A DNA stretch of 64,000 nucleotides from Owenia fusiformis (Eukaryota > Annelida > Polychaeta > Sabellida > Oweniidae), in NCBI GenBank assembly GCA_903813345.2, contig CAIIXF020000001.1, positions 52,903,885 to 52,967,884 on the forward strand. The letters are read 5' to 3'. Positions 1 to 64,000 of the stretch are shown in pieces (positions within the stretch are counted from its first letter, which is position 1; every line of letters begins with the position of its first letter). A model generated the notes under the pieces. It saw only the letters and a program-made list of their open reading frames with translations, was not told the DNA's origin and ran no database searches. A program made the translations under genes and the position numbers.

Positions 1-3000
1 CCTGCAAAACTGTACCAACTTTTCGTCATTGTCGTTGAACTTGTCCAGTTTTTCAATTATATTCATATAACACTGCGGAAAAGTCTCTGCTTTGTGTATG
101 TAGTGTGGACAAGCTGAAGTCAAAACATGAAGAGAGTGATTTTTCATTGGTTACTTTCCCTTCATTAATTTAAAAATAATGATAAAAAGTTCCCATTTTT
201 CATTTCAACTTAACTTGTGCTTACTTGGGCTAATATTTGAATTTGTCTACTTTTTCTGTCTATTTTTTCAACACCATGTACTTAAGTCCCTGAAATACTT
301 AAAACTTTTGAAATCTGTAAGTCCATATTGGACAGAGCAAGTCATATGCATGCTAAAAAGACTCTCTACCAACATTATGTATGCAATGTAATAATATTGC
401 TTTTAATTGTCAAGTTCTCTGCTATAACACATATTTTAAATAACCTGAATAAAGTCAAAAAATGCTTTTAACCTAAACTTACTACTATTGCACTCAGTTG
501 TCAAGTTATTTGTTTGTTGTAATACATGAGCTTCAAGTCTGGTTTGTTCCTCAGGAGGGCAGGTTGAAATACGATCGTTGACACAATCTGTGATATTTGC
601 CATGTTGTTTAACAATACCAACCTGAAATTAAATATTTTTCATATCTTTGACACAATATTTTTGCAATCAACATTTGTTGTAATTTCTATTATGTTACAT
701 TTCTTGTAATTTCTGTAGTCTTGTGTGTTATATCATCCTAACTACATACAAAAATACATACAAAAACTTCATACTACCAAACTACTCTATAACTATGTTC
801 TGGAGATTGTATTGACGGTGTTTCTTACTTGCACATTGCAGACATATTTGACCTGTCCTGCAAGTCTGTTGTACATTCAAGAGTTCTCCTGTTGTCACAA
901 ACGAACACTGTAAAGACATGGAAAGCACATATACAGGACTGTTTACGTACTAGTTACCAGCCAATACATTCTTGCACCATCAATACTGATTCCAAAATAC
1001 ATTTTTATCCTTACATTTGATGCAGCTCATTACGTGTTACCCACAAAGCAAACTACTGACACCCACCTTACGTTGCATAACTTGTTTGTCCATTAACATA
1101 ATAGACTTGTTATTTGGCACATTTAAAGTAGACATAATGCAAAAGCACCCAGAAAAATTTCAATGTGTAGCTCAAGTGGCTCAAATTTTATGAGCGTTAC
1201 AACATATTTTCATTTTGGAGACTTTCTCATTAGCCGCAGATCTAAGATTGAATGGGCACCTGATTCCCCTGACATGACCCCACCAGATTTTTACATCTGG
1301 GGGTACTTAAAGGACCATGTGTATGATACCAATATACCCAAACCATAGCTGACTTAAAAGAGAGAAATTACAAGGAAGATCAGGGCTATATCTCAATGTG
1401 TAAGGGTAATCAACAACTTTGCCGATCCCGTAGAATTCAAGTTTGCCTGCAAAGGAGTGGACGTCGTGTAGAATATATATTGTAACGCTCATAAAATTTG
1501 ACCCACTTGTGCCACACATCTGAACTTTCTCAGGGTGCTTTCGCATTATACATCATGTGCTAAAGGACAGACTATATAGGCTAATATGTTCATAGAGAAA
1601 CAAGTGATGCAATGTAAGGTGGGTGTCTTTTTTTGTGTCACCCTTTACTACGATATCTGGTAGTTAAACCTTATAATTGCATGTACAGTTTGTTTAACAC
1701 TGTTGGAACTGGTCGGTTGTTTTGGATTTGAAGTTTTGTTTTGACATATTTTAACATAGCCTGTGTAGGAGAAGTAAGAAATGGGACTATAAAAATACCC
1801 GATTGTTGTTTAGTTGTTGTAAAGTAAGAAGTAGCAGTGTGACTTGGTATAGTACTACTTGGCACAGAAGCCTGTATCTCTGTAGTAAGGACAACTGTTG
1901 GTTCTTTACTTGTTTCATCTGTATCTATTCCTTGAATGTCAGTTGAAGTGTGAATCAATCCTTCATCTGGTACATCAATGTCTGTAACAGTTGTTACCTC
2001 ACCTTCTTCATTTGTGACCATTGTATCAGTTGATGTGTTAATCAATCCTTCATCTGGCTCAGTGGTGTCTGTTGTATCAGTTGATGTGTGAATTGTTATC
2101 TCACTTGGTACAGTTGTGCCAAGTGACTTCTCTGTTGAAGAACCTGTGCTAATCTCACTATGGGTTTCTGTCATGTCTGTTAATTAGAAAAATATATTGC
2201 TACAAGCAGCATACTGTTGAGTGATCTCATATTTGTTACCTAGACACCTAAAAACAATTGTTTATCTTCAGAGTTGTTTAGATTCTCAAACTTTGCCTTT
2301 GCATTTAGAGATTATGTCTAATATGTCACGAAATTTGAACTGAACTTTCGTGATAGTTCATGCATATTAGGACACAAATTTCACAATTCTCCATGCAGAA
2401 TTTTGGATTTTATGCAGAATTTGGCTCAGAATTTTGGATTTCATGCAGAATTTGGTGCAGAATATGACTTATCATGCAGAATTTGCATTTTGCTCATGCA
2501 GAAAACTAAGATGTGTGATATATAGCTTTGATAACATAATATATGTTTTAAATCAGAACAATCTATATGTGTGCACTACCCATAGACTTTTGATATCAAC
2601 ATTTTTTCTGTAAATAATTCAGCTTGAAAGAATGCAAGTCTATCATATTTAATAAAACTGTTCTATCTTGCTATTTACTTGCAGTGAATGCATAGTGTGT
2701 ATACATTTACCTGGTGTTGCTGTGGTAGCGGGGCTTGTTGTTGGCAATTCTGTAGTAGTTGTCATATCAACATAATTGGTTGTTGTGTCTGTGGTTGTTG
2801 TTATGGCAACTGATGAAGGGATGAAAGGTGAACCAGTTGTCATAGAAACAGCTGTGGGGGTTAATGTGGTCGCTATAATGTAACAAAAACACACTTTCTT
2901 TATTAGCATTTAATTATTCATCTCTATGAGGTACTTAGATGTGTTATTTAATCACATCCTTGCATGCTTTCTGAGATGTTTTCTACTTCATACAGGTTGT

Positions 3001-6000
3001 TTAAATCAAGACATTGACTCGATCATGAATTATTGATGGATATGTGGCAAAGTGTAATTGGCTAAAAACAACTGATCTTTATCAATACAGAAATATTTGT
3101 TGGTCTCTTGTTGCTACAAATTGATTCTTTAGTGTAATGCTTTGCAGATATTTTCACAAACACAAACACAAATCTGTTTATCGATCTTGGAGGTTCAAAC
3201 AATCACAAATACAAAAAAATAAATTTACTATCTGGTGTACATGTACTTGTTTATGTAATAAAGACATGTTAGACTACAAAATTCTAAATATTCCCAATTG
3301 ATGCCTTTACCAGTATTTTTAAAGACAAACTGCCTGAGCTTGTACCCTGCATTGAGAGTTTAGTTACTACCCTCTGCCTAGTATAGACTCAGTTTTTGAA
3401 AAGCTCATATCAACATTTGCCTGCTTTCTGTTTCTTATTTATTTCGGTTGATCTTAGAATTATTTGGTTTGGTTTTGAAGCTGTCAACATCTTGGCAATT
3501 AGCATGATAATTATTAAGTAGAAAACATGTCTAAAATAAACATGGCAAGACAAGATAAAACAAGGGCTTAATGTGCCTGCATGATATCTTAGGTATCTAA
3601 TAGTAAATAGACATTATGGGATCCACAGCCAGTTCACCCTTGAATATCAACGTCTGTAGATACAGACTAATTTTTGACATGAAGTGATATAGCTTGTTAA
3701 TATGAAGAAAGTTAATCTCTGATTAATGACCTGGTGATATGTTTTCTATTTTCTGGATGCAAAATTTGATTTTGACAGAACATGATTGATAACAAAAAAA
3801 TATGAATTATTGGTACTATGTTTCAGTGCTAATTAATTAATGAACAATATTTAGAGGTCACATTTTCTATAGTTATTATATATAAAGAATCATTCTGTAA
3901 TAAGTTATAAAGCAATCAACCAAATTGGGATTAAACAGGGAAATTTCCTGAATAACGTAGGCAGAAATAAATGATAATATGATAATGGTAATTGTTGAAA
4001 GTATTCACACATTTTTTCTATTTCTGCTTTGCCCAACTAAAGTTTTGGGTATAAAACAGGCAATTTTCCATTAAACCTTCAGAACGCTATATCACATCAA
4101 TATGATACAAAGTCATATATGGGAGGCACAAAAGCTCGCCTATTTTCCAAATGGTCGCAATTTTTGTCTCGCGAAATCCACTTATGGCCCATTTCCTAGC
4201 TTTACAAATAATTCCAGGTGTCCTGCATTGTAATAAGCCATATCACTGTAAAGAGTAGTTGTATGAAATAATTTTGTTACAAAAAATCACCAAAAATTAT
4301 ATCCGCTTTATTTACTAGCTTTCTGCCATTTTAGCCATCATTCACTTTTGAGCAACACCATCTGAGCCCAGTACCCACGGTGCTATTTATTTAACATGGT
4401 TTGAGCTGTTTTATCGTAAGTACATGTAGTATTTTTTGGAGTGGTACATTGAAACATTAATTTCACTGTTTAGTTTCTTTAGAGGGGATAAAGAGTGCTT
4501 TCTTTAAAGTATATTGGTGTTTGATTGCTTTGATGAAAACTTGTTTTCCTCTGGGATAAAGTTCTTAGCAGTGTGGTTTGATTTTGTTCAAGGCAGCCTA
4601 GTCTGACTGTAGGCTCTGTTGTGAGCTGATTTGCGGGTTCATCTCAAGTTTTCTTAAGGAAATGAGTTGCATGGTTTTGTTTATATTTTGAAGGTCTTCA
4701 AATTGATTTGGGAATGTTGGGAATTTTGTAACTAAGATTTTATATTAGGGTTTTGGATAATTGATAAGGATTTAATGATTAGAACAATTTTTGGATATTG
4801 TAGATGAATGGAATGTTACTTTTCAGCACAAAAATCTCCAGTGTCTTTCATGCTTCATCAAGTATCTCAATTTTTTTCAGAAAATGAAATTAGGTTTGAC
4901 ATGGAAACATTGGCATGATAAGATTACTTCCAACATTTTTACTCTCGTCGATTCTATTGCTGCTTCTTTAAGAGTTTCTAACCTTCTGTATCTGAATCAT
5001 GTGACAGTCACTTACAATTATGAACTTAAAGTGCCCGATAAACTATAAAATGCGCATGCGTCCAGGTGTTGATAAACTATAAATAGCGAAAATCCAGGGT
5101 TTGTCACCACAAGGTAAGCCAGGGCGTGTTGAGAGAACAGCTAGTGTTGATATTGAATTTATATGTAGCCAGATAAGGTTCCTTATTGAAATTACATATG
5201 GTTATTAGCAATACTTTGTAGGTGCTAAATAATAAAATATTTAGAGTATATATGAGAGAAATTGGTCATTTCGAACCCGTTGAAAAGTTTGTGGCTCTCG
5301 GCTACACCGGGGAATTTACTTCCATGAGTACACACATAAATGTGGGGTTCCCCAAGAGGTACGCGACAAGGTGACCTGGCATCAAATGTACGACTAAATG
5401 CTACTATCGAGAAGATAAAATAACGAATACGATAAGTTATTGCATGTGACAATTCCGAGCCTTCATCTCACTGAAGTATTTTGAAGTGAAAGTAGGATTT
5501 TTGTTTTAGTACATGGATTCAGATGAACGTAACTTTATTCTGACAACTAATCAAAACTGAACAGAATTGATTGTACGTAACAGACAATTTATTGTTTTAC
5601 AATGTTTTGATTGGCTAAACGAATGAAACCAACAAATTATGACAATTTTGAAATGTAAAATTTAAAAGTGACAAACACAACCTCCCTATCCACTCTTTGG
5701 GAGCCCTAGTAAATTAGTAATATGGACATGCAGCTGTGGTAGTGTACAGCTTATTATCACACTACGCTTTGTATTCTAAAGCCTGTTGTTTGTAATAACA
5801 CTGTTCACTCAACGTATGTTTTGTGTGTGGGCAGTCAACGATAATCATTGTTTTATCCCGGTTATATGACCTCGGCAATTATAACAAAACCGTACTAAAC
5901 GAAAAAACGCAAATAAGAGAAAGCTTTCACACACATATGAAAAATGAACTAGTCTAATCCGCCAGTATAAACTCTGTGCTATACGTAGCCGGGTCAGGCG

Positions 6001-7833
6001 CACACTTTAAGAGTGACCCTGACTGAAATATTATGAGAGCCCACTTGTGGTCACTGGGTCACTTCCATTTATCATCGCTATAGTACACATCATAATTTGT
6101 GCTGTTTTTGTCAAGATGGCCTCAATTAAATGTGTGCCATGTACAAGCCTTAATCATAACTTCATTTGAAAAGATAAAAGATGACATATATGTACACCAT
6201 AGTGGGACCCACAGTCTGTTCTATCCCTTGAAATAGAGTTTCTTACAGTTTCACAAGCTTTAGCTAAAGAGAGACTGATAAATCAGAATGGATGGTGTCT
6301 ACTATTAGGGACAGGTGTTCTCTAGAGAGAGGTGTTCACTAAGACAGGTTTTACTGTACATGTACTTACTACATTCTGTTAATAGCTCCAATCTGAGGCA
6401 AACAGAAGGGAACATAGCACCAGATTTATCCATGAACAATAAGGTGATCAAGCCAACATATCGGGAAGTGAAGATCTGACCAGGGGGTAGAACTATGGTT
6501 CTCATTGTATCTCCAGGTTTATCAACACCATCAAATTCCTACAAACAGTTATTTATTAGACTTTTCTCATAACATAAACCCTCAATTTTGGAATAAACAT
6601 ATAAGGGGTCATCTCAAAGATGTCACACAAAATTAATTATACACTGTCTATTTTGTTAACTGCTTGACTACCCACCCACCTTTGTAGAGTTTACATTGTC
6701 ATTTTGAAAATGTAAACTTTAAATTGATTTTACAAGTTGTAGGTAGAACTTAGTTTAAAGCATGGCCACAAGCAACATTGAGTTAGTAAGTTTAATTCAA
6801 CTTACCACAGGTCTTCCTTGTAAATCTAGTAGTAGATCTGATGACATGGGGTCTGGACTAGCACCATGTCCAATCATGAACTTCTCCACATATCTCCCCA
6901 TATCTCCACCTTAAATTGATATAGTTCAACTTGGTAAAAGTATACAATTCATGCCCTCATCTTAAAATTATGTAGTTCATAATACTTCATGTATCCTAAA
7001 ATTATTTAGTTCATTTCTCCACCTTATAATTAAATAGTGTAGTTCATTTTAAAATTATAACTCATAGTTCATATCTCCACTTTAAAATTATATACATGTA
7101 GTTCATATTTCCACCTTAAATTAATAATATTCATTTCTCCACCTTAAAATTATAGAGTTCATGTTTCTACCTAATTAAGTTGATGTATAACTTAATGTCT
7201 TTAACATAAGATTGTGTAGTTCACATAGAATGTGTTGTCTACAATGATTCAACAATACATGTATAATGATTGAATTAGATACAAATACAGAGACTACAAA
7301 TGAATTTCACAAAACCCTATGAATTGTTCAAAATATATTAAATATTTTATCAAATAATATAAAGCTTGTCAGATTTCTAATCAAATTATATATATGGTAT
7401 GTTACATGATTGTCTAAATTGATTAGGTTCATTTTGTCGCCCTTCCCCCTTATTAGATAATAACAAAAACAATTCATGCAATTGAAATATTAGGAATGGA
7501 GTAAGTCATGAGCTTGATGCAAGACTGTGTTGTATTAACTTCATATGAGTGATTCTTACTTTGGATGATGATCCCTGTAACTTTGGTTGGTTGGCCGAGG
7601 TCTACTGTTAATACTCCTATAGGGTCAAGCATCCTAAATTGGCTGCACCATGCTGTGTCAGAGTTAAGACGAGCCCTGGCTGGTGAATGGTCATTGTCTA
7701 ATGAAGACGTGGCTGAAAATGCACCGTCGGGCACTGAGCCACTGTGTTCTAATCCGATCGGGCAACTTGCACTTATTAATGTCAACAGACATGTCATCAA
7801 AATGAACAACCATGTACATACCATCGAAATCAT
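1..7833 (-). CDS. Secreted/surface F5/8C (discoidin) protein with Thr/Ser-rich stalk, 5' part
   Basis: Minus-strand multi-exon gene, cut by the left window edge. Exons read: 7833-7560, 6909-6806, 6538-6370, 2872-2711, 2176 to about 1671 (3' boundary unclear), 622-483 and 113 to beyond 1. The first exon encodes a signal peptide (MISMVCTWLFILMTCLLTLI then SASC) and the start of an F5/8C domain (CPIGLEHSGSV, WCSQF, LTVDLGQPTKVTGIIIQ). Exons 2 and 3 finish it (RYVEKFMIGHG, PGDTMRTIVLPPGQI, SVCLRLELLTEC). Exons 4 and 5 are a Thr/Ser/Pro-rich, mucin-like stalk. The last two exons join as a Cys-containing region (ITDCVNDRISTCPPEEQ, CPHYIHKAETFPQCYM) that I cannot assign. F5/8C domains usually bind glycans or lipids outside the cell; the ligand here is unknown. 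Phases agree through exon 5, but exon 5 to the exon at 622 is unresolved, so an exon may be missing. The acceptor of exon 2 is embedded in a tandem repeat. Confidence 0.72.
623..1057. other. Intron sequence, no gene seen
   Basis: AT-rich stretch between the Cys-region exon and the mariner remnant. Short open frames here show no recognisable domain. An undetected exon of the left-hand gene could lie here, because the flanking exon phases do not match directly. Confidence 0.4.
1058..1627 (+). mobile_element. Degenerate mariner-type element with long inverted arms
   Basis: The ends are inverted copies of each other: GACACCCACCTTACGTTGCA at 1058 against its near complement ending at 1627. The similarity continues about 150 bp inward on each side. 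The centre encodes a mariner-like transposase C-terminus on the plus strand at about 1231-1420: WAPDSPDMTPPDFY then IWGYLKDHVYD, followed in a shifted frame by residues like the usual tail (LKER, C...GR, VEYIL). Frame changes and its small size (570 bp) show it is dead. It sits in an intron of the left-hand F5/8C gene. Confidence 0.7.
2391..2512. repeat. Imperfect short tandem repeat, ATGCAGAATTTTGGAT motif
   Basis: About five imperfect units built on ATGCAGAATTT(TGGATTT), spaced roughly 25-40 bp. It lies in the intron between the two stalk exons of the left-hand gene. No coding sense is apparent. Confidence 0.6.
2911..6369. other. Long intron of the F5/8C-stalk gene, no gene seen
   Basis: About 3.5 kb of intron sequence. 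The open frames at 4791-5048 and 5225-5452 show no domain, no splice context and no resemblance I recognise. Around 5989-6020 there is a short inverted repeat. I see no RNA gene. Confidence 0.5.
6903..7190 (-). repeat. Tandem array carrying copies of a splice acceptor
   Basis: About nine degenerate units of roughly 25-35 bp, plus-strand consensus TCTCCACCTTAAAATTATAT followed by AGTTCAT. Read on the minus strand, most units end in TTTTAAG followed by GTGGAGATATG or a close variant. That is the real acceptor and the first bases of exon 2 (exon starts at 6909). The array therefore consists of repeats of the intron-exon junction lying upstream of the true acceptor. Confidence 0.75.
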
Positions 7834-9080
7834 TGTAATATCCTGTTGTTGTTGTTTTATTCTTTCCTTTTAATCCATTTAGACATGTTAGAAGAACTAC
7901 TGTGTGTTTACAACTTTGGTTAGGTTAGCTTGACTGTGTTACTTGATTCTAATTGTATTAATTTTTGAAGAATACACCTGGTTCATACCTCAGTGTCTGG
8001 CTGTTGTTAAGGTTATGTTTCCCTTCATAATCTCGCACTTTGCATATTCTACATCCATTTCAAATAAAAAATTATGTACATGGTGCTATAAATTTCATCT
8101 TTTTTTATAGCCTGGTATTATTCTTTATCTTATATTGTGTATTTATATCTTTGGGGCTGTTTTCCTCAGTTTCGTGTGTACATCTTGAGTTGGATTGTGG
8201 TCTTGTTGTTCATTAAACATCTAAGTTTCTGATGCTCTATTTTTTAATTTGATTAACTCAAAGCATTGAATTATCAGGTACAATAAATGTTTAACATGAA
8301 CTAGGATTAAATATTAATAAGGAAAATAAAAGTCAGCAAATAAAAGACGTACCTGAAGATTTTATCTCAATTAACATGCATTTCTTGCAAGTTTAAAATG
8401 TTAAACTTCAAATCAAATTTTTGGCGAAATTATTTAATTTTTGGCTAAAACATATTCTGATGACTTTTATCCCAGGGTAGCATTTCAAAATTAGTGCAAG
8501 TTTAGTAGGGTGTTTATTTAAGCATACCTAAATCTCTGTCCACTCATTTAGATTTTTCTCCAAAATAATTGCAGCAAATCACAAGCATTACATTGTCTTA
8601 AAGGAATTCTTATTTATTTTGCGCATTCGATGGTTGCTTCATTTCTACTAAAATTTTGGTAAATCTATCCTTCAATCAAAATGTTTAATGTCATCTCAAA
8701 AGTGGTAACATGTATTGTTATTATATATGTTTATCTTTTATTTATATTTATATATATAAACTATTTATATTTATATACATACAGTACATGTATATAATAT
8801 TGTTGTTTTTGTCAAATTGTATTTGACTTATTTTTTCTTGATTGAAATGTGACTTATTTACACATAGTGACATCAACAGGGTGCCTTATCCTAATTTTAC
8901 TAGCTTTGGACAAAATATATTGTGCCATCTTTATGAAGTGTAAAGAGATTTTTATTAAACAATGTGCAATACCCATTTGCTCTAATACTGGGGAGATTCA
9001 ATACTAATGTCTTAAGTTAAAACTGCACGTTTTTGGGCCACTAATTGCCAAATTTGCATTGGAGGTTGGGCATCTAAATT
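7834..9080. other. Intergenic or intronic sequence upstream of the F5/8C-stalk gene
   Basis: Promoter side of the minus-strand gene, very AT-rich, with a TA-rich simple stretch near 8725-8800. No ORF with family resemblance and no ASAP exon could be recognised. It may be ASAP intron, since the ASAP exons to the right lack their upstream part. Confidence 0.4.
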
Positions 9081-10525
9081 AGATACAAAACCCCCGCCCC
9101 CTGGCCAGAACATCTTTCAAAATCATGCCGTTTTTCACCATTTTGAGCACTTCTCAAGTGATTTTAGCCATACTGTAAAACGGGTATTGTTAGCGAGGGG
9201 TAATTGTTAGCGATTGTTAGCGATCGCTATAGTTTCGCTTAAAATTCAATTCACTAAAATAAACCGGGGTTAAAGTAACCCGGGCGCTAAAATTTGCAAA
9301 TTCCCGGGAAACTACATGAATACTAGTATTTAAAGATTCTCGCAATCTTTATCCAATCAGCGTTTGCGATGTGTACCGGCTCACGTATAAAAGGCGAATC
9401 CAACTCAAATCCATGCAGGGGTGTATGAGGTACTTGAATAGGAAAGAGCTCGTGAAATCTGAATTTATATGCACATGGTCAATGTTTACACATGTTTGGA
9501 GTTATTGAAGAAAATGTGATATGGGGGTGGTTCCGAATTTGAAGTCATTGCTGGAAAATTTGATTTTAATACGTGAAATTATATCTATAAATACAGCACT
9601 AAAAATAACAGTACACATGAAGTACATGTATGATTGTGTCCAGAAATGTTTGAAACCCTTACGGAAAATTCTGTCTGCATTTTGTCACCATTGCTCTTTC
9701 TTCCCGCATTCTAGTGCTGTTTGAATGAATATATTTATTAATGTATTTCCAACTAAAATATATCACACTTTTTTATAAACCACAAACATTTAGATCATAA
9801 AAAAAATCATTCAATACTTGAGTGAGCACGATATGCAAGGGTTTCTAAGTTGACACAGTAAATGACCACTGACATTGTGTTAGTCCATGCACACAGCGTA
9901 TTCTGCTAATACACATTTGCCTTGAACACCCCTAGCTTTCATAGTGAAGTGATCGTCTGACTTATTGGTTTATGTATACGTTTTAATGTGTTTTGTGTTC
10001 CTTGTTACAGCAAGGGGGGCCAGTAAAGTAGACTAACATGTTTGCATGGCAAATTTTGATCGAATATGTGAGACACTTTAAGGAGCTTTTCGTTCAGTGC
10101 TCGACTTCCGGTTTGTAATTTGTAAAGGTAAATATTTTTAGTTTGGACCGAAAAATCAACGATTTTAAATGCTACCGTGATTTTGTGATTAGTCAGATGA
10201 GATTACAGTAGTTTGGACCAATACCATGTGCGTTAGAAGTCTTACATTTTGATAATTCCTCTGTCATGTCCGTTATTCATTCTTCTGCCATAAATGATAA
10301 AATTTCTAATGCATTTCGCTAATTTGATTTTTTAAAGATTAATCTTCATTTCGCTAAAATTTCCCGCGCTAAAACCCCCTAAAATTGAAAAATCGCTAAA
10401 ATTTCCCGATGTCAAAATTACCCGTTTTACAGTATTTGGGCCAAAATTGTCAAATGTGGACCCCCCTAGAAATCTTTGAAAACTGAACCCCCTTGGCAAA
10501 TCCTGGCTACGGGCCTGATGTTTGT
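9081..10525 (-). repeat. Dispersed repeat (GTAGCCAGGATTTGCC family), split by an insertion
   Basis: The flanks 9081-9172 and 10433-10525 are the two halves of one repeat copy, read on minus as GTAGCCAGGATTTGCC, a G-rich run, then AATTTTGGCCCAAATA and AAAATCACTTGAGAAGTGCT. An uninterrupted relative lies on plus at about 18449-18615, and a diverged one at about 16765-16950. No coding content is visible. Confidence 0.7.
9173..10432. mobile_element. Non-autonomous Tc1/mariner-like element with TA target duplication
   Basis: 1260 bp. It begins CTGTAAAACGGGTA and ends TACCCGTTTTACAG, flanked by TA at 9171-9172 and 10433-10434. The host repeat around it reads through cleanly when the element and one TA are removed, which defines the ends. 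Both subterminal regions are rich in a GCTAAAATTTCCCG / TTAGCGA motif. No transposase was recognised, so it was probably mobilised in trans. Confidence 0.82.
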
Positions 10526-10779
10526 CAGTAAACTCACATATATAAAACCTTGACAAAGTAAAGGAATAATTTGGAGCCACATACCTACCAACTCTGAACA
10601 AGATTGACTCATTATTTAGTCAGAGACATTTGTGCAAAACTTCTTGAACAGCCCTAATGTATTGTTGCATCTCAGATTTAAGGATAATTTGATTGTCAGG
10701 ATTTCCCACTTCATAAAGTTACTTTATTTAGTTATGTTATGAGAGAATACTGAGGGGATGAGGCTAATGTTCTTATTGC

Positions 10780-10985
10780 CTCAAATGCTGAAATTACAAT
10801 GGACAAGTATATTGTACATGAAGACAAGGCACTATGCAAAATGTCACAAACTGCCACTTGTTACAGACTCCCAACACCCATCACCAAACACCGACCTCCA
10901 AACACTGAACCCCAACTGCCAAACACTGTCCACAAAAAGTTATGTATAACAATTGTCACACTTGTGGTGGTGACATAAAAATCAA
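10780..10985 (+). repeat. Dispersed repeat ending GTGGTGGTGACATAAAAA
   Basis: This copy shares its 3' end, GTGGTGGTGACATAAAAA, and upstream phrases (TGCCACTTGTTACAGAC, TGTCCACAAAAAGT) with a copy at about 58770-58905. A third copy of the end is at 54288-54306. The common 3' end suggests an old short interspersed element. I did not identify an RNA parent. Confidence 0.5.
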
Positions 10986-11109
10986 TAAAATGTGCTTTTC
11001 GTATAAATGCCATAAAAGCCTCATGATGTATTAGGTAGTTCAAAATAATATAGATATATGTTGTATACAGTATCTCATTGATCAAATCATAATATTCTTG
11101 TATTTTCAG

Positions 11110-14100
11110 AGAAGAGAAAAAAGATTTTATACGTGCCAAATATGAACGACGACGGTATGTCAGGCAAACCTGCACAAATCGTGAGGAAATACAAGAAGAT
11201 CTACGCCAGGCTGTGCTGTCAAGAGACATTTTTCAGTTGCTACAAGTTATGGGGGAAGGAGCTGACCTCATGGCGGTTCTAGCAGATAATGTAAGTTATT
11301 GGGGAGGGACAGACCAAATGGCTGTTCTTGCAGATAATTTAAGTCATGGGGGAGGGACAGCAAATAATGTAAGTTATTGGGGAGGGACAGACCAAATGGC
11401 TGTTCTAGCAGATAATTTAAGTCATGAGGGAAGGGACATACCAAAAATAATTAAAGTTATTGGGGAAGGGGAAGACCAAATGGCTGTTTAAGCTCAAAAG
11501 CTGTTCTTGCCTTTTTGTAGAAGTGTAGATATTATGTATATATTGTTCATGATTTCTATGTCATTGATATACAGGAGCAACAATATGAAAATTAAACAAA
11601 CATGTACAGCACACTGAAAGAATAGCAAAATAAAATACGTACCAAAACCATAGGATCTCATTTATGCAAAAATGTTCATCATCTTTATGTTCATACTTGT
11701 CTTCTTTCGAAAATTGGACCATTGTTTGATAGAATCATTTTATAACTTGCAGGACTACAATGAGACTGCCCTACACCTGGCTATAACACAAGAAGAAGGT
11801 TCTACACTCTTCCTAGTAGACTTCATTGTACAAAATTCAAACAGGTAAGCAAGTAATAAATTAATCCCTTTGGTTGAAGAAAGCAGAAATTAATACAAAT
11901 TCTCCCATAGCATAATTTTAAGTATATGTACATATACCTTGTTGCAGGGATGCATAAATAGAAAAATGAGATATTATAGGTGTTTAAAATGAAGTCACTT
12001 AAAAATATCAATTTTAACCTTTAGAAAGTTTGGTCTCCTTGACTGATTGATGAAAGCTGACTCCAGTCCCCTTTCTTGTTGGATTTTGATAGGAGCTTCT
12101 ATGTAGAATTATTTTGACTTGAACATAATTGTACTTCCTAGAATATATAAACTTCAATACTTTATAGTTTTTTTCCTGTGCCACCTCTATGTGCAAACGT
12201 TTGGTTTCCTATTAAATGAATAACCCATTAACTCATTCCTGGCCAAAGCTATTTTTAAAGATTTTCTGTTGGTGACTGGCAATTTTTATGGAAAAATAAG
12301 TAAAATTGCATGTTTACACATTAGCATGAAATAGACTGTATCAACACCCAAGTTATATGCCATTTGTGAACTTGTGAAACCAATGACAAAATATTTCAAT
12401 TGCACCCTACCAGGTTCCCCTAGTGACCACTAGAATATTTGGTTATATAACTGGTACAGATTATGTGACAATTACTGGACAGCATCCCGAAATATCTCGG
12501 GGTTGGTCACATACAATAATGATGTCATAGACGAAATATCTCGGGATTGGTCAGCAATGAGTTAAATGACATCGTGAAAAGTTTGAATCTGCCCCTGTGT
12601 ACTATTAAAATATTCTGTTGCAGTGAGACATTGAAGCGTACAACAACCGATGGCAACACAGCCCTTCATCTATGTGCGCTCTACAGGCAGACAGAGTGTA
12701 TGAAACTGCTGCTTCGTGTAAAGCCAGATCTTGCGGTTCTTGAGAACAACAGTGGGAAGACAGCATTGGATATAGCCAGGAAGAATGGCAATCAGCTATG
12801 CATCGATATGGTAATATTATATGCTTGCATATTTGAACCTGAATCAAACATGAATAATAAAAGACCAAATGAAATTGGATTCATCATCTTGTGGGTATTC
12901 ACTGGTCAGGATCAGAAGAAGGTTACTTTCAAATACGATCAAACAAGTCAACTGGTGGATTTCAGAAGCTAAGATAACATTTTACAATCAAAGTTTTTCC
13001 ATAATAGATGAATGTTTGTACTGTATATATATATTTCAGTTAACCCATGCCTTATCTGGAAAGACAGAGCTATTTGAGAATGTGAACATTGACTGGGGCC
13101 TGATGCACACAGAGGGGGGACTAGATGCTGTTGATTACAGTGATGATGAACTTGATGAAAAGGTGAGTAAAGCCCCCATTTTGAGCATTTGACCTTCCTG
13201 ATGAAAAGGTGAGTAAAGCCCCCATTTTGAGCATTTGACCTGCCAGTGTATACAGGGGTTTAGGAATATGCATGCTTGCAACAGCCACATTCATGAAGCT
13301 CTTTTATACCCAGAGGTACAGATAATTCTGGCATGAATCAATTCCCCGAGGACTCGGAGTGACAGATATAATCAAGGAATTTTTCTTTTAAATGAATAGC
13401 TCTGATTTCGATAATATTTGTCCAATCTACACCAATTGTATTTTAAAACTGTATAAATGTGTTTATATTTACTAATTTCTCTTCAACAATGTTTTGTATC
13501 TGCTGTTTAGGAAGGGAGAAGATCAAGACCAAGCAGTATAGTAAGTCAGGAATCTATGCAGATGCCCCCACCCCCATCCTTTCAGACCCCAGGGAGCCGC
13601 CCTAGTCTTATGACACCTGCCCCACCCTCACAACAGGCCAAACATAAAAGTAAGTAACTAGATTAGGTATTTAAATTGTTTGAGTTTCGGGTAATAGAAC
13701 GTATATAAAAGGTAAATAAAAGTCAAAAAATTCTCATAAATTAAAGATAAGAGAACAGGAATTTGACATGAACATTCATTTTCACCTTCTTGACACCTTT
13801 CTAAATATGGGATGAATAGAGGTTTTACCAAGGGAGGGTTTGTATATTTGGTTTATCAAGGTGGAACATAGTACTATTGGATACAGTTTTTTAAATGAAC
13901 AGTTTATGTACTGCCACTGTAACCTTCTGTATACCATAATATAAATAAGAAGAAACCACATGTTTCATGTTGCAGGTGGTATTACTAACCGGGATGTGAA
14001 TCTGCGTCGTAAAGGTCCTGCCCCACCCCCTCCACCTGGTCACACAAGGGTACCCTCTGATCCAAACACAATCAGAAAAATCATGGAGCACAAGAGAACC

Positions 14101-15410
14101 TCATCAGACCCTCCCCCTCTTCCTGAAAAATCCCACAGAAAATTCAACGAAAGGTATGGGTCGCAACCAAGTGGCCTGGCAATTTTTCCCCCTCCTGCAC
14201 AGTTCAAAGATAACAAGTATGTTGTTAAAACCATTCAGTTTTGTGTTACTCATCAATGCAGCATTCTAATACACACGCCTTTGTATGATTGGATATTTAT
14301 GTTATTATCGCATTGAACTAAGTTTGAGTAGGGAAATGGAGAAACCATCATCCTGTCCATTGTCCATCCATTAATCTGTTGAGGTGATAACTTCAAAATA
14401 ACATACTGGTTGCCTAAAAACTGGCCCCCAAATTTCTCAAAAATAAATTTTGAATTTAATCGCTTCAGCTATTAAAGTTTAATTTATTATGAAAACTATA
14501 CTTATGCCAAATAAGGATGGTTTTTCTGCAGTAAGAAATTTGATTAATTTGAGAATACCCTGGGACCCACTTTTTGTCTCACCTTGTATTTGTACATACT
14601 CATTCCAATTCAATTACAGTAGAAATAGAATGTGATCTCAATATTTAAATGATATTTCAGTGGTAGACCTAAGCCTGCTCCCAGGACTGTGAGTAGAGCT
14701 CTAAGTAAAGAAGTGGAAGACCAGCTCATTCCAAATGATGTTGGTGCTATGCTAGATGAGGGGATTGACCCACCTAGACCACAGCCAAGAAATAGGGTGA
14801 GCACTTAATTAACAAATAATTACATGGCTGATTATTTAAAATCCATGAGCCATTGTGGCAGATATCATTTTTAATCTATAACTTTGCTCGGTTTTGAATG
14901 TCTATTTTATGAAATCTCAACAGACTGCAATAAACTATATTTGCAGGACCGAATTTGCTATTTATTGATTGAGCCGTACAAAATGAGATAACATAATATT
15001 TTAAATTACATATCTGAATTGTAGAAGAAGATTGTAAGTAGTGTGAAGAGAGGACGAAGGTGTCGTGCAATCTATGACTGTGAGGCTGACAAAGAGGATG
15101 AACTGTCATTTAGACAGGGAGATGTGATTCTCTGGATAAGGGAAGATGAGGAAGATAAAGAATGGGCGGTGAGTGAATTATTGAAGACTCATTGATTAAT
15201 GATTATTTTTAAGGTCCAAAAGTTCAATTTCTTCATGGTAGAACCCATTGACCTATTTTTCACAATAATTTGACAAATTAAGTATTCTTTATAATTCCAA
15301 TTGCAAATTAAACTTTCAATTTCTGTGTTTTTCAGGAAGGAGAAATTGAGGGTGACCCTAGCCAGAGAGGAATGTTCCCAGTTAGCTTTGTACATATGCT
15401 AAATGACTGA
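11110..15410 (+). CDS. ASAP1: ASAP-type ArfGAP, C-terminal half (ankyrin repeats, proline-rich region, SH3)
   Basis: Nine phase-consistent exons: 11110-11290, 11753-11844, 12624-12810, 13040-13162, 13511-13649, 13976-14216, 14661-14796, 15025-15168 and 15336-15410 (stop TGA). They give 438 residues after a 1-base split codon. Order: a charged post-ArfGAP linker (DFIRAKYERRRYVRQ), ankyrin repeats (NETALHLAITQEE, DGNTALHLCALYRQTECMKL, GKTALDIARKNG), an acidic segment (DYSDDELDEK), a proline-rich region (KGPAPPPPPGHT, SDPPPLPEKS) and a C-terminal SH3 (RAIYDCEADKEDELSFRQGD to MFPVSFVHMLND). ASAP proteins are multidomain GTPase activators for Arf that act at focal adhesions and membrane ruffles; the SH3 and proline regions recruit partners. 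BAR, PH and ArfGAP exons are absent from the window. ASAP1 versus ASAP2 cannot be told apart; the symbol means the family. The SH3 has Trp-Ala where the family usually has Trp-Trp. Two exon ends carry tandem duplications of the donor. Confidence 0.9.
11246..11491 (+). repeat. Tandem array spanning an ASAP splice donor, frame open
   Basis: Six units (49, 48, 30, 48, 35 and 36 bp) beginning GTTATTGGGGAGGG or similar. The first unit is the 3' end of the 11110-11290 exon plus its donor (GATAATGTAAG). The donor GT has become TT in units 2 and 4 but is intact in unit 3 (GT at 11369-11370). The frame stays open across the whole array and ends at 11491. Splicing at 11369 would add 78 bp, that is 26 in-frame residues. 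Confidence 0.85.
13153..13242 (+). repeat. 46-bp tandem duplication of an ASAP exon end and donor
   Basis: Two nearly identical copies of a 46-bp unit, starting at 13153 and 13199, each with GATGAAAAGGTGAGTAAAG. The first contains the true exon end (13162). The second is intronic and offers an identical donor at 13209. Using it would lengthen the exon by 46 bp and hit a stop within about ten codons. Confidence 0.88.
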
Positions 15411-16740
15411 TGGTGAATACCATTCTGTGATGACATATTTGAATTCCAATGTTATTGTATGCACCATTACCATCGCGCAATACTGTTTAGGTGGTGTCCA
15501 AAATTAGAAGTTTGGGAAAATGAAATTAATTAGATATCGGTGAATCTCTTATTCCTGACAATATCAAATGAACAAGTCAGCATTGTCTTGGTTGGGTAGA
15601 AAGAGGAAGCTATATTTAATTTTGTTTTTCCACATCATCATTTATAGTGTTTCTGAACATAATTATTAGGTGTTAGCAGTCCCAGTCATTTGGATCAGAT
15701 CAAGTGAGTTCTTTATGTGAAATCCTTAGCAACACCTATCCAACTATTTTGCAATTTGATAGAAATTAAAATAGAATCTAACATTGAAGCAATTGACATA
15801 AACGACCTGACCACAACACTGAATTTTCTGTATAATATTATGTTGTGAAAAGTTTATTTATTAGTTGTAATACATTGTTATATTTTGTACATAGCCAGTA
15901 GTCAAATTCTTGCAATTTCAAGGTAAGCAATAGGGCCACATAGTTGTCAATGGGTACAAACAATGCAATGTATTAGAAAAACAAAAAATGAACTGTCATA
16001 TATAAATATGTACACATCAATAAGGCACTGTGACAGCATAAAGGGGTAGCTTTTTGTCTCAGAATTCATATGGAAGTGGCAATATCTATTGAGTATGAGT
16101 CATAACACACGTCTTCAAATAATTGGAAATGGGAATCCAAAAGTGTGTTGAAACTAAACATTAGAAAAATAAAAAATGAATATGCTCCTGAATGTAGAGT
16201 ATGAGATAACAAGTATATCCTATGATCTTCTGATATGTATTGGCTTTTTTATGTCTTATGGTATGAGATATAATTAAAAGATGTCTCTCAAAATCAAAAA
16301 TCCTAGGATATGATTGAAGTATTTTTAGTTGGAAGATATCATTTGGTCAGTCTACAAAACATGTATACACAGTATTTGATCATTATACACCTCATTTAAA
16401 CCCTGTGTTCCAGTTGGTCTATAACTTAGGGTCACCATTTAAGTCATGAGATCTGTTCAATATTTTCTATGTTCTACCTCTCGGCAACCAGCATTTACTT
16501 AAGTAGCCAAAATAGATCACAATATTCCATTATGTGATGTTGCCCTTTATTATTGTGCTGCCTGTGTTTTATTACACATTTGAATGCATTAACTTACATA
16601 TTTACATTGTGTCTTCTTTTGTGTGTTCACTTATTGATTAAAAATATTTTATCAATAATTGCCATTGTTCATTGTGCTGTGTTATGTGTTACACATATAT
16701 TTTTTGTCTTTGTGATGGTTACATAATTCTCTTATCCTAA
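15411..16740 (+). other. ASAP 3' UTR and downstream sequence
   Basis: AT-rich sequence after the ASAP stop. An AATAAA-type signal can be read near 16168, but the true polyadenylation site is not fixed by the sequence. No other gene was seen. Confidence 0.4.
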
Positions 16741-16764
16741 AATTCATCCAAAAACAAAATTTCT

Positions 16765-16950
16765 CAGGCTTGTAGCCAGCTTTGACAAGGTGGATTCACT
16801 ATACAAAATTCCAGAGTGGTTCACATTTTACCATTTTCTTCCCAAAATCACGTGAATACTGTTCAAAATAGTGAAAAACTGCATGATTTTGAAAGAAGTT
16901 TTTGCCAGGTTTGGGGGATTTGCCTGCTCCATAACAGAAAACTTTTCCTC
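16765..16950 (+). repeat. Diverged dispersed repeat (GTAGCCAG family)
   Basis: Shares TGAAAAACTGCATGATTTTG and the surrounding order with the copies at 18449-18615 and 9081-10525. It abuts the first Pearl-like element. Confidence 0.55.
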
Positions 16951-16952
16951 TC

Positions 16953-18305
16953 ATTATCCCATCGAACGAAGTTCGGAGGGATATAGGGAACGCCTCCGTC
17001 CGTCCGTCCGTCCGTCCGTACGTCCGTCCGTCCGAGCAATAACTCAAATACCGTTGGGCCGATTTTGTTCATATTTTGTACACATATAACCTATGGGGGT
17101 AGAAGTTCTGCTCGAAAGCCGATTTTCAAAATGGCCGCTCATTTCAAAATGGCGGCCATTTTAGGGCCGATTTTACAGTAATTTAGGTGCAATATGTAAA
17201 ACTGTAATAGCAATATGTTTTAAATGTAAAAAAAATTATAAGGGGCATTAATAATGCTACAAATGTAGATATTAAAGAAGCACATGGCAGCCATCTTGAA
17301 AAATGGCGGGCTTTACTTGTCATTTTACGATTTTTGCTGTAACTCAAAAAATAGTGGAGCGATTTTGTTCATATTTGGTATGTGAATACTATAAGCATTG
17401 CACACTGTCTAAAGACACTTTTGTTAGAAGGCGGCCATTTAGAAAAATGGCCGCCATTTTAACGTATTTTACTATAACTAAAAAAATGGCCGCCATTTTA
17501 ACGTATTTTACTATAACTCGAAAAGTAGTGGAGCGATTTTTTCATAATTGGTATGTGAATACTATGAGCATGGCACACTGTCCTATGACACCTTTGGTAG
17601 AAGGCAGCCATTTTGAAATTTTTTTTGAAAAATGGCCGCCATTTTAACGGATTTTACTATAACTCGAAAAGTAGTGGACTGATTTTGTTCATATTTGGTA
17701 TGTGAATACTATTTATAAGCATGGCACACTGTCCCATGACACTTTTGGTAGAAGGTGGCCATTTTGAAAAAAATTTTGAAAAATGGCTGCCATTTTAACG
17801 TATTTTACTATAACTCGAAAAGTCGTGGAGCGATTTTGTTCATATTTGGTATGTGAATACTATAAGCATGGCACACTGTCTATTTCTAAATGACACTTTT
17901 GGTCGAAGGTGGCTATTTTTAAAAATGGCCGCCATTTTAACGTATTTTACTATAACTCGAAAAGTAGTGGAGCGATTTTGTTCATATTTGATATGTGAAT
18001 ACTTTAAGCATGGCACATTGTCTAATAAAACTTTGGGGAGTAGTTGGCCATTTTGAAAAATGGCCACCATTTTTATGTGTGTTATTTTACAAGTACATGT
18101 ATGATTTTTCAAAGATTTTAGAGGTGGCTACTTAAAAGCATATTATTTCTTCTGATGACATCTTGGCTAGTGAGCAACCATTTTGAAAATGGTGGCCTTT
18201 CTGGTGTGTTGTTTTATGATATTTGCTATTCGTTTGTAAAAGTGCCAGCCATTTCTGTTCGATGGGATTCGCTACGCTTTGGCGTTGCCGTTGTTCTGGT
18301 TTGTT
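16953..18305 (+). mobile_element. Pearl-like element 1 (ACGG microsatellite plus tandem core units)
   Basis: Begins TTATCCCATCGAACGAAGTT and ends with the related inverted TTCGATGGGATTCGCTACG. Near the left end is a CCGT/ACGG tetranucleotide run (about 16996-17033), followed by about five core units of roughly 120-180 bp. Each unit contains ATAACTCGAAAAGTAGTGGA and a palindrome such as AAAATGGCCGCCATTTT. This architecture matches what I recall of the Pearl elements of bivalves (linked to Helitron-type transposition). No protein is encoded. Element 2 (36081-37268) is a close copy. Confidence 0.7.
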
Positions 18306-18448
18306 ATGCCATATGCAAGAACTATTTTCAAGAATTAGTTTTTACAGACAAAAGGTTCATGTCAGTCTATGGATGGTGCAAATTGCATGCTGTTACATTC
18401 TTGAATATGGGGTATATTGAATCAGACATTGGACTAATAAAACTTCTC

Positions 18449-18615
18449 CAGGCCCATAGCCAGGATTTGCCAATGGGGTGGGGTTCATTTTTCAAAAATT
18501 TCCAGGGGAGCTCACATTTAGCAATTTTGGCCCATAAATGGCCAAAATCACTTGAAAAGTGCTCAGAATGTTGAAAAACTGCATGATTTTGAAAAAAATT
18601 TAGGCCAAATCCCCC
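18449..18615 (+). repeat. Dispersed repeat (ATAGCCAGGATTTGCC family), uninterrupted copy
   Basis: Intact-looking relative of the repeat split at 9081-10525, reading CCATAGCCAGGATTTGCC through ACTGCATGATTTTG. It serves as the empty-site reference for that insertion. Confidence 0.65.
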
Positions 18616-18987
18616 TGGCTCTGAGACTGTTCTCTAATAAGTATTATAATGTAGGTATATACCATGACATTCAATTCACTTCCTCACATAACCATCAATA
18701 GATGTTAAGTGCATTGAACATAATGTTAAAAGTTGTAGTCAACTTTAACAATATATTGTATTCATAATAACAGATTTATACTGCATCTCCCTTCTATAAG
18801 AATTTCAGTTGTGCATATGAAATTGCATCAAAGAATTTTGCAATTTTGAAATAATATTTTCATGTTGTACAATGTACCTTACATCAGGAGTTAGAAACAA
18901 ACCAGTAGACACTTTAACCATAAGTTCATGAAACTCATTTATTGCACTGGAGATTGTGAATATCCCACTATTGTTGTGTTCACCTGT

Positions 18988-20127
18988 TATTATCCCACCG
19001 AAGGAAGTTCGAGGGGGATATAGAAAAGCCGTCCGTCCGTTCGTCCGTCCGTTCGTGTGTCCGGGCAATAACTCAAATACCGGTTGACAGATTTCATTCA
19101 AATTTTATAGGCTTATGCCTTATGGGTGTAGGAATTTTCAATATGGCCGCTTAATTCAAAATGGCGGCCATTTTTCTGAAAAAATATAATCTTTAATAAC
19201 TCAAATATTAGTGGATGGATTTGGTTCAAATTTTGTATGCCTTGGTACAAAGGAGCCTTGCTCAAGAAGACATTTTCATGATGGCCACCAAATTTCAAAA
19301 TGGCGGCCATTTTTCGTAAAAAAACATTATCTTTGATAACTCAAAGACCATTGAATGGATTTGGTTCAAATTTTAGATGCTGATGCCTAGGGACATAAGA
19401 GCTCTGCTCGAGAAAGGATTTTCAAGATGGCAGCTAAATTTCAAAATGGCGGCCATGTTTTGTAAAAAAACGTCATCTTTGATAACTCAAATACCATTGA
19501 ATGGATTTGGTTTAAATTTTAGATGCTGATGCCTAGGGACATAGGAGCTCTGCTCAAGAAGGGATTTTCGAGGTGGTAGATAAATTTCAAAATGGCTGCC
19601 ATTTTTCATAAAATAACGTAACCTTTGATAACTCAAATACCAGTTGACGGATTTGGTTCAAATTCTATATGCTGATGCCTGGAGACAAAGAAGTTCTGCT
19701 CAAAAATAAATTTTCAAGATGGCCACTGAATTTCAAAATGGCCGCCATTTTTCGTAAAAAACGTAATTAATGATAACTCAAATACTAGTGGATGGATTTG
19801 GTTCCAATTTTATATGCTGATGTTTAGGGAAAAGGAGATCTGCTTCTGAAGAAATTTCAAATGCGATAGCTGAATTTCAAAATGGCTGCCATTTTTCATT
19901 AAAAGAGTAATCTTTGATAACCCAGATACCATTGGACGGACATTCTCTGCTAAAGAAGAAATCTAAAGATGACAGCTGAATTTCAAAATGGCAACCATGT
20001 TTCATAAAGACATAATCTTTGATAATTCAAATACCAGTGGATGAATTTGGGTCAATTTTTTATCAAAACATGTTTTGTTCGGTGGGATTTGCTACTCCGT
20101 GGAGTTGCTGTTTTTCTAGTTTGTTAA
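18988..20127 (+). mobile_element. Pearl-like element 3
   Basis: Begins TTATCCCACCGAAGGAAGTT, has a CCGT-type run at about 19030-19060, and ends GTTCGGTGGGATTTGCTACT. It holds at least seven core units of about 120 bp, each with TTTGATAACTCAAATACCA, TTTGGTTCAAATTTT and a TTCAAAATGGCGGCCATTTT block. Non-coding. Confidence 0.68.
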
Positions 20128-21585
20128 AGGATTATACAGCTTCATGTACACCAGTGTTTTAACAAGGGAACAAAAAATGAATCATATCTCTATATGATAA
20201 CAACTATATCCTATATAACATATACAATACATATACAATGTAATAATAATGTAATAATGTTATAATATTGTGGTTGTGGAAATATTTTTACATTTAAATT
20301 TTTCTTTTGAAAATATCAATAAATCTATCTATGTGTGGTGTATATAAAATAACCACACATCTTGTATATTGTATAAATCGTTGCTCAAATATCAGAGATG
20401 TATAAAATATAAGAAATGTGATATTTAATTGTCACACGCATGCCATATCTACATGGGGAATTGAGTTAACTCACAGTTAGAGAGTTGTAGATTTTTATGT
20501 ACATGGCCGTTGTGTATAATAAGTGTATAGATATAATTGCAATAATTTGTATATTATGTAATACATATTGTATTTTATATTTTCTATATGTATATAATAA
20601 AGAGAAAATCTATCAATCGTAATGGCAATTCTGTTTATTTTTATTAAGTTTGAATTGTGAGAGCGAATCATCAGCTAACAGGGGCATTAACCCTACTATC
20701 ACACCAAACTAGTTCTCACTACGTTCTCAAAAACGGGCTTCAATTGTGTACGAACGGACTGGACGTACTTAGAACCGTTTGGGGTCTATTTACAAACTTC
20801 ATCGAACGTACTCGAACGGGTAGGTCCTCTAGAACTTAGAACATGCTCAAAATGTTCTCGTGGTCGATACTTTCTACAATTAGCTATATAGAGCGAGTGA
20901 CAACGTACAAACGATGAGCTGGACGTGCCACTGCGTTCTTCAAAACTGGTTTTAAACTTTGGTTTTAAAATGGCCAGTACTAGATTTTGGCCTGTACTTG
21001 ATCGTTATTGCATATCATAATTTTGAAATTAGTCTAATATGTATTTAAAGGCAGTGTGTTTCAAGTACATGTGACAAACATTGATCCATATTGGATTCAT
21101 CCATGAAAATATTTCGAACACTTACTAAAAGTGCGAAAAAGAAGTCTTAAATATAAACCGCCAAATGAAAGATCATATCTACAAAACAAACTGAAACATG
21201 ACGTTTATTTAAAATTGCTTATCTTTATGACATTATTTTCTTATTTATTTACTCATTTGGTACAGGCAATTAACTGATTATATTGAACGCTATCTCGAAT
21301 TGATACCATTTCCTAATGTGTTTTCCTATCTCATACAACCATAGAATTGCCATTTATTTATGAATTATAAAATAACAATCAATAACATACTAATTGAGTA
21401 ATGTGGAATAATGACGACTAAAATCTAAAATTATGTGAATTATGCAATTACGCTGGAAAATTGGTAAATCGAGAAAAATAAAAAATAGATATTAATCTCT
21501 GAAATAGTTGTTATTTTACGATTGTATTCGATCTTGCTTGGAGTATTCATCATCAAAGTGCTTTAAGACAACTTAGAATCGAAAA
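20128..21585. other. Intergenic sequence upstream of the IGFBP-domain gene
   Basis: Very AT-rich, with TATATA-type stretches near 20200-20600. The open frame at 20657-20839 has no recognisable features. The last few hundred bases are the presumed promoter side of the IGFBP-domain gene; no specific site can be named. Confidence 0.4.
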
Positions 21586-22374
21586 ATGCGTTTCCTCAAT
21601 ATTTTATTGACTGTGATTCTGATGTTTCACATTGATTCTGTCTATTGCCAAGTTCCGGGGTTTTGCGAGCAATGTTTTAGGACCAAGTGCCCACAGGCTT
21701 CTCCAGAACAGGTGACCGATGCAGAATGTGAACACGTGCCAGCCCCTCTGTGCCCGGGGCTGTGCGGTTGCACTGTTTGTGCACAAGTCGAAAAGGCCAG
21801 ATGCGGATTCACATTTGCAAGGTACGATCTGAGACTAACATAGAGTATATTAGTCTCAGGTACGATCATGCGGTTTATGTAAATTATGAAGAGTTAATCA
21901 CTTAGTACAAAGGGCAATATTTGAAGAAAAATGCATAATGAACATTTAACCACAAATACCATTTCTATCAAACATGAAAAATAAAATAAAGAAATAAGAA
22001 TTTTTCTTTTTTTAAATATTCAAAGTTTGAGAGCATATTAACATTGATGTTTTAAGGTCTAAAGCTATACTGTATTTGAAATGGAAAATGACACATTGGT
22101 TAGAGAATCTATTAAATGTTGCTTGTCATTCTCTCCATATAATATTCACATCTTGAAACACCCAAAAATGATTGATTAAACTAGGTGTACCCAAGGGTTG
22201 AACTGTGTGGAGCGAATAACAGGAGAGGTCAGGAATCTTCACTCGGGCTATCACATGTTCGATGGACGATGTACGGACATTAGAGGAGTGAAGATTGTTG
22301 AGAAATACGGACGGCAGTGGATAGAAGGTGCACGCGGGCTATCACATTTACCAAGAGATAACGGACGATACTAA
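21586..22374 (+). CDS. Secreted single-IGFBP-domain protein (perlustrin-like)
   Basis: Two exons, 21586-21821 and 22185-22374 (stop TAA), joined in phase 2, giving 141 residues. A signal peptide (MRFLNILLTVILMFHIDSVY) precedes a Cys-rich domain with twelve cysteines after the predicted cleavage: FCEQCFRTKCPQ, AECEHVPAPLC, PGLCGCTVCAQ, RCGFTFARCTQGLNC and FDGRC. Twelve cysteines and the LCGCTVC box are the pattern of the N-terminal insulin-like growth factor-binding domain (family motif GCGCCxxC). Free-standing domains of this kind include abalone perlustrin, which binds insulin-like peptides. The role here is inferred to be extracellular binding of an insulin-type ligand or a matrix role. The start is the first ATG, directly before the hydrophobic segment. 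The 43 or so residues after the last Cys have no known motif. Confidence 0.85.
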
Positions 22375-22405
22375 TGATTTGTTAATATCCTTTTTTATTT
22401 TCACA

Positions 22406-22411
22406 AATAAA
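22406..22411 (+). terminator. Polyadenylation signal AATAAA of the IGFBP-domain gene
   Basis: AATAAA 32 bases after the stop codon, the first canonical signal downstream. A very short 3' UTR is implied. Confidence 0.5.
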
Positions 22412-23287
22412 TAATGTATTGTAACATCATCATATGAGTTTTTGTAGATTGAGCTACAATAATGAAAACGTTACAATCAATTGGAAATGTTACAAAAAAG
22501 ATATCTCCTTTAATTTTAGGGAGGCCCTCTGAAACCTTTCTTAGCTTTTTATTATCAGGAGGCTCTCCGAAAAAGGGTTACTCTGTTAGCTCTTATCAAG
22601 GAACGTTTTTTGAAATTCGGGGAAATAATTTTTTATTATAAATTATAACAAAATAAAAAATTATCTAGGACAATATCCTAGATGCGAGTAGAAATAATGA
22701 TTACGTCATTAAAAATTCACAATTCAGTCAAACTGGTGTCATATTTGGAATCTACATATAAAATTTAACTAAAAACGTGGTTTTGAAAAGAGTTTATCAA
22801 CTTTGAAAATTTTATTTTCTTTGAAAATGTGACCTTAGGTCGGGGAGATTCCTCATAGACCCCATGTTGTAAAACTACAAAAAGTGAAATATCTTTTCTT
22901 GTGTTGGGCAGATAATATTTTCTTTCACTGGACATATTTTAATTTGTATAACTATCAGATACATAAGGGTAATTTGAAAAGTGAACCACTAAAACTGATG
23001 CATATACAAGTTTAACGGAATTTTGTAATACCCTGCCATGTTATTTCCCCCGAATCAGCCGCCTGGTGGCGAAACTGGTAACTACCTACTAGCATCTGAG
23101 TAATTAGGAACGTATCCCAGATGTACAATTCTCATAAGTTTCGCAATACTTCGAAGTTACAGATCATAGCCTTAAGATTTATGTAAAAGTATATTTTATC
23201 TTAAACAGTGTTAAGGGTTATAAATGGAAATTGAAAGACGTTGTTGGGTTTACGCTCCACAGCATATGATAAATGTTTTTACATGTA
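22412..23287. other. Intergenic sequence, no gene seen
   Basis: AT-rich intergenic DNA between the IGFBP-domain gene and the next transposon. Nothing recognisable on either strand. Confidence 0.4.
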
Positions 23288-23823
23288 CAGGGTGTCAAAT
23301 AAGTCCCGTCCTCCCCTTGGCATATATCTGACACATGTCAATCATTCTCACAATTTTTTACATTGTATCAATTGAGGTGACCGTATGCCTAGAAACATGG
23401 CAATTTGGTGTATTTGGCAGGATTTTAAGAATCGGGTATAAGAAAAGTCAAGGGACCAAAAGATGACTAAATATGTTTATAGCGATGAATTTAACCAATT
23501 TCTGGATAGGGTTAGATGTGTAGAAAATAGAGGTGCAAGGAAAGTGGTGAAAACCTTTTGTAACAAGTGGAATACAATAAAAGATTAACTTTTTGACGTA
23601 TTTCTGAGGTCATATCCTTGTCATTTTGACGCAAAAAGCTAGTAAAGGAGGACACATTAACTATAAAAGACATCATAAAAATATAGGTAAATTTCATCCA
23701 AAATACTTGAGAGTTGGTTGGTTAACATAACTTCGGATGATCTTTCCAATGGTATATTACACTAGGTACCATCTGTTAAGGTTTTAGCTGTAGCAGGGGT
23801 GACGGGACTTATTTGACACCCTG
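23288..23823 (+). mobile_element. Small DNA transposon with 23-bp terminal inverted repeats
   Basis: Begins CAGGGTGTCAAATAAGTCCC(GTC) and ends with its exact complement at 23823; 536 bp. Inside, 23463-23588 encodes MTKYVYSDEFNQFLDRVRCV and then ENRGARKVVKTFCNKW before a stop, which resembles the N-terminal helix-turn-helix region of a transposase. It looks internally deleted and non-autonomous. No clear target duplication was found. Confidence 0.75.
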
Positions 23824-23962
23824 CATATTGAAATCTAAACAAGAAAGCTTTATCAACCTCAAGAAATTGTTTTTCATGAAAACCTAATCATATTAGAAAA
23901 AAATCATTTTGAGTGTCAGAAATTATCTGATTAATATCTAAAAATATATAAGCTACAGAAAC

Positions 23963-24503
23963 TTCACTGGTGATCCACTCGATTACGCTGGTTACCAAAA
24001 CGAACCGTTTTGGTAACAAAATGTCGGAACGTCGAAGACACGATTTTTCTTTTTTCCTTATTTCACGCGTTGTAGGCAGAATCCCCACGACGTTTTTTCT
24101 CACAACGTACATCAGTATCATATGTTTTAGAAAATGTACATGTTTGCGAAAAAATAGCTCAGGGGACAACAGAACCGTCGATTTACTTCCTCACTTAAGT
24201 TACATAAACGGTTTTTCGAAAAACAGTTAAGATCTGCACTTTTAACCCAAACCGTTTATGTAACTTAAGTGAGGAAGTAAATCGACGATTCTGTTGTCTT
24301 CTGAACTATTTGTTCGCAAATATGTACAATTTCTTAAACATATGATACTGATACACGTTTGTGTTAAAAAATGTCGTGGGAATTCTGCCTACAGCGTGTA
24401 AAATAAGGAAACGAGAAAAGTCGTACCTTCCGGATGTTCCGACATTTTGTTACCAAAACGAACCGTTTTGGTAACCAGCGTAATCGAGTGGATCACCAGT
24501 GAA
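23963..24503. mobile_element. 541-bp foldback element (near-perfect palindrome)
   Basis: Left arm starts TTCACTGGTGATCCACTCGA and the right arm ends with its complement. Each arm is about 255-265 bp with a small loop near 24222-24245. The arms differ at scattered positions, so this is not an assembly mirror. Both contain TTACCAAAACGAACCGTTTT, itself a palindrome. A solo diverged arm lies at about 35600-35830. Confidence 0.82.
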
Positions 24504-24949
24504 CTTACTACAAGTAGAATACACTTTTTTATTTACATTTCTCTAACACGCTCAATTTCAATACTGAATAGGTATTTAGGAAAATACAGCAACGACTTCC
24601 ACTATTTCAATTTTATATAGCTGCAAATACTTTTGTAAGCCAATAGCCTCTAATGAAAAGTATAGAGTACATACTGGGTCAACCATCTTGTTTGGTTTTA
24701 TAAAGTACGTAAAGGAAATCACATGCAAGTGGAAATTATAGAATATGTTGAGTATAAAAAATTACAATACTACCGAGGAAGTTGGCAAATGGTTTAACAT
24801 TTTAACATTTTGAAAACAATTACATGATGGTTTTTGTTACTCATTCATGATATAAAAAACATATTTTCTCACAAATCCCTATTTTATTTTACAACTCATT
24901 AAACTTATAAATGTATTTTTTCTGTGTAAATTCATCACTCTGGTAACAT

Positions 24950-25089
24950 ATAAATAATAACTTAAGTTCATTTACTTCAAAGTAAATGTTATTACAATGT
25001 AAACTTGATAAAGCTAGTTGGATGATTAGCGAAACGTCGAAAATAAAACATTTTACTCTGAAGTAAATTAACTTAAGTTATTATTTATA
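24950..25089. mobile_element. Short hairpin (MITE-like) element
   Basis: Ends ATAAATAATAACTTAAGTT and its complement, with further pairing of TTTACTTC...AGTAAAATG inward. The loop region 25004-25038 holds a GATAAAGCTA...TAGCGAAACGTC motif. Confidence 0.65.
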
Positions 25090-25270
25090 AATGTATTGTA
25101 TTTTACATTTGTAAGCTTTAAACATACAGAACCATTGGTATGGAACTAACATGCACTGTTTACTAAACCCTTTGTCATTTGTTTTTCCATTAATATATGA
25201 CATAATATACCTTGAGAGCTAGATATCACTACAACAAAACTACAGACGGGTTAAGTTCTTATTTTAAGAT

Positions 25271-28200
25271 ATGTACACCATTATGATATGGATTCTTGCC
25301 TTCGCGGCAATACGAGGTAAATTTAGTTGGAATATTTTTTAAGCTATTTTATAAGACTATCCGATCTTGACGCACTATATTATTAAATGAATCATTCAGC
25401 ATCGCTCCTTTGACACATCTGCACAAAAAAATAAAATATACACGTATACAAGTAGTATATATATTTATATATTTTACCAAGTAGCAGTAGTTACTAGCAC
25501 ATCGTGTCTCCAAGATTTAGAGGATGATGTGTCTGCTATGAAGAGGGATATAGAAAGTCTCAACAAAGCAGCTTTCCCTGATACAGCAGGTAGAGTTCAA
25601 AACAACCTTACTATTTAAACAGTATCAAGTATATTTAGCAAATATAAAATACAAATTCATTCCATAGTCAAAAACTGGTAAAAATCCTTAACATCTTTTG
25701 CCATCATTAATCACACTTAGTATTTGACTGCATGGTTTGGGCTTAGAAAGACAGGCTCTAAAAAGAGGACGCAACCAATGAGTATTTCCATATCTTGTCA
25801 TCAGTTAATTCCCTTACTGCATCTTAAAACTTCAATAACTTCTATTCTATTTAATTATTAATATGTTATCTCAATTTTTTCAGAAAAAAATAAATTAAGG
25901 ATTGTTAATTCCAACATTTCACACATTATCCTTTATTATTTCCTAATTACAAAATAGAGCTTTGGAACCATAGCCAGACCCGATTATCTGGATTAACCTT
26001 TCAAATGACCCACTTTCATGAGGCATCAACATAATAGAAAACACTGATATTTCATTGTCTGCATTATATAGATGAATGTATTGGTGAATTTATTGTAAGT
26101 GGAGATCACCGTAGAATTCCTGATCTTAGCTTGACAGCTTCATCAAGTCACTCTTCGTATCCACCAAGAAATGCAAGACTTGGGTAAGTGACAATGGTCA
26201 GTCTCTTGAATGCCAAACTAACATAGTCCCCCTGATCTTAATAATTTTTCGTTATAAGTGGACAAACGTAGCTAGTTACCTTATATATTCAGTATTTAAA
26301 ATATATGATATTAACCTGTATACTTTATTGTGTATCAAGGGCGTCTACTTGCTGGGCTGCTGGAATAAATGATGAGAACCAGTGGATCCAGGCTGACTTG
26401 GGTGAGGTGAAGCGAGTGTATGGTGTAGTAACACAAGGCAGGGCTAATAGTGATCAGTGGGTGAAATCTTACATGATTTCCCACAGTCTAAATCACGGGA
26501 CACCATTTACCGAAATTCTTACGAGAGATGGCCATGGGGTGAGTTTATTTCAAAATACCTGTGATGATCAATACATAATGCCAGAGAATTAATTATGGTA
26601 TTTTTACAATTTAAACTAGAAAACTGCAACTCCAAGGAGTAGCAAGTCCCAAAAAACACTTTAACATATAATATGAATCTGTATTTGTGCAAAATGCAAT
26701 ATTTACCATCTACTCTTTCCTTGAATATATATATATATATAAATACTTACATTAGAGATATATCAGAATTTATACCGAATTAAGTATTTTGGTGACCACT
26801 ATTAAGAGACAATATATTTTAGATCTAATAAAGTATCATGTCACCATACTTGAAAGAAATCTCTAAGTAGCAGCGAATTCCTGTTAGGCTGCCATTTTGA
26901 ATTTTCTGAGGCACAAATTAGAAAAAGAAAACCATAATTGTGATCTACCCCATATTTCCTTAAGTTTGAGTATAATATAGCCATACTTTGAAGAGATCAA
27001 AAAATTATTGCGAAATCCCACATAAGGTGGCCATTTCAAATTTTACGAGGCCCAAATCAGAAAATGATACTATATATTTGCATTCTACTCTGAATTACCT
27101 TTCATTTGAGTATACTAAAGCTCTACTTCAGAAAGATCTCAAAATTGACACAAATTCCTGTTGGCAGCCATTTTGAATTTTCCGAGGCTTAAATCAGAAA
27201 AACAATACCATATTTGTGATCTTCCCTAAATTTCTTTCAACTTGAGTATAATATAGCCATACTTTGAAAAGATCAGAAAATGATTGCGAAATCCCACATA
27301 AGGCGGCCATTTTGAATTTTACAAGGCACAAATAAGAACCCCCCCCCCCCCATACACAGCCCCTGGGGGTCAGACTGAAAATCTCGGAATGTATAAGACA
27401 AAAGTACAAAGATAGATGTGAATATACTTTTAAATTTCAAACAATAATATTCATTTTGGGTTATAATGATAAACTAAAGATTTTCTGAAATATTCCCGCC
27501 ATATCTAAAGCGGCGGCCATTTGTTGCGCAAAACTATTCACCAATATGCATCTTTCCACTAATTTTGAAGCAAATCAGTCCAATAGTATTTGAATTATCT
27601 TCTGGATGGATGGACGGACGGAGGGCTTCACTATAACCCTACCAAACTTTGTTCATTTGGGATAATTATTCATGGATGATTTAAATTAGCAACTCTAGCA
27701 CTTACACAGTGTTTACTTATTGGTATTTCTTATAAAATGATAAGTTACAAAAATGGTTCAATTCACAGCATTTTTTACAAAAACCATTGTAATTGCAACG
27801 AAGTACTAGTTTAAATGATAAAGATAATGAATATCAAATGTTCAATATAATGAATTAATAAAAGTATTTGTATTTGAAAAGGGAGATTGTGACATATTAA
27901 ACTCAAAATCAGCAACTCATCCCAAAGGACATAACATTCATGAATCAAATCAAATGAATATATCAAAATGTAGCATATATCCCATCTACTTTACTCTTGA
28001 TTTGTAGATAATAAGAGACAAATGGAGACATATCTGAATTTCCCATACTCGTTTCCCAGTCATACCTTGGAAATCCAAGATGTAAATTTCCACCAATTTA
28101 AGCGTTTGAGTGCACAAATTCTAAAGACAACACAATATTTCAGATCTAACATAGTGTGATTCCATACTTTAAAGAGATCTCTATACATGTATTATAACAA

Positions 28201-28518
28201 AGTCCTCCTTTAGGCAGCCATTTTTAATTATCCGAGGCATTAATTAGAAAACCAATACCATAATTATGATCTACTCTATAATTCATTTAATATGGGCATA
28301 ATATAGCAACACTTTGAAGAGATTAGGAAACTATTGCAAAATCCCAGATTAGGTGGGCATTTTGAATTTTATTCTAGGTTTTCAATGGTAATAAGGACAG
28401 ACACACTCCAGTATTGAACATGTTTCAATCTGTACAAGCAAGGAATATCCGTATCAGCCCAAAAACATGGTATGGTTATGTTTCCCTACGATTTGATGTC
28501 ATCGGATGTCGTGCCTAA
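25271..28518 (+). CDS. Small secreted F5/8C-domain protein, paralog A
   Basis: Five exons: 25271-25316 (46 bp), 25485-25589 (105), 26072-26183 (112), 26340-26538 (199) and 28378-28518 (141, stop TAA), all in phase, 200 residues. Exon 1 encodes the signal peptide (MYTIMIWILAFAAIR). Exon 2 encodes a short heptad-like helix (CLQDLEDDVSAMKRDIESLN) likely to oligomerise. Exons 3-5 form one complete F5/8C domain, from DECIGEFIVSGDHR through [20 protein letters not shown] and GRANSDQWVKSYM to [18 protein letters not shown] and FDVIGC. The start of exon 2 could be 25488 instead of 25485. F5/8C domains of this lectin-like size usually bind sugars or phospholipids outside cells; the ligand is unknown. 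Intron 4 is expanded by Pearl-like element 4. AATAAA occurs at 28557 and 28587. Confidence 0.88.
26613..27665 (-). mobile_element. Pearl-like element 4 (reverse orientation)
   Basis: Reads in reverse: starts at 27665 with TTATCCCAAATGAACAAAGT, has an ACGG run at 27610-27622, then core units of about 160 bp (AAATCAGAAAA, GAGTATAATATAGCCATACT, GGCGGCCATTTTGAATTTT), and ends with the complement of AAACTAGAAAACTGCAACTC. It includes a C13 homopolymer near 27339-27351. It lies in intron 4 of paralog A. Confidence 0.65.
28010..28372. repeat. Pearl-like core fragment abutting an acceptor
   Basis: A diverged run of the same core sequence as element 4 (CCAATACCATAATTATGATC, GGTGGGCATTTTGAATTTT). It ends directly at the acceptor of the last exon of paralog A, so the acceptor's upstream tract comes from the repeat. 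Confidence 0.55.
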
Positions 28519-28977
28519 GTATTTTCAGAGAAATCTCCACCATGATGCTCATGCAGAATAAATTTGAATGAATATCTTCAATGAAAAATAAAAAAACACT
28601 AAATAAATCTAAGTGTATTGTTATCTCATTGTATTTCTTAAGGATGAAATGCAACACCATATAAGGTCCTACCAGGACTCTCCATTAATTACCAAAAACT
28701 CATACAAGAAGATACGAAATCCAAAATAATGACAAGAACAATGTATCAAACAGTGCATCATTCTTTCTATTATATTATATATTATAGAAGTAGAATGGAT
28801 TGAAATGAATTGAAGTAAGTTTTATCATTAAAATGAATCAGCTATTAATTTTCTAATAAATCTTTTGTTTTCTATATGGTGAATATAATATAAAAATGTT
28901 TTTTTTTGAAAAAATACAAAATGTAATGAATATTGTGATAATGCTTTGTTCAGAATTGTTCAACAGTTACAGGGATC

Positions 28978-29240
28978 TTTGAAACATGCACATATTCTTC
29001 TGCCTCAATATGGCCACAACATGTGTCTCTTTTTTAGATGGCCCTGGCTGATATGGTCATGTCATCATATCACATATGTCTTTAAATCCTTGAAACATGC
29101 ACATATTCTTCTGCCTCAATATGGCCACAACATGGGTCCCTTTTTTAGATGGCTCTGACTGATATGGTCATGTCATCATATCACAATGTGTCTTTAAATC
29201 CTTGAAACATGCACATATTTCTCTGCCTCAATATGGTCCA
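28978..29240. repeat. Three 111-bp tandem units beside the RAD54 pseudo-exon
   Basis: GAAACATGCACATATTCTTC recurs at 28981, 29092 and 29203 (periods 111 and 111). The equivalent place beside functional RAD54 (about 45165-45240) has one diverged unit, so the expansion occurred in the duplicate. Confidence 0.8.
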
Positions 29241-29370
29241 TGGACACTGCTCATAAGTTTGTCTTTAAATCTGCCTGGTTAATACCACATTTTTAGCACC
29301 ATTACTGCTTTATGCACACACTATAAAAGTTCACTTGTCATTAAAATTGCTGATGAAGACCTCATTATAA

Positions 29371-30275
29371 CTAAACTGTTTGTTTTTGCTTTTCATGAGA
29401 TCTGTGATGAAACACAAATGATATAGCTTTTGTTTCCCATGCACCTTTCAAAACCACATCCACAAGTCCTTTCTTGTCCGTGTTGTGGTTCCAATGGGAT
29501 AGATTACTTGCACAGTCACTATCTGGTGGCGGAGGCCTATGGTGTTTTAACTGCTTCTTTATTCGGTACATTAAACATTCCATAAATACCAAATAAAACA
29601 AACAATTTACCAAACCTTTAGCCAATCTATCGAATGTTTTTTTATTTTATCGAATGTAATAATCTATACAATTTATATTCCCCAAATAGTTTCACCTGTT
29701 CTTTGTGTTGGCATTCACATTTGATATTTATATATGTATTTGTGGGATGCAGCAAATCAATTTGTTTTCCTTAACGCACGTATAATTCAATTAATTATTT
29801 GTACATTCGGTATTTAATTATTTATATTCGGTAAATACCGAATGCCACACTCGATAAATTTCGTTATTTCAGTCACGTGATATATTTGAACGATGTAGAA
29901 TAGCTGCGCGGCCATTTTGCAAATCTCGAGGTCACGTGTAAATATAGGCAAACTTATTTCGGTAGGGTCCAAATAGAACTCAATATTGTGCATATAATGT
30001 GTTACTCTTAAGGAATACCATTACAATTTACGCAAAAAGCATATCATTTAGCGAATGAAATATGTAATTTAATGCACATAGTATTAAGTGATTGGCTATT
30101 TTGAAAAATTAATTTGCTGCAACGAACATACGTGTATAAACGTTTTTACCGAATGGAAAAATGATTTACCGATATTTCATATATCGAATATATTTGAATT
30201 TAATGAATAAAGAAGCAAGAATAATGCCCTAGAGGCCGCATTTGGATATTGTTCACATATCTCTGACATTTGAAC
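29371..30275 (-). pseudogene. Duplicated last exon of RAD54, split by a transposon
   Basis: The pieces 30275-30233 and 29536-29371 (stop TAG) together match the last RAD54 exon (45576-45372). The 3' piece is intact ([17 protein letters not shown] and [20 protein letters not shown]) and differs from the parent only by the final Val for Ala. The 5' piece has a Tyr in place of a conserved Cys (CQRYVNN for CQRCVNN) and Met for Val. The acceptor CAG and at least 100 bases of RAD54 intron upstream are also present, so this is a DNA duplication and not a retrocopy. A 696-bp element splits the exon. No other RAD54 exon was found here. Confidence 0.85.
29537..30232. mobile_element. 696-bp inverted-repeat element inserted in the RAD54 pseudo-exon
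   Basis: Begins CTATGGTGTTTTAACTGCTT(CTTTATTC) and ends with the complement of CTAGGGCATTATTCTTGCTT(CTTTATTC). Flanked by AGGC on both sides (29533-29536 and 30233-30236). Comparison with the intact RAD54 exon at 45.5 kb gives the empty site GGAGGCCGC, which confirms a 4-bp (or 5-bp) target duplication. No transposase was seen. Confidence 0.82.
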
Positions 30276-31129
30276 CTGAAAATATAACATATTCAAGTAA
30301 AGAGGGCATTGTAAACAGCAAGTAGTAAGGTGAAATATCACAGTTGTCTTGTTTTAAAATTAAGTTAACATTATGTAGTGAAATGTGTTACACAAGTCTC
30401 AGAACTTTGGCCCACCATAGAGGTTTTTACAGTTTACTCTTATCATATGCAACAATTATGCATATACTCCCTGTATTGACTGAACTAATTTGCATACAAC
30501 CAATCAGCGCAGGGAAATTATCGAAGCCTGAATAAACAAGCTTGCCAATATGACATTCAGATCATCATGAAAATATCAAATTTCATTGTCATGATATGCA
30601 GCCATTGTTCTTGGATGCCCTTTTAAATACAAAAGACTTCAAACAATTCAGACAGAACCGGATGATCCATGACTTTCAATTTGCAACATCAACGCAAATA
30701 TCATTTTCCTGACAAGACTTCCCATACAAGCTATTAAAAGTACATAGGTAAATCCTGACGAAAATATTCTCTGCCATTTGCCGATGCTTTTGATAATTAA
30801 CATAAGCATACTGGTAAAATATTTGGATACAAGTCGACCTCCTTGGTAAAAATGATGAAATTATCAAAATCAAAATCAATATTTTGAACATTTTTGTTTA
30901 TGAATATTATTAGTAAGTTTAATAGTGTTTGGATGTTTGTTTCAGATGAACTGTAAAACTGTATCTTAAATAATTGGTTTTGAATTTTGTTACATGGAAT
31001 AGTTCATTCTGTCTAGTTGATGAACTATTGTTTTTGACAAAGAAGTCACTTGGTAAAGAATCAGGTCTGTTAATACATTTTTAAGTTAGTTATAGAATAT
31101 TAAGGTAATTAATTAAGGAATATAGCTCC

Positions 31130-31668
31130 TTAAAATTTTATTCAAAAATCAAGAAACACACTAATTTAGAGAACTACCTGAAACAAAACAATGACTTCTA
31201 TGGATCAAAGCTCAAATTCTTAGCAAGATGTAACAAATTTGCTCTTTATTCCAATTATGAATCACAAAGAAAGACAGATGGAAAATGCATATTATGTAAA
31301 GATAATGTAGATGACTCTATCCAACACAGACTTGTAGAATGTTCTTTCTTTAACAAAGAAAGAACACACTTCTATTGTAAGTTACTAGACAAATGCAATG
31401 AGAATGTTTTATATCTTGTACCTCAGAAAATAAACTCTATTTTATGTTAGGTGATGATGTTCTCAGTCTATGGGGGCACGATCAATTTTATATTGTAGAT
31501 GGACTGGTAAAACAGTTTTTAACAAAGATTTTTAAACCTGACTTATAAGAACGATTTTAGATATTTTAATGATCATGTATGTATTTTGACTGTAGACGCA
31601 CCTAAATATTTTTAGTGTGCCACTGATTTAAAAGTGTACGTCTAAATAATAAATAAAATAAATATAGT
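31130..31668 (+). mobile_element. 3' end of a non-LTR retrotransposon (LINE)
   Basis: Encodes the C-terminal tail of a LINE reverse transcriptase ORF: FYGSKLKFLARCNKFALYSN, then TDGKCILCKDNVDDSIQH and RLVECSFFNKERTHF, with the CxxC...H...C knuckle. Its 3' end is a short AATAAATAAAATAAAT tail. A related fragment is at 50490-51112. 5'-truncated and dead; it lies just upstream of paralog B. Confidence 0.72.
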
Positions 31669-31827
31669 TTCTACATTTGTCCTTCCAACATTAAACACTC
31701 TAGTTAAAATATCAATTGTATGACTGATGACATTTTCCATTTATTGTTTATCACATTAACATATAATATACACAGTGAGAAGCATCACCAGAGCACAACT
31801 GACTGAGACTAGTTCTAACAACAAAAC

Positions 31828-34800
31828 ATGAACAGCATTGAGATGTGGATCATTGCCTTTGTGGCAGTACCAAGTAAGTTGTTAACATACCTGATAATGA
31901 ACTATTTAAGTAAATTTCAAATAAATAAATTAAAATTTGCAATACGCCCTATTATAGAAATATTGATAGCTCCAAAAATTTGAGATTCACACTACTCACA
32001 ATGACAGTGGGTGGTAACGCATATATAGAGATTATCCTATATGAGGTTCAGGATATTGGGATTATCCCGAGGCCAATATAATATATTTGCCCGAGGGCCG
32101 CAGGTCCCGAGGGAAAATATAAATATTGGCCAAGGGATAATCCCAATATCCTGAACCGACTATAGGATAGTATGTTTATCCCATACCAATCTTGGTCATC
32201 TGGTACACGTTGTTCAATCGCCAGTTTTGTTTTCTTGGCCGTGGGCGGATTTTCCTGTTCTCTCAGATATTCCCACATTTATTTTCTCGAATTTTTGATT
32301 GATTAAGTGGATGCTCCTTCCCTTTTTAAACCATCAAACAGATCCTGGTTGTCTCTGTTTTCTCCATTGTCGTTTACAGTCATTACGCGAACGTTACAAA
32401 TTATGAACAAATATGCGAGCGTGGATTATGACCCGGAGCGGGACGTAAAGCTATATCTGTCCGCTGATGCAAATATATAGAGATTATCCTATATGAGGTT
32501 CAGGATATTGGGATTATCCCGAGGCTAATATAATATATTTGCCCGAGGGCCGCAGGTCCCGAGGGAAAATATATTATATTGGCCAAGGGATAATCCCAAT
32601 ATCCTGAACCGACTATAGGATAATATGTTTATCCCATACCAATATTGGTCATCTGGTTAACATTGTTCAATCGTGGAAATATTTTAGAATATTCATGTCC
32701 AGTTTTGTTTTCTTGGCCGTGGGCGGATTTTCCTGTTCTCTCAAATATTCCCACATTTATTTTCCCAAATTTCTGATTGATTAAGTTGATGCTCCTTCTC
32801 TTTTTTAAACCATCAAACAGATCCCGATTGTCTGTGTTTTCTCCATTGTCGTTTACAGTCATTACGCGAACGTTACAAATTATGAACAAATATGCGAGTA
32901 GCGATTGTGACGTAGCGGGCAGATATACTATATCTGCCCGCTCGGAGCGGGACGTAAAGCTATATCTGCCCGCTGATGAAAATATAAGTTTTTACAAACC
33001 GGCTTTATGTACATGTAACACGTCCAAGTATGGGATAAAAGTTTTTACAAACCGGCTTTATGTACCTGTAACACGTCCAAGTATGGGATAAATATGCGTA
33101 TTTTTCTTCTCAAAGCAGGTATAGAAATAGGTGTAGTTTATTTGGTAGTCAGTGAAGGTTTCGTAGTGTTTCTTTACCTGCCATTACACTCATCACTTTC
33201 CCAGTCTACAAAATATATGATATTTTTCAACTTGCTTCCAATTGACCATTTCTTCAAAATCATCTACAAGTTGAAATTGTCAGAAGTTCAAATCTGACTT
33301 AAGATTAAGCTCATAATACTGTGAGCAACTAGACAGCCACCCTCTAGTTTTTTTTCTAAAATCTGGGGTTAACCAAAGAAATATTCTGATTTTGAACAAA
33401 GATTCAGTGGTTAACCGCACATTATTGAAAAACTAGAGCTTTGGGTGTCAATTTGTGACAATTTGATGGCAGGTTAGGAAGTATCAAAAACAAGTTCACA
33501 GATGACAAAATAAAACTACACCGACCTAACTTTTGAATGAAGATGGCGATTAGTTTTGTATGTCCTACAGTACTCCTCGATAGAAACCTCATATATGTCT
33601 TTATCATTCAAACTCAAAATGTTGTCTTTTCGACGTGTAACTTCGAAAATCTGTTAGAATTTCGTTAGAATACAGTTTTTGAGAAAATCACCTCGGTTGT
33701 TAGGGTGTCCGAATAAACTAGAACAGTTACCAATTCTTTAAAATATTACGATTCACTGAGTGTCTCTACCCGATGGATTTTTACAATTTAAAGATATTAA
33801 AAGTAATATTAAGTGGTGTCATTGATTGATTCCTGGTCATTTCAACCCTAAGCAGCAACTTACTCCAAGTCAACTGAACCAGTTTGAAACTCAACTTTTT
33901 ATACAGTAATACGAACAATACGGTGACGGGTTATCTCAACACCAAGTCAAATCAATGCATAAGTTCCCCTGAGAGAAGTAGAAGTAGAGAGTGTAAACAT
34001 ATTTTTCATAAACCTATTTTCACAAAATGTATGTTTTATCCAGTTTCAGTAGTTACTAGCACATCATGTCTCCAAGATTTAGAAGATAATGTGTCTGCAA
34101 TGAAGAAAGATATAGAAAGACTCAACAAAGCAGCTTTCCCTGGACAAGCAGGTAGTGATTTTAAAACAACCCTACGGTATTTTGAACATTAGAACATAAG
34201 TATTTTGGTATATAAAAGGCACCATGCGAAGTTTGAAAATATGTTTTCCCATTCATTTACTATTTATAGTCTGTGAAGAGAAAATACGAGGGTATATCAT
34301 AAAGTTCTCATAATATCTCTCTAATTTTTTTATTTTTCAACATATTCTCATGAAATTTTCATAGAATCTGCAGTATAGAATACTGTATTAATCGATCAAG
34401 AAATATTTGGTATAACAGAAATATTAGATAAGAAAGGGTTGCCATAGTAACCACAAATCAAGGCACCCGGGGCAAATAAAATAATTGAGATATAATGAGC
34501 TTTATTAACCTTGTTTACATACATAATAAACTCTCATAAATTATCAAACACATTAAAATGTTATCTTGAATATGTTGTTAGATGCTTTTACTATAAAATA
34601 AATTGATCATGTGAATTGTGTGATGTCATAGGGAATGCTTACATGCTTCATTAGATGTGACACCAGACTCTGAGAATCAAAGCTTAATGATCAGAAATGA
34701 CTGAGTTAGATAATGCATAGATGCAGGGATCATCAGAAAAATAATATTCATACTTATAAAAAGTTTAGTTTAGTTCGAAAAATCCTTTGCTCATACTAAA

Positions 34801-37800
34801 GATGATCTAAAACAAATATGTTGCAAAAATATAAACAAAATTAACCCCTATGTGTGGTCTATTATTTATTTAAGATGAACTAAAGTGGAAAATCGACTTT
34901 CCTTGGAATATTTGACAAAACAGTTGTAGTGTCTGACATCACTTCTAATGAAGCATTACAATCATCCATTATGAGATCACACAATTCACATGACCATTAT
35001 AATAGTTTAAAACAGTCAAGAATATATGGTATTTAACAATTTGATGTGTTTCATAGCTTATTTGATAACTTATTATGCATTTAAACATTCTTAGTTGGGA
35101 CTCTTTCTGCACGATTATTTATTTGCCCCGGGTGCCTTGATTTCCGGTTACTATGGTAACCATTTCTTAAATAATATTTCTGTTATACCAAATATTTTTT
35201 GATAGATTAATGCAACATTGTATACTACACATTCTGTGAAAAATTCATCAGAATATATTAAAAAACCAAAAAATTAGAGAGATATTATGAGAACTTTATG
35301 ATATACCCTCGTATAGCTGCTTAATCTAAAATACTGATGTATTTTAACAATGCAATAATAGTACATTATGATAGAACATTGTATTTATTTAGCAGACATT
35401 GTTGCAGATTGTAGAAGGACCTAAGTGTCTCATAGGTCCACATCGGCTGGTAGTCTTTTAGTTTACTTTTTGATTGTATTTGACATGTATAATTAGTATA
35501 TTTTGGTAATGATATACTATTATAAAAGTTGCTATAGAGATTTTTGAAAAAAAATTGAAAAGAGCTGACAGCTTTTTATTTCTCGAATATTAACAGACGA
35601 TTCTAACTTGAATTATGCATATTTTCTGATCATGAACATGGTTCACGGTTCGTTTCGGTAACAAAATGTCGGAACCTCTAGGGTAAGATTTTTCTTTTTT
35701 CCTTATTTCAAGAGTTGTAGGCAGAATCCCCACGACATTTTTATCACAAACGTATGTCAGTATCATATGTTTAAGAAAATGTACATGTTTACGAACAAAT
35801 AATACATTTAATACCACAAAATTGTTACGCAAATGGAACGGGTTTGAAGTGCAGATCTCAAAATGAAATAAGAATTGTAAGGAAAATATGAGCTCTAACA
35901 TTTCCTGGTCTACTTTATATAGATGAATGTATTGGTGAATTTCTTGTAAATGGGGAACACTACACAGTTCTCGACTCTGGCCTGACAGCTTCAACAGAAT
36001 ACCGTTCAAATTCTCAATATTTAGCAGCTACAAATGCAAGACTAGGGTGAGTAGAAATGAGCTACTATAGTACTAGTATATAATTATCCCATCGAACGAA
36101 GTTCGGAGGGATATAGGCAACGCCTCCGTCCGTCCGTCCGTCCGTACGTACGTACGTACGTACGTACGTCCGTCCGTCTGTCCGTCCGTCCGGGCAATAA
36201 CTCAAATACCGTTGGCCCGATTTTGTTCATATTTTGTACACATATACCTTATGGGGGTAGAAGTTCTGCTCGAAAGCCGATTTTCAAAATGGCCACTCAT
36301 TTCAAAATGGCGGCCATTTTAGTGACGATTTTACAGTAATTTAGGTGCAATATGTAAAACTGTACTAGCAATATGTTTTAAATGTAAAAAAATTATAAAG
36401 GACATTAATAATGCTACAAATGTAGATATTAAAAATGCACATGGCAGCCATCTTGAAAAATGGCGGCCTTTACTCGTCATTTTACGATTTTTGCTGTAAC
36501 TCAAAAAATAGTGGAGCGATTTTGTTCATATTTGGTGTGTGAATACTATAAGCATTGCACACTGTCTAAAGACACTTTTGGTAGAAGGCGGCCATTTTGA
36601 AAAATGGCCGCCATTTTAACGTATTTTACTATAACTCGAAAAGTAGTGGAGCGATTTTGTTCATATTTGGTATGTGAATACTATAAGCATGGCACACTGT
36701 CCTATGACACTTTTGGTAGAAGGCGGCCATTTTGAAAACAATTTTGAAAAATGGCCGCCATTTTAACGTACTTTACTATAACTCGAAAAGTAGTGGAGCG
36801 ATTTTGTTCATATTTGGTATGTGAATACTATAAGCATGGTACACCGTCTATTTCTAATGACGCTTTTGGTAGAAGGTGGCCATTTTGAAAAATGGCCGCC
36901 ATTTTAACGTATTCTACTATAACTCGAAAAGTAGTGGAGCGATTTTGTTCATATTTGATATGTGAATACTTTAAGCATGGGACATTGTCTAATAAAACTT
37001 TGGGGAGTAGTCGGCCATTTTGAAAAATGGCCACCATTTTTATGTGTGTTATTTTACAAGTACGTGTGCGATTTTTCAAAAATTTTAGAGGTGGCTACTT
37101 AAAAGCATATTATTTCTTCTGATGACAACTTGGCTAGTGAGGAACCATTTTGAAAATGGTGGCCTTTCTGGTGTGTTGTTTTATGATATTTGCGCTTCGT
37201 TTGTAAAAATGCCAGCCATTTCTGTTCGATGGGATTCGCTACGCTTTGGCGTTGCCGTTGTTCTGGTTTACCACAAGTTATCAGTCTCTTAAACATGCAA
37301 GGACCAATGCATGCCCTAAGTTTCAACAAAATGTCCGACTAATTCGTAGCCAGCACTGGGAATTACCAATACTACTCACCCAACTTAAACTGTTTTTAGT
37401 TCACTGGCGGATCCATCATCAATCATCAATGGATCCCCATTACATTGGATGTGCCCAGAAAGAAAATCTAGGGCCCCAAAAAATGTTGACCCGAAAAAAT
37501 TTGTAGGGCCGAAAATAGGCTTTTTTTGGACATAACTTGGCCTTTTCGGGCCTTTTAGCCTAAACTATCAAAAAATGAACCTTACATTTTCAAACTTGGG
37601 CCAATTTTTGGTTTTAGGGGCCCAAAGTTTTTTCCCTGACTTGAAATGTGGCACCCCCCCCCCTTGTTAGTTTCTGGATCCGCCAGTGTGGTTTGCCCTA
37701 TGTATTAAAAATATATGACGTTTGTCCTTATTGGACAGAGGATCTACTTCTTGGGCCCCTAAAGTAATAGATAGGAACCAGTGGATCCAGGCTGACTTGG

Positions 37801-39982
37801 GCGACGTGATGAAGGTGTATGGTGTAGTAACACAAGGTAGAGCAAATGCTGACCAATGGGTGAAAGCTTACACAATTGCCTACAATATACACGATGAGAG
37901 ACCGTTTACCAATGTTCTTAAGAAAGGTGGCCATAAAGTGAGCTTGTTTCAAAATACTTGTGTTGGCTTATACATAATGACCACTGGTCAGTATCAAGCG
38001 AAAGTAACGGCCGTAACCATCGCATCTAAGATGGTGGGCCGCAATTGCCAATATATTTAGTTTTCATCGAATTAAACTACTTTAAAGATGACGTTATGCT
38101 TTGATATTTGAACCAAACCAGACTCATATATGACATGGGAACTCTGGATTTTCATAATTTGTTCATATATCGTGAGTGGGCCTCACAGTTCAACGATATC
38201 TTCCCTAAAAGCGGTGGAAGATGAACTGTGGTGCCTACGCATTGTATTTGAACAAATGATCATACTCCAGAGTTTCCTTGTCACACATGCCTGATATAGT
38301 TCAAATATCAACTATAACGTATAACTAAACGTTAACATAAATATAGTACTGGAAAATTTAGTCCGGAACTATATTTTACGGTATAACAAAGCATCGCTGA
38401 CCACGTTCCTTCCATCCGAACCACGGTTCTCACTACTCGAATATCGATTCTTTAGTCGTGAACCACCAGTTCCTCTCTCCCGAACTTATTTCTCCTGCAC
38501 TCGCACAGTAGCTATAGTTCGTCAGCATATACAGTCCGGGGTTATATTGTATATCAATGCAGAAAGTCCGGTTAAGACAATAAATCCTGGAACACCAGGT
38601 CTGGACCTAGGATGTATGGTCCCTTGGACCATATATTCAAGGAGACTATATTTACCCTGACTATATACAGATATAATGGGAAAATAACGTTTGATTGAGC
38701 GACACATACTGCTGAGTATTCCCTGAATAAGCATCTAACGAATGAATGGTTCTAGCAGCTGTGTGGCATGATTAGGATCTCGCGCTGCCTTTATGTTGCA
38801 CCCTGTATAATCTGAAGCCAAGAACATTTATTAATTCACATTCTAACTACCGTACGGTATATAGGGTGTCCAAAAAACAGAACCAAAGAAGGGTTGAATA
38901 GTTCGGTCAATTTTGCATATTCTGCCTTGAAATTTAAATGTAAATTTTGTTGTGGAAGTTTGATGTTAATTTAGCCATTACAACTACAGTTCTTTCCAAG
39001 ACATGCTCCAACGTGGCATCTCTCTATGCACAATTGAATCCGACAAACGAAGTTGTCGATGACCCTCCTAAACACACCATTATGGATGGCACGAATTTGG
39101 GTAGCTATAGCCCTCCTGAGATCAACAATTGTCAGTCAGCATACACACTGTCTTTGATATATCCCCACCGATAAAAATTGAGATTAAGATCTGGTGAATG
39201 AGTTGCCCATGTTTTGCGTTCCGAGACTGATTAGCTGACCTCCAAAGCATTCCCCATCTTGACAAGCCATTCCGATGGCACCGTCTTGTTGAAAACATTG
39301 CCTACTTCTTTTGAATACCCCTTCTGGTGCCTACTGATCTCCAAAGCTTGATGAGAACTTCAATATAAGGTCATTGTCCTTGTGATAGCACGGCCACAGT
39401 CATCTTTGAATCAATGGGGACCAATGATTACGTGTTTGCTTATTACCACCAAGGCGGTACATTTTTCAGAATTCAATGGAAGCTGTAACACTTCATCAGG
39501 AGGATGTAAGACCAGTAGCAGCGGATCTAATAGTAGCAGCGAAAATAAACCTGTCCATTCAAAAAAAATATGTACAGGAGAGTCATCAACAACTTAGTTT
39601 TTCGGATTGATTCAACTGTGCATAGAGAAGAGAGGTGCCCACTTGAAGCATGTTTTGTAAAGTGCTTTAGTTTTTTACTCAATAAGCAGATTACCAGCAA
39701 ACTTTCACAACAAAATTCACATTGAATGAACTAAATAATTCTGAAATTTCAAGGCAGAAAATGCAAGATTAACCGAATTATTCAAATGTTCTTCGGTCCT
39801 GTTCCTGGACACCTGTAATACTGCATTTAATTTTATTCTAGGTTTTCAATGGTAATAAGGACAGACACACTCCAGTATTGAACATGTTTCAATCTGTACA
39901 AGCAAGATACATCCGCATCAGCCCAAAGACTTGGTATGGCCATGCTTCCTTACGATTTGATGTCATCGGATGTCACACGTGA
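31828..39982 (+). CDS. Small secreted F5/8C-domain protein, paralog B
   Basis: Five exons: 31828-31873 (46 bp), 34044-34151 (108), 35923-36046 (124), 37739-37937 (199) and 39842-39982 (141, stop TGA), in phase, 205 residues. Signal peptide [15 protein letters not shown]; helix [21 protein letters not shown]5/8C domain from [14 protein letters not shown] through [20 protein letters not shown] to [16 protein letters not shown] and FDVIGCHT. The gene is long only because its introns are full of elements: a foldback tandem in intron 1, a 1-kb palindrome in intron 2, Pearl-like element 2 and a small TIR element in intron 3, and an inverted repeat and a mariner remnant in intron 4. Its 5' flank (30.5-30.75 kb) resembles that of paralog C. 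Splice sites and frame are intact, so it is probably functional. AATAAA at 40056. Confidence 0.87.
32021..32986. repeat. Tandem pair of 452-bp palindrome-bearing units
   Basis: Two direct copies beginning ATATATAGAGATTATCCTAT at 32021 and 32473. Each contains an inverted repeat, GGTTCAGGATATTGGGATTA...TAATCCCAATATCCTGAACC, and a later GGAGCGGGACGTAAAGCTAT block. A separate 51-bp direct duplication (AAACCGGCTTTATGTAC...) follows at about 32986-33091. In intron 1 of paralog B. Confidence 0.75.
34287..35311. mobile_element. 1025-bp palindromic transposon with TA target duplication
   Basis: Begins CGAGGGTATATCATAAAGTT and ends with its complement, flanked by TA at 34285-34286 and 35312-35313. 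Pairing continues inward for about 400 bp per arm (for example GTGAATTGTGTGAT against ATCACACAATTCAC). No coding content. It lies in intron 2 of paralog B. Confidence 0.8.
35600..35830 (-). mobile_element. Solo arm of the 541-bp foldback element
   Basis: Diverged copy of the left arm of 23963-24503, sharing GGTAACAAAATGTCGGAAC and TGTAGGCAGAATCCCCACGA. Only one arm is present. It lies just before exon 3 of paralog B. Confidence 0.7.
36081..37268 (+). mobile_element. Pearl-like element 2
   Basis: Close copy of element 1: same start (TTATCCCATCGAACGAAGTT), longer CCGT/ACGT run (36127-36192), four core units with GGCGGCCATTTTGAAAAATG, same end (TTCGATGGGATTCGCTACG). Its high similarity to element 1 implies recent activity. 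Located in intron 3 of paralog B. Confidence 0.72.
37402..37688. mobile_element. 287-bp TIR element (CACTGGCGGATCCA ends)
   Basis: Begins CACTGGCGGATCCA and ends TGGATCCGCCAGTG, a perfect 14-bp terminal inverted repeat. The interior is non-coding and G/C-homopolymer rich. It ends 50 bp before exon 4 of paralog B. Confidence 0.7.
38098..38312. repeat. Imperfect inverted repeat (hairpin) in intron 4 of paralog B
   Basis: TTTGATATTTGAACCAAACC...AACTCTGGA pairs imperfectly with TCCAGAGTTTCC...AGTTCAAATATCAA. Probably an old hairpin element. The nearby block 38436-38480 is shared with intron 4 of paralog C (52765-52800), including GAATATCGATTCTTTAGTC. Confidence 0.6.
38864..39814 (-). mobile_element. 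Degenerate mariner-type element
   Basis: Ends GGGTGTCCAAAAAACAGAAC (left) and the complement of GGTGTCCAGGAACAGGACCG (right) form terminal inverted repeats. On minus at about 39225-39130 a transposase fragment reads TWATHSPDLNLNFYRWGYIK then DSVYAD and a stop, the DDE-region signature of mariner-like enzymes. Dead copy in intron 4 of paralog B. Confidence 0.65.
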
Positions 39983-41366
39983 AAAATTGTGGAATTGTAA
40001 AACCCATACTATGATGCTAATAGAGAATACATTTGAATGAATATCTTTTATGAAAAATAAAAGGATATCAAGTAAATGTGTCAGTATTGTTATCTTTTCG
40101 AAATGCGACACCATGGAATCAATGCCCTACTTCCATGACTCTAATTTCCATTGTTTACTAGCAACATACACAGGGAGATACAAAATTCAAAAATTCTTCA
40201 AAAATTACATTTTTCTTTCTATTGTACAAGTACATGTATATAAAAGAAATAGAAGGGCTACAAATGAGTTGGGTGTAATTTTTATTATTAAAATGAACCA
40301 ACTGATAGTTTTCTGACCAAACATTTGTTAAGAATATTTAGACAATTTAAAAAAGCAAAACACTTGATGTATTTTTACTTGTTAAACAATCAGAAATTAA
40401 TTACAATCAGGTGCAGTGTAAATGTAGCTACATCATATTAGTCACTATTATCCACCTTGGTTCTTCAATGTTTGAAGTCCTGTTTGCATAATGTTAAAAT
40501 ACATCAAACTAAAATTCGCACGAATGGGCCCATGGGCGTTTATTTGAAAAAAATGTTTTCCCTCTTTTTAAAGGCACATGGACATTCTTTTCGATGGTTT
40601 CTTAATAAACGTCCAGTGAAAGAAACATTCGAGAAAAGGATTCTTATACATTGAATTTGCTTAAAAGGATACAATATATACGGTAATGAAGTAATTACTG
40701 TCATTCAAATATTCTGCAGACGACATTTCTCAGTCAGAATATTTAGACATGCATCAGTAATGCAATGGATTGCGATACCGTACGAATCGATACAAACTGA
40801 TAGCAAATATTGTATATGTAATTGTCTACATACTTCCTAAACGCTTGTATAGTAAATCATTTGAATACATAAAGTTATATCAGTAAACTTTTATGTTAAA
40901 GATAGTTCGTTTATACGCACTGGTTGAACATGGTCTAGAGGTGACGCGTAAATTACGGTAAATTTTACGAACATCTTAAGGAATTCGTATGTCGTCATAC
41001 GAGTGACGCGGGCCTTCATGTGAGTAACCTTAATACAAAAAGGTGGTCACGCATCCGTTACGTCAAGTTCTTGGTCAAACGTAGGTTTTATAAATAAGGC
41101 ATCTGATTTCACAGCAAAACTCATTTAAACTTCAGAACAACTTTTTCACGTCACTTGACACGATTGTAAAACGACACGTCAAAAATTCATGCTAATACAG
41201 AATAAAAAAGATCTTCAATATGAAATGAAAAAAATAGATGAATCGGTATGATCAGTGTGTATTGTTATCTCTGTATCCTGTGATGTTGAAATTAAACACA
41301 ATAAAATTAAGGTCTCACCTGGACTCTACTTTCCATACAACATACACTTCTAGATAGATCATTTAA

Positions 41367-42207
41367 AAACTAGAAAATGGCAACTCCACGGAGTAGCAAA
41401 TCCCAACGAACACTATATAAATCATCAATCTGTACAGTCACAATGTAATATTTACCATCTACTCTTACCTTCAATAAATATTTAAAATCATTGTAGTATC
41501 ATGTAACCATACTTCCAAGATGACTTTAAGTAATGTCGAATTTCTGCTCTAGTCAGCCATTTTGAATTTTCAGAGGCGCAAATCAGAAAAACAATGCCAT
41601 ATTTGTGATCTACTCTGAAATTCCTTCAATTTGAGTATAATATAGCCATACTTTTAAGAGATCAGAAAATAATTGCGAAATCCCGCATAAGGCGGCCATT
41701 TTGAATTTTTTGAGGCCCGAATCAAAAAAACGCTACAATATTTGCAATCTACTCTAAACTGCCTTTCATTTGAGTATAATAAAGCTATACTTCAAAAACA
41801 TCTCAAAATTAACACAAATTCCTGTTTTTCCAATCCCCCATTTACGGCCCCTGGGGGTCAGGGTGAAAACCCGGGATATACATTGTATGTGAAATAAATA
41901 GATGTTGTTAATACACTACCAAAATTTCAAATAAAAATATTAATTATTTTGGTTTAAAATGAAAAACATAAGAGTTTTGCGAAAAAGTCCCGCCATTTTT
42001 AAACTGGCGGCCATCTTGAAAAAACATTTTTTGCGTAAAACTATTCACCTATATACATCTTTCCAACAAATATGAAGAAAATCTGTCGACTAGTATTCGA
42101 GTTATCTTCCGGACAGACGGATGGACTGACTGACTGACTGACTTGACTGACTGACGGACGGACGGAGGGCTTCAATATATCCCTATAGAACTTCGTTCTT
42201 TGGGATA
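41367..42207 (-). mobile_element. Pearl-like element 5 (reverse), ACTG and ACGG microsatellites
   Basis: Reverse orientation: TTATCCCAAAGAACGAAGTT at 42207, then both ACTG and ACGG tetranucleotide runs (42121-42166), core units with GGCGGCCATTTTGAATTTT, and an end matching the other elements (complement of AAACTAGAAAATGGCAACTC). Non-coding. Confidence 0.68.
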
Positions 42208-42382
42208 ATTAATGGCAAGGACAATGCTTCAAAAAGTAAACTGTTCTTTCTACTGAATATAAAAGGATGAGGGATATAGATGAGTGTAAGTTTGAATATT
42301 AAAACGATTCAACTATAGATGACCGAATATTTTGCTTTCTATTTTTTGGACAAATAAACTTTTCTGAAAAACACAAATACAC

Positions 42383-44903
42383 TTACTGGATGAGCGTGGT
42401 GTAAAAGTGGTTTTGAAAAATAGCAAATTTCTCTTTATGTAGGTAACTTGTGGTTTATGATTCTACATTGATTCTGAAAATACTGGTGTCTAGTTTTTCA
42501 GCGTTTTGGAAATATTCAGATTTATACCCCCCTTGTTTGATTTTGAGGGGGGTACTAGGAAGGCCATGTAAAATTCCTAGATTTTACAACCAATCATTTT
42601 GATATTTACAGGTAATCATGTACTTATCATGTCCTACAAAAGTAATAAGTTTCATCAAAGTAAGTCAAGTGGTTGCTATGGAAACGGAGATCATATGTCA
42701 AAAAGTACACAATTTCGTCAAAATGTAAGACACCCCATGAGACAAAACACATATTATTTTCATGAAATTGGGAAGCAACACCATGAAAACATTTTAGAAA
42801 ACTTATTCATAGTGTGGTTGATAATATTAAATCAACTGCTGTTTTATCGTATCCACACAGTGAAATCTATTGCTCATGATTATATAGCAATACAAATTAA
42901 TTTAGAAAGGAGATGTGGCACTTTTCCAAAGAATTCTTAACTTGTGTCCAAATTTTTGAAGAAAATAAATAACCAATTGTCCTGTTATTTACAGATATTA
43001 TTCACATCATTATGTTTGACTATCATGGAAAGTTTCATCAGTGTTGGTTTACTGGTTACTATAGTATGCAGATGTATACCCCTTGGTATGATTTTTAATG
43101 GGGGTACAATGAAAGCCATCTATAATTCCTAGAATATACAGCCAATCATCTTGATATTTACAGGTAATCGTCTACATATCATGTCTTACAACCATGACAA
43201 TTTTCATCAATGTGTATCAATTGGTTGCTATGGAAACATACATCATTTTTTCAAAAGTACACATTGAGGGAGGCACTATGAAAGCCATATATAATTCCTA
43301 GAATATCTAACCAATCATCTTGTTATTGACAGGTAGTTATCTACTCACCATGTTCTTCCACTATGACAAAGTTCATAAATGCGGGGCAAATGGCATCAAA
43401 ATCCTCATTCATAGATCTTTCAATGTCTACTTCTGTCAAAGCATCCGTTGCAATCTTTATGTGACTATATGTCTATGAGATCATCAAGTGGAATGGGTTG
43501 GTTTGGCCAATTTGGCTCTATTTTGCCATCAACAAGTTACCACGTCACTTGTAATAAACAAACTAAGAGATATATACAACTATTACACCCAATTAAAAAT
43601 ACTGGAAATGCTTCTTAATGAATTCTAAAAACAATGAACAGTTGAAAAAAAACAGCAGACATGAAAAAGTTGAGAACAACAGCATGTATTACTCTGAGTG
43701 TAAAACATGTCCGTTGATGACCAGTGATGGCAATAAAGCGTCCACTGTTGTGATTGATGAGATGTGATAAGTTTTATGAAATGTTTCCATGCTTATTTCT
43801 CCCAAAATGATGAACATATTATGTGCTTAATGTCAATTGGGAATTATACATAGTACCCTGTTGATGTGCAATTTTAAAGAAATGATTTCTGTTACCATAG
43901 CAACCAATTGACCAACATTGATGGCACTTGTCATACTGGTAAGACATGATAAGCAGATGATTACCCATAAATATCAAGATGATTAATTGAATATTCTAGG
44001 AATTATACATAGTATTTCCTTAATGTGTATTTTTAATAAATTATTTATGTTACCATAGCTACCAAGTGTTAAACATTAATGAAACTTGTCATAGTGGTAG
44101 TGCATCATAAGTAGATGATTACCTGTAAATATCAAGATGAATGGCTGTATATTCTAGGAATTATAGATGGCTTTCATTGTACCCCCCTCAAAGTAATACC
44201 AATGGGGTATAAATCTGTTTACCATAGTAACCAGTGATCCAACACTGATGAAATTTTCTATGATAGTCAAACATAATGATGTGAATAATATCTGTTAATT
44301 TCAAGACAAATGGTTTCTTATTTTCTTCAAAAAGTTGAACACAAATAAAGAATTCTTTGGAAAAGTGCCACATCCCCTTTCTAAATTTACTTGCATTGCC
44401 ATATAATCATCAGCAATAGATTCCACTGTGTGGATAAGATAAAACAATAGTTGATTTAATATTATCAAATATACTTTGTATAAGTTTTCTAAAATGGTTT
44501 CATGGTGATTCCTTCCAATTTCATGAAAAAAATATGTGTTTTGTCTCATGGGGTATCTTACATTTTGACGAAAATGTGTACTTTTTAACATATGATCTCC
44601 ATTTCCATAGCAACCAGTCAATCAACTTTAATGAAACTTGTCATAATGGTAGGACATGATAAGTACATGATTACCTGGAAAAATCAAGATGATTGGCTCT
44701 ATATTCTAGGAATGATATATGGCTTTCCAAGTACCCCCCTTAAAATTACACCAGGGGGGTATAAATCTGAATATTTCCAAAACGCTGAAAAACTAGACAC
44801 CAATGATTTCAGAATCAATGTATAATAATAAACCACAAATAACCTACATGAAGAGAAATTTGCTACTTTTCAAATCCACTTTTACACCACGCTCATCCAG
44901 TAA
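42383..44903. mobile_element. 2.5-kb foldback element
   Basis: TTACTGGATGAGCGTGGTGT at the left pairs with its complement at the right end, and the arms match through more than 1 kb each, centred near 43640. Within the arms, a sub-block (GGTTGCTATGGAAAC, ATATTTACAGGTAATCATGT) repeats several times. A 100-codon open frame is mirrored in both arms (42599-42940 plus, 44621-44330 minus), but it shows many replacement changes and is not supported as a gene. No target duplication is clear. Confidence 0.78.
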
Positions 44904-45371
44904 CTAGAAGTACAATGAATATTAAATTAATTTACAAAAGTAAAACTACAAGGATTTATTTGTTATTAGTTAAACATTACAATCAGGCCCAAAGTAAATG
45001 TGGCTACATATAAGTCACTATTACACACCTTGAATCATTAATATTTGCAGTGTTTGCAGACTTTCAAAAATAAAAAAAATTGAATAAGTCATTTTTCTCT
45101 ACTTGAGGAGTGAAGGATAAATACACGCTTTGTTCAGAAATGTTCAATGGTTACAAGAGGTCTTTGAAACATGCACATATTCCTCTACCCCACAATATGG
45201 TCATAACATCCCTTTACATGTATTAAATGGTCCTGGGTAATTTGGACCTTGGTCGTAACATAGCTTGTCTTTAAATCTGCCTGGTCAATACCACCTGTGT
45301 AAGCACCATAGCTGCTTAATGCACACACTATAAAAGGTCACTTGTCATTAAAATTGCTGAAGAAGACATGA

Positions 45372-48300
45372 TTATGCTGTTTGTTTTTGCTTTTCGTGAG
45401 ATCTGTGATGAAACACAAATGATATAGCTTTTGTTTCCCATGCACCTTTCAGTACCACATCCACAAGTCCTTTCTTATCTGTGTTGTGGTTCCAATGGGA
45501 TAGATTACTTGCACAGTCACTATCTGGTGGCGGAGGCCGCACTTGGATATTGTTCACACATCTCTGACATTTGAACCTGAAAATATAACTTATTCATGTA
45601 AAGAGGGCATTGTTAACAGCATATAGTAAGATGGAAATGCCAGTCATCATGTTATAATTTAAATGTAGTCGGCCTAAAAGTGCAAGCTAACATTAAGTTT
45701 AAAACTTAACTTGGAATGATCATCCATTTTTGTTTAACTAAATAGTTATACATTTATGTTGGTGGATACATTAATTATTACAAAAACAGATGGATTTGTA
45801 CTGAATATTTACAAAGAATATATTTGCCAGTGTATAATGTAAGACCTACTTATCATGTGTATCACTGCTGGTTTGTTCATGTAGCTGGAAGAGTTCTTTA
45901 AGATCCCCCAGAGTGAAGTGTCTCTCTACATCTTCTTCATTGTCCACTACACAACTACTGAGTGCCTTCTTGTGAGCCTGTCTCTGGAGAATCTTTTCCT
46001 CTATTGTACCAGTCTGAAATCATGTATAGTAAATGATATTATGTAGTGGAATATGTTTTACAAGTTTGAGATTAAGGGGTGCATTCATGTACCATTTTTA
46101 GTAGTGAATATTCATATATTGTCATTACCATGGAAATGGTGACACCATATTTAAAGAACAATAGACTTACAAATTCATAAATTTAAAGCACCCCAGATTA
46201 ATTCGCTGATCTCCAAGCACAATGCGAATTAGACAAAAATTATCATGTTAACCATAACAGGAAAAACTACTCACAGCAATAAGCCTATATATGTAGCACT
46301 GCTTCTTCTGCCCATCACGCCACACTCTAGCCATAGCTTGCTCATCATTGGCTGGGTTCCAGTCAGGATCAAACATGACAAGTCTGTTTGCACCAATCAG
46401 ATTCAAACCACAGCCACCTGCCTTACTACTCAGCATGAAAATGAACTCTGGGGACTGGAACAATAACAAAAAGTTAAATGGATTGCAAAATATGGTAATG
46501 TGATGCAACATACATTGGTTGCCACAAAATGAGGATATAAGTGGATATAATATGGTGTTATCCACTAGTAGATAATAATACCAGTCAACAATGGGAAGTT
46601 TTTACTCTTACAACGGCAAATTACACAATGATATAGATTTACATGTGGATACTCACACAGGGATCATTGAACTTTTCTACAACTTTAGCTCTCTTCTTAA
46701 TTGACATTGAACCATCCAACCTTACAAAGATGTACCTAAAATGTAAAGTACATAGTATGATTATTGATTTCACAGCTCATGCCATTTTATTTTTCACAAA
46801 CTCTGTATAATACCAATAGGTGGTTTATTCAGTACAGTACAGTATGCAACTGCATGTATTACAGCACAGTATGCAACTGCATGTATTACAGTACAGTCTC
46901 CAGTTGAACACTTCTAAAAGAGACATGCATGACACGTTTTAATGTTCTTTTAAATGGGTTGAGTACGAATAGCAAAGGTTATGCATAATGCCCTCACCAA
47001 TAATGTATAAATTATGAAAGTAAAGTGTTGTCTTGCATCATAATGGTTTCACACTCCACTCTTTAACAACTAGTCTTAAAGTGTGGAGTATTAAGTATCA
47101 GGATATCAAAATGCTGCGTTTTGACATAATTGAAGCTGAAAATATCATCCTCAATCTTAATCTTACCCTCTATATCTGCAGAGTTTTTCAAATAAGTCCA
47201 GTGTTTGTGTGTAGTTTGACACAAGTACAACTTTGTCATCTGTGGTTGCCTTCACAGTGGCTAGGATGAAGTCTAATACTGTGAACTTACCTGTAAGGGA
47301 TTCAGAAAAGAAGACAAGAAGATAAGCACCACAAAAGTATATCATATGGTGGCAGTCAACATTTTTGAGTTTTTATCCTGTATAAACATATTGCAATCAA
47401 ATTAATGTCATATTATTTGTGAATCTTTTGGCCTCTATTTTCTTCAACATGATTTGTAATGACTTCATCATAATATTAGTAGAATGTAATGGAGTTTTGG
47501 ATAGTGAAAACAGTTCAGAAATGGTGAGCAAAATCAGGGTAATTGCCAATTGGAAAGTGTTTCTTATTTCTTATTGTAATGCTGGGTTATTAGTTATGTT
47601 GTTAAGGGATTTGTTAACATCTTGTAAACATTTAATTTTACATGTTAACAGATGTACAGGAACCCATGCTCTAGTATTCTTACATAATCATCAAGTTTAC
47701 CTGAAAGCTCAGGTTGCAGTTTCTTGGGATCATACTTTGTTGGGAACATGTCTAAGCCCCCATTAAAACCACCACTGCCTTCAACACACTTCTCATAAAT
47801 CAGATCTGGATCTAGAAAGAATATATGGTGATACAAATAAACAATTTATAAGATAAGAATGTTGAATATGCTCCTATGTAAATATTTTTCAATTCTTGTT
47901 CACTGCAGATACATTCATTAATCTCTTAGGAAAAATTCTAAGGATTGTACTTTCATCATGGAGAATAGAGGTCAACATTAGCTTGTATCCTACCACAACC
48001 AATACACAAGGGAAACTACTTACGATTGCACAGTTTCTTCAGTTGTGTAATGGCAGAGAGAGAAGATGCTGTGACTTTGCCATTGCTCCTTATTTCTAAC
48101 TCTGCCACCTTAGATTGCACATACTGTTTATAGAGGGTGCTTTGCAAGGGGGTCAATCTACAGTTCACGATCTGTTCAACTGAAAGAAAATAATACTATA
48201 GCGACATGATCTATGAGTAATAAGAAGGCTTGATCAACTTGATATGTATCTCAGAAAATATGTTGTTTGTTGTTGGGGGTTCGGGTTACTGTTTTTGGCA

Positions 48301-51300
48301 TTTGTGATTTGCAATGTCCAATCAAATTAAGAGCAATAGAATCATAACAGACCAGGAAGAGTAAAAAGCGTTAATGGACCTTGAACTATTAGTAGCTGTG
48401 TATTAGGATGATGTACATGTTTAATAATTATAAAAAAAAGCATTGCTAATAAAAACTTTCAATGGGTTGTCATGCACTTACTTTTCACAGGTAGATACTT
48501 GGTGAGTAGAGCCTGGGTTCTCCTGATGATACACTTGTTTACTATTGCAGCTAACTGGAATACATTACAGAGTATAAATTTTGGCTCATATGAGGAGTGC
48601 TTTAATAAATGGAATATCTCTATCTTCTATGAAAGCTGAGCTGAAAACCCAACACTTGATAAAACATACATACTTTGTTAAAAGAGGTTGACATTTTGCA
48701 TTTTTTGAGGCCAAAAATGCAGATACTAATGCAGTCGAGACTGGTCATTCTAAGTCATTGAGTCATTACTTAGAACTTGTATATTTCAAAGCACAATGCT
48801 TATTAAAAACATGAAAACTATAAACACATGAATACACATGAATATAAGTATTTTCCCACTAACATAAAATTAACTTTTTCAGAGAACTGCTGTTATTTCT
48901 GGGGCAGGACTACTGACAAACTGACAAATGACTACCTTCATGCTGAATTTGAAGTGTTCAAATATTTTCTTAATATTACCTCCAAAAGTTTCTCCTGTCC
49001 CTTTTTGTGTTCACTGTCTGAGGCTCCTGCATCTCTACCCCTCAATATAGGAACTTCAAACTTTCTCTTGAACTCATTAGCTGTACCTAGAATCACAAAG
49101 ACAACATGAATTATATAGTGTGAATAATGCAGAGCATGTTATGGCAAACTACAAATGATTCCATATTGTATCAGCAAACAACTGCTTACAAACACCAGTT
49201 TTGACTGACCTGGATACTTCATGAACACACTCCAAGGTAGAAACTCATAGCATAGAATTGAAATATAATAAACATGCTTGCCATACGTCATTTAACATGA
49301 CAAATCATTTTACATGAAATTCAAATCATCGTGATACATCAAAAATATATTGTTGTGGCCAGACATAAGCTATTGCTCCTGGATGCCCTTTGAAATACAA
49401 AAGACTTCAAACAACAATTCAGACAGAAGCACATCTAACATGACTCAACAACAACTGCAGATATCATTTGCATGAGGAGACATCCACATATGATATTAAA
49501 AGTATAAACATAGTTAAATATCATCACAGTGAGATGCATCACCAGAGCACACCTGACTGAGACGAGTTCTAGTAACAAAAAAACATGAACAGCATTGAGA
49601 TGTGGATCCTTGCCTTTGTGGCAGTACCAAGTAAGCTATTTAAGATACCATATGTATAGGATATCCTATGATTTTGAGATATCATTTTTATCCACGAGTA
49701 TCAGTATCTAGATGAGTGAGCGTAGCAAATGAGTGCAGATATTGTTATCAACGAGTGGATTAAAATGATATCACGGAAAATCATAGGATGTTCTATTTAT
49801 CCCATAGTTTACCTCACAAAGCATTTCAAAACAACATTCAGGTTTATTTTGCCATTTGGACTATAGCCAAAACATTAATCATTTCCATATTTGTAACATC
49901 ATGAAATCACCATGTAAGCATATAACATGTAACCATGTAACGATGCACATCACATTGGCAGGAGTTTTCAAAGCAAAAAAATTGGAACATTTGTTAATTG
50001 AACGCAAAACCTTTATTTTTCCTCTGAAATGCACCAGAATTTTACTGAGCATAGTTCAGTCACTTATCTCTCTGATGTAAAGTTTATAGGTGCAAACCAC
50101 AAAGTTAATGCATTAAACTAGTCAATGTTTGATATGATCCCCTCTTCTTAAATATACACTTGTCAACTTTTTCAAGTTTTCTTTATTTCAAAGCTTTAAT
50201 GAACACGTTGATTGCACTTACATTATAAAATCATATTTAGTTGACAACAGGTATTAGCATCTATGGTTTACCAGAAAACTATTGTGTTATTGTTAACTTA
50301 AGAATACCCCAAATCATTATTTTCATTTAAGAGAAGGAAAGAAAGAACATGTAAGAGGTAAGTGATTGCACAACCCATACAGCTACTACAGTGACAAATC
50401 ATTTTTCGAGATGATCATCAAGACAAATCATTTTTCTTTTTCGAGATGACTGTGATTGGTACAGTACCTATGAAGGCATTTGTAGACAGGAATGACCACT
50501 AATTTTATTGATGACATATCCCATTATAAATCTCTAAATACTTATTCCACCTTTAAGAACCATCCATACCAAGAAAATTATCTAGAACAAGACTTGATTT
50601 TTATGGTTCTAGACTCAAATTTCTTGCAAGAACCAACAATTTTTGCCTTGAATCCTATTACTCTGTATGGGGCAAAAGTGATGGCAAATGTAAACTTTGT
50701 AGTTAGAATGAACATGAAGACTTACTGCATTGGTTGGTTGCTGCTGTGTGAACATGAATCTTTTTTCCACACTGTTTGTAAGCAATGTCTCTCCGATTTA
50801 TTTTCTGACTTCATTAAGGGTAATCTGACTGAAAAATTGACCTTTATGCTTGGTGATGAGATTTTTTCAAAGTGGGGGCAAGACTATTTTAGATTATTTG
50901 ATAGCATTGTAAAAATGATTTTTAATCCAATTGTACAAGCCCATAGATTTATGTCTTTGATTTTTTTAGTATATGCAACATTGTTTTAAAGAAATTATAC
51001 ATGATTTTGTATTTTATTCATATTGTTTAGTTGTATGTAGCCGCACTGGATAATAATCCATGTGCCACTGTTATAAAAGTGTTGGCAAATAAATCAATAA
51101 ATAAATAAATTTATGATAAACCTCTTTTCTGTTGGTTTGTCAGAATGAAACTAGAACATTCATCAATTGTGTAAAATATTAAGTTTACACTGGGTGTTGC
51201 CTGTTGCCCCTTGAATTTTTACTTCATATGAAATAGTACTTAATGATTTAAATGTAACTGCAATAAAAATTTCACAACATGTATGTTTTCTCCAGTTTCA

Positions 51301-54300
51301 GTAGTTACTAGCACATCATGTCTCCAAGATTTAGAAGATAATGTGTCTGCAATGAAGAAAGATATAGAAAGACTCAACAAAGTAGCTTTCCCTGGACAAG
51401 CAGGTAGTGATTTTAAAACAACCCTGCTCTATTTGCACATAAACACATTAATATCACTTTATAGTAGTGTCAACATTCATTAAACAGTCAAAAGCTATAC
51501 AGTGTTTTTTGGGACCTTAAACATCATCATGAAGATATAGGCTTAAGGGACTTGACTAGTTTGGTCTTTAAACCTCTCTTAATTACTCAGGCTTTAAAAG
51601 GGTATGACACCACACCAGAGAATATGTCAATGAATCAGTAATATCTAACACCCTTTTCATAAAAGTGAATAAGGATTCTTATGAAAACATATGCATGATT
51701 TTGAAAGTATTAGCTCTAACACTCCCTGGACTACATTATATAGATGAATGCATCGGTGAATTTCTTGTGAGTGGAGAACACCACAGAATTCCTGACTCTA
51801 GCCTGACAGCTTCAACAGAATACCATTCAACAGAATCAGCTGCATATGCAAGACTAGGGTGAGTAATAATGAAATACTTATCACTCATTCAGTCTTTCAC
51901 ACACCGAAACCAACACATGTTCAGCAACAGACCATTCTGACTCATTTGTAGCCAGCAATGCAAGATTTGAGTAAGTGAAAATAGTCAGTCTTCCCTTATT
52001 TAAGTATTTTTATATTGTATGTTAGCCAGCATAATACTAACCTAACTAAACTGTTGCTGGTTTGCCCTTACATGCCTTAGTATTCAAAATAAATATCTTA
52101 TTGTACAGAGGACCTCAGGCCTGGGTTGCTAAAGTATTAGATGAGAACCAATGGATCCAGGCGGACTTGGGTGATGTAATGAAGGTGTATGGTATAGTAA
52201 CACAAGGTAGAGCAAATATTGATCAATGGGTGAAATCTTACACAGTTGCCTACAATATACAACATGGGACAACATTTATTAAAGTTCTTGATAAAGGCGG
52301 CCATGAGGTGAGTTAATGTCAAAATACAATGTACCTGTATCAGTCAATACATAGTGACAGGAAGTTAATTATGGGTATTTGCCAATTTTAGGTTTACCGA
52401 TAAAAATTTAGAAAAAAGTTGAATGCTTCAAGTCTAATACTTTAAAGATGCACATGATGACAAAAAATCCTATGGCACACTATTTATGATATTTGGCATA
52501 CACAGGGTCAGGGTAAGAAAGTAGTTCACTTTTATAAAGAGTAATATTGTCTAATGTAATAATGCATCTTCATACATTTGTACACAATAACAGTATTATG
52601 CATGAGTGATATTCTACAAGTACTGTATTACAAGTCACTTGAATTCACATGATGAAAAAATTGATTGAATCTACTTCCAAAACAGTTTATCAACGCTTTA
52701 ATAATACAACCCATTGCTGAACAAACTGATGGTGAAGAAAAAACATGGTTCTTACAATGTGAATATCGATTCTTTAGTCACGAACCACCAGTTCCTCTCT
52801 CCAGAACATATATCTCCACTTGCGCAATGGGTTCCCACATCACGAACCACACAGCTTTGTATGGGCATTAATTGGTGTTACACAGTCTACTGTCATTGAA
52901 GACAGTTAAATACACGAAACAACAATACTCCTATTCGCGATAAGAGTTCAGGTGGTAATTTACATAAATATCTCCCATGATGCATCGCTTTGGAAGGGAC
53001 AAATTTTCATTGGCCCGCCAAACGAGTCTGAACCTTTCTCAGCTTCTGATCTTCCATCAGCCATCAAGCATAGTTATATGATCCAATTTATTCAATAATC
53101 AGAAAGATAATCGGAGATTCAAAGTAACATTATTGATATTTTTTCAATCTTCGATGAAGTCTGAGCAATTTCTGGGAAATCAGTGATGTCACTGGAATTG
53201 GACGGCACTTTCAACTACAGATTTCTTCGGATTTGGGGATTACAGTTCAAAAAACCTTGTTATATAGTTTAATTACATACATTCCTATCATTTGTGCAAA
53301 TGCAACTCTACATAAATGTTTAATAGAGTCGCAGTGCGGCATTGAAAATAGCACCCCTGTATAATCCAATGGGAAAGAACCCGGATGTAGATGAAGTTGT
53401 ACCATACATGAGAGCTCTTCAAACGAGAGTTAACTAAACTGAACGAAAACTAAACATTATCGCATATTGGTATATTGACTTTATGGTTCTAAGTTATGGT
53501 GACATATTTTTGTCATTTCTGTGACTGGTTCAGTATTGTAAGTGTAGCAAGCCTTAAAAAAATTTATGACCAGGTTGAAAATTTCTCTGGAGGATCACTG
53601 GAATCCCTAAGAATAGTTTTGCAATTCTATGACACAGTCAGAGACTGAGTCAGCCTTTTTGTTGCATTCTGCAAAGATCTAATAAGACTAATAAAATTCA
53701 TTTACCATACTAATGCATTAAATTTTATTCTAGGTTTTCCATGGTAATAATGACAGACACACTCCAGTATTGAACATGTTTCAATCTGTACAAGCAAGGA
53801 TTATCCGTATCAGCCCAAAAACTTGGCAAGCCTATATGTCCTTCAGATTTGATATCATTGGATGTCACACCTGAGAAATTTCAGAGAAACCTACATTATA
53901 TGAAATAATATTTCACAAAAATTAAAATAATAATTTTGATGTAATACAATAATGCAAACAAGAAAACAAAAATAAACAAGGCATTCACATGACAAAATGT
54001 CACCATCTAGCTACAATATCATGAGTTCAATCATAAACCAGATTTGAACTTCTGAGAACTTGAAGATGATTTTGAAAAAGAAATTGGTCAATTTGAGGTA
54101 AGTTGAAAAAATACCTTTTTGACCTTTTTTACCTTGAGAAGGTCAAGTTTTAAATCTAAATATCAGATTTGAATTTCTAACTTGAAAATGATTCTGAATA
54201 AAAAATATGGTCAATTTGATTGACCTTGAGAAGCTTATTGAAAACCAATGTCACAAAAAACTGAGACCATAACAATATGTCACCATTTTTTGGTGGTGAC

Positions 54301-57300
54301 ATAAAAACTAATGTCTTCAGTGGAATTTGAAAAGGCCACATCACTGCACAATAATTAATAGACTATAACAATAACTCACCCATGTAAGCTGAAAATGGTC
54401 AAAAATACTACCAATAATACTATACTGGATGTTTGAGTAAGCGTTCCAAGCCAAGATTTACTGATGTTTAATTAAGTTTTCATTTTGGGTATCTACTTCC
54501 TCTCATAACACATTGAAAAAGAAATGATTTGGAATTTTGATTTCAAAATGATAAAAATCCATGGATTGACTGTTTTTGGCTCCTGAACCCATCCTAATAG
54601 AAACGTAAGACTATTTTCTTGGGACATTGCTAGAAATCTCTAGTTTCTCCCTCTGAAGTATTTGAAAGTAGCAATTTTAATCACAGATACTAAAGCTTAC
54701 CTAAGATGCCTGTGTTGACAAAATGTATCAAACTAAAGTACTCAAGCAGATCATTCTGTATAGGGGTTCCAGACAACAGTATTCTACGTTTGGTCTGTAA
54801 TGCTGTTAGAGCTGCATAAGTCTGGTTCTCAGAATTCTTCAGTCTGTGACCCTGCAACATAATGAACAAATTATTTTTCTTTATGGATGCAACACAGGCA
54901 AATTAGGTCATAGCAAATCCACAAAGTACTAGAAGTGAAATAATTTCATTGTAGCACTTAGAAAAATGTAGGTACCACTGAAAGAAAATCTTAACTTAAA
55001 TGATATTTTCTATTTTCTTTTAAATAAAATCCATTTATGGGAGTGTAAGTTAAAGTCAAAATAGCTCATAATATAATTGTTATCTTGAGTATCTTACAAA
55101 CAAGATATTAATAATTTATACATTTACATCTGTACTTTATTTTTTGTTTACTGTTGCTTTAGTATTGTACTAAAATGTCAACTCAACAGATATTAAATTG
55201 AGTGTTTTTGGTGATCTTTGAGGATGTATGATTGACTTGAATGATGTGTAATCTAATGTAAGATTAATACATTGAATTTATCATATGTACCTATATCAAC
55301 GAGTTATAAGAAATTATTCTAAAATTGAGAAAATTACTGAAAGTTTATTCCCTCTTTTACTAACCTCATCGCACATGACTAGCCCCACTGTGCCTTTATG
55401 TAACACACTAGCATGCAAGCGAAATGTTTCATATGATATGATCAGAATGGGATTTGGTATTCTTCTGCCAGACTGATGCATAAAGCTACCTGAAATCAAA
55501 CATACACAGCATAATGGTATTAAAGAATATTCACACATGGCTAGGCAAGGTGTGTCGACTCCAGCCAATCCAAACAGAGTTTTTCTGAGTGACAGCAGTG
55601 CATGAAATAATCAAAAATGCATTTGTTGTGTATGGTTACTAAGGTGAGGAGATGTTTTGCCAATACTTGAACTTTGCATTAAGTTTCATTGAAAATATGT
55701 TCTTTTATTGATTTTGTATCTTTTAGGTGATTTTATAGAAAATATTTTGCAATGTGTGAAAAGAATTTAATTGTTAAAAATGTTCAACTGAAATAGCCTT
55801 TTACCAAGCACATTTATTTTATGCACATGAATCAAGTCAACAATTTATCTAAATCTAAATGTTACAAGTAGTACTAAGTCTACTATGCTAATGATAAAAT
55901 TCACTGCTTCAATAAGAACTTGAATTGCTCAAATAGGAACTTGAATTACTCAAATAGGAACCTCAATTGCTCAAATAGGAACTTGAATTGCTCAAACAGG
56001 AACTTGAATAATTTTCAAATGCATTGCACTCAAATGATGAATATTTTCTAGAATGTTAACTAGTTTGATGGAAAATCAAGTTATAGCAAAGTGTCATTTT
56101 ATTGCTCTAATACAGTAATATAATAGTATTTGCTTTTAAAATTCTGGCTCACTTAAATTTCTGTCTATTTCACTCTTGGATCCAGAGTCAATGGCCAGCA
56201 CTGAGATTCTGTTTCCTAACCACTTGCTTATTTCATTGTACCAATTCTACAACAAACAACAAACAGCGTTAAAAATACACAAAATGTCATAATAGGGTAT
56301 AATTCATCATATCCATCTATAAGTTGTGTATGAAAGTTATTTTATTTTTTACTAAAGTCTTCGTTTTTCAAAACCCAAGTCAAAACATTGCTCCTATGCT
56401 ATAGTATGAAGTCATCTTTTACAAGTGAATAACCATCTTAACATATTGCTCATCTATTGAAGCCACTATACATAATAAATGCAATTGTAAAATTTGGTAT
56501 GATTATGTCAGACGTGTGTAAGAGGAACACTGAACATACTTTCTCTATAAGAGCCTTACCTTGACTAGACTGCTAGGAGCCACTACAATGGCTTTTTCTA
56601 TATGGGCCTTACCTTGACTAGACTGCTAGGAGCCACTACAATGGCTTTTTCTATCAGAGGTTTACACTCTGGACTTTGTTTCTGGAATAAACAATTGTGA
56701 TAAGCATTACTGTAACAATAATATTGAACAGTATTGCATACCTAGCGAAGCATCTGTATTGATGTCAATGGGAAAGTTAGCAGGCTATGTCCACCGTTTT
56801 TGCCCGATTACCCCGATATAGCCCCCTTACCTCATTTTGATATTAGATTCTTAAATAACCATGACAATGTATATTTATGTAATAAATGAATTTTAATGTA
56901 AGCGACATCTTTTATATATATATAACTTATTTGTAATTGCAATTTGCGCATGCGTTTCTCTAGTTCATATTGTACATGTAGCAAGGATAGCCATGGGAAT
57001 AAGGGTATGTAATACATCAGTTATGTCACTATGACGTGAGATATGCCTTCATTCTTGCCCAAATATACAGCCTCCCATGGTCGGCCTGTACTGGGAGAAC
57101 TCAGGCATATTTCACGTCATAGTGCCATAACCTCTAAATATTCCATTCTATTGAATGAAACAATAGTATTATACAACATTTCATTCTATTGGCGAAATGC
57201 ATGCAGGTTTTTATATTGCCAATGCCCAAATGGAGCACAATGGTGAAGATATTTTCATGGTTGAAGTTTTAGCATATATTGGTTAATTTGAAGAAAAGGG

Positions 57301-60300
57301 TACACAGTTATGGAACCAATGTAAATGCAAAGTGTAATAATCTTTGCAGGTCTCAAGGACAATATTACTTGTAAGTATATAATTCATTTTGCATTCTGTA
57401 ATACTCACCAGTAAAGTCCATAAAAGAGTAATACATTGTAAAGTTTTACCAAGCCCCTGAAAGATAAAAATATGTAAATATTACTGGATATTACTGACAT
57501 GTTTTACTTAATTCTGGATCTTGAATATCTAGTTCTGCATTCAGAGGATGAGTACAATATAAGCAAATGAAATAAGAAATAAATCAGTACCTATTCAATC
57601 ATAATTACATATGCATTCCACTGAATTATTCTACCTGTTTGTCACACCACAGGGTTTTTAGGTGTAATATTTGGCCATTTGAAAGCGCTTTGGAAATATC
57701 AAATAGATGGCTTTTACATCAAAGGCTTTTACATTTTGTTTGAAAAATAAGTGGTACATGTATTTTGATGAAATCAAAAAATGATAAGATAGAATTTGGA
57801 TTTTTAATATACCCTCTTTGAAATAGTCAACTTAGATTTTAAATCAAATATAAACTAAAAAAAAAAGTTATCCCAAGCATCAAAATATTTTTGTACATGT
57901 CACAAATGATATCTCTGCCATGTTATTTTGCCACAATCTGCTTGATGACATCACTTGACATGTGGCAAGATGAAAATACTTTTGACAGTGTTAGTTAGAT
58001 GAAGTATTTTTGGCTGAAATAATTGCCTTAATTGCCGACCATATCCTGAGAGTAGTATCATTGTAATTCTCCTGAATTCAAAACATTTTCTTGAATTTAT
58101 GTGGCATGCATGTTTGACTCAATCATCTAGTAACAGACTTTTTGCCAATTTTACAATTGAGGGTTTCATCTACATATACAACATACAAGTACTGTAGAGA
58201 TTACTTTGCTAGACTAAAGAATGAATATAACCCTATTTTGGCTACCATTTCATCAGCCATGATGCAGCCAAAATTATTCTCAATCTGCAGGCCTGTGACA
58301 CAATCGTACATGAACTTCACCCCCTCTCGCTGATGAGGTCTTAGCACACGAGACAAGATTGGGTCCACAACTACATGTACTGGCTGCTTTTCCCTTTAAA
58401 TGAAAACATTATACATATATTACTCCTACTCAGATTATATTTACAATATAAGGCTTCAATCAAAGATAGAAAAATACTGGAAAATGACTTGAAATTGAAT
58501 TTGATAAAATTGACTTGGGTTACTCTCAAATTTCCTCATACTTATCATTGACTCTAAGCTTAATGAACTTACAGGTCAACTTTCAACTGGTCATGGGCCT
58601 TGAGCTCAGGGGGAGTATACAGGACTAAGGCACCTTCTTCAAATGGGTCATGCAGAGCCTTCCTTACTCCTTGTTTCCTTAGACCTAAAGCTCTGCTACC
58701 CAACTGTCCTATTGATACAAATAAACAAACCTTAATCCAACTTTCAGCAAGTCAATCAATTATAGATCAAGGAATTAACATGCAAAATGCACCACCTGCC
58801 ATTTGTTACAGACACCGAGCTCTGAACACAAATGCCATCGTCCACAAAAAAGTTGAAGACTGTAAAAATATGTAAACACTTGACTTGTGGTGGTGACATA
58901 AAAATTGGTAAACTTCTTTCCTCTTCAGAGCAGATTAGCTATAAAATTAATTCTACAATAATGTGTTCCTATCGATACATATAACTTAAAACCAAGTAGT
59001 TTCAAAACTTATATTCTTATTTATCAGAGTGTTTCTCTGAAGATGTCTGTATTAACTAATATTTCACTTACCTTTATAATTGGGTATGGGAACCTTAAAT
59101 GGCCTGGACAATATCTTTTTGATTAATGCTTCCTGAAAAAGTGTTACAAGCACCTGTTAAACAATGAACTTAGCTTAGATATCAACAAATCTATTAAAAG
59201 ATGGCACTAAGGAACAAATAAAGAAACTCACAAACTATAGTGGATAAACTTGAAAGAAGTCTGACAGTTTTGACAGATATGTTTTAAAACTATCAAAAAC
59301 ATTTGACATTTAGGTTACAGTAAATGTACATGTTCATCATTTTATATATGCATGGTTCTCACTAGGCTTTTAGACTCCAAAGATTCTCTCGAGTCTAATG
59401 TCTTTAGACCCTCCTGCTCCAGAGTCTTATAGCTTTTCTGGAGTCCAAAGTCTTTTTTCCAGAGTCTAATTTTACTTCTTCTACATAAAACTGTATACAA
59501 ACAAGGAGTGACACTTACATGGGAGGAATGATCTGGTGTACTAGGTCTATTGACTACTTACATGGGAGGCATGATCTGCTGTACTAGGTCTATTGACTAC
59601 TTACATGGGAGGCATGATCTGGTGTACTAGGTCTATTGACTACTTACATGGGAGGCATGATCTGGTGTACTAGGTCTATTGACTTACTTACATGGGAGGC
59701 ATGATCTGGTGTACTAGGTCTATTGACTACTTACATGGGAGGCATGATCTGGTGTACTCTGTCTATTGACTACTTACATGGGAGGCATGATCTGGTGTAC
59801 TCGGTCTATTGACTACTTACATGGGAGGCATGATCTGGTGTACTAGGTCTATTGACTACTTACATGGGAGGCATGATCTGGTGTACTCAGTCTATTGACT
59901 ACTTACATGGGAGGCATGATCTGGTGTACTAGGTCTATTGATTACTTACATTGGAGGCATGATCTGGTGTACTAGGTCTATTGACTTCTTACATGGGAGG
60001 CATGATCTGGTGTACAAGGTCTATTGACTACTTACATGGGAGGCATGATCTGGTGTACTAGGTCTATTGACTACTTACATTGGAGGCATTTGGTGTACTA
60101 GGTCTATTGACTACTTACATGGGAGGCATGATCTGGTGTACTAGGTCTATTGACTTACTTACATGGGAGGCATGATCTGGTGTACTAGGTCTATTGACTT
60201 ACTTACATGGGAGGCATGATCTGGTGTACTAGGTCTATTGACTTACTTACATGGGAGGCATGATATGGTGTACTAGGTCTATTGACTACTTACATGGGAG

Positions 60301-63300
60301 GCATGATCTGGTGTACTAGGTCTATTGACTACTTACATGGGAGGCATGATCTGGTGTACTAGGTCTATTGACTTACTTACATGGGAGGCATGATCTGGTG
60401 TACTAGGTCTATTGACTTACTTACATGAAAGGCATGATCTGGTGTACTCTGTCTATTGACTACTTACATGGGAGGCATGATCTGGTGTACTCGGTCTATT
60501 GACTACTTACATGGGAGGCATGATCTGGTGTACTAGGTCTATTGACTTACTTACATGGGAGGCATGATCTGGTGTACTAGGTCTATTGACTACTTACATG
60601 GGAGGCATGATCTGGTGTACTAGGTCTATTGACTACTTACATGGGAGGCATGATCTGGTGTACTAGGTCTATTGACTACTTACATGGGAGGCATGATCTG
60701 GTGTACTAGGTCTATTGACTACTTACATGGGAGGCATGATCTGGTGTACTAGGTCTATTGACTTACTTACATGGGAGGCATGATCTGGTGTACTAGGTCT
60801 ATTGACTACTTACATGGGAGGCATGATCTGGTGTACTAGGTCTATTGACTACTTACATGGGAGGCATGATCTGGTGTACTAGATCTATTGACTACTTACA
60901 TGGGAGGCATGATCTGGTGTACTAGGTCTATTGACTTACTTACATGGGAGGCATGATCTGGTGTACTAGGTCTATTGACTTACTTACATGGGAGGCATGA
61001 TCTGGTGAACTAGGTCTATTGACTACTTACATGGGAGGCATGATCTGGTGTACTCGGTCTATTGACTACTTACATGGGATCCATGATCTGGTGTACTCGG
61101 TCTATTGACTACTTACATGGGACCCATGATCTGGTGTACTCGGTCTATTGACTACTTACATGGGATCCATGATCTGGTGTACTAGGTCTATTGATTACAG
61201 CTGACAAGGGCTTTCTAAATGGTGACATGTACTGACTTGATAATGGTACTTCATCATCCACTGGCTTCTTGGCTTTCTGCAAACAGGCCATAATTTATTT
61301 ATCATTGTTAGATTGTGCAAATTGTATGTAACATGCAAAATGACAATAAGTGGGTATGGAATAAAACATTTGGGAAAAAATTCAAAACCATTATTCAAAT
61401 AGGGTATCGCGACGTTTTTTTTTATTTGTGGAATCCAAGTTGAATGACCCCAAAAATATAATAAGCATGTTAAGTGCTGAATATCATTTTCAGTAGTTGA
61501 TTTTCTTATATATACCAGGTATATACAAATCTTGACCTACAGACAGATATTAAAATGAACTTATACTATATTCATATTTTTCAACAAATCACATACTTGG
61601 CAGTTTGGTGTCCATTCAGGATCAGTCAGCTTTCTCTTCCCCATCTGACTAGGGGCCATACTTCTTCTCTGGAATTACAAAAAGGGAATTATTTGTCTAA
61701 GACAGCTTTGGATCAAACATTTGTACTGACATCATCTGTAGCAAACATCATATAAATGTATACTCTTTATCATTTTTTCTGTGCATCAATCAAACCTAAA
61801 GATATGGAATCAAAGGATCACCATCCGATATTATATGAAAATACATTAATATTTTAGATATAAGATTATTGTATGTTTCAGATAAATGTTCATGCCAACT
61901 TTCAGCTCATCTTTATTATGACAGACCGAAATTGAATTTTCGTGTCGAGTAAATGGTGATAATGTTCTTTTTTATGAAGCAGGGAAGTCAAAACATAAAG
62001 GACTCACAGTCCTGTGCTCACATAGTGTAGTGGATATGCATAAAATGAATGTGGATGTGACTCAATCCGAATAGCAGTTTTAATTTGTGCGGCCAATGTT
62101 GACTTTGTACATTAGAAAGTTCCCTGAAAATGACAAAGTCCTACTTTTTGTCAAATTTTATAGAGCAAACACCAAAAACTGTAATTTCAAGAGCTTTGAA
62201 ATCTTCAGAGGACATGTAAGTTGCATATACAGCAACTACTACAAGTTATTTGAAAGTTCTACTTCAACAAAGTGTCTAGTATTTACAGAAAATTTGACTT
62301 TTTGATGTCAAAATCAGCAATTTCTTGGGAAATGGCGATGATAGGTCAAATAGGCATTATGGATATGCATAAAATGAATGTGGATATGACTCAATCCGAA
62401 TAGCAGTTTTAATTTGTGCGGCCAATGTTGACGGACGGACGGACCAGACGGACCAAAGGATGGACGGTCCAACGGACGCCTGGTCAATCCCAAAGGCTCA
62501 CTGTGTGAGCCAATTACTAATAGAAATCATAGTAAGCATTGAAGATCATTTAGAAGCATTTAAGATCGAATCCACGGCAAAATCTGAATTGAAATATTCA
62601 CACGCGGACGACACAGAATGCACTTCCGGTTTATAATCTATGGTTTTATCAATCAAAAAATATTATTATGAATTTATTCGATATCTGCTGAAATGTGGTA
62701 CATTGTATGTATACTTGTGTTGATTGTTACAAAATAGGTAGGGTAAAGAATATGTAAAAGTCGTTTGATCTTGTCCCAGAAGCAATATTTTGTTATTTAA
62801 TATCGACTAGAATTCCTTTAAGTGTAAGAGGCGTAGAAAATTCTCCCATGTTGTAATCGTACAGGCAAAAGATTGAGACCTTCTCAGGACTATAGTCCTG
62901 GCATGGGAAAATGCATGGCTCCTTGTTGCGTGTTAAAAAAGGCAAGAACTTAACTTCGACATACAAGTGTTACCTGATAAATGGGACCCTCGAGTGCCTT
63001 CAAAATGGTAGTAAACGAACTCCAATGTAACTACATCAGCTTATCTTTCCATCCGATCAACAATAAGTACAGTTAATATAGTTATACAAGAAATGTAAAC
63101 GAACTGAAAATATTCCCAAAAATTTTCCGAATGGCTTGTCATTTCCTGAAGTTATGATACGTTATATGAGACCCTATTTGTTGCAAGACTTATGCTTGGC
63201 ACAACCGTCTCCATGTTTTTAAGTAATATCAGGCTTGAACATTACCACGGTCATGACAGGCCTTACAACCATTGCCACAGCCATATAAGGCTTTAACATT

Positions 63301-63791
63301 ACCATGGTCATGACAGGACTTGCAATATAATATAGCATTGTCACGGTTATATAAGGCTTTCACGATAACAATACCACGGTCATGGCAGGATCCTTGCAAA
63401 ACTTAAAAACACTTAATAACATGGCGACGGTTGTGCCAGGCATAAGTCTTGCAATAGATAGCATGTGCGTTATATTACCGAACATGTGTGAAATGAAATA
63501 TTTGTTCGATGCTCGGATGTTCGCATTTTATTTAGCTCTCGTAAAATGAACAAACAAATATTTATTGGCTTTTTTAACACGCAACAAGGAGTACTAAAAA
63601 TAATCAGTGACGGAGATGAGCAATTAGAGTAGAGGCTTAGATTTCCCGAGATAGGAGCCTGTCTTTTTTCTACCTAATACATAGTGAGGGGGATGAACTC
63701 TTGTTCCCATGTCATGACTGAGTTGTTGAATAGAGTCTAATTTTGAAAACAAAAAATCCGCGAAAAAGACACGAGCTCCTGTACTTACCAT
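45372..63791 (-). CDS. RAD54L: RAD54-like recombination helicase (SWI2/SNF2 family), complete
   Basis: Twenty coding exons on minus: 63791-63789 (ATG only), 61668-61597, 61276-61160, 59132-59072, 58708-58573, 58393-58246, 57456-57409, 56681-56613, 56246-56153, 55489-55365, 54851-54701, 49086-48980, 48554-48482, 48179-48024, 47811-47701, 47290-47167, 46735-46657, 46454-46275, 46013-45850 and 45576-45372. All phases agree; total 740 residues, close to vertebrate RAD54L. Landmarks: N-terminus [33 protein letters not shown], Walker [13 protein letters not shown] (split by an intron), [97 protein letters not shown] and [13 protein letters not shown]54 is a dsDNA translocase that works with RAD51 in homologous recombination in the nucleus. 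Paralog C lies antisense in the intron between 54701 and 49086. Donor-spanning tandem repeats follow the exons ending at 61160 and 56613. Confidence 0.96.
46820..46895. repeat. Short tandem duplication in a RAD54 intron
   Basis: ACAGTATGCAACTGCATGTA is present twice, with ACAGTACAGT remnants on both sides; unit about 28 bp. Not at a splice site. Confidence 0.6.
49585..53874 (+). CDS. Small secreted F5/8C-domain protein, paralog C (nested in RAD54 intron)
   Basis: Five exons: 49585-49630 (46 bp), 51296-51403 (108), 51744-51858 (115), 52109-52307 (199) and 53734-53874 (141, stop TGA), in phase, 202 residues. Signal peptide [15 protein letters not shown]; helix [21 protein letters not shown]5/8C domain from [20 protein letters not shown] through [20 protein letters not shown] and [17 protein letters not shown] to [16 protein letters not shown] and FDIIGCHT. 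It lies wholly inside one RAD54 intron on the opposite strand. Closest to paralog B: exon 1 differs by one residue and exon 2 by one. Same extracellular binding role inferred as for A and B; ligand unknown. Intron 1 holds a hairpin element and a LINE fragment. Confidence 0.88.
49655..49805. repeat. Hairpin element in intron 1 of paralog C
   Basis: ATCCTATGATTTTGAGATAT...TTATCCACGAG on the left pairs with CAACGAGTGGATTA...ATATCACGGAAAATCATAGG on the right. MITE-like, non-coding. Confidence 0.65.
50490..51112 (+). mobile_element. LINE 3'-end fragment in intron 1 of paralog C
   Basis: Same family as 31130-31668. A frame reads [20 protein letters not shown] and [14 protein letters not shown], then a knuckle remnant (HEDLLHWL). 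It ends in AATAAATCAATAAATAAATA. The long open frame 50492-50989 is the same sequence in a different frame and is not a gene. Confidence 0.7.
53990..54310 (+). repeat. Dispersed repeat with internal duplication, GTGGTGACATAAAAA end
   Basis: Two related blocks (GATTTGAACTTCTGAGAACT and GATTTGAATTTCTAACTTGA, each followed by a GGTCAATTTGA box) precede the GGTGGTGACATAAAA terminus shared with 10780-10985 and 58770-58905. In the RAD54 intron just past paralog C. Confidence 0.5.
55905..56016. repeat. 23-bp minisatellite in a RAD54 intron
   Basis: About five units of AACTTGAATTGCTCAAATAGG. It lies about 140 bp inside the intron 3' of the exon ending at 56153 and does not include the splice site. 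Confidence 0.75.
56553..56658 (-). repeat. 53-bp tandem duplication of a RAD54 exon end and donor
   Basis: Two copies, 53 bp apart, of the sequence encoding [13 protein letters not shown] followed by GGTAAGG on minus. The exon-proximal copy (donor at 56612) is the real exon end. The distal copy supplies a second identical donor at 56559. Distal use would read GTA AGG CCC ATA and then a TAG stop. Confidence 0.88.
57021..57129. repeat. Hairpin element in a RAD54 intron
   Basis: GTTATGTCACTATGACGTGA...ATATGCC pairs with GGCATATTTCACGTCATAGT...GCCATAAC. About 109 bp, MITE-like. Confidence 0.65.
58770..58905 (+). repeat. Dispersed repeat ending GTGGTGGTGACATAAAAA
   Basis: Second good copy of the family at 10780-10985, with matching upstream phrases (CATGCAAAATGCACCAC, TTTGTTACAGAC, GTCCACAAAAAAGTT). 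In the RAD54 intron upstream of the exon starting at 58708. Confidence 0.5.
59513..61197 (-). repeat. 43-bp minisatellite built from a RAD54 splice donor, about 39 units
   Basis: About 1.7 kb of 43-44 bp units, plus-strand form ACTTACATGGGAGGCATGAT then CTGGTGTACTAGGTCTATTG. On minus each unit is the coding end of RAD54 coding exon 3 ([11 protein letters not shown]) followed by ATGTAAGTAGTC, the donor. The exon itself is the outermost unit (exon end 61160). Unit count is estimated from length. Units near the exon carry ATCC/ACCC variants (61078-61168); interior units are nearly identical, with 43- and 44-bp forms mixed. Read-through meets TAG within five codons of the donor. Confidence 0.92.
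62031..62433. repeat. Pair of ~72-bp direct repeats plus ACGG-type run
   Basis: GGATATGCATAAAATGAATG...TGCGGCCAATGTTGAC occurs at 62031-62103 and 62361-62431. The second copy is followed by a GGAC-rich run (62432-62480). The direct repeats 330 bp apart may mark an element. In RAD54 intron 1. Confidence 0.7.
62920..63592. mobile_element. Composite inverted-repeat element in RAD54 intron 1
   Basis: Outer arms: CTCCTTGTTGCGTGTTAAAA(AAGGC) at about 62920 and its complement ending about 63592. An inner inverted pair, TTGCAAGACTTATGCTTGGC and complement (63180-63456), encloses three to four tandem units with ACCACGGTCATGACAGG and TATAAGGCTTT. It ends about 200 bp from the RAD54 start codon exon. 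Confidence 0.7.
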
Positions 63792-64000
63792 TTTGGCAAA
63801 TATTTAAGATATCCTATAGTGATATTCTCGGTTTGCATATGTGATGAGCAATTAAGTTCATTATTTGACAAATATGTTCTCCAAGAACTGTACTGAAATA
63901 GGTAAAATTCACCAAAACTTTCGAAAATCATGTTCTGGTTTCAAAACATCCGCCATTAGCCTCCCTCCTTGCCAAAACGAGGTAGCCAATCAGGAAGCTT
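63792..64000 (-). promoter_or_regulatory. RAD54 5' UTR and promoter-proximal region
   Basis: Upstream of the RAD54 start codon on minus. A CCAAT box in reverse orientation (AGCCAATCAGG, CCAAT at 63986-63990) lies about 195 bp upstream of the ATG, the usual place for an NF-Y-type site in a TATA-less promoter. No TATA box is evident. The exact transcription start cannot be read. Confidence 0.45.

Follow-up and report, generated by a model that had tools for sequence, protein, structure and literature searches.

How can a gene carry 39 near-identical 5' splice sites behind a single exon when only the first of them gives a working protein? This question is raised by the RAD54 gene of the annelid Owenia fusiformis, on the minus strand of the 64,000-nucleotide stretch of DNA that we analysed (the window), which presents a natural experiment in splice-site choice in a gene for a DNA-repair protein. 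A preliminary description of this DNA had placed a minisatellite of about 39 copies at 59513-61197, inside RAD54, and had proposed that its length tunes the dose of the protein. Here we describe the array, the consequences of using its donors and its relation to other duplications in the window, and we weigh the explanations for its persistence.

Results

The gene aligns exon by exon with human RAD54L. Independent support comes from one exon: among solved structures it matches 1z3i best ('similar to RAD54-like', E 1.8e-36) and ERCC-6 next (6.4e-20). At the end of exon 3, human RAD54L reads NQPPCLDSSQH/EAFIRS (the slash marks the exon end), which aligns with the exon end at the locus, and therefore the exonic part of the repeat unit is ancestral coding sequence rather than a product of the array. 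Homology thus derives the unit from coding sequence. The reverse origin, an exonised satellite in which the array gave rise to the exon end, was rejected on the same alignment. No known RNA family or tRNA was found above threshold in the window (ARAGORN; Rfam gathering scores), and the exact unit had 0 matches in viral_contigs and genome_contigs, collections that are uninformative for an animal repeat.

The features of the locus are listed in Table 1. TRF gave the array a period of 43 and 96% matches, and its limits agree within a few bases with those first proposed. The unit had been described as the 3' end of exon 3 plus its donor, and dissection confirmed this, giving the last 32 nt of the exon and 11 to 12 nt of the intron. 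The first unit sits in exon 3, and its native donor (GT from 61159) is the first of 39 donors on the minus strand, of which 38 read GTAAGT and 1 reads GTAAGA; the last one runs into the non-repeated intron. Each of the 38 further units carries a GT at the donor position, which in 37 of them is part of GTAAGT, so that the intron does begin with dozens of near-perfect donors, as the preliminary description had it. Successive donors are separated by 43 bp (27 of 38 intervals), 44 bp (10) or 40 bp (1). The sequence ATGTAAGT is found at 44 places in the window, the array accounting for 38, compared with a shuffle mean of 5.0; none of 100 shuffles attains 44. The array, whose length is the value from one assembly, takes up about 81% of the 2,027-nt intron 3.

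The modal unit accounts for 11 of the 38 units and the 44-bp form for 10 identical copies, and this unit identity suggests that the array expanded recently, in line with what had been proposed before. In a check for higher-order repeats, the mean distance between units varied weakly, from 3.05 at lag 1 to 3.25-3.3 at lags 13, 16 and 17. Changes per site amounted to 0.22 in the 9-nt donor versus 0.86 in the other 29 exonic sites (38 of the 39 units, with the 40-bp unit omitted); the difference might point to constraint on the donor, although the changes are not independent of each other. Assembly is prone to error in near-identical repeats of 1.7 kb, and the copy number might thus be distorted by collapse or expansion around a donor-spanning repeat that is itself real. 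As 17 distinct unit sequences are present among the 38 and the order of the variants is non-repetitive, which argues against simple artificial copying, we consider such a distortion extremely improbable.

Table 1. Positions in the window of the RAD54 array, the surrounding exons and the other donor-spanning duplications (a slash marks an exon end)
Feature	Positions	Strand	Basis
Tandem array, 39.2 copies of a 43/44-bp unit	59509..61198	-	TRF and donor dissection
Native exon 3 donor GT, CAT/GTAAGTAG, first of 39; last exonic base 61160	61158..61159	-	Dissection and spliced homology model
Last array donor GTAAGTGTCACTCC, joined to non-repeated intron	59517..59518	-	Minus-strand dissection
RAD54 coding exon 3 (117 nt, phase 0/0), from which the unit takes its exonic part	61160..61276	-	Spliced homology model and translation
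RAD54 intron 3, starting at the native donor; 2,027 nt, or 386 nt once the array is subtracted	59133..61159	-	Spliced homology model
RAD54 coding exon 4, 61 nt; skipping frameshifts to HDSWVAEL-stop	59072..59132	-	Spliced homology model
Second RAD54 donor-spanning duplication, 53-bp unit x 2.3, around donor at 56612	56539..56659	-	TRF and donor self-match
ASAP-like gene, donor-spanning array, 48/30/78-bp periods, around donor at 11291	11244..11488	+	TRF and donor self-match
ASAP-like gene, donor-spanning 46-bp duplication x 1.9, 100% identical, around donor at 13163	13153..13241	+	TRF and donor self-match

Translation shows that use of any of the 38 distal donors adds V-S-S-Q-stop (VSSQ-stop), and the earlier expectation of a stop within five codons was therefore exact. 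Use of the last donor would require an exon of 1,758 nt. Pairing with U1 has the same energy at the native donor (-7.4 kcal/mol) as at 33 of its 38 distal copies. Modelled RAD54 donors number 18 and range from -4.0 to -11.4 kcal/mol, with the native one at their median. The native donor is thus without a strength advantage, which counts against a reading in which the first donor is the one used. A scan of the whole array found 0 AGGT, and because of this neither intron gain by a duplicated AGGT nor a ratchet site for recursive splicing (AG directly before GT) applies to it. The AGs of the array have a mean pyrimidine fraction of 0.49 (maximum 0.69), versus 0.50-0.81 at the 18 modelled acceptors; as these ranges overlap, weak acceptors within the array are not fully excluded. 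With regard to an RNA hairpin that hides donors, the one 271-nt piece that was folded did no better than its shuffles (z 0.59; 142 of 200 at least as good).

Tandem duplication was scored around each splice site with a half-window of 15, and a site counted as duplicated if 26 or more of 30 positions matched a shifted copy. Among the modelled sites, 4 of 24 donors are duplicated (two in RAD54 and two in the ASAP-like gene) versus 0 of 24 acceptors, and the next best score under the threshold was 18 for both. No duplication was found at ten extra donors from other genes (maximum 19), whose positions were set by eye or by comparing paralogues. In the ASAP-like gene, the donor that the program had placed at 13140 was replaced by hand with 13163 (GAAAAG/GTGAGT), and its splice sites at 14217, 15042 and close by may pass over exons that were not found. 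Of the four donor duplications of the window, three have a distal donor that brings an early stop (VSSQ-stop, VRPI-stop and VSKAPILSI-stop), and the full protein of those genes can therefore come only from the first donor. In the ASAP-like array, a second GTAAGT at 11369, 78 nt after 11291, is in frame and would extend the protein by 26 residues (VSYWGG...TANN) in the manner of IFI6; the RAD54 array offers no such in-frame extension, with its 43/44-bp unit and a stop at the fifth added codon for all 38 distal donors.

The recurrence of donor duplications, rather than the type of array, is the surprise of this locus. The hypothesis of recurrence was formed after seeing the data, and the statistics are thus post hoc and significant in part only. 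With the RAD54 array excluded, 3 of 23 donors compare with a background of 1.96% in the gene spans (P 0.010) or 3.1% in the window (P 0.033); with the array counted in both, 4 of 24 compare with 5.5% (P 0.041) or 9.5% (P 0.19, not significant). Donors and acceptors did not differ significantly (Fisher P 0.11). When events are counted, the gene spans contain 6 short-period arrays, of which 4 are donor-spanning (P 1.3e-4), and the window contains 10, likewise with 4 (P 3.6e-5); both P values were obtained with the first array set aside. These counts assume uniform random placement, are based on arrays hand-listed from TRF with rows merged, and omit a period-21 row at 42112 (a degenerate GACT run).

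Discussion

We consider it probable, at roughly two chances in three, that the RAD54 array is a recent, near-neutral minisatellite spanning a donor and tolerated since the first donor wins. Sequence and homology show that a short tandem duplication over the boundary of exon 3 and intron 3 carried 32 coding bases, together with the first bases of the intron, into intron 3; slippage or unequal exchange probably then brought the repeat to some 39 units. Under exon definition, the acceptor of exon 3 would be paired with the closest donor downstream, the native one, and this would explain the persistence of the array. The other 38 near-equal donors would normally be removed with the intron, as published minigene and VNTR data lead us to expect, and VSSQ-stop transcripts from distal donors would probably be degraded or inactive. 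With the first donor used and the others spliced out, the array would be near-neutral and free to change in length, and any leak on RAD54 output would be small.

In human data, the upstream of two equal donors is preferred when both flanking introns exceed 250 nt, and five equal-donor minigenes with donors 52 nt apart used the upstream donor exclusively (PMC9225289). Exon 3 of RAD54 shares this architecture, with flanking introns of 320 nt and 2,027 nt (386 nt without the array). For the donor-anchored VNTR of human ABCA7, the closest relative of the RAD54 array, PMC5954066 reports the +1-unit donor in 2 +/- 1% of transcripts, unaffected by length. These results, together with the long exon that the last donor would need, speak against the proposal of the preliminary description that competing distal donors set the productive fraction of exon 3 and that array length tunes RAD54 dose in this way. 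There are 39 donors with nearly equal U1 pairing, any leak to the distal ones would cut the dose because they all bring the same stop, and IFI6 uses two downstream repeat units as donors (PMC4526556). Nevertheless, dose tuning via distal donors is not favoured by the published analogues, and we regard it as improbable. The unit, the near-identical donors, the early stop and the suggestion of recent expansion stand as first described; the tuning of exon 3 donor choice by array length is not supported.

By analogy with ABCA7, array length may act in some way other than on donor choice. A longer array may increase skipping of exon 4, which frameshifts owing to its 61 nt, or slow the removal of the intron, and so reduce productive RAD54. 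In the ABCA7 results given in PMC5954066, skipping of the downstream exon 19 was 3.2-fold higher at the largest diploid length than at the smallest and rose 4.1-fold from one allele to the other in a single person, and expression was down 33%. By analogy, such effects would speak against strict neutrality of the RAD54 array. However, the ABCA7 alleles spanned about 0.3-10 kb and the RAD54 array 1.7 kb, and that article proposes SRp30c, YB-1 and Nova-1 motifs in the ABCA7 repeat as a possible cause, while the RAD54 unit differs in sequence. Modulation of this kind is in our view unlikely.

The titration of U1 that was also suggested earlier would have to act in trans through the transcript of one gene, which seems implausible. 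The 38 strong GTAAGT sites within one intron could instead form a functional U1 platform that blocks premature polyadenylation or holds unspliced RAD54 RNA in the nucleus, U1 sites being able to cause nuclear retention of RNA. Protection by U1 against intronic polyadenylation is described in PMC5499120, but intron 3 contains 0 AATAAA or ATTAAA, and therefore there is no evident polyadenylation to suppress. We find this role very improbable.

It is possible, and we say this tentatively, that 5' splice sites are frequently and recurrently hit by short tandem duplications in this lineage and that exon definition filters the duplications, donor-spanning copies surviving since the first donor wins, acceptor-spanning and purely exonic copies being lost. 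RAD54 would then be the extreme case: with each step of growth the intron would lengthen and exon definition strengthen, and further growth would therefore be safer. Copies might occasionally become coding, as in the ASAP-like gene. If donor-spanning duplications are common in the genome, they would link a mutational process, the mode of splice-site recognition and intron growth, and they would mark a type of repeat for which a link to disease risk is known in people (ABCA7). The transcripts of RAD54 would test directly, without a designed reporter, whether proximity across the exon or across the intron decides which donor animal cells choose.

The RAD54 array is a donor-anchored minisatellite with precedents in IFI6 and ABCA7, and its novelty is modest. 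The human IFI6 (6-16) splice-donor minisatellite, reportedly described by Turri, Cuin and Porter in 1995 and said to have a 12-nt, in-frame unit, likewise spans the donor of an exon and supplies many donors. Two of its downstream units are used and give three mRNAs according to PMC4526556, whereas the first added unit of RAD54 brings a stop. In the human ABCA7 intron-18 VNTR (PMC5954066), the first GT is also the native donor of a coding exon, every unit can offer a donor, and one retained unit is out of frame, 25 bp not being a multiple of three. Its 25-bp unit is C-rich and described as starting at GT, whereas the 43/44-bp RAD54 unit includes 32 nt of coding exon, and the VNTR is highly length-polymorphic and alters splicing, whereas the RAD54 array is known from the sequence of one assembly. 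The tandem duplications treated in PMC4974935 are also short, lie across or near a splice boundary, carry premature stops within the duplicated segment and are tolerated in coding genes. Unlike in that system, the RAD54 array forms no new intron, as it has no AGGT and the ancestral intron is still removed.

The array in RAD54 intron 3 and its origin

In this animal-like DNA, RAD54 was recognized through an exon-by-exon match of the locus to human RAD54L, and the spliced model has 18 introns. The best solved-structure match of the exon at 46266-46454 was 1z3i, "similar to RAD54-like" (E = 1.8e-36; next match, 6.4e-20). Coding exon 3 lies between introns of 320 and 2,027 nt, and the sequence across its end and native donor is CAT followed by GTAAGTAG. 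A tandem array, whose unit joins the end of exon 3 to the donor, takes up 1,641 of the 2,027 nt of intron 3, which would measure 386 nt without it. Cut at the donor position, the array yields the native donor plus 38 distal ones, 39 in all, which read GTAAGT except for a single GTAAGA. Of the 44 occurrences of the motif ATGTAAGT in the window (expected, 5.0; 44 was reached in 0 of 100 shuffles), 38 fall inside the array. The 38 donor-to-donor intervals measure 43 bp (27), 44 bp (10), or 40 bp (1) and comprise 17 unit types, with the modal sequence present 11 times and the 44-bp form 10 times.

Features of RAD54 and of the ASAP-like gene (window positions)
Feature	Position	Strand	Description
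RAD54	~61.7-45.4 kb	minus	homology model
RAD54 coding exon 3	61276-61160	minus	117 nt, phase 0 at both ends
RAD54 tandem array	61198 down to 59509	minus	43- or 44-bp unit, 39.2 copies, 96% match
Repeat at RAD54 donor 56612	56539-56659	minus	53-bp unit x2.3; exon ends ...VAPSSLVK
ASAP-like gene	10900-15450	+	
Array at ASAP-like donor 11291	11244-11488	+	48-bp unit, degenerate, 245 bp in total
Duplication at ASAP-like donor 13163	13153-13241	+	46-bp unit x1.9, 100% identical, GTGAGT donor

The 32 exonic nucleotides of the unit encode a peptide that aligns with NQPPCLDSSQH of human RAD54L, so the array was copied from the coding exon and not the reverse. The GGATCC variant of the exon is shared by the proximal units, in full by unit 3 and partly by unit 2, and units 4 onward carry GCCTCC or near forms. 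The array ends with CTGTAATCAATAG on the exon side and, distally, with GTAAGTGTCACTCC running into unique intron; TCA, short and common to both ends, could have seeded the first duplication.

Elsewhere in the window, the last-exon region of RAD54 has a partial copy, split in two (29295-29537 and 30232-30357), that matches 45.3-45.7 kb at 92% over 243 bp and 87% over 126 bp and is probably a broken duplicate. Three paralogous gene fragments that carry F5/8 type C (discoidin-like) domains (25391-26592, 33878-38060, and 51247-52316, plus strand) are interleaved with RAD54, some with broken frames. Tandem arrays of ~140 to 290 bp with AAAATGGCCGCCATTTT-like palindromes (17443-19934 and 36490-37026) derive perhaps from mobile elements, and a short plus-strand reading frame with SPDMTPPDFYIWGYLKDHVY (1127-1348) is presumably reminiscent of a transposase end.

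Predicted consequences of donor choice

In translation, each of the 38 distal donors extends exon 3 by the same V-S-S-Q-stop, because reading always enters the first intronic unit before any other, and exon 3 would grow to 160 nt with donor 2 and to 1,758 nt with donor 39. Skipping of exon 3 keeps the frame; skipping of exon 4 (61 nt) gives HDSWVAEL-stop. The U1 pairing energy is -7.4 kcal/mol in 34 of the 39 array donors, including the native one (others, -4.7 to -7.7); among the 18 donors modelled for RAD54, whose energies run from -4.0 to -11.4, the native one has median strength. AGGT is absent from the array, and the pyrimidine fraction at its AGs averages 0.49 (maximum, 0.69; 18 modelled acceptors, 0.50 to 0.81), which makes new internal exons unlikely. 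One 271-nt piece of the array folded no better than shuffles, and intron 3 contains no AATAAA or ATTAAA.

The preliminary description proposed that array length sets distal donor choice and thereby tunes RAD54 dose. Two studies speak against this. In human alternative splicing with similar donor strengths and both flanking introns longer than 250 nt, the upstream donor, nearest across the exon, is preferred, and two CAG/guaagu donors 52 nt apart with 365-nt introns gave exclusive upstream use in five minigenes (PMC9225289). In human ABCA7, the donor of exon 18 is the first GT of a VNTR, and transcripts that retained one unit made up 2 ± 1% of the total, independent of VNTR length (PMC5954066). 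Most likely, a duplication across the exon 3/intron 3 boundary expanded into a minisatellite, of which, judging from PMC9225289 and PMC5954066, exon definition would pick the first donor and leave the remaining copies intronic; the array would be tolerated because of this choice. A fair rival is that array length acts, as in ABCA7, via skipping of the downstream exon: longer ABCA7 VNTRs show more exon 19 skipping (by 3.2-fold between extremes and 4.1-fold between alleles) and lower expression (PMC5954066). Exon 4 skipping with its frameshift would be a simple readout of such an effect.

Other donor-spanning repeats

Besides the array, three tandem repeats span coding-exon donors in the window. 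One is in RAD54, where the second donor would lead to VRPI-stop. The other two are in a gene that we take to be ASAP-like from its match to human ASAP1; it has ankyrin and SH3 matches in Pfam. No match with an E value of 1 or below was obtained for the part of human ASAP1 before residue 539, which suggests that the exons for ArfGAP and those upstream of it lie beyond the window. The array at donor 11291 is an older, degenerate one; its frame is open across 66 codons, the donor position reads TTAAGT in two copies, and the second GTAAGT, at 11369, is predicted to add 26 residues in frame. At 13163, the second donor would lead to VSKAPILSI-stop. The duplication threshold (at least 26 of 30 matches to the shifted copy) was passed by 4 of 24 modelled donors, 0 of 24 acceptors, and 0 of 10 further donors. 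An event-based test gave a P value of 1.3e-4 under strong assumptions and for a hypothesis formed after the data; other recurrence tests of this post hoc hypothesis gave 0.010 to 0.041 and also 0.11 and 0.19, which are not significant. Recurrent donor-spanning duplication is a lead rather than a result.

Comparison with known donor-anchored minisatellites

In the part of the literature surveyed, we found no report of the RAD54 array or of an excess of tandem duplications at donors over acceptors. An older precedent is the IFI6 minisatellite, reportedly described by Turri and colleagues (1995). According to a citing paper, two downstream repeat units of IFI6 act as donors, and three mRNA species result (PMC4526556). 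Like IFI6 and ABCA7, the RAD54 array is a donor-anchored minisatellite; it differs from both in that each unit carries 32 nt of coding exon, the host is an animal DNA-repair gene, and similar events recur close by.
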